32,196 nucleotides of DNA from Bacteroidaceae bacterium (GTDB lineage: Bacteria > Bacteroidota > Bacteroidia > Bacteroidales > Bacteroidaceae). The position numbers and the translations under genes were made by a program. The stretch is from contig JAFYWH010000133.1 of assembly GCA_017558175.1 (NCBI GenBank), positions 1-32,196 of the forward strand, written 5' to 3'. Positions 1 through 32,196 of the stretch are shown here, in pieces (position 1 is the stretch's first letter; each line of letters begins with the position of its first letter). The notes below the pieces were generated by a model, which ran no database searches, was not told the DNA's origin, and saw only the letters and a program-made list of their open reading frames with translations.

Positions 1-127
1 AAATCTATCAATTAATTTATTGACGGTTTCTGTTTTCTAACATATGTTAGAATTGTACTACTTGCTTGTTCATATCTAAATCTTTCAAAGAACTCTTCTT
101 TAAATACTTCCGTTTCGAAAGCGGATG
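1..127 (-). other. Putative rRNA-operon leader running off the left edge
   Basis: No gene is visible here. Read on the minus strand, the stretch follows two strong promoters. It contains a GAGTTCTTTGA-like segment (about 86-100) that resembles the boxA-like antitermination segment I associate with Bacteroidales 16S rRNA leaders. It also holds an exact 18-bp palindrome (35-52, TTCTAACATATGTTAGAA) that could fold in RNA. The 16S gene itself would lie beyond base 1, so the identity is inferred from leader-like features only. A strongly expressed leftward protein gene is the alternative. Confidence 0.45.
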
Positions 128-158
128 CAAAGGTAAGGGTTATTTTTGAACTACCAAA
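128..158 (-). promoter_or_regulatory. Leftward Bacteroidetes-type promoter P1
   Basis: On the minus strand TTTG (155-158) is followed after exactly 19 bases by TACCTTTG (128-135), an ideal match to the Bacteroidetes primary sigma pattern TTTG-N19-TAnnTTTG. The initiation side carries TCGAAAGCGGATGCAAA, nearly identical to the matching segment of the second promoter about 140 bp upstream. This suggests a tandem, strongly expressed promoter pair. Confidence 0.7.
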
Positions 159-268
159 ACTTTTTGAAGTTTTTTTTGAAAAAAGTTTCTTTTCAAATCG
201 GTAAGGCTAAAATCCTCATCTTTGTTCAGTATTTCATGATTACCGCGTTTCTCTCTCGAAAGCGGGTG

Positions 269-300
269 CAAAATTACTGCTTTACAACATATACTCCAAA
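269..300 (-). promoter_or_regulatory. Leftward Bacteroidetes-type promoter P2
   Basis: On the minus strand TTTG (297-300), a 20-base spacer and TAATTTTG (269-276) form a second promoter in the same direction as P1. The shared motif TCGAAAGCGG(G/A)TGCAAA shows the two are duplicated or co-conserved. Nothing between the promoters looks coding. The open frame across 146-484 on the plus strand has no coding character. Confidence 0.6.
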
Positions 301-423
301 CAATCCAGCCACTTTTTTGCTAAGTTTTTGCAAGGTTTTTCCTAAGTCACTGATACACAAAGATGTTATAGAGCATAATTCTTACATACCATCTTCACAT
401 GTTCAAATACCCTCTATACCTTA

Positions 424-1152
424 TTATTTTCGCACGCGCGTATGGTGGACTCTTTTACCACCAAACATAAATAAGGGAAGGTAACAAAATAGCTGAAATA
501 AGGCATCAACCACTCCTTCGGACATAGAAAAACATGCTGGAAACCCTGTATAAATGAAGGAAGAGAAGAATTGGACAACAAAAAACAAGGTCACAAAATA
601 GGATGCAGAACGAGAAATCAGCAAAGACATTCCTCCTACTACATCTTTCCAACCTCGGAAAACATCGGAAACATAGCCATATACCATGCCCGACAAGCCA
701 ATTCCTACCGACAAAATATAGACCAAACCTTTGGCAAATGGCGAATGATTCCAAGAACCGGTCACACTATACAGAAAATTCCAAGGTAATAATAAGGCTA
801 CTCCAACCAATACCATATATAATGCCAAAGTCACGACCGATGCAACCAATGCCCTTCGCTCCTTACGCGAAAGCTGTTTCTCCTTCCGGCAAAAACGTTT
901 CAACGCACCATACAATCCGGCACGTATTCCGATTCCCATCCCCATGAACAGAACGAGCACTATCCCCAATGCCGGAGCATGCACATAGTTCTCCACCACA
1001 TGCCCCAACATCCACCGGATACCTTCTGCACTCAACAAGCTCTGAACCTCACCTACACCATAGACACTCGCTATCCATGAAAATAAGGCCAGAACTACCG
1101 TGAGCAAGAAGAAGGTCAGGCTAATCCTGCCATGCCAAGAATCACTCTTCAT
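424..1152 (-). CDS. Miniature AbgT-like integral membrane protein (242 aa)
   Basis: The protein is strongly hydrophobic, with about five or six membrane segments (roughly 11-32, 57-80, 101-123, 141-163, 183-205, 215-232). Two blocks resemble the AbgT family (p-aminobenzoyl-glutamate/antimetabolite transporters). The first is LLSAEGIRWMLGHVVENY (39-56) followed by PALG and a Gly-rich helix ending in RAGLYGAL. The second is SPFAKGL...VYGYVSD (137-163) followed by a helix with ..FVVQFFSSF. AbgT proteins are usually about 500 aa, so the central core is missing here. The gene overlaps the response-regulator gene upstream by 11 bases, which suggests coupled translation and a link to that signalling pair. 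Transport activity is doubtful without the core; a membrane sensor or scaffold role is possible. Confidence 0.6.
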   Translation of the reverse strand: MKSDSWHGRISLTFFLLTVVLALFSWIASVYGVGEVQSLLSAEGIRWMLGHVVENYVHAPALGIVLVLFMGMGIGIRAGLYGALKRFCRKEKQLSRKERRALVASVVTLALYMVLVGVALLLPWNFLYSVTGSWNHSPFAKGLVYILSVGIGLSGMVYGYVSDVFRGWKDVVGGMSLLISRSASYFVTLFFVVQFFSSFIYTGFPACFSMSEGVVDALFQLFCYLPLFMFGGKRVHHTRVRK

Positions 1153-1870
1153 CTTCCTCCAAGTTTTCTACATCGATGATATGCAACTCGAATGCACGAG
1201 TCACCAACCGACAAGCATTCACACAACCGCGTTCCTCCGGTTTGAAAAGACGGGCGATCAGTTCATTCTGACGCTTTTCCAACGACTTCACACCGAAAGG
1301 CATTCCTTTGAGATTGGTAATCATATCCTTGGTGTACCCCAATGCCAAGTGACGCAACAAACGTTCATCGTACTCATCGATGTCGTACATGATGATGGCC
1401 TCTTGTCGACGGGTATCCAATGCCACCGATTCCTTGAAGCGAGCCACAATCTTTTCCAAAATCGGATAATTGAACACTAACTTCTTACCTTCCATTACCG
1501 CCTGTACATCTACCGCCGTAAGCAACTCACCGGTCTTCAGGATGATACCATCGGCACCGGCATTCAGGACATCTACCCACAATTTTTCGTTGAGCACCTC
1601 GCCGGTGAAAATCAACACCTTGATGTCGGGATAATTCTTCCGCAACGAAGCACAGATATCTACACCGATGGTGGTCGAACCTCCCAATCCCAAATCGAGC
1701 AACACCATATCCGGCGTATTCTTTTCCAACAATGGCCAAAACTCGGCTTCGGTCATGGCCGTACCTATCACCTCGGCATTCGGAATCTCGTGACGGAAAA
1801 TCTCCTCCGTACCCTTCAATTCCAACTTTACGTCTTCTACAATAATGACTTTAAATTTCTTTGTATCCAT
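1142..1870 (-). CDS. Two-component response regulator (242 aa)
   Basis: The N-terminal receiver domain (about 6-125) is complete: acidic pair E12-D13, phospho-acceptor D59 in MVLLDLGLGG, switch residue T89 in LIFTGE, and conserved K112 in ILKTGE. The C-terminal part (about 160-230) contains a helical stretch around YDERLLRHLALGYTKDMI that looks like a weak LuxR-type helix-turn-helix, so DNA binding is likely but not certain. It lies 21 bp downstream of the sensor kinase gene and its last codons overlap the membrane-protein gene downstream. The three therefore form one operon, and the kinase is its probable phosphodonor. Confidence 0.85.
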   Translation of the reverse strand: MDTKKFKVIIVEDVKLELKGTEEIFRHEIPNAEVIGTAMTEAEFWPLLEKNTPDMVLLDLGLGGSTTIGVDICASLRKNYPDIKVLIFTGEVLNEKLWVDVLNAGADGIILKTGELLTAVDVQAVMEGKKLVFNYPILEKIVARFKESVALDTRRQEAIIMYDIDEYDERLLRHLALGYTKDMITNLKGMPFGVKSLEKRQNELIARLFKPEERGCVNACRLVTRAFELHIIDVENLEEDEE

Positions 1871-1891
1871 AATACTTCCTTTTTTATCTTT

Positions 1892-4800
1892 TTATCGTGC
1901 CGGAATGGTAAACCAAACCATGAATCCGCCTCCCTCTGCCATACAAGCATTGATGCGACAACCCCGACGGCCGGCAAACTCGTCGTGATCACGAATGATT
2001 TGTTTGCATACCAGATATTCCGTTCCGGTAAGCACTTCTTCGCCCCGATGTTGCATCCGCGAAAGATGCGGATAGAACAACTGGTTCAATTCTTCTTGCG
2101 AATATTCCCGACGACGGTCGATGAACTCGAAACGTACGAAGCTACCTTCCTTGTATGCCCGGCACTCCAATTGTCCGTCGCAAGGATATGTCAATGCCTC
2201 GTTCACCAGATTCTCCAACAAGAACTTCAACTGAATGGCATCTCCTATCACCGAGACTGGCTCCGATTCCATCTTCCAATCCAAACGGAAAGGCAATTTT
2301 CGGGTTGCCCGCTTGAAATATTTACCGGCAGATTCCAACAATCCGGACACTTCCACCACTCCCCGGCGGAAGGTGACTTCCTCCAACTGACGGGATGCAC
2401 ACGAACTGAGAATGGTAAACACATCCTTATAATATACGATGAGTTCCGAAATCGTTTCCACCTGCCGACGCTCGTCCTCCTCATTCATGCCCTCTTGCAA
2501 ACGATCGACAATCTGCTTGATGCGGTTGGGATAATAAATGGTTTCGTGCTTGATGGTGGACAAGCAATTGTCGAGCACCATGTTCTGCACATGAAGCTGA
2601 TGTTCCTCGCGAAGTACCCGCCGAGCCTCATCCTGCGCCACCTCGATATCCCGATACTTCTGAGCTACCCTTTCGATAGCATTGTACACCAATATGGCTA
2701 CATATCCTACCACCAATTCCAGCATCAACCGATCGTCCTCCTTGCCCCGATGAAACGCACATCGCAAGCCCAACACACCCAAACAACGGTCTTCACCCGC
2801 CACCTTGAGCGAGAGAGGCAAGCACCAAGTTTTCTTCTCCACATTCCACTCGGCAAGTTTTTTGTCGAATACCCGATTCATTTCTTCCTTCAACTCCTCC
2901 TCGCCCTCTTCCTTGGCAGAGAAAGCAAAATGCAAATCCGATGCTCCCTCGGCTACGACACCGATGCCCAGTACATCGAGCGAAACCAATTCGTTCAGTT
3001 CCTTGGCCAAGACATCGACCAACTGAGAAACGAACTCCGCACTCTCTTCTTGCCAAGTGGCAGGAACCGACAGGGCCTTGCGATTGATTTCCAGCACCTG
3101 CTCCAAACCAAACCGATAGTTGAGCCAATGACGCCAATGCAACAAGTAATACCCCACCAACAAAGCCAACAACAATGCCACACAAAGCATAATGGCGATG
3201 GTCTTGTTGATGGACGACAACTTCATGCGTTCGCAATATTGTTCCAAAGAACCGTCCACACTAATCTGCTTATACAAAGACACATACGCCTGATTATTAT
3301 ACCGATAGGCATCGAGTTCACCCAAAGCCAAATAGGCCACGGCCGCCTCGTTGCGGACATCGAGCAACGTATAATAATCCGTGTCGAAATTGGAGGTAAA
3401 CCAACCCAACTCGGCAGATGCACCCTCGCCCACCAATTGCAACTGAGGAGCTACAAAATCGGCATACTTCATGAAATGCCTGTTCAAGCAAGCCAATGTG
3501 CTATCGGCATACGCCAAGGCTTGTTCATATTTTCCTTCGAGATTGGCTTGATACACACGTTCGGACAGACGATTGGCTTCCACCAACAAGGAATCGTACA
3601 TTACGGAATCCATCGGAAGAACCTCTTGTCCATTCTCTACCGATGTTGACACTCCCGACCGGCATCCGCCCAACAAGACAGACACCATGAGCAAGCATAC
3701 ACCCAGTGCCCGTTGCACCCCTTTAGGCAAGCGGAAATAGAAACGGCTACCCTTGCCTGGCTTGCTATCTATCTGGAAACAACATACGCGGAAGAAGTCG
3801 TTCGTCTTGCGGTATTTTTCGATGATGCCCTTGCAATTCATCAAGCCGAATCCACCTCCCTTGTTCTTCTGCAAAGCCTCTACATCTGATGCCGTGCGGA
3901 TACCAATCTTGCCCGAATCGTACACCTTTTCGTTCAGGATGCAAGCTACATCTTCCTCGGCCAATCCAGAGCCATTGTCTTGTACGGATATTTCAACGTA
4001 ATCTTCCGTTTCTTCGGCATAGACCTGAATCTCTCCACCCTGTTGGGTATACTTGCGGGCATTCTCCATCAGCGTGTTGAGCATGAACAAAGTCAGCGCC
4101 TTGTCCGCCTTCACCCAAGCGTCGGTAGGTTTTACCGAAAACGCCTGCATCTTCAGGTCGAAATTCCTCCGTCCCTTCTGCAAGACCTCGAATAGCGGAG
4201 CCAAGGCAAAGTTCTCTACATGCAAGCTCAACGAACCTTGTCGCATCTTGATCCAAAGCGCCAAGATGTCGTTGTACTCCTTGATGCGAGTAACCAGTTC
4301 GCTCATGTACTGATACTTTCCTTCCTTGATGTCCTTGCGCGACAAATATCCGAAAGCGAGCAACTTGTGCACCTCGTTTACCACCCTATCTATATAAGGT
4401 GTAATGCCTGCCACGAGGAAGAGGCAAGCCTTCTTTACCAAATTCTGACGCTTGTTTTCTACCAGATGTTGCTCGTGCACATATTGCTCTTTTTCCAAAC
4501 GACGACGCTCATCGCCGAGGAGAATCATGGCCAAGCCGTTCTCCAATGTCCACGAGAGATAAGGGACAATCACCTCGAGCAAGGCTCTTTCTTCTTTGCG
4601 GATGCCGGTTGGCACTTCCACCTCCCACACTCCGATGATTCTGCCTTCGGAGTCTTTCAACAAGAATTCCTTGTCCGATGGTTTAGGCAATTTCTCCTCT
4701 TCACCTACCGGACGAATGGACATGCCCGTAGCACCTACCAAGGTCATGAGCTTCTGCTTTACAGATGCCAGGATGGCTTCGGTCACATCCTCCAGTTCCT

Positions 4801-6283
4801 CCGCATCCGATGGCACAGAGGCGGTGATTTCCCGACTAATTTCCAATGCCTCCTTCAAGCGCTCCACATAGCGGGTATTGCGGATTTTCCACCGGCGGTT
4901 CAGGTAGATCATCAAGCACACGAGCACCACCAATCCGCCCAAGACCAACGCCAAGAGTAGATTCAACATGTCCGATTCCTTTTCCAATGCAAGGTATCGG
5001 CTCTCCAGTTCCTTGTCCTGACGGGTATAGTCGAGGATATCCAGATAAATGTTTCGATTGTAATCCGATTGCGGTTTCATGCCCAAAGCCGAGTAGGTCA
5101 CGCTGAGTTGCTCGCGAAGACGGGCAATCCATTCGGGCACGGTCTTGATGCCCTCGGCATTGATCCAATTCAATTCGATGGATTCGGTGGCCTCCGGAAT
5201 GTAAGGCTTCAGCCTATCCAATGTATCGTGACAATGATAGAACTTTTCGTGATGAAGGTTGACATACGAGAGCGCTTCGCCGAGCATGTCCAAGGCCTCA
5301 TCGTGCGCCCCCAACTCGTTGTAACAGGATGCCAATGTGCGGTAAGTTCCCGATATCTGATACCAGTCGTCGTACTGCTTGAAAAGCTTCAAGGCACTCT
5401 CGGCCAAGGCCATGACCAGCTCCTCGCGAGGCAAGTTTGCCGGATTGAGCATCAGCATCATTCTCGGTCGGTTTTTTACGAGAATATCGAAGTTCTTCCG
5501 GTTCTTCAGCAACTCCGCCATGGCTTGCGAAGCATTTGCCTCGAAATACACATAGCCTTGTTCATGGCTCAGCATGAGACAATCCATCAGATAGTCGAAC
5601 TCGCCTACGAGCACATCCTTCGGAGTCGATGCCTGATACATGCCTCCGGAACCTTTCATGTAATAATAGTACAGCAATTGGGAAGTGTCGCCCTCGAGCT
5701 CCGCGTTGACATCAATCTCATCGATGGCTTCGAGCGACTGGGCTTCTTGTTCCAAGTAATAATAGTATACAGACGATGTAATGGAGAACTCCGAGCAGGC
5801 ATAATGGAACCGGCGGAGGAAATCAGGATTCTTCAAGGCTTCTTCATCCTCGCCAATACGCTTGATGCGACGGAGGGCACTGTTGCGATAATCATAGAAT
5901 TCCTTGTTCATGGCCGTGCGCTGGCATATCTTCATCATGCCCACATCGGCCACCAGGCATTCCAGCTCGTTGGTGGTGATATCGTACACCTCGGCAAAGA
6001 GGCTGTCCGCCTTCTCGAAATTCATGCGGATAAAGGAGCAGAACGCCAAATTGTTCAGCGCCTCGGCTTGGATGGACGGGGATTCCTTGCCCACTTCCAA
6101 CGCCTCCTGAGCCAATGCCTCAGACAGATGCCAATCCTTGTATCGCACCTCGTACGCCTCGCGGTTCAAGGAGTCCGCCCGAAGAAACGCATCAGCCTTC
6201 CGTCCTCCCTCACCGCAGGCAAGGAAAGACATGGCCGAGCACAAAGTGGCCACCCATAGCAAAGCTAAAAGTCCCTTTTTCAT
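1892..6283 (-). CDS. Tandem (double) TPR sensor histidine kinase, DUF5112/DUF5113-like, 1463 aa
   Basis: Two sensor-kinase-like halves are fused. Half 1 has a lipoprotein-like signal (FLAC, about C23), a periplasmic TPR-like region with IYLDILD near its end, a membrane helix (about 441-461), a GAF-like region and an HATPase domain with N-box NTLMENARKYT (736-746), G1 DNGSGL (769-774) and G2 GGGFGLMN (809-816). Half 2 begins with an internal second signal-like helix ending in LLGGC (C874). It has a periplasmic segment, a membrane helix (1027-1049), a GAF-like region and a HisKA-like H-box IKHETIYYP (H1246), but its ATPase region lacks the DxGxG motif (DRRRE near 1389). The H-box position in half 1 has no His. 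The ATG at 6283 was chosen; an upstream TTG (6295) lies inside the -7 promoter box. The DUF names are recalled, not searched. Confidence 0.8.
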   Translation of the reverse strand: MKKGLLALLWVATLCSAMSFLACGEGGRKADAFLRADSLNREAYEVRYKDWHLSEALAQEALEVGKESPSIQAEALNNLAFCSFIRMNFEKADSLFAEVYDITTNELECLVADVGMMKICQRTAMNKEFYDYRNSALRRIKRIGEDEEALKNPDFLRRFHYACSEFSITSSVYYYYLEQEAQSLEAIDEIDVNAELEGDTSQLLYYYYMKGSGGMYQASTPKDVLVGEFDYLMDCLMLSHEQGYVYFEANASQAMAELLKNRKNFDILVKNRPRMMLMLNPANLPREELVMALAESALKLFKQYDDWYQISGTYRTLASCYNELGAHDEALDMLGEALSYVNLHHEKFYHCHDTLDRLKPYIPEATESIELNWINAEGIKTVPEWIARLREQLSVTYSALGMKPQSDYNRNIYLDILDYTRQDKELESRYLALEKESDMLNLLLALVLGGLVVLVCLMIYLNRRWKIRNTRYVERLKEALEISREITASVPSDAEELEDVTEAILASVKQKLMTLVGATGMSIRPVGEEEKLPKPSDKEFLLKDSEGRIIGVWEVEVPTGIRKEERALLEVIVPYLSWTLENGLAMILLGDERRRLEKEQYVHEQHLVENKRQNLVKKACLFLVAGITPYIDRVVNEVHKLLAFGYLSRKDIKEGKYQYMSELVTRIKEYNDILALWIKMRQGSLSLHVENFALAPLFEVLQKGRRNFDLKMQAFSVKPTDAWVKADKALTLFMLNTLMENARKYTQQGGEIQVYAEETEDYVEISVQDNGSGLAEEDVACILNEKVYDSGKIGIRTASDVEALQKNKGGGFGLMNCKGIIEKYRKTNDFFRVCCFQIDSKPGKGSRFYFRLPKGVQRALGVCLLMVSVLLGGCRSGVSTSVENGQEVLPMDSVMYDSLLVEANRLSERVYQANLEGKYEQALAYADSTLACLNRHFMKYADFVAPQLQLVGEGASAELGWFTSNFDTDYYTLLDVRNEAAVAYLALGELDAYRYNNQAYVSLYKQISVDGSLEQYCERMKLSSINKTIAIMLCVALLLALLVGYYLLHWRHWLNYRFGLEQVLEINRKALSVPATWQEESAEFVSQLVDVLAKELNELVSLDVLGIGVVAEGASDLHFAFSAKEEGEEELKEEMNRVFDKKLAEWNVEKKTWCLPLSLKVAGEDRCLGVLGLRCAFHRGKEDDRLMLELVVGYVAILVYNAIERVAQKYRDIEVAQDEARRVLREEHQLHVQNMVLDNCLSTIKHETIYYPNRIKQIVDRLQEGMNEEDERRQVETISELIVYYKDVFTILSSCASRQLEEVTFRRGVVEVSGLLESAGKYFKRATRKLPFRLDWKMESEPVSVIGDAIQLKFLLENLVNEALTYPCDGQLECRAYKEGSFVRFEFIDRRREYSQEELNQLFYPHLSRMQHRGEEVLTGTEYLVCKQIIRDHDEFAGRRGCRINACMAEGGGFMVWFTIPAR

Positions 6284-6292
6284 AGTAGACTC

Positions 6293-6300
6293 CAAAGGTA
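6293..6300 (-). promoter_or_regulatory. -7 box for the sensor-kinase operon
   Basis: TACCTTTG on the minus strand matches the Bacteroidetes -7 consensus exactly. It ends only 9 bases before the ATG at 6283, with TTTT about 19 bases upstream as a weak -33. If it is used, the mRNA would be leaderless or nearly so. Confidence 0.45.
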
Positions 6301-6335
6301 ATGAAAAAATCCGTGCCTAAAAAATATAACTCAAG

Positions 6336-6465
6336 TTATTATCCCCCTTGTGAAGGGGGCCAGGGGGATGTTCCATTGGCTTTGACGTCCTTTATGAATA
6401 AGTAAAATGTTTACCATTTCTAATAGAACATCCCCCAACCCCCTTCACAAGGGGGATTATTACTT
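6336..6465. repeat. Dispersed G/C-run inverted repeat, copy 1
   Basis: The left arm contains CCCCCTTGTGAAGGGGG, then CCAGGGGGATGTTC. The right arm, about 50 bp further on, is its near-exact inverse (GAACATCCCCC, then CCCCCTTCACAAGGGGG). Each arm is itself a hairpin, so the element can fold as a compound stem. A second copy lies at 12551-12667. It is non-coding and fills the gap between the kinase promoter and the Hc1 gene terminator. Confidence 0.8.
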
Positions 6466-6472
6466 CGTAACT

Positions 6473-6510
6473 AAAAAATAAGTGGATGCGCATTCAAACA
6501 CACCCACTTT
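6473..6510 (-). terminator. Rho-independent terminator after the Hc1-like gene
   Basis: The minus-strand stem AAGTGGGTGTG/CGCATCCACTT (6499-6509 with 6480-6490, one G:U and one mismatch-tolerant pair) is followed by an uninterrupted T-tract (complement of 6473-6478). It sits 28 bp past the stop of the histone-like gene. Confidence 0.65.
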
Positions 6511-6537
6511 AAATCTTTTCCGAATTTCTTCCGAAAA

Positions 6538-6714
6538 TTACTGCTTTGACTGTTCCAAAGAAGCTTTTCTGAATTCCTTCAATACCTTTTCCAAGTCCAA
6601 CGATACCTTACGAGCACGAGTACCAGCAGCCTTGTTACCCTTTTCAGCTTGAGCAGCAGCATCCACCAACAACGCTTCGCTCATTTCCTTGATTTTTTCG
6701 ATCAATTCGTTCAT
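6538..6714 (-). CDS. Hc1-like histone H1 family protein (58 aa)
   Basis: This short lysine-rich protein starts MNELIEKIKEMSEALL and contains the run KGNKAAGTRARKVSLDLEK (25-43). It ends in a helical EFRKASLEQSKQ tail. The GNKAAGTRARK core is typical of the small Hc1-like histone proteins of Bacteroidetes, which are thought to coat and compact DNA. It is a single-gene unit with its own terminator. A plausible promoter lies upstream (TTTG-N18-TAATTTAG on the minus strand near 6785-6815). It is unrelated to the neighbouring kinase operon apart from direction. Confidence 0.85.
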   Translation of the reverse strand: MNELIEKIKEMSEALLVDAAAQAEKGNKAAGTRARKVSLDLEKVLKEFRKASLEQSKQ

Positions 6715-6875
6715 AATACTTATTTTATCTGATTTATGTTATCTTCGTATCGACTTCCGATTGCTTACTACCGATTTCCGTGGCTAAATTACTAAAAAAG
6801 ATTGTAAAACAAATATTTAACCAAGAATTTTATTCAAAAAATGTCCAATATTATCTACGTTATGCAAAATCCTCG

Positions 6876-6883
6876 TATCTTTG
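6876..6883 (+). promoter_or_regulatory. -7 box for the alkaline phosphatase gene
   Basis: TATCTTTG is a perfect -7 element, placing transcription start near 6890 and giving a leader of about 25 bases. No clear -33 TTTG is present at the right distance, so an activator may be needed. The box overlaps the TTG of a longer possible reading frame, which argues for the ATG at 6914 as the true start. Confidence 0.5.
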
Positions 6884-6913
6884 TTCCAAAGAAACAATGA
6901 AAAACCACTATTT

Positions 6914-8101
6914 ATGAAAAAGATTTGTCTGATTTCGGCAGCCATGCTCTCGCTCTTCACGGCGACATCTTGTTGCAACAAGGCCGAAGAAAAGCCTCAA
7001 GTAAAGAATGTTATCTATCTGATTGGTGATGGCATGGGATTCGGTGCCGTATCTTCTCTGCTCCTTGCCGAAGATGGCGTGACCGGATTCGAACAAGCGC
7101 CCGTCATCGGTCTCTCGGAAACCTGCTCGGCCAACAACTATGTGACCGACTCGCCTGCCGGAGGTACAGCCTTGGCTACCGGCACCCGCACCAAGAACGG
7201 ATACCTGGGCGTTGACCCCGACGGACAGCAGCTCACAAGCGTTCTTCGCAAGGCTCAGGCCATGGGCAAGCGAAGCGGTATCGTGGTGAACACCACGCTG
7301 ACCGAAGCCACTCCAGGTGCTTTCTATGCCGGTGTAACCAACCGCAACATGACTTACGACATCGCCAAGCAGTTCACCGAAAGCCAGGTGGATGTAGCCA
7401 TCGGTGCTGGTCTTAGTGCATTCATCAACCGTCCGGATTCAGTAGACCTTACAGCTACACTCATAGAAAAAGGTTATGATGTCTATTTGGATTGGAAATC
7501 CGTATTGAATACCTCTTCCGACAAGTTTGTAGGTATCCTTACCATGGGTGATGTACACCGCAGAAACAAATCAAGCAACACTACCGCCAGTGCAGCCGAT
7601 GGTGCTGAAGTATGCCTGGCCGCCAAACTGGCAGCAGCTTCGGAAGAAAGCGGTGACACGACTCGCCTTTCGGAACCTACCGTATACTTGCAAAAGGCAA
7701 CCCAGAAGGCATTGGAAGTCCTCTCCCGCGACAACAAGCAAGGCTTCTTCCTGATGATCGAGAGCGCCATCATCGACGGATATGGCCATAACAACGACTC
7801 GGACGGCATGATTGTGGAAATGAAGGAATTCGACAACACCTTGCGCCAATTGGTGGCTTATGTGAACGAGCACCCGGAAACCCTTCTGGTGGTAACAGCC
7901 GACCACGAAACCGGTGGCACAGCCGTGGCATACAATAGCCATGAAGTGGGCAATCCAACGCCTGTAAAGCTCTCGTTCAGCACCAAGGGACATAGCGGTA
8001 CCGTCGTGCCTATCTTCGCTTACGGAGCTGGCGCAGAAGCCTTTGCAGGCATCATGAAGAACATGGACCTGCCGAAGAAGATTGAGGAGCTGATGAAGTA
8101 A
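6914..8101 (+). CDS. Alkaline phosphatase, PhoA family, lipoprotein (395 aa)
   Basis: This metal-dependent phosphomonoesterase is probably anchored outside the cytoplasm. The signal peptide ends in TATSC (C20), an SPII-type site. The metal-binding/active-site motifs of the family are present in order: IGDGMG (37-42), the phosphoserine nucleophile S80 in VTDSPAGGTALATG, ESAIIDGYGHNND in place of the usual ExxxIDxxxH, TADHETGG (D330, H331) and KGHSGTVVPIFAYGAGAEAF (H360). Length and motif spacing are complete. It stands alone, preceded by a -7 box and followed by a repeat-rich gap. Substrate preference cannot be read from sequence. Phosphate release from organic phosphates in the gut is the likely role. 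Confidence 0.93.
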   Translation: MKKICLISAAMLSLFTATSCCNKAEEKPQVKNVIYLIGDGMGFGAVSSLLLAEDGVTGFEQAPVIGLSETCSANNYVTDSPAGGTALATGTRTKNGYLGVDPDGQQLTSVLRKAQAMGKRSGIVVNTTLTEATPGAFYAGVTNRNMTYDIAKQFTESQVDVAIGAGLSAFINRPDSVDLTATLIEKGYDVYLDWKSVLNTSSDKFVGILTMGDVHRRNKSSNTTASAADGAEVCLAAKLAAASEESGDTTRLSEPTVYLQKATQKALEVLSRDNKQGFFLMIESAIIDGYGHNNDSDGMIVEMKEFDNTLRQLVAYVNEHPETLLVVTADHETGGTAVAYNSHEVGNPTPVKLSFSTKGHSGTVVPIFAYGAGAEAFAGIMKNMDLPKKIEELMK

Positions 8102-8179
8102 AAAAAACACATATCCTTACAACGAGACAGCCTTGGAACACATTTGCTTTCAGGGCAGTTTCCATTTGCAGACTACGGT

Positions 8180-8418
8180 GTTACCATGTTACAATGTTAC
8201 CATGTTACAACGTTACACGGTTACAATCCCCGATAACGCCGAACATGCATTTGTAACAATGTAACAACGTAACAATGTAACATAGGGCTATTTTTGTTAC
8301 ACATGCATAGATATATAAATAAATATACAATAATTATTATATTATATTACTAATATATGATTGACCCTCTCGCACACATGCCGGTGTTACAATGTTACAA
8401 GTGTTACAACGTTACATC
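8180..8418. repeat. GTTACAAT octamer array in three blocks with an A/T-rich core
   Basis: Block 1 (8181-8228) has six head-to-tail 8-bp units of the form TTACAATG/TTACCATG. Block 2 (8253-8284) has four units of the inverse (GTAACAAT/GTAACAAC). An A/T-rich stretch of about 65 bp (8296-8360, TA-rich) follows. Block 3 (8386-8418) has four more units in the first orientation, one spaced by an extra base. Blocks 1 and 2 can pair into a long imperfect hairpin. Together they fill nearly all of the 388-bp gap between the phosphatase and the DUF4298 gene; no gene is seen inside. Confidence 0.9.
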
Positions 8419-8489
8419 GTCCGTTATAACAAAAAACCTAACCAACTCATTTTAAGATAGATATAAAACAGACAGAACGAATCAGACAC

Positions 8490-8714
8490 ATGGAGCAGCT
8501 GCTCGACCTTGTTACAGAAGCCCGAAAAGAGCCCACTACAAGCCCCGAAAAGCAAGAAAAGATACAAGAAGCCATCCGCATCCTTGCCGAATATTACGAA
8601 AGCGATGAATGGAAGCAAGATTTTGCCAACGATGAAGCCGGACTGCTCCCCAAGGACTTGAAACGCGGGGTGTTATCGGAAGATGGGATTTGGAATGTGC
8701 TTTCTATAGACTAA
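8490..8714 (+). CDS. DUF4298 domain protein (74 aa)
   Basis: The C-terminal half carries the family hallmark: AEYYESDEWKQDFANDEAGL (33-52) followed directly by LPKDLKRGVLSEDGIWNVL (53-71). The N-terminal half is a charged helix and probably a short coiled coil. No catalytic residues or membrane segments are seen, and the function of this family is unknown. The gene begins about 70 bp after the last octamer repeat and ends before a hairpin shared with the convergent thioredoxin gene. It is likely cytoplasmic. Confidence 0.8.
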   Translation: MEQLLDLVTEARKEPTTSPEKQEKIQEAIRILAEYYESDEWKQDFANDEAGLLPKDLKRGVLSEDGIWNVLSID

Positions 8715-8799
8715 AGCCATAAAATCGGTATACAAAAAAAAGAAAGCATGTTTAACAAGAAACGTCGAATTGCTTCTTTACATTAATTTATATAACCAG

Positions 8800-8827
8800 A
8801 AAGGCCGCATCCGCCGATGCAGCCTTT
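8800..8827. terminator. Hairpin between convergent genes
   Basis: The stem AAAGGCCGCATC/GATGCAGCCTTT has 11 of 12 pairs around the loop CGCC. It lies between the ends of the DUF4298 gene and the thioredoxin gene. U-tracts are weak on both sides, so it is a probable bidirectional terminator rather than a strong one. Confidence 0.5.
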
Positions 8828-8886
8828 CCTTACGAATCAACACATTAAAAAAACACACAATATATAGACAAAAAACATTTATGGGG

Positions 8887-9252
8887 TCAATGGGTTTCGG
8901 CTATGAAGCTATCGAGCGCCTGGCGGAGCTGAGCCTTGGTAGGTGCACCCATAGACACATGAGGGTCGCCCTTCAGGGGAGCAAACACCAGCGTAGGCAC
9001 ACTCCGTACACGGAATAGCGATGCCAGCTCCTGCTCGTTGTCCACGTTCACCTTATATATATCTATCTTCCCTGCATACTCCTTGGCCAGCTCGTCGAGC
9101 ACCGGCGAGAGAGCCTTGCAAGGTCCGCACCACGGAGCGTAGAAGTCGATGAGTGCAGGGCGTTCGCCCAAGAATTTCCACTCGTCGGGATTGGCCAGAT
9201 AGTTAGCTACTTTTCTTAAGAATCCACCTTTAGTTAAGTTTATCGTTGTCAT
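8887..9252 (-). CDS. Thioredoxin (121 aa)
   Basis: The active site is WCGPC (41-45) in FYAPWCGPCKALSPV, and the cis-proline is P86 in RSVPTLVF. Both are in family positions, so this is a reducing cytoplasmic thioredoxin. No signal peptide is present. The N-terminal extension (LTKGGFLRKVANYLANPDEWKF) is somewhat longer than in E. coli TrxA. The start MTTINL at 9252 is preferred because an upstream in-frame ATG (9333) lies within or ahead of the promoter. The gene is monocistronic. Confidence 0.93.
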   Translation of the reverse strand: MTTINLTKGGFLRKVANYLANPDEWKFLGERPALIDFYAPWCGPCKALSPVLDELAKEYAGKIDIYKVNVDNEQELASLFRVRSVPTLVFAPLKGDPHVSMGAPTKAQLRQALDSFIAETH

Positions 9253-9302
9253 ATCTTTATCAATTTTTATGGGGTTGTGCAAATCATTTCTTTTATCTGA
9301 TG

Positions 9303-9333
9303 CAAAGGTAACATCCACGCTCCACTCCTCCAA
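9303..9333 (-). promoter_or_regulatory. Promoter of the thioredoxin gene
   Basis: On the minus strand TTG (9331-9333), 20 bases, then TACCTTTG (9303-9310). Transcription would begin near 9296, leaving a leader of about 45 bases before the ATG at 9252. This supports that start. Confidence 0.55.
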
Positions 9334-9416
9334 CAGACTAATTCTATCCCCCGATAGATGGCATCTATGAAGCCGAAAAATTCGCCCTCATCGTGCACCG
9401 CGAAACGAAAAAGTAT

Positions 9417-9424
9417 TATCTTTG
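9417..9424 (+). promoter_or_regulatory. -7 box for the DUF4494 gene
   Basis: TATCTTTG, an exact -7 match, lies 31 bases before the first ATG. The -33 region is poor. Confidence 0.5.
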
Positions 9425-9455
9425 CATCCAATAAAAACTTAAATACTGAACAATT

Positions 9456-9926
9456 ATGATGCACACTTGGTTTGAATGCAAGATTCAATACGAAAAGACC
9501 ATGGAAAATGGCATGAACAAGAAAGTTACCGAACCTTACTTGGTGGATGCACTGAGCTTTACCGAAGCCGAAGCACGCATCATCGAGGAAATGACTCCAT
9601 ACATCAGCGGTGAGTTCACCGTGAGCGACATCAAGCGCGCCAAATACTCGGAACTCTTCTTTGCCGAAGATGCCGAATCCGACCGATGGTTCAAGTGCAA
9701 GCTCACCTTCATCACCCTGGACGAAAAGAGCGGTGCGGAGAAGAAGACATCGACCAACGTACTGGTACAGGCTACCGACCTGCGCGATGGCGTGAAGAAG
9801 CTGGACGAGGGCATGAAGGGATCGATGGCGGACTATATCATCAGCTCGATAGCCGAAACCAATATCATGGATGTTTATCCGTATACAGAAGGTCCGCACG
9901 ACAAGCCTGAATTCCCGGAAGCGTAA
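9456..9926 (+). CDS. DUF4494 domain protein (156 aa)
   Basis: This soluble, acidic protein begins MMHTWFECKIQYEKTMENG and contains VTEPYLVDALSFTEAEARI (24-42). Both are typical of the DUF4494 family, which is conserved in Bacteroidales and has no assigned function. A duplicated pattern of 'WF(E/K)CK' at both ends (5-9 and 78-82) suggests an internal beta-strand repeat. There is no signal peptide. Two ATGs in tandem (9456 and 9459) make the start uncertain by one codon. It is followed after 100 bp by the YggS-like gene, possibly in the same transcript. Confidence 0.82.
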   Translation: MMHTWFECKIQYEKTMENGMNKKVTEPYLVDALSFTEAEARIIEEMTPYISGEFTVSDIKRAKYSELFFAEDAESDRWFKCKLTFITLDEKSGAEKKTSTNVLVQATDLRDGVKKLDEGMKGSMADYIISSIAETNIMDVYPYTEGPHDKPEFPEA

Positions 9927-9944
9927 AACAAATTAAGAACGAAT

Positions 9945-10023
9945 AATGAAGAATGAAGAATTTCTGAAGGCTATCATAACCCCGAAACATTCATTCTTCA
10001 TTCATCATTCTTCATTCTTCATT
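9945..10023. repeat. AATGAAGAATGAAGAA inverted repeat
   Basis: The left arm (9945-9960) and right arm (about 10007-10023) are inverse copies built from the heptamer/decamer AATGAAGA, with extra partial units beside them. It folds into a hairpin immediately before the ATG of the YggS-like gene. It also creates a false in-frame N-terminal extension of that gene rich in F, H and S. Confidence 0.75.
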
Positions 10024-10026
10024 ACT

Positions 10027-10707
10027 ATGAGCCACATACAAGAACAAATCAGCCAAATAAAGTCTGCCTTGCCCGCACAGGTGCGCCTGGTAGCCGTATC
10101 GAAGTTCCACCCCATCGAAGCACTTCAAGATGCCTACGAGGGCGGTCAGCGCATCTTCGGCGAATCGAAGGTGCAGGAGATGACACAGAAGTACGAAGCC
10201 TTGCCCAAGGACATAGAGTGGCACTTCATAGGTCACTTGCAGACCAACAAGATAAAGTACATGGCTCCGTATGTGGCGCTGATTCATGGCGTGGATTCCT
10301 ACAAGCTCTTGAGCGAGATAGACAAGCAGGCAGCCAAGGCGGGACGCATCATCCCCTGCCTCCTGCAGATACACATTGCCCAAGAGGAAACGAAGTTCGG
10401 GTTCAGCACCGACGAGTGCCGTGCCATGCTCGACGAGGGGTTGTGGCGCACCCTGACCCACGTGCAGATAGCGGGCGTAATGGGCATGGCTACCAACACC
10501 GACGACCTCACCCAAGTGGAAGCCGAATTTGCCACCCTGAGCGACTTCTTCCGCGAACTGAAGGAGACCCACTTCGGCGATTGCCCGCACTTCAAGGAGA
10601 TATCCATGGGCATGAGCGACGACTATCCGCTGGCCATTGCCCACGGAAGCACACTGATACGCGTAGGAAGCAAGATTTTCGGCGAAAGAAACTATTTCAA
10701 CGCCTAA
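10027..10707 (+). CDS. YggS/PLPBP-family pyridoxal-phosphate homeostasis protein (226 aa)
   Basis: This is the single-domain PLP-binding TIM barrel involved in vitamin B6 and amino-acid homeostasis. The PLP lysine is K26 in LVAVSKFHP. Other family blocks are FGESKVQE, WHFIGHLQTNKIKY, MGMSDDYPLAIAHGSTLIRVGSKIFGER at the C-terminus, and a Gly-rich phosphate-binding loop. Length is normal. The start MSHIQEQ at 10027 is chosen over an earlier ATG because the intervening codons are repeat-derived. It is cytoplasmic, with no partner gene nearby. Confidence 0.92.
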   Translation: MSHIQEQISQIKSALPAQVRLVAVSKFHPIEALQDAYEGGQRIFGESKVQEMTQKYEALPKDIEWHFIGHLQTNKIKYMAPYVALIHGVDSYKLLSEIDKQAAKAGRIIPCLLQIHIAQEETKFGFSTDECRAMLDEGLWRTLTHVQIAGVMGMATNTDDLTQVEAEFATLSDFFRELKETHFGDCPHFKEISMGMSDDYPLAIAHGSTLIRVGSKIFGERNYFNA

Positions 10708-10741
10708 TTCTGCACAAAAAAAACACTTTTGTGCCAAATCT

Positions 10742-10773
10742 CTTTGTTATCTCGTAATAATGTCCTATCTTTA
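10742..10773 (+). promoter_or_regulatory. Promoter of the acyl-CoA ligase gene
   Basis: TTTG (10742-10745), a 20-base spacer and TATCTTTA (10766-10773) form a good promoter with one deviation in the last -7 base. The predicted leader is about 40 bases. Confidence 0.6.
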
Positions 10774-10817
10774 CACAGATTTATCAATTATGTGCAAAAA
10801 ATAAAGACATATATATT

Positions 10818-12482
10818 ATGGACAACGAAAAGAGTTTCATAGCTTTAATTGAAAAAAGCATCAAGAAGCATTGGGATGCAAATTCCTTGACTGACTATAA
10901 AGGTGTAACCTATCAATACAAGGATGTAGCTCGCAAGATTGAAAAGCTCCACATTATTTTCGAAGAAAGCGGTGTAAAGCCGGGCGATAAGATTGCCATC
11001 TGCGGACGCAACATGTCGCATTGGGGCGTGACATTCCTCGCTACCGTTACCTACGGTGCCGTAATCGTTCCTATCCTCCACGAATTCAAGCCAGACCAGG
11101 TACACAATATCGTAAACCACTCGGAAGCGAAGCTCCTCTTTGTGGGCGACGTGGTATGGGAAGGCCTCGACGAAAGTGCCATGCCGGGCCTCGAAGGTGT
11201 AATCTTGGTGAACGACTTCAGCCTGCTCTTGTCTCGTACTGAAAAGTTGACTTACGCTCGCGAACACCTCAACGAACTCTTCGGCAAGAAATTCCCGAAG
11301 AACTTCCGCAAGGAACACATCAATTATTATAAGGATAGCCCGGACGAATTGCTCGTCCTCAACTATACATCGGGTACAACCAGCTTCTCTAAGGGTGTAA
11401 TGATTCCGGCTCGTGCCTTGTGGTCGAACATGATGTTTGCCTTCGGTGCACTGACCATGAAGAAGGGCGACCGCCTCGTTTCTATGCTCCCGATGGCTCA
11501 CATGTATGGCCTTGCCTTCGAATTCCTCTACCAGTTCTGTGCAGGTGTTCAGGTATTCTTCCTCACCCGTATGCCGAGTCCGAAGATCATCCTTCAGGCA
11601 TTTGCCGAAGTGAAGCCTTCATTGGTGATTGCCGTGCCATTGATCATCGAAAAGATTATCAAGAAGAACGTGCTTCCGAAGCTCGAAACTCCAACCATGA
11701 AGTTCTTGATGCATATGCCATTCATCAGCGACAAGATCAGAGCGAAAGTACGCGAACAGTTGATGAATGCCTTCGGTGGTGAGTTCTACGAAATCGTGGT
11801 GGGTGGTGCAGCCTTCAACCAGGAAATCGAAGCCTTCATGCGTAGCATCGAATTCCCTTACACCGTAGGTTATGGTATGACCGAATGTGCTCCGCTTATC
11901 TGTTACGAAGACTGGAAGAAGTTCAAGGCAGGTTCTTGCGGTAAGGCAGTAGACAACATGGAAGTGAAGGTGCTCAGCGCTGACCCAGCTAACATCCCGG
12001 GCGAAATCATCTGCCGTGGCGATAACGTGATGCTCGGTTACTACAAGAACGAAGAAGCTACACGCGAGGTGCTTGATGCAGACGGATGGATGCACACAGG
12101 TGACCTTGGCGTAATCGATGAAAACGGTTATGTAACGATCAAGGGTCGCTCGAAGAACATGTTGCTCGGTCCTTCTGGTCAGAACATCTATCCGGAAGAA
12201 ATTGAAGACAAGCTCAACAACATGCCTTACGTGAACGAAAGCATCGTGATCCAGGCACTCGACGGTAAGTTGGCTGCCCTTATCTATCCGGACTTTGAAT
12301 TGGCATTTGCCAACGGTATGAGCGAAAAGCAGGTGGAAGAGCAGATGGAAGCCAACCGCGTAGCCGTAAACCAGCAGATTGCCGCTTACGAACAGATTGC
12401 TCGCGTAAAGATTTATCACGAAGAATTCGAAAAGACTCCAAAGAAGAGTATCAAGCGTTTCCTCTATCAGGAAGCCAGATAA
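10818..12482 (+). CDS. Long-chain fatty acid-CoA ligase (AMP-binding, 554 aa)
   Basis: This ANL-superfamily enzyme activates fatty acids with ATP and CoA. Core motifs appear in order: P-loop-like YTSGTTSFSKG (183-193), YGMTE (352-356), HTGDLG (426-431), KGRSKNMLL (442-450) and the C-terminal lysine region TPKKSIKRF (540-548). It is slightly short and has no membrane segments, so it is a peripheral cytoplasmic enzyme. It is monocistronic, with its own promoter and a strong terminator. Codon choice (GGT, GTA, AAG-rich) looks more biased than its neighbours, which may reflect high expression. Chain-length preference cannot be read. Confidence 0.92.
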   Translation: MDNEKSFIALIEKSIKKHWDANSLTDYKGVTYQYKDVARKIEKLHIIFEESGVKPGDKIAICGRNMSHWGVTFLATVTYGAVIVPILHEFKPDQVHNIVNHSEAKLLFVGDVVWEGLDESAMPGLEGVILVNDFSLLLSRTEKLTYAREHLNELFGKKFPKNFRKEHINYYKDSPDELLVLNYTSGTTSFSKGVMIPARALWSNMMFAFGALTMKKGDRLVSMLPMAHMYGLAFEFLYQFCAGVQVFFLTRMPSPKIILQAFAEVKPSLVIAVPLIIEKIIKKNVLPKLETPTMKFLMHMPFISDKIRAKVREQLMNAFGGEFYEIVVGGAAFNQEIEAFMRSIEFPYTVGYGMTECAPLICYEDWKKFKAGSCGKAVDNMEVKVLSADPANIPGEIICRGDNVMLGYYKNEEATREVLDADGWMHTGDLGVIDENGYVTIKGRSKNMLLGPSGQNIYPEEIEDKLNNMPYVNESIVIQALDGKLAALIYPDFELAFANGMSEKQVEEQMEANRVAVNQQIAAYEQIARVKIYHEEFEKTPKKSIKRFLYQEAR

Positions 12483-12515
12483 AATACCAATTTTAATCAG
12501 TTAGCTTTAAACAGA

Positions 12516-12549
12516 AGAGGTTCCCAAAAGTATGGGGGCCTCTTTTTTT
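12516..12549 (+). terminator. Rho-independent terminator of the acyl-CoA ligase gene
   Basis: The stem AGAGGTTCCC with GGGGGCCTCT is followed by TTTTTTTC. It lies 34 bp past the stop codon. Confidence 0.8.
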
Positions 12550-12550
12550 C

Positions 12551-12667
12551 TACCTCCCCCTTGTGAAGGGGGCCAGGGGGATGTTCCATAGGCTTCATGA
12601 TTCAGAAGCTTTTATGCTCCATACGAAAGAGACATCCCCCTACCCCCTTCATAAGGGGGATTGCTAC
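12551..12667. repeat. Dispersed G/C-run inverted repeat, copy 2
   Basis: It has the same architecture as 6336-6465: CCCCCTTGTGAAGGGGG then CCAGGGGGATGTTC in the left arm, and ACATCCCCCTACCCCCTTC then AAGGGGGATT in the right arm. The loop sequence differs from copy 1 while the arms are conserved, as expected for selection or spread of the arms. Confidence 0.8.
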
Positions 12668-12674
12668 TAACTAA

Positions 12675-12710
12675 GCAAAAAAAGAGTGAATGCATTACGC
12701 ATCCACTCTT
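12675..12710 (-). terminator. Terminator of the fucosidase operon
   Basis: The minus-strand stem AGAGTGGATGC/GCATTCACTCT (12699-12709 with 12683-12693) is followed by a T-run. It ends the two-gene fucosidase/CBM9 unit, 22 bp past the last stop. Confidence 0.7.
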
Positions 12711-12732
12711 CTTATTCCATCGGTAGGAACGA

Positions 12733-13812
12733 TTATTTCTTGTCTTCCTTCTTGAAGTAACCTTCGTTGTTGAGGACGTAAACCTTACCTTCGGCCGGCA
12801 CTTCTGCACAGATTTCGTAAGTATTGGTTGTAGCTTCCATAGAAACCTTCTGCTTCATTTCGGCGCTCAAGCCCGGGAGTTCGTTCAACGAAGCGAACTT
12901 ACCGTTTTCGTTCTTGTAATCCTGCTGAGCATAGAACATCGCCCACATGAGCTTGTAGATGTCCATGTCGTGCGGATAAACCATAGCAGTTTCTTCAGTA
13001 CCCACCTTGTTGTCCGAGAAGTGGAGGTAACCCCAACGGTCAGGCATGTGCATGTCGATGCGACCAGTTGCGTTCCATACCCAGTTTTCTTCCGGCTTCT
13101 TCAACCATTCCACGCGAGAGAAGTTGATTCTCCAAGTGTTGCCAGCCTTCAAGAGGTTGTTGAAGCTCAATGTCAAGGCTTGGCGAGGGATAGCCATTTC
13201 CACGCTCCACATCTTGTCTGTATCCTTCGGGTTATTCAAAGTACCATCGATATAGATAGCCGACTGGATACCCGGGCAATCCCATTGCAAGAAGAAGTCA
13301 CCACCTACACGGTATGGCTTGTCGAGCATCAAGTCGAAAAGCACGTTCTTGGCATTCACTTCGATTTCGAAATAGTTATGACCATCGCTATCCGGGTCGA
13401 TGAACACTTCGAAGTCGTTATCGTAATAGATAATGGTATCGCGTTGAGTCAACTTGGCATCGATGTTCGGTTCTTCGAGAACGGCACCTACATAAAGGTA
13501 ATCATCGTCCCAAAGCATCTTGGCAGTAGTCTTGTACTTCGGTTCTGCGAAGCCTGCACCACTGATGTCTTCGAATGCTTCTGTATCCTTAGCCTTCTGC
13601 CAAGAAGATTCGTCGAGCTTACCATCAATCTTCAATGCACCTTCTGTGCGGTAAGCCACGTATGAACGAGGTTGTACCAAATAGCGTTCGTATTTTTCGA
13701 AGATGCATGGTGCACCCTCTGCGTTAGCTTGCTTTTCGCCACCTGCACATCCGGTCAATACCGATGCCATGCAGAAGAGACCCAAGCCCAAAGTTTCGAT
13801 TCTTTTCATCAT
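12733..13812 (-). CDS. CBM9-like (DOMON-type) surface or periplasmic lipoprotein (359 aa)
   Basis: The signal peptide ends in SVLTGC, an SPII site. Residues about 50-270 form a CBM9_1-like beta-sandwich. Seen are ALKIDGKLDESSWQKA (58-73), DDDYLYVGAVLEEP, DNDFEVFIDPDSDGHNYFEIEV with an acidic Ca-binding-like run, and WSVEMAIPRQAL. The C-terminal part contains MWAMFYAQQDYKNENGKF, seen with such domains. Bacteroidetes proteins of this kind often accompany glycan-degrading enzymes. It is 16 bp downstream of the GH29 gene, hence one operon. A carbohydrate-binding accessory role is inferred; no catalytic residues are seen. Confidence 0.85.
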   Translation of the reverse strand: MMKRIETLGLGLFCMASVLTGCAGGEKQANAEGAPCIFEKYERYLVQPRSYVAYRTEGALKIDGKLDESSWQKAKDTEAFEDISGAGFAEPKYKTTAKMLWDDDYLYVGAVLEEPNIDAKLTQRDTIIYYDNDFEVFIDPDSDGHNYFEIEVNAKNVLFDLMLDKPYRVGGDFFLQWDCPGIQSAIYIDGTLNNPKDTDKMWSVEMAIPRQALTLSFNNLLKAGNTWRINFSRVEWLKKPEENWVWNATGRIDMHMPDRWGYLHFSDNKVGTEETAMVYPHDMDIYKLMWAMFYAQQDYKNENGKFASLNELPGLSAEMKQKVSMEATTNTYEICAEVPAEGKVYVLNNEGYFKKEDKK

Positions 13813-13828
13813 TCTTGTTATTTAAGGA

Positions 13829-15172
13829 TTAGTTACTTTCAATTACCTTACCTTCACCACGGTAGAGCTGGATAGGACCATCGAGCAATACAGCCAATAC
13901 GGTGATCTGTTCGTCGAGCACATGGTCAGGCACTTCGATGTAGAGGTTACCCGGCACACCGCTCCAGTAGTTCTTGTTGTGAACCTTGTAGCTGAGCATA
14001 GAGCCATCGCCCACTACCCACACACGGTTTACCTTATTCACAAGACCCTTGATTTCTACGACACCGTTCGGGCGGTATGGCAAGTACAAATAAAGGATAT
14101 CGCCACCTTGGTTCAAAGCAGTGAAGCCCTGGAAATGGTCGGCCGGAATACCAGCGCGAGTGTCGTAGATAGCTTCCTTGTGCTTCTTTGTCCAACGACC
14201 GAATTCCTTCAAGATAGCCACTTGTTCTTCCGGGATAGTACCGTCTTCCTTCGGACCGATGTCCATCAACATGTTACCACCATTGCTCAAGCAATCCACG
14301 AATGTACGGAGAAGCATGTGCGGAGTCTTGTAGTTCTTGTCATTGTGCTGGTAGCCCCAAGAGTCATTCATGGTCATACAGAGTTCCCAGTACTTTTCTT
14401 CCGGACGAACCACAGGCACACCTTGTTCAGGAGTAGCATAGTCGCCATAGCCGGTGATACGTGAGTTCACAATCACGTTCTTGTTACCGCCACGGAGCAA
14501 TTCCATGATGCCCTTTGCTCTCCAAGTTTCGGCATTCTGTTCCCAGTCACCATCGAACCAATAGAGGTCAGGCTTGTAAGCATTGTTCAATTCTGCCAAC
14601 TGACCGAAGTTGAACTTACAGAAAGCATCCCAACGCTTCGGGTCATCCTTATAGCGCACATCGGTGCGGGTCATGTTCGGATAATCAGGGTGCGACCAGT
14701 CTGGCAACGAATAGTAAAGACCGAGTCTCAAGCCTGCCTTGCGTACTTCATCCACAAACGGAGTCACCAAGTCACGCTTTGCCGGAGTGTTCTTCACTAC
14801 GCTGATGCCGTTCTGCTTGGTATCCCAAAGAGCCACACCATCGTGATGCTTGGTAGTAAGCACGGTATATTGCGCACCACTTTCCTTGATGAGTTCTACC
14901 CATGCCTTCGGGTCGTACTTGGAAGCGGTAAAGCCTTCGCATTGCTTCATGTATTCATCATGAGGCAAATACTTGTTGTAGAACGACCAGCTTTCCGATA
15001 CGCCCTTCACCGCATAAACACCCCAGTGGATAAAGATACCCAACTTGGCCTTGTGGAACCATTCCATACGCTTATCCTTCTGTTCTTGAGTCTCGTTCAA
15101 GAGATTCTGGGCATGCAAGGACGGACACGCCATCGAAAGTGCAAGCAACGCTGCACAAAGTTTCTTCTTCAT
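13829..15172 (-). CDS. GH29 alpha-L-fucosidase (447 aa)
   Basis: The signal peptide MKKKLCAALLALSMACPSLHA has no clear lipobox, so the enzyme is secreted to the periplasm. Family blocks are WFHKAKLGIFIHWG (38-51), LTTKHHDGVALWDT (105-118), GLYYSLPDWSHPDYP (151-165) and YWFDGDWE (204-211), where D207 is the expected nucleophile. GNMLMDIGPKEDG is the usual fucosidase tail of the catalytic domain, followed by a beta-sandwich. Linkage specificity is not readable. It is first in a two-gene operon behind a strong promoter. No SusC/SusD pair is adjacent. Confidence 0.93.
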   Translation of the reverse strand: MKKKLCAALLALSMACPSLHAQNLLNETQEQKDKRMEWFHKAKLGIFIHWGVYAVKGVSESWSFYNKYLPHDEYMKQCEGFTASKYDPKAWVELIKESGAQYTVLTTKHHDGVALWDTKQNGISVVKNTPAKRDLVTPFVDEVRKAGLRLGLYYSLPDWSHPDYPNMTRTDVRYKDDPKRWDAFCKFNFGQLAELNNAYKPDLYWFDGDWEQNAETWRAKGIMELLRGGNKNVIVNSRITGYGDYATPEQGVPVVRPEEKYWELCMTMNDSWGYQHNDKNYKTPHMLLRTFVDCLSNGGNMLMDIGPKEDGTIPEEQVAILKEFGRWTKKHKEAIYDTRAGIPADHFQGFTALNQGGDILYLYLPYRPNGVVEIKGLVNKVNRVWVVGDGSMLSYKVHNKNYWSGVPGNLYIEVPDHVLDEQITVLAVLLDGPIQLYRGEGKVIESN

Positions 15173-15208
15173 ACTTGTTGTGAATTAAGGTTGTTTGATT
15201 CTAATTTG

Positions 15209-15240
15209 CAAACTTAACGTTTTTCAATTATATTACCAAA
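15209..15240 (-). promoter_or_regulatory. Promoter of the fucosidase operon
   Basis: TTTG (15237-15240), 20 bases and TAAGTTTG (15209-15216) on the minus strand. It lies beside the plus-strand -7 box of the nuclease gene at 15249, so the two divergent units share about 100 bp. Confidence 0.7.
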
Positions 15241-15248
15241 TTATTTCC

Positions 15249-15256
15249 TATCTTTG
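15249..15256 (+). promoter_or_regulatory. -7 box for the nuclease gene
   Basis: TATCTTTG, exact -7, 23 bases before the ATG. The -33 is weak (TTTTT-rich region) and overlaps the divergent fucosidase promoter. Confidence 0.5.
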
Positions 15257-15279
15257 CCCACTCAACCAAAACAGGAATT

Positions 15280-16113
15280 ATGGCTAAGAAAAAGAAAAAA
15301 CCAACCATCGTGAGCTTGTGGATAGCCTTCGTGCTGGCTATCGTATCGTATGTATCCGGCCAATCGTGGATGGAACGCGACACAACTCCCACCACAGAAG
15401 AAAGCGAACAGACTCAACCGGCCACCGATGCCCCGCTCATGGAAATACCCGTAATGGATGCCAAGAAGCAGGGACAAGTGCTCTACCGCACCGGATATAC
15501 CTTGGCTTACGACCAGAAGAACCGCACCCCGCAATGGGTGGCTTGGGAGCTGACCAAGAAGGAAACCAATGGCAAGGAAGAGCGTACCAACAAGTTCCAA
15601 CCCGACCCGGATGCCAAAGGACCGAAAGTGGTGACTTACGACTACTCCAACTCCGGATACGACCGTGGACACATGGCTCCAGCTGCCGACATGAAGTGGA
15701 GCAAGAAGGCCATGGAGGAATCGTTCTACATGACCAACATCTGTCCGCAGAACCATAACCTCAACACATCCGACTGGGGCGAACTGGAAAACAAGTCACG
15801 CCAATGGGCACGCCGATTCGACAAGGTACACATCGTGTGCGGACCTATCTACACCGGCAAGCGCAAGGAATACATCGGCGACAATCGCGTGCGTGTACCC
15901 GATGCCTTCTTCAAGGTGATTCTCATCAACCACGCCAAGAAGCAGGTAGCCTTGGCCTTCCTCTTCGACAACGAATCGGGCGAGCGACCACTTACCGAGT
16001 ACCTCACCACAGTGGACAAGGTTGAGAAGCTCACCGGCATGGACTTCTTCTCTGCCCTACCCGATGAATTGGAAAACCGACTGGAAGCAGAAATCGTGAA
16101 GGAATTGCCGTAA
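15280..16113 (+). CDS. DNA/RNA non-specific endonuclease (277 aa)
   Basis: An N-terminal membrane anchor (about 9-27, after KKKKK) is followed by a T/E-rich linker and the betabeta-alpha-Me NUC1 domain. The catalytic motif is DRGHMAPAADM (128-138) with H131 as the general base. The metal-binding region is MTNICPQNHNLNTSDW (151-166). VHIVCGP(I)YTG and VPDAFFKVIL follow as in the family. The protein is probably exported with the nuclease domain outside the cytoplasm, degrading nucleic acids for nutrients. Followed by a palindromic repeat and mltG; co-transcription is possible but the gap holds a hairpin. Confidence 0.92.
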   Translation: MAKKKKKPTIVSLWIAFVLAIVSYVSGQSWMERDTTPTTEESEQTQPATDAPLMEIPVMDAKKQGQVLYRTGYTLAYDQKNRTPQWVAWELTKKETNGKEERTNKFQPDPDAKGPKVVTYDYSNSGYDRGHMAPAADMKWSKKAMEESFYMTNICPQNHNLNTSDWGELENKSRQWARRFDKVHIVCGPIYTGKRKEYIGDNRVRVPDAFFKVILINHAKKQVALAFLFDNESGERPLTEYLTTVDKVEKLTGMDFFSALPDELENRLEAEIVKELP

Positions 16114-16124
16114 TAAATATAATA

Positions 16125-16213
16125 TGTCATTCAGAGCGAAGCGAAGAATCTCGGTAACACCCACTTTATGTTTCCAATATTTTTCAATTCACTTCGTTAC
16201 GTTCCTAATGACA
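16125..16213. repeat. TGTCATTCAGAG palindromic element (degraded copy)
   Basis: The left arm TGTCATTCAGAGCGAAGCGA continues into AGAATCTCG. The right arm ends in CTAATGACA with a worn CTTCGTTACGTTC core. It is the same family as 21436, 24212, 24808, 25698 and 31921. It sits in the gap between the nuclease gene and mltG. Confidence 0.75.
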
Positions 16214-16231
16214 ATCCAATGATATACGTAT

Positions 16232-17260
16232 ATGAAAAAGAAAACGAAAAAAATTATCCTCGGCTCAGCCTTGGCCATGCTCCTCTTCGGCATAGCAGGC
16301 GTTGCCCACATTTATTATTATTTCTTTGCCCAGCCTTTCCAAATCACGGAGAAGGCCTACATCTACATCGATAGAGACGATGACATCGACTCGGTGTACA
16401 CCAAAATAATCGAAGCAGGGAACCCGAAGCAGATGCACGGATTGGAGTCGTTGGTGCGCTACAAAGGCTATAATATCAAGACCGGACGCTATGCCATCCT
16501 TCCGACAGACAACATGCGCCACTTGCATCGTCGCCTCTCCATGGGCTATCAAACTCCGGTGCGCCTCACCATCGGTAGCGTACGTACACTCGACCGGATT
16601 GCCCGCAATGCATCCCGCCAACTCATGATCGACTCGGTGGAAATTGCCAACTTGCTGAACGATGCGGACTTCATCCAAAAGATGGGTTATAGCAAGGAAA
16701 CCCTCCCTGCCCTCTTCATCCCGAACACTTACGAGGTGTATTGGAACATCAGCGCCAAAGATTTCATGGCTCGCATGCAGAAGGAGCACAAGGCTTACTG
16801 GAACGAGACGCGCTTGCAGAAGGCACAAGCCATCGGCCTCACTCCCATCGAGGTAGCTACCCTTGCATCCATCGTAGAAGAAGAAACCGCCAACCAAGCC
16901 GAAAAACCGATGGTGGCCGGTCTCTACATCAATCGCTTGAAGAAAGGCATGCTCCTACAAGCCGACCCAACGGTGAAGTTCAGCCTCCAAGAATTCGGAT
17001 TGAAGCGCATCCTGTTCAAACATTTGGAAGTGGATTCACCTTATAATACTTATAAGTATGCCGGCTTGCCTCCGGGTCCTATCCGCGTACCTTCGTACCA
17101 AGGCTTGGAAAGCGTGTTGAACTACACCCAGCACAACTACATCTACATGTGCGCCAAGGAGGACTTCTCCGGCACCCATAACTTTGCCGTAACCTCCGCC
17201 CAACATGCAGCCAATGCACGGAAGTATCAGCAGGCTCTGAATAAGCGGGGAATCAGATAA
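16232..17260 (+). CDS. mltG: Endolytic murein transglycosylase MltG (342 aa)
   Basis: MltG/YceG cleaves nascent peptidoglycan strands from the periplasmic face of the inner membrane. A single N-terminal membrane anchor (about 8-32) is followed by a LysM-like region and the YceG domain. The catalytic glutamate is E216 in LASIVEEET (211-219). Also seen are LFIPNTYEVYW, LQADPTVKF and YNTYKYAGLPPGPI (271-284), the family's substrate-cleft signature. Length is typical. It ends at a strong bidirectional terminator facing btuB. Confidence 0.95.
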   Translation: MKKKTKKIILGSALAMLLFGIAGVAHIYYYFFAQPFQITEKAYIYIDRDDDIDSVYTKIIEAGNPKQMHGLESLVRYKGYNIKTGRYAILPTDNMRHLHRRLSMGYQTPVRLTIGSVRTLDRIARNASRQLMIDSVEIANLLNDADFIQKMGYSKETLPALFIPNTYEVYWNISAKDFMARMQKEHKAYWNETRLQKAQAIGLTPIEVATLASIVEEETANQAEKPMVAGLYINRLKKGMLLQADPTVKFSLQEFGLKRILFKHLEVDSPYNTYKYAGLPPGPIRVPSYQGLESVLNYTQHNYIYMCAKEDFSGTHNFAVTSAQHAANARKYQQALNKRGIR

Positions 17261-17280
17261 GATGACATAATTGAAAAGAA

Positions 17281-17328
17281 AATCAGCGTAAGTAAAAGCG
17301 AACATGCTCTACTTACGCTGATTCTTTT
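17281..17328. terminator. Bidirectional terminator between mltG and the B12 operon
   Basis: Perfect 14-bp stem AATCAGCGTAAGTA/TACTTACGCTGATT (17281-17294 with 17310-17323), followed by CTTTTAT on the plus strand and TTCTTTTC on the minus strand. The two convergent units end on either side. Confidence 0.85.
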
Positions 17329-17344
17329 ATAAAAGGTTCTTCTA

Positions 17345-19375
17345 TTAGAACTTAGGTGTTATACCAATAAAGAATTCGAAATTAATGCGTGGCATCGGAC
17401 GAGATAATACCGACAAATACTCTTCATTAAACAAATTATTTACAGCACCCTTTAACGACAACTCTGCCCACTTCAACGAAACTCCGCGCTCCAGTGTGAT
17501 GTTACTCATATAATAGGAAGGCAATTTTCCGGTCAAAGATATGTCATTCGATGACATGGTAAAACGCTCACTATAATAGCACCACTTGTAAAGAAACGAC
17601 CATCGTTTCCACGACAGGCGACCTGTAACACTGGATGACCATTCGGGCACATAAGGCAACTGCTTACCCACCGATTGGTCGGCTGGCGACATGGGTTCTC
17701 CTTCGTTGATGGAGGGTGTCCACGACAAGGTTCCGTTCAAAGTCAAATTCCAATCCTTGGCCAAAGCAAGACTCAAATCCCCTTTCCACTCGGTACCGTA
17801 GGCATGCACATCCTTCACGTTGCGGGGCGAGAAGAAACCTTTGGTAGTAGGCAACCAAAGAATCCAGTCTTGCACATGCGAATCGAACCAGTTTACCGAA
17901 CCACTCAGCGAGTACACATCTTCCTTCCCAACGGCAAACGACAAGCCAACGTCATAAGTCCATCCGCTTTCACGCTTCAAGTCAGGATTACCGCCCGGCA
18001 AGAAGTAGAGGTCGTTCAGTGTAGGAAAACGGAAGTTACGCGATACGGATGCCTTGGCCATGATGTTTCCTTTCTTCGACAATATTCCGTCGACAAAGAA
18101 AGCAGGGATAACAGGTGTCCAGCTTTCGCCATACAACTCCTCCCGCAAAACTACAGAGAGCCCCATACGATCGTTGGGTTGCCACTTGGCCGAAGCGGCA
18201 CCCGAGAGTTCGGTACGGCCTTTCTTATAGCCTACTACAGCCTGGTTTCCATCCTGACGGATGATGTTCTTGTCACGGCTTTCCACAAAATGCTGATGAG
18301 CTGCTACGTTGGCAGTAAACAACCATTCCCTGCCAATGTAATATTCCCCTTCAGCTTGTCCGTAGAAGGTATTGATCTTGCTCCGCGAACGGGTCATCGG
18401 AACCATGGTTCCCGTACCGGCATCACGCTTGTAGTCGTACTTCATCTGCGTGTGGATGTACCCTCCTTTGGCTGCTACCTTCCAGTTCTCGCGCATGTGG
18501 TCCCACGAAAGAATACCACGGAAAATTTCCTCGCGCTGACGGTTTTCAAAGGCACTCTCCTCCCCATAATCGGTGGTAAGCATCGGAAGCTCCCGGTTGG
18601 AATTGATATACCAGGCATTCAACCCGAAGCGGTCTCCTCTCCTTGTATTATAATATACTTCCTGCAACACGTGCATGTCCTTGAACGAACCGCTCCTGTT
18701 CTTTTCCTCCGGATAATATTGCCCTACGATGTTCATGTCTTCATCGTAGATGTTTTCCTTCTTGTCGTGATTGCGATAAGAAAATTCGTTGGGCGAAGAA
18801 GAATAGACCAAACGCGTGGACGATTGCCAATGATCGTCGCCATAAGTAAGGCGGAGGAACTCATCGAATGTTCGGAACGAACCGATACCTTGCACATATT
18901 GCAAGCCGAATCCCTCGGCATTGGCAGGCTGTGTAGAGAGCTTGACCGAACCACCCAAACCACCTCCCGTTTCGTTTACCGACGAAGTGCCATGAAGCAA
19001 CGAAGCATCATCGATGAAGTAAGAAGGAATCATGGAGAAGTCCGTCATGCCCAGCATGGGATTGTTGATGCGCATACCGTTCCACGTTACTTGGGTGTGC
19101 GAAGGCGATGTACCCCGAAAGGCAACCGTAGAAAGCGTGGCACGTCCATAGTTCTTTACAAAGATGGAAGAGTTGAATGTAAGCACATCGGCCATGGAGA
19201 GAGCAATGTTCTCTTTCAGGGTAATGGAGTCCATTTGGGTTTTCTGTACCCCAATTTCCTTCATCGGTCGTTTGCCGAGGATGGTCACTTCGGGAATGCG
19301 GAAAATCCTTTTATTTATTTGTGCCAACAAGACACTTGGGGCAAGCAAAAGCAAACCTAATATCAATCGTTTCAT
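17345..19375 (-). CDS. btuB: TonB-dependent outer-membrane receptor, BtuB-like (676 aa)
   Basis: Signal peptide 1-18 ends LLAQ. The plug domain (about 40-150) contains MADVLTFNSSIFVKNYGRAT, VAFRGTSPSHTQVTWNG and NETGGGLGGSVKL. The rest is a 22-strand barrel ending in an aromatic residue (GITPKF). There is no SusC-type N-terminal carboxypeptidase-like domain, so it belongs to the siderophore/B12 receptor group. The cobalamin riboswitch, the BtuG-like propeller gene 9 bp upstream and the shared operon make vitamin B12/corrinoid import the likely role. It needs TonB and a BtuCDF transporter encoded elsewhere. Confidence 0.85.
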   Translation of the reverse strand: MKRLILGLLLLAPSVLLAQINKRIFRIPEVTILGKRPMKEIGVQKTQMDSITLKENIALSMADVLTFNSSIFVKNYGRATLSTVAFRGTSPSHTQVTWNGMRINNPMLGMTDFSMIPSYFIDDASLLHGTSSVNETGGGLGGSVKLSTQPANAEGFGLQYVQGIGSFRTFDEFLRLTYGDDHWQSSTRLVYSSSPNEFSYRNHDKKENIYDEDMNIVGQYYPEEKNRSGSFKDMHVLQEVYYNTRRGDRFGLNAWYINSNRELPMLTTDYGEESAFENRQREEIFRGILSWDHMRENWKVAAKGGYIHTQMKYDYKRDAGTGTMVPMTRSRSKINTFYGQAEGEYYIGREWLFTANVAAHQHFVESRDKNIIRQDGNQAVVGYKKGRTELSGAASAKWQPNDRMGLSVVLREELYGESWTPVIPAFFVDGILSKKGNIMAKASVSRNFRFPTLNDLYFLPGGNPDLKRESGWTYDVGLSFAVGKEDVYSLSGSVNWFDSHVQDWILWLPTTKGFFSPRNVKDVHAYGTEWKGDLSLALAKDWNLTLNGTLSWTPSINEGEPMSPADQSVGKQLPYVPEWSSSVTGRLSWKRWSFLYKWCYYSERFTMSSNDISLTGKLPSYYMSNITLERGVSLKWAELSLKGAVNNLFNEEYLSVLSRPMPRINFEFFIGITPKF

Positions 19376-19384
19376 ACCTATTCT

Positions 19385-20470
19385 TTATTTCCAACAAAAA
19401 GCACCGGGAATGATGCCCACATAAAACTCGTCTATCAACTCCTTGTCCTTGGAATACCGATATATCATGCCTTGTTGCACATAGTCGATGGCATCGGCCA
19501 CATATACATCACCCGTGCGCGGACAGATGGTAAGACCATAATAAAGGGTTCCGTTATAAGGCAGGAAAGGCTCTACCGGTGCACGATCGGCCGTAACATC
19601 CATCTCCCAAACATCATCGTTCAGCCAATAGATCTTGTCTTTCGTGCCATTGAGCTGCACCTCCGATGGCCAGTCGCCAAACTCAAACTTGAAGCGCTTC
19701 TCGATGGTGAAAGTCTCGGCATCGATGCGATAAAGCGATGGAGCCTCGTGTCCGTAGGGCGAACCTTCGTAACCGCCATCTGTCACCGTCCAAAGCTTGT
19801 TGTTGCAGTCCATCACGAGCGATGTAGGCTGAATACCTACTTCCAGTTCATCGACCACCTGGTCGGTCTCGGTATCAATCTTCAAGATGCGGTTCTGGTA
19901 CGACCAACAGTTCACATACACATACTTTCCATACTGCACCATCTGCTCTGTAGAACCACTTTCCATCGTCATGTTCGGACATTCGATGTAGCCGGTTATC
20001 TGATACTTCTTGGGGTTGACGATGAAGATACGATTGTCCCAAATTTGGGTAACATAAGCCTTTTCGTCCGAAATGAAGTGGATGTATCGGGGCGAGGTAA
20101 AGTTTGTGATTCGACCTACTTCCTTGAAGGTGTTGATATCGATGGCAAACACCACATGCGAGTTGTTCACCACCACCCAACCGATGCCGTCGCGTATCAC
20201 CATAGACTGAGCCACATCGCCCAGTTTCATGGCATTGGCGCGATAGAACACTTCGTTCTCTATTTCTTTGGTAGCAGGATTATAGAACGAAAGCGTGGCA
20301 TTGCCATATTGGAAATTACCCTCGTTCGTAATGAACAGCCCCGGCGAAGTGATGTTGAAGTCTTCGTACTCGCCGTAATCCCACTCCATGCAACCGGAAA
20401 GCAACATCCCGAAGGATGCTGCCACCAGTATCATAAATTTACATATATGGATAGAGATTTTCATACTCAT
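19385..20470 (-). CDS. btuG: BtuG-like surface cobalamin-binding beta-propeller lipoprotein (361 aa)
   Basis: The lipoprotein signal ends in LLSGC. The rest is a YncE/DUF5074-type propeller: repeated blade strands such as GLFITNEGNFQYGNATLSFY, IGWVVVNNSHVVFAIDINTF, KAYVTQIWDNRIFIVNPKKY, KYVYVNCWSYQNRILKIDTE and GDVYVADAIDYVQQGMIYRY. BtuG proteins bind B12 with very high affinity on the cell surface and pair with BtuB in gut Bacteroides. The start ATG overlaps the stop of the upstream gene (ATGA) and btuB follows 9 bp later, consistent with a stoichiometric BtuB-BtuG complex. Direct B12 binding is inferred. Confidence 0.85.
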   Translation of the reverse strand: MSMKISIHICKFMILVAASFGMLLSGCMEWDYGEYEDFNITSPGLFITNEGNFQYGNATLSFYNPATKEIENEVFYRANAMKLGDVAQSMVIRDGIGWVVVNNSHVVFAIDINTFKEVGRITNFTSPRYIHFISDEKAYVTQIWDNRIFIVNPKKYQITGYIECPNMTMESGSTEQMVQYGKYVYVNCWSYQNRILKIDTETDQVVDELEVGIQPTSLVMDCNNKLWTVTDGGYEGSPYGHEAPSLYRIDAETFTIEKRFKFEFGDWPSEVQLNGTKDKIYWLNDDVWEMDVTADRAPVEPFLPYNGTLYYGLTICPRTGDVYVADAIDYVQQGMIYRYSKDKELIDEFYVGIIPGAFCWK

Positions 20471-21417
20471 TTCATGGAATAATCAAAGAAACCGAATACT
20501 TCTGTAGAGACTTCGCCCAACCATCCGCTCTTGGTATTCACACCCACCTGCACCTTGATGAAGTCGATGTACTTCAAGTTTACCGAGTTACCTTGAGCAT
20601 CTATCGCATCCGAAATCTTGAAGTGGTTGGCATTGGTATCCGCATTGGCATTACTGTCGTTGGTCAATCGGTCGGTAGAGCTGAAATTGTCTGCATAACC
20701 CCAATCGTACTCGGCATTTACCCAATAGGTACCTTTGCCCGACGCATCGTAATTGCGTGCCTTCAAGCAAGTTCCGGTAAGTGTATAGCTGTCTTCCTTA
20801 ATCCACAACGGGTAATAGTAATCTTGTCGGTGATATGCCTTCAGGTAGTCTATTTCCCCGCTATTTCCTTCGCTATCCGTCCATTGCACCGGCTTTTGTG
20901 GTTCTGTAGGGCGATAGTAGGTTACCGAATAGTTCTGGATGGTTTCCGGCTTGCCTGTTTCCGAGCCAGCCAATTCATACCAAGTCTCGTCGGGCATGCC
21001 ATTACCGTTCTTGTCCTGCATCACCCAAACGATGCCCGGTTCTGATGAGCCACTAAAAGAATTGCCCTTTACACCAAAGTCGTAACCACCGGTATTGTCG
21101 ATACTATGGTCGAAACCCACCACAATGTAACCACCGAATCCGCCCAATGACACGAACAATTCATCTTCCATTCGCTTGGTAGCATAAGCGATGGCTGATT
21201 CCGGTGTGGTTTGTGTACCATCGAAACCACCCGTCTTGGTTTCGTTGATGAACTGACCTGGAGCCGGTGTATATTCAAATACTTTGGTCTGTACGGCTAC
21301 CGATGCTTCGGTCTTGGCACGGTAGTGGTCTTCAAGTTCTTCGGTGATTACATCGTCGGTGTTGCAAGCTGTTGTCAACAATGCGATGGCTGATGCAAAA
21401 TAGATATATTTCTTCAT
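20467..21417 (-). CDS. B12-locus accessory surface lipoprotein (316 aa)
   Basis: The start MKKYIYFASAIALLTTAC (21417) is preferred; the earlier ATG at 21441 is formed by a repeat. After the lipobox come a YTPAPGQFIN segment, GGFGGYIVVGFDHSIDN (about 92-108), an EPGIVWVMQDKNGNGMPDETWYELAGSE segment resembling a Ca-binding D-x-N-x-N-G loop, and a C-terminal strand IDFIKVQVGVNTKSGWLGEVSTEVFGFFDYS. Proteins of this type recur in BtuB/BtuG loci of gut Bacteroidetes. The exact function is unknown; corrinoid capture or complex assembly at the surface is inferred from context. The stop overlaps the btuG start by 4 bases. Confidence 0.75.
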   Translation of the reverse strand: MKKYIYFASAIALLTTACNTDDVITEELEDHYRAKTEASVAVQTKVFEYTPAPGQFINETKTGGFDGTQTTPESAIAYATKRMEDELFVSLGGFGGYIVVGFDHSIDNTGGYDFGVKGNSFSGSSEPGIVWVMQDKNGNGMPDETWYELAGSETGKPETIQNYSVTYYRPTEPQKPVQWTDSEGNSGEIDYLKAYHRQDYYYPLWIKEDSYTLTGTCLKARNYDASGKGTYWVNAEYDWGYADNFSSTDRLTNDSNANADTNANHFKISDAIDAQGNSVNLKYIDFIKVQVGVNTKSGWLGEVSTEVFGFFDYSMK

Positions 21418-21435
21418 TTTCTTAGAAACACTAAT

Positions 21436-21490
21436 TGTCATTCAGAGGAAAGGAGAAACACTATATTTCCAACCTTTCTTCTGAATGACA
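21436..21490. repeat. Hairpin element inside the B12 operon
   Basis: The arms TGTCATTCAGAGGAAAGG and CCTTTCTTCTGAATGACA pair at 17 of 18 positions around a short loop. It is a short member of the TGTCATTCAGAG family and lies between two genes of one operon, so it will be part of the mRNA. Confidence 0.85.
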
Positions 21491-21510
21491 GATAAATAAA
21501 TTAGGTATTA

Positions 21511-23208
21511 TTATTTTTCAAATCGTACGGCTATGTCATCATAAGCGAAGTAACCCGGAATGGTAAATCCGTAACTACCGCCCATTTCATCTGAGTAGAG
21601 GAAGTTGAATCGAACTTTAGCAACTGGACCAAGTCCTGACAAATCCCACTTCTGCCAATCTGTTACTACATTCATACCCTTCACAAGATAAAACTCTACT
21701 TCGCTAATAGGTTCTGCATATGCGTCAGCATCTACATCATCAAAACCTTGGGCTACAATCTTCAGCCAAGCATCATCAGTCAATCCTGTCCAATTGCCAC
21801 CAAAGCTGTTACCCTCTTCACTCTTCACACCATTGTACAATTGGTTGAGCGTATAGTTGGTGTTAGTGACATACATATGGTCGATTACACGAGGTTCACC
21901 ATCATAGAATGATAGTTCTGGCAAATTCTCAATGAAGGAATAGAAGTCCTTGTATCCGTAATGCACAGCAAAGTTGCTTCCTGAATGTGGGGCTACAGGA
22001 GTCATCAATTGAAGATTGAACCAACCCAACATAGAGTCGTTGCCTTCCCATTGAGATACATAATCCTCTCCATAATATTTGGCAATATGTTTGTTACGGT
22101 CTTCATCAGTATAACCAGCTCCCCAATAGTTAGAGATAGCATGACCACCTCCCCAATAGCAATAACTATAATTGTCCGGGAACATGTGATATAATTCAGT
22201 ATTGCCTTCATCATACCAATAGTACATTGCATCCATACCATCGTTACCATACATCAATGGACCACTATATTGAGGGCTATCAATAAGGTCACTCCATGTA
22301 GTAATATCTCTACCTGAATAAAAGTCTGCATAATCCAAAAAATACTCTTCAAACTTTGCATCCTTATCTTCAAAAGTCAATACACGAAGTTCATACGATG
22401 GTTCCTTAACCAAGTCACTCTTTTGAATTTGAGTCTTGATACGCGAAGTTGCCCCACTTGCCAAATCCTTTGTCGGATTCTTGGTTTCTGTGAATGTACT
22501 TCCGTCCGCAAAAGTATAGGTGATGGTCAATGTCTTTCCGCTGATTTTAGCCGGCAAACATACCATTGCAGCCATAACTCCAGAGTTTGAAGAAAGCAAT
22601 GTGTGACCATTCGCAAATTCGAGAGTAATGGAAGAACTGCCATCTGTAACACTTGCCCCCCACTGGTCATTTTGGTAATTGTAAGTTTGCTTTCCGGCAA
22701 TATTTACTCCACCCGCTTCTACCGTAATGGAAGTCAACTTAGGCATACCTGCATCCTTAGCGGTAGTATCGAACCACAAATAAGCAGTCTTATGTTTAAG
22801 GCAGAAAGAACCGAATTCATCGAGTGTGGCATAACCGAAATCACCATCGTTACCCAAATTTCCATCGGCTGTTTGGGTTGAAAGCACATGGGCATTCTTG
22901 TTGTTGGCTGTCATATTGTAAAACACATGGCCTGTGCCTACTGTAGCCTGAGAGTCCTTGAATTTAAATTGTGCAATTTGACATTCACTGGAGATTGCGT
23001 CACTTTTGGTTCCCCCCAACCAGATATAATCACCGGCCGACCACAAGAAAGGAATGGTATTGGTCTTAGGAGTATCGAATGCAGTACGGCTATCAACATC
23101 GGTTTCGTTATATCCAGTTACTACAAAATCAGAACTAGAGTTCAACTCTTCCATTTCATTACATGCAGACAAAGCTACTGCAGTAAGTGCTATCCATATT
23201 TTTTTCAT
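21511..23208 (-). CDS. DUF4465-containing surface lipoprotein, B12 locus (565 aa)
   Basis: The lipobox is ALSAC (C16). Residues about 30-270 look like a fimbrillin- or BACON-like beta domain (TPKTNTIPFLWSAGDYIWLGG, YTFADGSTFTETKNPTKDLASGATSRIK). The C-terminal half (about 280-565) matches DUF4465: LTFEDKDAKFEEYF, a Y/W-rich stretch YWGGGHAISNYWGAGY, SGSNFAVHYGY, YVTNTNYT and a closing jelly-roll strand YFAYDDIAVRFEK. It is the first full-length gene downstream of the riboswitch. A C-terminal ligand-binding domain in this position recalls the BtuH class of accessory B12-binding proteins, but identity with BtuH cannot be shown by eye. Confidence 0.8.
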   Translation of the reverse strand: MKKIWIALTAVALSACNEMEELNSSSDFVVTGYNETDVDSRTAFDTPKTNTIPFLWSAGDYIWLGGTKSDAISSECQIAQFKFKDSQATVGTGHVFYNMTANNKNAHVLSTQTADGNLGNDGDFGYATLDEFGSFCLKHKTAYLWFDTTAKDAGMPKLTSITVEAGGVNIAGKQTYNYQNDQWGASVTDGSSSITLEFANGHTLLSSNSGVMAAMVCLPAKISGKTLTITYTFADGSTFTETKNPTKDLASGATSRIKTQIQKSDLVKEPSYELRVLTFEDKDAKFEEYFLDYADFYSGRDITTWSDLIDSPQYSGPLMYGNDGMDAMYYWYDEGNTELYHMFPDNYSYCYWGGGHAISNYWGAGYTDEDRNKHIAKYYGEDYVSQWEGNDSMLGWFNLQLMTPVAPHSGSNFAVHYGYKDFYSFIENLPELSFYDGEPRVIDHMYVTNTNYTLNQLYNGVKSEEGNSFGGNWTGLTDDAWLKIVAQGFDDVDADAYAEPISEVEFYLVKGMNVVTDWQKWDLSGLGPVAKVRFNFLYSDEMGGSYGFTIPGYFAYDDIAVRFEK

Positions 23209-23241
23209 TTTTTCGAAGGATTAAAGATTCTACAATTGTTT

Positions 23242-23352
23242 TTACATGTCATCCCAAGGTGATTCTTCTTGCTGAGAACCAGCAAAACCTTTTTCCACTT
23301 CTACTTCAATTACTTCCACTACGGGAGCTGTGTAAATTACGTTTTCAATCAT
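23242..23352 (-). CDS. 36-aa small ORF with an E-V repeat and GFAGS motif
   Basis: The first cistron after the cobalamin riboswitch starts MIENVIYTAPVVEVIEVEVE and continues KGFAGSQQEE, ending in SPWDDM. It is acidic, has no signal peptide, and has alternating V/E residues suggesting one beta strand. Short Bacteroides peptides with the pattern 'APxxEVVEIExExGFAxS...W' are familiar to me ahead of surface-protein genes, but I know no function. It lies 33 bp upstream of the DUF4465 gene. It could be a leader peptide for translation control, a small secreted or modified peptide, or a regulator. Confidence 0.7.
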   Translation of the reverse strand: MIENVIYTAPVVEVIEVEVEKGFAGSQQEESPWDDM

Positions 23353-23391
23353 AACCAATATCTAATTTTTAGTTTATAAATCCCACTAGGG

Positions 23392-23543
23392 GCAGGATAC
23401 AGTTATGATTCAAAACTATTTCTGATGGAACATTTACACTACGGATGTAATACGGCTACGGCAGACCATTCTTTTTAAAATGCCCATCCCTCAAAAAAAA
23501 GTATGATTAAAACAAACAGTTTTGATTCTTACCCGTATCCTGC
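23392..23543 (-). promoter_or_regulatory. Long-range inverted repeat, candidate riboswitch expression platform
   Basis: The segments 23392-23416 and 23519-23543 are inverse repeats matching at 21 of 25 positions. They include a perfect 9-bp block GCAGGATAC/GTATCCTGC and a 9-of-10 block around GATTCAAAAC. On the mRNA they bracket about 100 nt lying between the B12 aptamer and the small ORF. The pairing could switch exposure of the downstream ribosome-binding region. No classical intrinsic terminator is seen. Confidence 0.6.
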
Positions 23544-23560
23544 AGGTATAATCTCTTAAA

Positions 23561-23754
23561 TGCACAGGTAGGTCTTCTGACTCATCCCCGTTTGTCGCGC
23601 CTTCCCAGCTTTTCGCCAGTGGCAAAGAATGCAACAAACCAAAACTCTTCATGAAAAGAGTCGGGATACACAGCAACAGGAATTGTTCCGGATTCACACC
23701 GGATTCCCTTTTCACTCGTCGGCCAGCAACGTGGCTTCTGAGCTCCTTGTGCAC
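23561..23754 (-). promoter_or_regulatory. Cobalamin riboswitch
   Basis: On the minus strand the conserved aptamer elements appear in order. P1 is TGCACAAGG/CCTGTGCA. Then come GGGAATCCGGTGTGAATCCGG (the paired P3/P4 region), the B12 box GCCACTGG..AAGCTGGGAAGG, and the 3' GATGAGTCAGAAGACC. Vitamin B12 binding normally represses downstream genes, here the whole btu operon. The open frame across this region on the same strand is not a gene; its codons are the aptamer. It starts a few bases after the mapped promoter. Confidence 0.96.
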
Positions 23755-23756
23755 TG

Positions 23757-23787
23757 CAAATGTAAGTGATATTTTTGAACCGACAAA
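23757..23787 (-). promoter_or_regulatory. Promoter of the B12 operon
   Basis: TTTG (23784-23787), exactly 19 bases, TACATTTG (23757-23764) on the minus strand. The predicted transcription start (about 23750) coincides with the first paired bases of the riboswitch, so the aptamer is the very 5' end of the transcript. Confidence 0.8.
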
Positions 23788-23974
23788 CAATATTGCGAAA
23801 TATTTTTCAGTTTCGAATGCTTATATCTACGATATAAAAAAATCAGTTTTTCCTGCCCCTTATCAACGAAAAAAACTCCCCCCAGCAAGGAACTGAAGGA
23901 GGGATTATAAGGTACGCGAGGAGATGTAAAATAGTAAAGATTTCAACCAAATTACTGAAATAAATGAAACAAGA

Positions 23975-24013
23975 AATCCTCTCCCCGACTATTAAGCTGA
24001 GAGAGGATTTTCT
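23975..24013 (-). terminator. Terminator after the smalltalk gene
   Basis: The 9-bp stem AATCCTCTC/GAGAGGATT (23975-23983 with 24001-24009) is flanked by T-rich runs on both strands. The 200 bp from here to the B12 promoter hold no gene; an amidase gene that often follows smalltalk in relatives is absent. Confidence 0.65.
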
Positions 24014-24024
24014 TTATGCACACA

Positions 24025-24129
24025 CTACAGCAAGTCGATGCACGAGGTGGTGGTGAAAGTGGTTGCAATAGCGGTGAGAACCGTGATAAGAATGTTCAGG
24101 ATTTTGTTCCAAAGGGCTTTGTTTTCCAT
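24025..24129 (-). CDS. Smalltalk protein (34 aa)
   Basis: A very short protein, MENKALWNKILNILITVLTA then IATTFTTTSCIDLL, with one hydrophobic helix and a late Cys. The pattern matches the 'smalltalk' family of Bacteroidales, whose members nearly always sit next to an HU-like DNA-binding gene and often an amidase. The late TTSC may act as a lipobox, giving a tiny lipopeptide anchored by Cys29. Function unknown. It lies 186 bp downstream of the HU-like gene, with a repeat between. Confidence 0.85.
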   Translation of the reverse strand: MENKALWNKILNILITVLTAIATTFTTTSCIDLL

Positions 24130-24166
24130 AGTTTTATTTTAAATGATGGTTAGTGGTTGTTTTGCA

Positions 24167-24290
24167 CCACAGATTACACAGATTAACACGGATTATTTAT
24201 TTTATTGCTTATTGTCATCCAGAGCGAAGCGAAGGATCTCGAGGCGTAGCGCAGCTCATCCCCCTTAGGAAGGGGGATGAGAGGGCGTTT
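24167..24290. repeat. Cluster of dispersed repeat fragments
   Basis: Three pieces are seen in the gap between smalltalk and the HU-like gene: CACAGATTACACAGATTAAC (24171-24188), a phrase I recall as recurrent in Bacteroidetes intergenic DNA; a half TGTCATCCAGAGCGAAGCGA element (24213-24250); and a CCCCCTTAGGAAGGGGG hairpin (about 24260-24278). Confidence 0.65.
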
Positions 24291-24314
24291 ACAAGCGTGG
24301 TGAACCAAGAAAGT

Positions 24315-24758
24315 TTACTCTTCCTCACCACCACCTTCTTCCTCTTCTTCGGCCTCCTTGCTGTACTTCACAGCTACCTTCGAAAAGGTCAACGAAGTCA
24401 AGGCATTGGCGAGCACGCGACCGGGACGGAAGTTGATTTTCGCACGCTTGATGAGGCTCTCGTTGTAGTCTTCCTCGGTGAGAGCGCCCTTGCCGTTGAG
24501 CGACACTTGGAGGGTACAGAGGTCGCCGAGGCGGACGATTTCGCCGTTCTGGATGGCTTCGGCTACCACATCTTCAAGTGCTACAAGCACGGCGTACACA
24601 TCGGCCTTGTTTACGGTACACGAACTCTGGATGCGCTCGGACATTTCGCGGATGTTCACATCGCCTCTGGCTTGCGCCTGGGCATAATACTTGGGTGGGG
24701 TTCCCTTCTCCGAAGGGTTTCTACGAGGGACAACTGAATAGGTTACTGATCTTGCCAT
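24315..24758 (-). CDS. HU-like (HU-HIG type) DNA-binding protein (147 aa)
   Basis: The N-terminal YSVVPRRNPSEKGTPPKYYAQA is typical of the Bacteroidetes HU-HIG proteins. It is followed by helices (VNIREMSERIQSSCTVNKADVYAVLVALEDVVAEAI) and the beta-arm region IVRLGDLCTLQVSLNG. The C-terminus is a Glu/Gly tail (EAEEEEEGGGEEE). It probably binds DNA as a dimer. It is divergent from the DUF4248 gene, with a 10-bp tandem repeat between them. Such HU-like/smalltalk/DUF4248 groups form recurring accessory cassettes in gut Bacteroides. Confidence 0.9.
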   Translation of the reverse strand: MARSVTYSVVPRRNPSEKGTPPKYYAQAQARGDVNIREMSERIQSSCTVNKADVYAVLVALEDVVAEAIQNGEIVRLGDLCTLQVSLNGKGALTEEDYNESLIKRAKINFRPGRVLANALTSLTFSKVAVKYSKEAEEEEEGGGEEE

Positions 24759-24807
24759 AGTTTAGTTATTTAGGTTAATGATTAAATGATTATTGATAGT
24801 TAGTGGT

Positions 24808-24840
24808 TGTCATCCAGAGGAGCTTTAGCGACGAAGGATA
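24808..24840. repeat. Half TGTCATCCAGAG element in the HU-like gene leader
   Basis: TGTCATCCAGAGGAGC followed by TTTAGCGACGAAGGAT matches the inverse of the right arm of the full copy at 31921-32007. It falls between the HU promoter and its start codon and would be transcribed. Confidence 0.65.
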
Positions 24841-24872
24841 ACAGGAAAAGCGGTCTTCGAAGAATCACAATG

Positions 24873-24880
24873 CAAAGATA
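24873..24880 (-). promoter_or_regulatory. -7 box for the HU-like gene
   Basis: TATCTTTG on the minus strand, exact -7. Its -33 region (about 24900-24903) falls at the edge of the decamer repeat array, suggesting regulation through that array. Confidence 0.6.
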
Positions 24881-24900
24881 CAACACTCCGAAACCGCAAT

Positions 24901-24945
24901 GTCCGTTAATGTCTGTTTTTGTCCGTTAATGTCCGTTTTTATCCG
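24901..24945. repeat. GTCCGTTAAT/GTCCGTTTTT decamer tandem array
   Basis: Five consecutive 10-bp units: GTCCGTTAAT, GTCTGTTTTT, GTCCGTTAAT, GTCCGTTTTT, ATCCGAATTA. This is also a 20-bp unit repeated twice. One-helical-turn spacing places each GTCCG on the same DNA face. It lies between the divergent HU-like and DUF4248 promoters. Confidence 0.85.
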
Positions 24946-24972
24946 AATTAAAGTAAAATAGAGCTGAGAATA

Positions 24973-25004
24973 TTTGCACGATAGGTTTATATTTCGTATC
25001 TTTA
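24973..25004 (+). promoter_or_regulatory. Promoter of the DUF4248 gene
   Basis: TTTG (24973-24976), 20-base spacer, TATCTTTA (24997-25004), 34 bp before the ATG. Confidence 0.65.
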
Positions 25005-25038
25005 CAATATCAATCTCACCTAAAAAATCTCCAATAAC

Positions 25039-25251
25039 ATGTTCACATTCCGTACCTATGGCAAGGCCGAACTGGCTTTGCTCTACCAGCCATGCAGCAG
25101 TCCCGACAGCGCAGTCAAGACCTTGAACCGATGGATAAACGGCTGCCCGCTCTTGAAAGCCGAGCTACAATCCATGCAATACAATCCGCGCAGACATACC
25201 TTCCTAAAACCCGAAGTAGAAGCCATTGTACGCCATTTGGGGGAGCCATAA
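25039..25251 (+). CDS. DUF4248 protein (70 aa)
   Basis: The family pattern is clear: FRTYGKAELALLYQP (3-17), AVKTLNRWINGCPLLKAEL (25-43), and the C-terminal RRHTFLKPEVEAIVRHLGEP (51-70). The last 20 residues look like the 'F-x-P-x-E-V-x-x-I-x-x-H-L-G-x-P' ending of DUF4248. It is cytoplasmic and probably helical with a winged-helix feel; function unknown. In relatives it typically neighbours VirE/DUF3987-type primase genes and HU-like/smalltalk genes; here the primase is missing. Confidence 0.88.
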   Translation: MFTFRTYGKAELALLYQPCSSPDSAVKTLNRWINGCPLLKAELQSMQYNPRRHTFLKPEVEAIVRHLGEP

Positions 25252-25342
25252 GCTCCCCCATTCCACAACATTTCCGTCCTTCTCACGCGGTCTCGAAATG
25301 CTTTGCATAAAACATGGAAATATTTGCAATACCTGTCAAGCG

Positions 25343-25488
25343 TTAGGCAATTAGGCAGTTTGGCAGTTTTTTATTTTGCCCCTGAATAGTAGTATAGAAC
25401 TTTTTATTATATATATAATAAACTATTTATTCTAAGATAATACCCCCTTTTAAAATAACTGCCTAACTGCCTAACTGCCCAATGCCCT
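25343..25488. repeat. TTAGGCAG octamer arrays in inverted orientation around an A/T-rich core
   Basis: Three 8-bp units on the left (25343-25366: TTAGGCAA, TTAGGCAG, TTTGGCAG) and four inverse units on the right (25457-25488: AACTGCCT, AACTGCCT, AACTGCCC, AATGCCCT) enclose about 90 bp rich in A and T with long TA runs. No gene is seen. The layout parallels the GTTACAAT array at 8180-8418, with a different octamer. Confidence 0.88.
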
Positions 25489-25492
25489 ATAA

Positions 25493-25534
25493 ACCTTATC
25501 CGTATAAGGTATCCGTATAATATCCGGATAAGGT
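25493..25534 (+). promoter_or_regulatory. Operator-like ATCCGTATA repeat cluster
   Basis: A perfect 10-bp inverted repeat ACCTTATCCG/CGGATAAGGT (25493-25502, 25525-25534) encloses further direct copies of ATCCGTATAA. It lies 20 bp upstream of a -7 box TATCTTTG (25554-25561), so it overlaps the -33 position. It probably controls transcription toward the antirepressor gene 270 bp downstream. Confidence 0.5.
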
Positions 25535-25697
25535 GCACTTGAAAAATACCCCATATCTTTGCTCCCGTAATCACAACGAAGTGGTTGCGGGAGTTTTTGT
25601 CTCCATTCGTTCTTTGACTTGATGATACAATTTCTAATAATCCCCCGGATGGAAGGGGCATAACTCAAAATCCCCCTTCGGAAGGGGAACCCCCATT

Positions 25698-25783
25698 TGT
25701 CACTCAGAGCGTAGCGAAGAGTCTCGAGAACATCCACGTGGATGAACACGAGATCCTTCGTCGCGATGCTCCTCGGGATGACA
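25698..25783. repeat. Full TGTCACTCAGAG palindromic element
   Basis: The left arm TGTCACTCAGAGCGTAGCGA runs into AGAGTCTCGAGAACATCC. The right arm reads GAGATCCTTCGTCGCGATGC and ends in GGGATGACA. It is preceded by CCCCCTTCGGAAGGGG-like hairpins (about 25643-25690). It lies in the long leader of the antirepressor gene; the stretch 25562-25830 otherwise shows nothing. Confidence 0.75.
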
Positions 25784-25830
25784 ATCAAACAAAACAATGA
25801 AATTATTAACCATTTAACACTTTATATATT

Positions 25831-26568
25831 ATGAACGAAATTCAAATTTTCAAGAATGTAGAATTTGGTGCCATCCGCACCATGAGTAACGAACAGGGCG
25901 AAGTGATGTTCTGCGGTAAGGATGTGGCTTTGGCCTTGGGATATTTAAATAGTAGAAAAGCAATAAAGGACCATGTAGATGATGAAGACAAGCTGGAGGA
26001 ACGAATCGTTACCTCAGGTCAGAACAGACATCTGATCTTCATCAACGAATCCGGCCTCTACTCCCTCATCCTCTCGTCGAAGCTCGAAAGCGCCAAGCGA
26101 TTCAAGCATTGGGTAACTGGCGAAGTCCTCCCAAATATCCGTAAACAAGGCGGATACATGATAGCCAAGGAAGGCGAGAGCGACAAGGATATCTTGGATC
26201 GTGCGCTGCAAATCATGCAAACTGCCATCCAGCGCCGTGACGAGGAAATAACCCGCCTGAAACCTCGTGCCAACTATGCCGACCAGGTGCTCGATTCCAT
26301 CGACTGCATCACCACCACACAGCTGGCCGAGGAGCTCGGCATGACCGACCAAGAGCTGAACCGCCGACTCTGCGAGATGCGCATCCAGTACTGGCAAAGC
26401 GGTCAGTACATGCTCTACGCCAAGTATGCCCGCAAAGGTTTGGCCAAGAGCCGCACCCGCATGCATACCACTGCCGATGGACTCTTGTTCGCGGAAGTCT
26501 ACTTGGTGTGGACCGAGCGAGGACGCGAGTTCATCCACCAATTGTTGAACCCAAAGTTGGCAAACTAA
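25831..26568 (+). CDS. Phage-type antirepressor, Bro-N plus KilAC domains (245 aa)
   Basis: The Bro-N domain (about 3-105) shows VMFCGKDVALALGY (25-38), AIKDHVDDEDK and LIFINESGLYSLILSSKLESA (68-88), then FKHWVTGEVLPNIRKQGGYM. The C-terminal KilAC/ANT region (about 155-240) has TTTQLAEELGMTDQELNRRL, a helix-turn-helix-like stretch, and ...TADGLLFAEVYLVWTERGREFI. Such proteins switch prophage repressors off. No repressor, integrase or structural phage gene is seen nearby, so it is a stray or domesticated phage gene. It is flanked by direct repeats at about 25343 and 26606. Confidence 0.93.
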   Translation: MNEIQIFKNVEFGAIRTMSNEQGEVMFCGKDVALALGYLNSRKAIKDHVDDEDKLEERIVTSGQNRHLIFINESGLYSLILSSKLESAKRFKHWVTGEVLPNIRKQGGYMIAKEGESDKDILDRALQIMQTAIQRRDEEITRLKPRANYADQVLDSIDCITTTQLAEELGMTDQELNRRLCEMRIQYWQSGQYMLYAKYARKGLAKSRTRMHTTADGLLFAEVYLVWTERGREFIHQLLNPKLAN

Positions 26569-26597
26569 CCGAACAGGCAGCAGTATACCCAAACAGC

Positions 26598-26629
26598 TTA
26601 GGCAGTTAGGCAATTAGGCAGTTTGGCAG
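26598..26629. repeat. TTAGGCAG octamer array, third block
   Basis: Four units (TTAGGCAG, TTAGGCAA, TTAGGCAG, TTTGGCAG). The last three are identical in order to the block at 25343-25366, making a direct repeat of about 30 bp on both sides of the 1.2-kb antirepressor segment. Confidence 0.88.
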
Positions 26630-26636
26630 TTATTTT

Positions 26637-26735
26637 AATCTCACAGCCATCTATCAGGGCTACAAGCTCGCCTTCCCGGAGAATGCCCGCGAGCTGAACG
26701 AGTCGCTGCTCTGCTCCGATGAATATGGAGACTGA
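26637..26735 (+). pseudogene. Orphan C-terminal coding fragment (about 32 aa)
   Basis: The frame reads NLTAIYQGYKLAFPENAREL then NESLLCSDEYGD and stops. It has the GC-rich codon use of real genes here but no start codon, because an in-frame stop lies in the octamer array just upstream. It looks like the tail of a larger gene whose body is lost, joined at the repeat. The identity is unknown; a VirE/DUF3987-type primase of such islands is a guess from context. Confidence 0.5.
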
Positions 26736-26746
26736 CAAAAGAAAAA

Positions 26747-26787
26747 GAGTGGGTCGATTTTAATTTTGACCCACTCCTTCTTTTTTA
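26747..26787. terminator. Bidirectional terminator
   Basis: Perfect 9-bp stem GAGTGGGTC/GACCCACTC (26747-26755 with 26768-26776), followed by CTTCTTTTTTA on the plus strand and by TCTTTTTCTTTTG on the minus strand. It ends the accessory island on one side and the peptidase gene (stop at 26793) on the other. Confidence 0.8.
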
Positions 26788-26792
26788 TATTG

Positions 26793-27239
26793 CTAATCTA
26801 AAAATACATAATGAAGGAAGCGCAAGATAGGCTTCCTCAGTATTCCTATCTTACACCAAAGATAACTTGGCAACTTCCATTTCCAACTATCTACAGAAAT
26901 TGCCTTATCTGATAATCTGATTATGGTCTGTACCCTCCCAATGACATCATGTACCATACATTCTTCTTTCGCAACATAAGAACCATCGCCTTTGATAGTC
27001 AACTTATCACCATCCCTGCGTATTACACGATGCAACAAATGTCTGCCTCTGTATCTGAAAAGGACAACGTCCATAGGTTTCAACTCTTCAGGAAAACAAG
27101 GGTACAATACAACTTCATCCTTTTCGCCCCGTATAAGAGGATACATAGAAGTCCCTTTCAGGCGGAACTGCACCAAACGCCCTGCAGCTATTTCGGTTTC
27201 CACCCAAGCGAAAAACAGGTCATTAGGAATCTGCTTCAT
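26793..27239 (-). CDS. S24/S26-family peptidase (signal-peptidase-like, 148 aa)
   Basis: The serine motif is LKGTSMYPLI (S31). It is followed by DVVLFRYRGRHLLHRVIRR, where H70 occupies the position of the catalytic base in Sec11/SipW-type enzymes, then DKLTIKGDG. No strong N-terminal membrane anchor is visible; weak hydrophobicity at the C-terminus (KPILRFLHYVFLD) may touch the membrane. The start at 27239 is chosen because the longer frame overlaps the kinase-like gene out of phase. It overlaps that gene by 17 bp. As last gene of the PqqD cassette it is the likely leader-peptide protease. Confidence 0.82.
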   Translation of the reverse strand: MKQIPNDLFFAWVETEIAAGRLVQFRLKGTSMYPLIRGEKDEVVLYPCFPEELKPMDVVLFRYRGRHLLHRVIRRDGDKLTIKGDGSYVAKEECMVHDVIGRVQTIIRLSDKAISVDSWKWKLPSYLWCKIGILRKPILRFLHYVFLD

Positions 27240-28086
27240 GGCCGAACACAGTTTGACAAGACAACTGGGCTGCTGCAGCATCAGGCAAACAAGCCAAATG
27301 ATAAAATGGAACGGACGAAAGCAACTGGTTGATGAACGAACTGATGTGATCGTACAACTTTTCATCGTAGGCAAACTCCGGCGGACAAGACGGATGAATG
27401 GCTCCATAGGCTTGCAAAACCGATAGTTTCTGAATCCGGTTGTATGGTGCCTGCGACAAACGGACACAGCCCTTCAGTTCATAGCGTTCCTGCTTGTAAC
27501 AAGGGGTCTTTCCGCTCCACGGACTGCCGTATGCCCATACCTTGCCGTCTTCCACACGCAAGAAAGGACTGTCGTCGTTCAATAGGAAAGCGCCCCCAAT
27601 ATACTCACGCCACAAACGGGTATGGGTACTCTTGCCCGTGCCACTTTCACCCAAGAAGAGCACAGCCTTATCCTTGTAAACAATGCAACTGCTATGGATA
27701 GCCACCGTGCCGTAAGGTGCTACCATCAGCCCCAATCCTACCCACATGGCAAAGCGGTACAAGCGTACGGACCAATTGCCACACATCTGTACCTCTTTCT
27801 CTTGAGCATGGTGCCACAAATGGAAAGGCTCCTCGGCTTCGGGCTTCAAGGTCAGCATAAAACCTTGCTCCGTTCTGCCAAAGGTTCCGATTACATCCTC
27901 ATAAGCAAACTCATATTGCACTTGCTGCATCTCTGGAACATCCGTGCCCTCTACAAAGGAGAAGAGTACCTCTCCTTCCTCTACCAAGAAAGGCTTGAAT
28001 CCCTCTATACACTCCACAGCCTTACACAGGTTTTCTCCCGACACTGCAAAATGGTGTCCTGCTACTTGATATATGTTATTCATCAT
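27223..28086 (-). CDS. HPr-kinase-like protein with P-loop (287 aa)
   Basis: The C-terminal half has the HprK fold motifs: AVLFLGESGTGKSTHTRLW (P-loop GESGTGKS, 146-153), preceded by IHSSCIV (H131), then FLLNDDSPFL (D171-D172), and GSPWSGKTP, the phosphate-side loop seen in HprK-related proteins. The N-terminal half is a beta-rich unknown domain. Related kinases occur with PqqD-like proteins in peptide-modification and PEP-CTERM-associated loci (HPr-rel-A systems) and in some lasso-peptide clusters, where one phosphorylates the peptide. Phosphotransfer on a peptide is therefore the inferred role. The start overlaps the ABC gene stop by 4 bases. Confidence 0.82.
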   Translation of the reverse strand: MMNNIYQVAGHHFAVSGENLCKAVECIEGFKPFLVEEGEVLFSFVEGTDVPEMQQVQYEFAYEDVIGTFGRTEQGFMLTLKPEAEEPFHLWHHAQEKEVQMCGNWSVRLYRFAMWVGLGLMVAPYGTVAIHSSCIVYKDKAVLFLGESGTGKSTHTRLWREYIGGAFLLNDDSPFLRVEDGKVWAYGSPWSGKTPCYKQERYELKGCVRLSQAPYNRIQKLSVLQAYGAIHPSCPPEFAYDEKLYDHISSFINQLLSSVPFYHLACLPDAAAAQLSCQTVFGHEADS

Positions 28087-29708
28087 TCAATCGTTATTAT
28101 CCGGTCACAAAAACTCAGTGAACTTTCACGATGGGCAATGGAAAGGATAGTCAGTCCCTCGTGGTTCTCCTTTAATTGTTTCAATATTCTGTTTATCTCT
28201 TTCTCAGTCGCATTGTCAAGTGCGGAAGTGGCTTCATCCAACAAAAGGACGGACACTTTCTTGTACAAGGCCCGGGCAATACCAATGCGCTGTTTCTGTC
28301 CGCCCGACATTTTTCCGCCAGCCTCGCTCAAAGTAGTATTCACACCATCGGACAAAGATTTCACCCATTTGCACAAACCCAGTTGTTCCAGAATCCCTTC
28401 AATACGGCGGTGGTCTATCTGCTCGCATCCCAAGGCGATGTTCTCGGCCAATGTCCCGTTGAAGATGAACACTTCTTGAGGCACATAACCTATCTGCTTC
28501 ATCCACGAGTCACGAGTAGTACGGGTCAAGGGCGCACCGTCTATCTTCATTTCTCCGGAATCCGGTTCTAATAGTCCGATAAGCAGGTTGAACAAGGTAG
28601 ATTTGCCTACACCACTGGTACCGCAAAATCCCACATATTCTCCCTTTGATATCGAGCAATGGAAATCTTTCAAAATCGACTCGCCACCGGGATAGGCATA
28701 AGAAATCCCTTCCATACGGATTTCATGCTGAAAGGAAATATCCTGTATTTCTGTTGTAATTTCTTCTTGATAATCTTTCAACCCTTCTTCGATAACATCC
28801 AGGCAACAGAGGGCATTCTGAATCTGTGTCCATCCGGACAAGATGGCCCGCAATGCCGGGAGCAGACGAAAGGAAGCTACGGCAAAAACTCCCACCAACA
28901 TCCGCACATCGCCCTGACCAAAGAACACCAACATGGTGAGCCCTACAACTACCGAAAGTTCCGAGAGGAAAAGCGGCAGACGCAGAAGCATATCGAGCTT
29001 CTGACGGTTGTAGCTGATTTTGTCCATGCCCTGCAGAAACGAACGTTGCAAGGTAGGAAATGCACCATTCACCTCCAATTCCACATAACCCCGGAAGGTA
29101 TCGGCCACTACGCGGGCTTGTTCCCGCTTCACCGCCATGTCATCAGCACCATATTTCCTCACCCGCTTGCGTACCCCGAAGAAGTAGAAACACATGAAGG
29201 GTATGAACGATGCAAAGAGGATGAGCACTGTAGCCCCGTTCCATACAAGGAGAGCTATGGTCACCAGAAGTATCAACAATACATCACCAGCCATCCGACA
29301 GATGGGAGCCAACAGGCTGTGGCTGAACGCATAGCACATACCATTGATTTCATAGCCCAACTTATTGCTGCCATGCTCGCGGATGAAAAGCAGTCCCCGG
29401 CTGTAATACGAGGAGAACAAGGAGAAACTCAGCCGGCGGTAGAAGCCAAGCAAGCACTGGTTCTGATAGCGTGTAAAGAAGGTGGAGAGCACACACTTCA
29501 CCAAAATGACCCCCATGGCCAAGAGGCAGAAAAAGACTGCAGCCTCGCTCCTACCTCCTTCGTCAAGCAAGAAATAGAGCACAGGGAGCAGCACCGCCAA
29601 GCCGACAAAGTCGAGCAAGGCTGAACAGAAGACCGTGACAGCCATCTTCAGCACCTTCTTGCGCTCTTCTGCCTGCAGCAGATGATAGATTCTTTTCAAT
29701 AGCTTCAT
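28083..29708 (-). CDS. ABC transporter, fused permease and ATPase (541 aa)
   Basis: Six membrane helices span about 1-310 (for example VTVFCSALLDFVGLAVLLPV and LLILLVTIALLVW), followed by the ATPase: Walker A GTSGVGKST (363-371), Q-loop PQE, signature MSGGQKQR (467-474), Walker B VLLLDEATSALD (487-498) and H-loop H526. No N-terminal C39 peptidase domain is present, unlike many bacteriocin exporters, so any leader must be removed by another enzyme, plausibly the S26 peptidase of the same operon. It exports a peptide or lipid-linked product as a homodimer; the substrate is unknown. Confidence 0.92.
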   Translation of the reverse strand: MKLLKRIYHLLQAEERKKVLKMAVTVFCSALLDFVGLAVLLPVLYFLLDEGGRSEAAVFFCLLAMGVILVKCVLSTFFTRYQNQCLLGFYRRLSFSLFSSYYSRGLLFIREHGSNKLGYEINGMCYAFSHSLLAPICRMAGDVLLILLVTIALLVWNGATVLILFASFIPFMCFYFFGVRKRVRKYGADDMAVKREQARVVADTFRGYVELEVNGAFPTLQRSFLQGMDKISYNRQKLDMLLRLPLFLSELSVVVGLTMLVFFGQGDVRMLVGVFAVASFRLLPALRAILSGWTQIQNALCCLDVIEEGLKDYQEEITTEIQDISFQHEIRMEGISYAYPGGESILKDFHCSISKGEYVGFCGTSGVGKSTLFNLLIGLLEPDSGEMKIDGAPLTRTTRDSWMKQIGYVPQEVFIFNGTLAENIALGCEQIDHRRIEGILEQLGLCKWVKSLSDGVNTTLSEAGGKMSGGQKQRIGIARALYKKVSVLLLDEATSALDNATEKEINRILKQLKENHEGLTILSIAHRESSLSFCDRIITIE

Positions 29709-29714
29709 GACGGG

Positions 29715-30815
29715 TTATCCTCTAAAGATGGTTTCAGGATGACGCACATGGGCCACAAAGGATTTCCAAATCCGTTCAGCCAATGAAGAATTTAGCACCT
29801 TGCTTTTTATTCTCTGTCCATGCAACAAGCGTCGAGTCTTATACAGCAAGATTCCCACTTTATTACAGGTAGGCAATTCGGATGAAAAACGTGGAGAAAG
29901 GATTTCATTCATCATCTCAACAGCAATGTCTTCGCCGCCTTCTACGGGTTGTGAAGTACCCAAGTATTGATTGCACAATCGGGTTAAAGCAGCAAAACCT
30001 GCAAGCAATTTCTTGTCCTTGATTTCTTCGGGAAGATGTAGGCCATAACAACGGAGAATCATCACCCAGTCGCACAGATGGTGCAAGGCCAGTCCGCTAC
30101 CATAGTGCTGCATGGCATGGAAACCTATGAACAACGTGTTGAACAACGGCGACGGTATCATCACCTCACCTTCGGCCAGTCTCACCCGTTCAGGCTGCAT
30201 GTTTTCATGAAGAATGCGATCTACCTGCACGGCTATCTTGTAACTCTCCACATTGAGGAAAGTCTTGTGATTTTCAAAAGGGATTCCCTTGTAATAGAAA
30301 TTGCTGTGCTTCGGGGAATAGGTTTCCACCTCAACGCCCTGCTCCTGCATCAACTTGTCCGCCAAACGATTCGCTTCCTGGTCGCTCATACGGTTCTTGT
30401 CCGCTGAATAGGTGTAGATGTCGATATCGCCTCCTTCGCGATGGCAAGGTACGGGATAGAGAGTCGAGAATCCTACCCCCTTCATCTGCATGGTGGCAAT
30501 GCCATGTTCGGCATAAAAGCGAGTCACTTCATCTACCGCGCTGCAATAACGATGGTATTTCTGCTCATAGGATTCAACAGCTGAAGCCCATGGCAGTTTG
30601 ATAGGACGAGGTGGTTGAAGGTCCTTGGGCAGCCTCATCACACTATCCCAAGCTAAGGCCATAACCCCATGTTTGGCAGCCAACTTGTAACATAGTTTCC
30701 AGTGCTCATGGGTTGCCTTTTCAAAGAATGCCGTCTCGATGTCCTTTTCGTGCAACGACGCTCTCAGCAAGGCCAGAAGCATCTGCACGGAAGTATGCTT
30801 CAGTGTTATTTTCAT
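29715..30815 (-). CDS. Nucleotidyltransferase-fold protein (PF14907-like, 366 aa)
   Basis: The signature MQMKGVGFSTLYPVPCHREGGDIDIYTY (109-136) gives KG (112-113) and the metal-binding D130 and D132 of the nucleotidyltransferase fold. The C-terminal part contains LFNTLFIGFHAMQHYGSGLALHHLCDWVMI (about 235-264), as in the PF14907 group. The start at 30815 (ATG overlapping the upstream TAA as TAATG) is preferred over an earlier in-frame ATG inside the PqqD gene. It probably transfers a nucleotide or modifies a peptide; the substrate is not known. It is 6 bp upstream of the ABC gene. Confidence 0.82.
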   Translation of the reverse strand: MKITLKHTSVQMLLALLRASLHEKDIETAFFEKATHEHWKLCYKLAAKHGVMALAWDSVMRLPKDLQPPRPIKLPWASAVESYEQKYHRYCSAVDEVTRFYAEHGIATMQMKGVGFSTLYPVPCHREGGDIDIYTYSADKNRMSDQEANRLADKLMQEQGVEVETYSPKHSNFYYKGIPFENHKTFLNVESYKIAVQVDRILHENMQPERVRLAEGEVMIPSPLFNTLFIGFHAMQHYGSGLALHHLCDWVMILRCYGLHLPEEIKDKKLLAGFAALTRLCNQYLGTSQPVEGGEDIAVEMMNEILSPRFSSELPTCNKVGILLYKTRRLLHGQRIKSKVLNSSLAERIWKSFVAHVRHPETIFRG

Positions 30816-31078
30816 TAGATGATTCCGCATTTTTGAAGAGATTCTATCCAAGTCTTCGCATCGTGCAAAGCCTGTTCTTCGCCAATACCATAAGTATCTA
30901 CCAACACCTTTGCTGCATCTTCTGTAGTAAATTCGCGCTCTGCCAATGCCTCATAAAGTAAGCGTGCAGACGCATTCAACGAAATGATACGGGTCATATT
31001 CACATTAGCCGTACCTTGATTCACCACAATGGTTTCACCGGCTATTTCACGGATTTTATAATTCGAATTGATTTTCAT
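30815..31078 (-). CDS. PqqD-family RiPP-recognition protein (87 aa)
   Basis: A stand-alone PqqD/RRE-like protein: IREIAGETIVVNQGTANVNMTRIISLNASARLLYEALAER is the strand-turn-helix of the family, followed by FTTEDAAKVLVDTYGI and ALHDAKTWIESLQKCGII. PqqD domains bind leader peptides and present them to modifying enzymes. It is first gene of a five-gene operon and sits behind a -7 box at 31105. No radical-SAM enzyme (the usual PqqE partner) is present, so the modification is of another kind. Confidence 0.9.
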   Translation of the reverse strand: MKINSNYKIREIAGETIVVNQGTANVNMTRIISLNASARLLYEALAEREFTTEDAAKVLVDTYGIGEEQALHDAKTWIESLQKCGII

Positions 31079-31104
31079 TGTTGAATAATTAATCTATATA
31101 AGTA

Positions 31105-31112
31105 CAAAGTTA
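31105..31112 (-). promoter_or_regulatory. -7 box for the PqqD operon
   Basis: TAACTTTG on the minus strand, exact -7 match, 27 bases before the PqqD start codon. The -33 is poor, and the upstream region is A/T-rich. No small precursor ORF fits between this box and the start. Confidence 0.5.
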
Positions 31113-31150
31113 CTGAATTTTAATAGAATCTCTATATTACTAATCTTATA

Positions 31151-31903
31151 TTATATCCCCTTATACTGTCCCTTATTCTTCGTACGGCTACCATACTGGA
31201 TGGCATGTTGCGGACAAACATGATAACAAGCTAAGCACATGGTGCAATCCGCTCCCCACTGAGGCTTGCCCTCCACTTTAATATTATGCACCGGACAACG
31301 CTGCTCACACAAGCCACAAGACACGCAGGCATCCGTAGCATGGAATGGCTTGGGCGACATCAGAAACTTGCGGAAAAGGCCTCCCAACACGTAGGTCTTG
31401 ATCTTCGGGAAAGCACCCTCGAAACAACCGTGCTTATCCATCACTACCTTACGGGATAGTTCCTCGCTAATGAAATTGACACGAGCGGCAGCATTGTCAT
31501 TCTTACGTTTCAGTTCATCCTCATCATCAATATCAAATCCAGGCAGACAGACATACGTATCAGGCATCAAGATTGAATAGCTGGCATGGCACTTCCACCC
31601 CTTGGCCGACAAGGCAGACATGAAGACATCGGCGGTCTTACCGGTATCATCCCCACAAGTACATACAAAGTAAAGATAGGCAGGTTTAGGCATCTTCATC
31701 CGGCGGACAAAGTCCATCACAATCTTAGGTGGTTCCCAACCATAAACGGGAAACACAAAGCCAACTCGCTCACCTTCTACTGGAGTATACACCATATCTG
31801 TCCGGATAGCTTCAGCAATTGAAACCACCCGATCATTAAGCATAGTTGCCAACTTGCGGGCTACCCATGCCGAATTCCCTACACCTGAAAAATAGAATAT
31901 CAT
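31151..31903 (-). CDS. EFR1-type flavodoxin-ferredoxin fusion protein (250 aa)
   Basis: The N-terminal flavodoxin-like fold starts MIFYFSGVGNSAWVARKLA, the FMN-phosphate loop SGVGNS (6-11), with VFPVYGWEPP and CTCGDDTG. The C-terminus binds two 4Fe-4S clusters: C193, C196, C199, C203 (CVSCGLCEQRC) and C220, C223, C226, C230 (CTMCLACYHVC). Such EFR1 proteins shuttle electrons; the partner is unknown. The start at 31903 was chosen because the longer frame runs through a palindromic repeat. It lies 72 bp upstream of the PqqD operon, in the same direction, and could supply electrons to it, but a separate role is equally possible. Confidence 0.88.
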   Translation of the reverse strand: MIFYFSGVGNSAWVARKLATMLNDRVVSIAEAIRTDMVYTPVEGERVGFVFPVYGWEPPKIVMDFVRRMKMPKPAYLYFVCTCGDDTGKTADVFMSALSAKGWKCHASYSILMPDTYVCLPGFDIDDEDELKRKNDNAAARVNFISEELSRKVVMDKHGCFEGAFPKIKTYVLGGLFRKFLMSPKPFHATDACVSCGLCEQRCPVHNIKVEGKPQWGADCTMCLACYHVCPQHAIQYGSRTKNKGQYKGI

Positions 31904-31920
31904 AATCTTTATAGTCCTAA

Positions 31921-32007
31921 TGTCATTCAGAGCGAAGCGAAGAATCTCGAAAACATCCCCACTATATGTCATCGAGATTCTTCGTCGCTCTGCTCCTCTG
32001 AATGACA
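31921..32007. repeat. Full TGTCATTCAGAG palindromic element
   Basis: Best copy in the window. The left arm TGTCATTCAGAGCGAAGCGA then AGAATCTCGA is mirrored by the right arm TCGAGATTCTTCGTCGCTCT then GCTCCTCTGAATGACA, with a loop of about 20 bp. It lies just upstream of the EFR1 gene. Confidence 0.85.
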
Positions 32008-32021
32008 AATAGAAATATAAT

Positions 32022-32052
32022 AAAAAAAGCGATGCTAACTGAATAGCATCGC
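32022..32052 (-). terminator. Terminator of a gene beyond the right edge
   Basis: Perfect 9-bp minus-strand stem GCGATGCTA/TAGCATCGC (32029-32037 with 32044-32052) followed by TTTTTTT. It points to a leftward gene or transcript ending near 32055. A weaker second hairpin with CGCATCA...GGTGCG and a T-run lies at about 32063-32090. Confidence 0.75.
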
Positions 32053-32053
32053 C

Positions 32054-32196
32054 TCTATAAAAAAGCCGCACCAGTGATGCGATGAAACTCCGAATGACAG
32101 GTTTTGAGTGCTCTCCCCCTTTGTAATCCACCGGCATAAATGCTACCCGAAGGCGTGGCCCGCCATTGGAAGATGAAGCTTTGTCTCGGTATTTCT
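32054..32196. other. Right edge without a supportable gene
   Basis: Apart from the second hairpin noted above, no reading frame here has coding character. The minus-strand frame that continues toward 32137 is formed by repeat DNA, not a gene. Confidence 0.5.

What the first reader, a model, noticed from the sequence alone, without database searches (positions are those of the whole stretch)
26793..31078. Five-gene PqqD-kinase-nucleotidyltransferase-exporter-peptidase cassette with no visible precursor
Five genes overlap or abut (TAATG, 6 bp, 4-bp and 17-bp overlaps), which points to one coupled unit. The set combines a leader-binding PqqD protein, two candidate peptide-modifying enzymes (HprK-like kinase, nucleotidyltransferase), an exporter lacking a C39 domain, and an S26 protease that could replace it. 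This resembles a RiPP-like pathway with phosphorylation or nucleotidylation instead of radical-SAM chemistry. HPr-rel-A loci share PqqD, kinase and nucleotidyltransferase, but the ABC plus S26 combination is unusual to me. No precursor peptide is seen in the cassette, so the substrate may be encoded elsewhere or be a larger protein.
Basis: partly seen in the sequence, partly recalled or inferred. Interest (0 to 1): 0.82.

Follow-up and report, generated by a model that had tools for sequence, protein, structure and literature searches.

The report
Gut-bacterial phosphopeptide pathway with scattered precursors
A five-gene cluster found in many Bacteroidaceae, a family of gut bacteria, looks like a machine that phosphorylates, trims and exports short peptides; the missing peptide gene appears to lie a few kilobases away in front of a predicted vitamin-B12-binding surface protein, and related peptide genes elsewhere often precede surface lipoprotein genes.

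Summary
In detail: PqqD, PF14907 nucleotidyltransferase, ABC exporter without C39, HprK-like kinase and an S26 peptidase form one tight minus-strand unit. The same gene set was published in May 2026 for Bacillota as the core of linear polyphosphorylated peptide (LPP) RiPP clusters (PMC13381572). The 'missing' precursor was found: a 36-aa ORF at window 23242-23352(-), MIENVIYTAPVVEVIEVEVEKGFAGSQQEESPWDDM, with a YxxP leader and conserved Ser. Related ORFs recur beside cassettes, sometimes directly 5' of the kinase gene. They track the kinase: 23 of 27 precursor-positive genomes in an order sample (43 of 295 kinase-positive) and 70 of 72 in a family sample (164 of 201). Leaders are constant and cores variable. 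In the window's genome all four precursor ORFs found sit 14-33 bp before a lipoprotein gene; in one relative nine lie around the kinase, each before a 756-1104-aa lipoprotein. Proposed: the RRE binds the leader, the kinase phosphorylates the core Ser, S26 cuts, ABC exports. The chemistry is inferred from LPP; the role of the lipoprotein pairing is unknown. New variant of a known kind.

The parts
30815..31078 (-). discrete RRE (PqqD family), 87 aa
   Evidence: PF05402 41.8 bits; AlphaFold2 model pLDDT 85, best PDB matches are lasso RREs in complex with leader peptide; only PF05402 match at E<=0.01 in the 86%-complete assembly
29715..30815 (-). PF14907 nucleotidyltransferase, 366 aa
   Evidence: 145.2 bits; K112-G113 and D130, D132 invariant in the 12 rows of A4
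28083..29708 (-). ABC exporter (permease plus ATPase), 541 aa, no C39 peptidase match
   Evidence: PF00005 117.9 bits; MsbA/PglK-like NCBIfam hits below cut-off
27223..28086 (-). HprK-like peptide kinase, 287 aa
   Evidence: invariant SGTGKSTH, NDD and PW.G in the 17 rows of A1; TIGR04352 below cut-off
26793..27239 (-). S26 (SipW-like) leader peptidase, 148 aa, no N-terminal transmembrane helix evident by eye (no predictor run)
   Evidence: invariant S31, H70, G84-D85 in the 16 rows of A2; model pLDDT 93, fold matches LexA/SipA/SpsB/SPC
26747..26776 (-). terminator-like hairpin after S26
   Evidence: the scan lists it on the + strand only; the T-rich tail on the - strand was read by eye
31105..31112 (-). 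possible Bacteroides -7 box TAACTTTG 5' of pqqD
   Evidence: sequence; consensus TAnnTTTG recalled, not tested
23242..23352 (-). candidate precursor peptide, 36 aa; leader MIENVIYTAPVVEVIEVEVEKGF, predicted core AGSQQEESPWDDM, predicted phosphosite Ser26
   Evidence: E 1.8e-11, but the window row is in the model; strict motif in 0 of 200 window shuffles, loose motif in 31 of 200; homologue with similar core beside a homologous partner in L255
21511..23208 (-). lipoprotein paired with the precursor, DUF4465 at its C-terminus (family of the B12-binding BtuJ proteins)
   Evidence: PF14717 90.9 bits; homologue in L255 also has a sub-cut-off PF13149 fimbrillin-like match, 22.2 of 27 bits
23550..23765 (-). 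cobalamin riboswitch upstream of precursor and lipoprotein
   Evidence: RF00174 76.3 bits
20467..21441 (-). 324-aa lipoprotein-like protein in the same run of genes
   Evidence: no Pfam family above cut-off
19385..20470 (-). DUF5074 beta-propeller-like protein, BtuG-like (recalled)
   Evidence: PF16819 78.9 bits
17345..19375 (-). TonB-dependent receptor, BtuB-like by context
   Evidence: PF00593 117 bits, PF07715 46.1 bits

Best explanation
The cassette is a Bacteroidota counterpart of the LPP machinery: a central maturation and export unit for short peptides that are often encoded elsewhere in the genome. Shown by sequence: conserved genes with mostly conserved catalytic motifs; a family of roughly 30-72 aa ORFs with leader Y-x-x-P-x-(V/I)-E-(V/I)-(I/V)-E-(V/I), a Ser 18-21 residues after the Tyr and variable, mostly acidic tails; genome-level co-occurrence with the kinase; and frequent placement 5' of a surface lipoprotein gene or of the kinase gene. 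Inferred from LPP and lasso biochemistry: the PqqD protein binds the YxxP leader; the kinase adds one or more phosphates to the core Ser (A-x-S); S26, with the RRE, cuts just before A-x-S in the cytosol; the nucleotidyltransferase, where present, adds a sugar or nucleotide to the phosphate; the ABC exporter moves the core to the periplasm. Speculative: the exported peptide acts with the surface lipoprotein encoded beside it, here a DUF4465 protein under a cobalamin riboswitch.
For: Same five core genes as LPP (PMC13381572 section 6). The three invariant RRE residues in A3, window N35, Y63 and D73, align with LppB N33, Y60 and D70, which fix the leader Pro kink, line the leader-Tyr pocket and hydrogen-bond the Tyr (my alignment with the paper's numbering, section 8). 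S26 S31/H70/D85 may correspond to LppS S29/H68/D93 (section 11; the His-Asp spacing differs, so tentative). Leader spacing resembles LPP YxxPxVLxHQxIxFETxxS: S at Y+18 to +21 in 45 of 46. Strict motif in 14 ORFs of 100 loci against 0 in 5 shuffled sets; loose motif 30 against 5-11. Co-occurrence: order set 23 of 27, p 1e-18; without the 7 genomes known to have given model rows 16 of 20, p 4e-13; family set 70 of 72, p 3e-6 (overlaps counted by me from the lists). One PF05402 match in the assembly. Of 86 precursor segments 36 are followed by a strict-lipobox ORF and 9 by the kinase, against 148 lipobox of 2437 control ORFs. Nine pairs in one relative: mean leader identity 92%, core 35%. Core SQQExSPWxDM kept beside a 58%-identical partner in another genus.
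Against: No mass spectrometry or expression data. The LPP leader residues HQxIxFET are absent. In the window the precursor lies 3.4 kb away beyond a terminator-like site and other genes. The loose motif by which the window ORF was found occurs in 31 of 200 window shuffles; the strict one was written after seeing hits. Precursors were found in only 70 of 164 kinase-positive family genomes and 23 of 43 in the order set. Six precursor-positive genomes lack a detectable kinase, two of them over 90% complete. No nucleotidyltransferase within 10 kb in 71 of 101 loci. Of 86 precursor segments, 26 have no ORF of 100 aa or more starting within 250 bp, 10 another ORF, 5 lie at an edge. Model rows overlap tested genomes, and the tests ignore phylogeny.
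Confidence: 0.76

Rival explanations
1. The short YxxP ORFs are precursors, but the lipoprotein pairing has no functional meaning: the peptides are free signals or antimicrobials and travel with surface loci.
For: Core and lipoprotein similarity correlate among nine pairs of one genome (Mantel r 0.54, p 0.005, partly from one close pair), which duplication of pairs alone would give; 9 of 86 segments lie beside the kinase instead and 26 of 86 before no long ORF.
Against: In the window's genome all four precursors found are directly before a lipoprotein; lipobox control rate 6.1%; partner types differ (fimbrillin-like, DUF4465).
Confidence: 0.35
2. The cassette modifies a larger protein, such as a fimbrillin-like lipoprotein or capsule component, and the short ORFs are upstream regulatory ORFs of the lipoprotein genes.
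For: Some cassettes lie among glycosyltransferase and polysaccharide export genes (L041, L042, L251, genes named by eye from sequence); many short ORFs precede lipoproteins by tens of bases.
Against: YxxP leader fits invariant RRE residues; 9 of 86 precursors directly precede the kinase; leader constant and core variable; against L255, from the Tyr on, 7 codons identical, 11 synonymous, 12 nonsynonymous.
Confidence: 0.1
3. A decayed lasso-peptide cluster.
For: RRE sequence and fold closest to lasso B1 proteins; kinase and nucleotidyltransferase are lasso tailoring genes (PMC8498205 passages).
Against: No neighbour family other than the five was shared by more than 12 of 101 loci; S26 in place of B2; catalytic motifs kept widely. 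B2 and cyclase were not searched for with dedicated models.
Confidence: 0.04
4. A true HPr kinase/phosphorylase regulatory module.
For: P-loop kinase resembling HprK.
Against: No Pfam HprK match; TIGR04352 far below cut-off; tied to RRE and S26.
Confidence: 0.02

Closest known systems
Linear polyphosphorylated peptides (LPP), lpp cluster of Paenibacillus alginolyticus (PMC13381572)
   Same: Same five core genes; SipW-like leader peptidase; YxxP leader; Ser after the leader; some loci in polysaccharide gene neighbourhoods
   Different: Bacteroidota (the paper states LPP are restricted to Bacillota, though its peptidase network is 'predominantly' Bacillota and its supplements were not seen); leader lacks HQxIxFET; precursors often scattered and beside surface lipoproteins; RRE profile scores LppB (17 bits) below TfuB1 (35), TbiB1 (26) and PbaB1 (23)
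Phosphorylated and glycosylated lasso peptides: paeninodin, pseudomycoidin (PMC8498205, PMC9266682, passages)
   Same: Discrete RRE, HprK-like kinase, nucleotidyltransferase, ABC exporter
   Different: No B2 protease or macrolactam cyclase in the cassette; S26 instead
HPr-rel-A system (TIGR04352/TIGR04353)
   Same: Kinase and PqqD pairing
   Different: Both models far below cut-off
Bacteroides cobamide uptake operons with BtuJ/BtuG/BtuB (PMC12751083, PMC13398666, PMC8941943, passages)
   Same: Riboswitch, DUF4465, DUF5074 protein and TonB receptor next to the precursor
   Different: A RiPP-like precursor in front of the B12-binding lipoprotein was not mentioned in the passages seen

Membership tests
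LPP | SpI peptidase, discrete RRE, HprK-like kinase, NTP transferase and MsbA-like transporter together | tested here: met
   window; relatives: 24 of 101 loci with all five
LPP | Precursor 35-200 aa with conserved N-terminus and variable C-terminus | tested here: met
   (some Bacteroidota ones are 30-34 aa)
LPP | Leader motif YxxPxVLxHQxIxFETxxS | tested here: not met
   Y, P and approximate Ser spacing present; HQxIxFET absent
LPP | Precursor inside or within a few kb of the cluster | tested here: inconclusive
   3.4 kb away beyond a terminator-like site in the window; next to the kinase in 9 of 86 segments
LPP | RRE in the LPP clade | tested here: inconclusive
   no tree built; profile score to LppB lower than to lasso RREs
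LPP | Multiple phosphates on core Ser, leader cut by SpI | not testable with these tools
   needs mass spectrometry
Lasso peptides | B2 transglutaminase-like protease and macrolactam cyclase | tested here: inconclusive
   not among the cassette genes nor recognised among neighbour clusters shared by 4 or more loci, one example sequence each read by eye; no dedicated model searched
HPr-rel-A | TIGR04352 and TIGR04353 above cut-off | tested here: not met
   15.5 of 200 and 15.7 of 35 bits
Cobamide uptake operon | Cobalamin riboswitch with TonB receptor and DUF4465 lipoprotein | tested here: met
   (B12 binding itself not testable)

The most novel reading that the evidence does not exclude
A single central peptide-maturation machine in Bacteroidales serves a dispersed set of peptide/surface-lipoprotein pairs: each phosphorylated (perhaps glycosylated) core peptide is a dedicated partner, cap or ligand of the lipoprotein encoded beside it, including fimbrillin-like proteins and a riboswitch-controlled DUF4465 (B12-binding family) protein.
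Probability: 0.4. Interest if true: 0.92.

Novelty: new variant of a known kind. Interest (0 to 1): 0.8.

Why it matters
The kinase profile was found in 164 of 201 sampled Bacteroidaceae genomes, although in only 15 of 395 of a phylum-wide sample, so this may be a widespread RiPP-like pathway of gut Bacteroidaceae. A Bacteroidales RiPP survey (PMC10352776) has none of the words signal peptidase, nucleotidyltransferase or S26 in its main text. The leader motif makes substrates findable by sequence. The pairing with surface lipoproteins, and with a vitamin B12 uptake operon, suggests a role at the cell surface that can be tested directly and bears on the unknown biological role of phosphorylated RiPPs.

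Tried and rejected
LPP motif scan of the window and the first 20 loci: the strict form gave nothing and the looser forms no convincing hit. BLAST clustering of neighbours: no family other than the five was shared by more than 12 of 101 loci; those shared ones I took by eye for common neighbourhoods of related genomes. A loose [YW]..P scan gave 204 candidates, mostly noise, from which the family was recognised by eye; a stricter scan gave 31, of which I kept 23 and dropped 8 as spurious by eye. The shuffles keep dinucleotide frequencies only approximately. Considered and rejected: true HPr kinase, HPr-rel-A membership, lasso remnant. No cobalamin riboswitch was found in seven cassette loci or in seven precursor loci, L255 included, so the riboswitch link is seen in the window only. 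The DUF4465 lipoprotein had matches in 4 of 151 family genomes, own included; only L255 was inspected for a precursor, the other two relatives were not. Partner families: 4 of 10 proteins match PF13149 above cut-off; none of 8 does. Plasmids: one 2% DNA match, no match for the precursor. Six precursor-positive genomes without kinase were checked again at E 0.01 and stayed without a credible one (two weak P-loop hits in G293).
Full report
Observation. Pfam supports PqqD, PF14907 and ABC clearly; the kinase and S26 are below curated cut-offs and rest on motifs, homologues and, for S26, fold. A hairpin at 26776-26747 follows S26 (listed on the + strand only; minus-strand T-rich tail read by eye), and a TAACTTTG box (consensus recalled) precedes pqqD, so the cassette looks like one transcription unit. 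The 86%-complete assembly has one kinase match and one PF05402 match.

Conservation. In these 100 loci plus the window, within 10 kb of the kinase: S26 96, PqqD 73, ABC 72, nucleotidyltransferase 30, all five 24 of 101. Gene order is shuffled between lineages. Motifs are mostly kept. With a profile, the kinase is in 15 of 395 genomes of a phylum sample and 164 of 201 of a Bacteroidaceae sample. Some cassettes lie among glycosyltransferase and polysaccharide export genes, as judged from sequence only. The genus of the window is probably Phocaeicola: G742, same genus as the window, shares contig length and precursor with the P. faecalis record of L053.

Closest system. A May 2026 paper (PMC13381572; abstract, passages and sections 6-9, 11, 12 and 16 read) defines LPP clusters by exactly this set. 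LppK phosphorylates core Ser3, LppS (Ser-His-Asp) cuts the leader with LppB's help, and LppN's activity was not detected in the heterologous host. It says LPP and paeninodins are restricted to Bacillota, while its peptidase network is 'predominantly' Bacillota; the term bacteroid has no occurrence in its main text; its supplements were not seen. In pseudomycoidin a nucleotidyltransferase gene is needed for hexose on the phosphate (PMC8498205 and PMC9266682, passages).

RRE logic. The profile of 16 RREs matches TfuB1, TbiB1, PbaB1 and LppB in the PDB (35, 26, 23 and 17 bits). Its three invariant residues, window N35, Y63 and D73, align with LppB N33, Y60 and D70, which the paper describes as fixing the leader proline kink, lining the tyrosine pocket and hydrogen-bonding the tyrosine. 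I made this alignment and the paper's numbering. It led me to look for YxxP leaders.

The precursor. A [YW]..P scan of short ORFs near cassettes revealed a recurring family; a stricter scan gave 31 hits, 23 kept, among them window 23242-23352(-). Aligned on Tyr, 46 members show invariant Y and P (imposed by the search), EV(I/V)E(V/I) repeats and a Ser at +18 to +21 in 45 of 46. The strict form occurs 14 times in the 100 loci and never in five shuffled sets nor in 200 window shuffles, but it was written after seeing the hits; the loose form occurs 30 times against 5-11 in shuffled sets, and at least once in 31 of 200 window shuffles.

Co-occurrence. Profile A5 hits 27 of 295 order genomes, 23 of them among the 43 kinase-positive ones; without the seven genomes known to have given rows to A5, 16 of 20. 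Profile A6 hits 72 of 201 family genomes, 70 of them kinase-positive, against 164 of 201 overall. At least three of the 201 (own genome, G258, G742) gave rows to A6; whether other rows come from the tested genomes was not checked. Six precursor-positive genomes remain without kinase. The tests do not correct for phylogeny. Kinase-positive genomes without a detected precursor are many: 94 of 164 and 20 of 43.

Arrangement. In the window's genome four precursor ORFs were found, on four contigs, each directly before a lipoprotein gene (gaps 33, 14, 19 and 17 bp); three of the four partners fit the lipobox pattern, the fourth (L181) matches PF13149. In G829 nine precursors with nearly identical leaders and different cores lie within 60 kb around ABC-HprK-S26, each before a 756-1104-aa lipoprotein; the PqqD and nucleotidyltransferase genes lie in the same stretch about 25 kb away. 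Over 86 distinct segments of at least 18 bits, 36 are followed within 250 bp by a strict-lipobox ORF, 9 by the kinase (recognised by me from the listing), 10 by another ORF (some lipoproteins that the pattern misses), 26 by none, 5 lie at an edge; control ORFs 148 of 2437. The segments include the model's own rows and paralogues. Four of 10 partner-side proteins match PF13149 fimbrillin-like above cut-off; none of 8 further ones does.

The window's partner is a DUF4465 lipoprotein behind a cobalamin riboswitch, followed by an unknown lipoprotein, a DUF5074 protein and a TonB receptor. DUF4465 proteins bind B12 (PMC13398666, passages). A 58%-identical partner in G775 is preceded by a precursor whose core ends SQQEPSPWEDM, against SQQEESPWDDM here. 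Between the two, from the Tyr on, 7 codons are identical, 11 differ synonymously and 12 nonsynonymously. No riboswitch was found in that fetched stretch.

Structures. The RRE model (pLDDT 85) matches lasso RREs bound to leaders (TbiB1 E 7e-4, TfuB1 E 2e-3, TM about 0.7). The S26 model (pLDDT 93) matches LexA, SipA and signal peptidases (E 3e-4 to 1e-2, TM at most 0.52). No transmembrane anchor is evident by eye, so cytosolic action is likely but not shown.

Verdict. The cassette is an LPP-like phosphopeptide pathway in Bacteroidota, and a precursor lies in the same window. It works like LPP, but clade membership is open and one defining motif is not met. The lipoprotein pairing is the new element. 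I found no paper describing this in Bacteroidota in searches; the library lacks most subscription journals and the bioRxiv collection.

Noticed in passing
window 17345-23765 (-): Cobalamin riboswitch, then the RiPP-like precursor, DUF4465 lipoprotein, unknown lipoprotein, DUF5074 protein and TonB receptor: a corrinoid-uptake-type operon with a precursor as its first gene.
   Followed up: partly
window 32058-32195 (-): Rfam Bacteroidales-1 (suggested 6S) RNA at the window edge, overlapping the 5' part of the frame of an EFR1-family ferredoxin, 31151-32137.
   Followed up: no
window 24315-26568: HU-HIG DNA-binding protein (-) and a Bro-N/KilAC antirepressor-like protein (+) between cassette and precursor, perhaps a mobile-element trace.
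   Followed up: no
L242-L244 (G829:C1:1793000-1852999): 60-kb stretch with nine precursor/large-lipoprotein pairs around ABC-HprK-S26; the lipoproteins share N-termini, and the four tested match no Pfam family.
   Followed up: partly
L041, L042, L251: Cassette genes inside apparent exopolysaccharide loci (by eye), as reported for LPP in Bacillota.
   Followed up: no
L164-L168, L173, L174, L177: In some more distant relatives the precursor follows the end of a large secreted-looking protein instead of preceding a lipoprotein (by eye).
   Followed up: no
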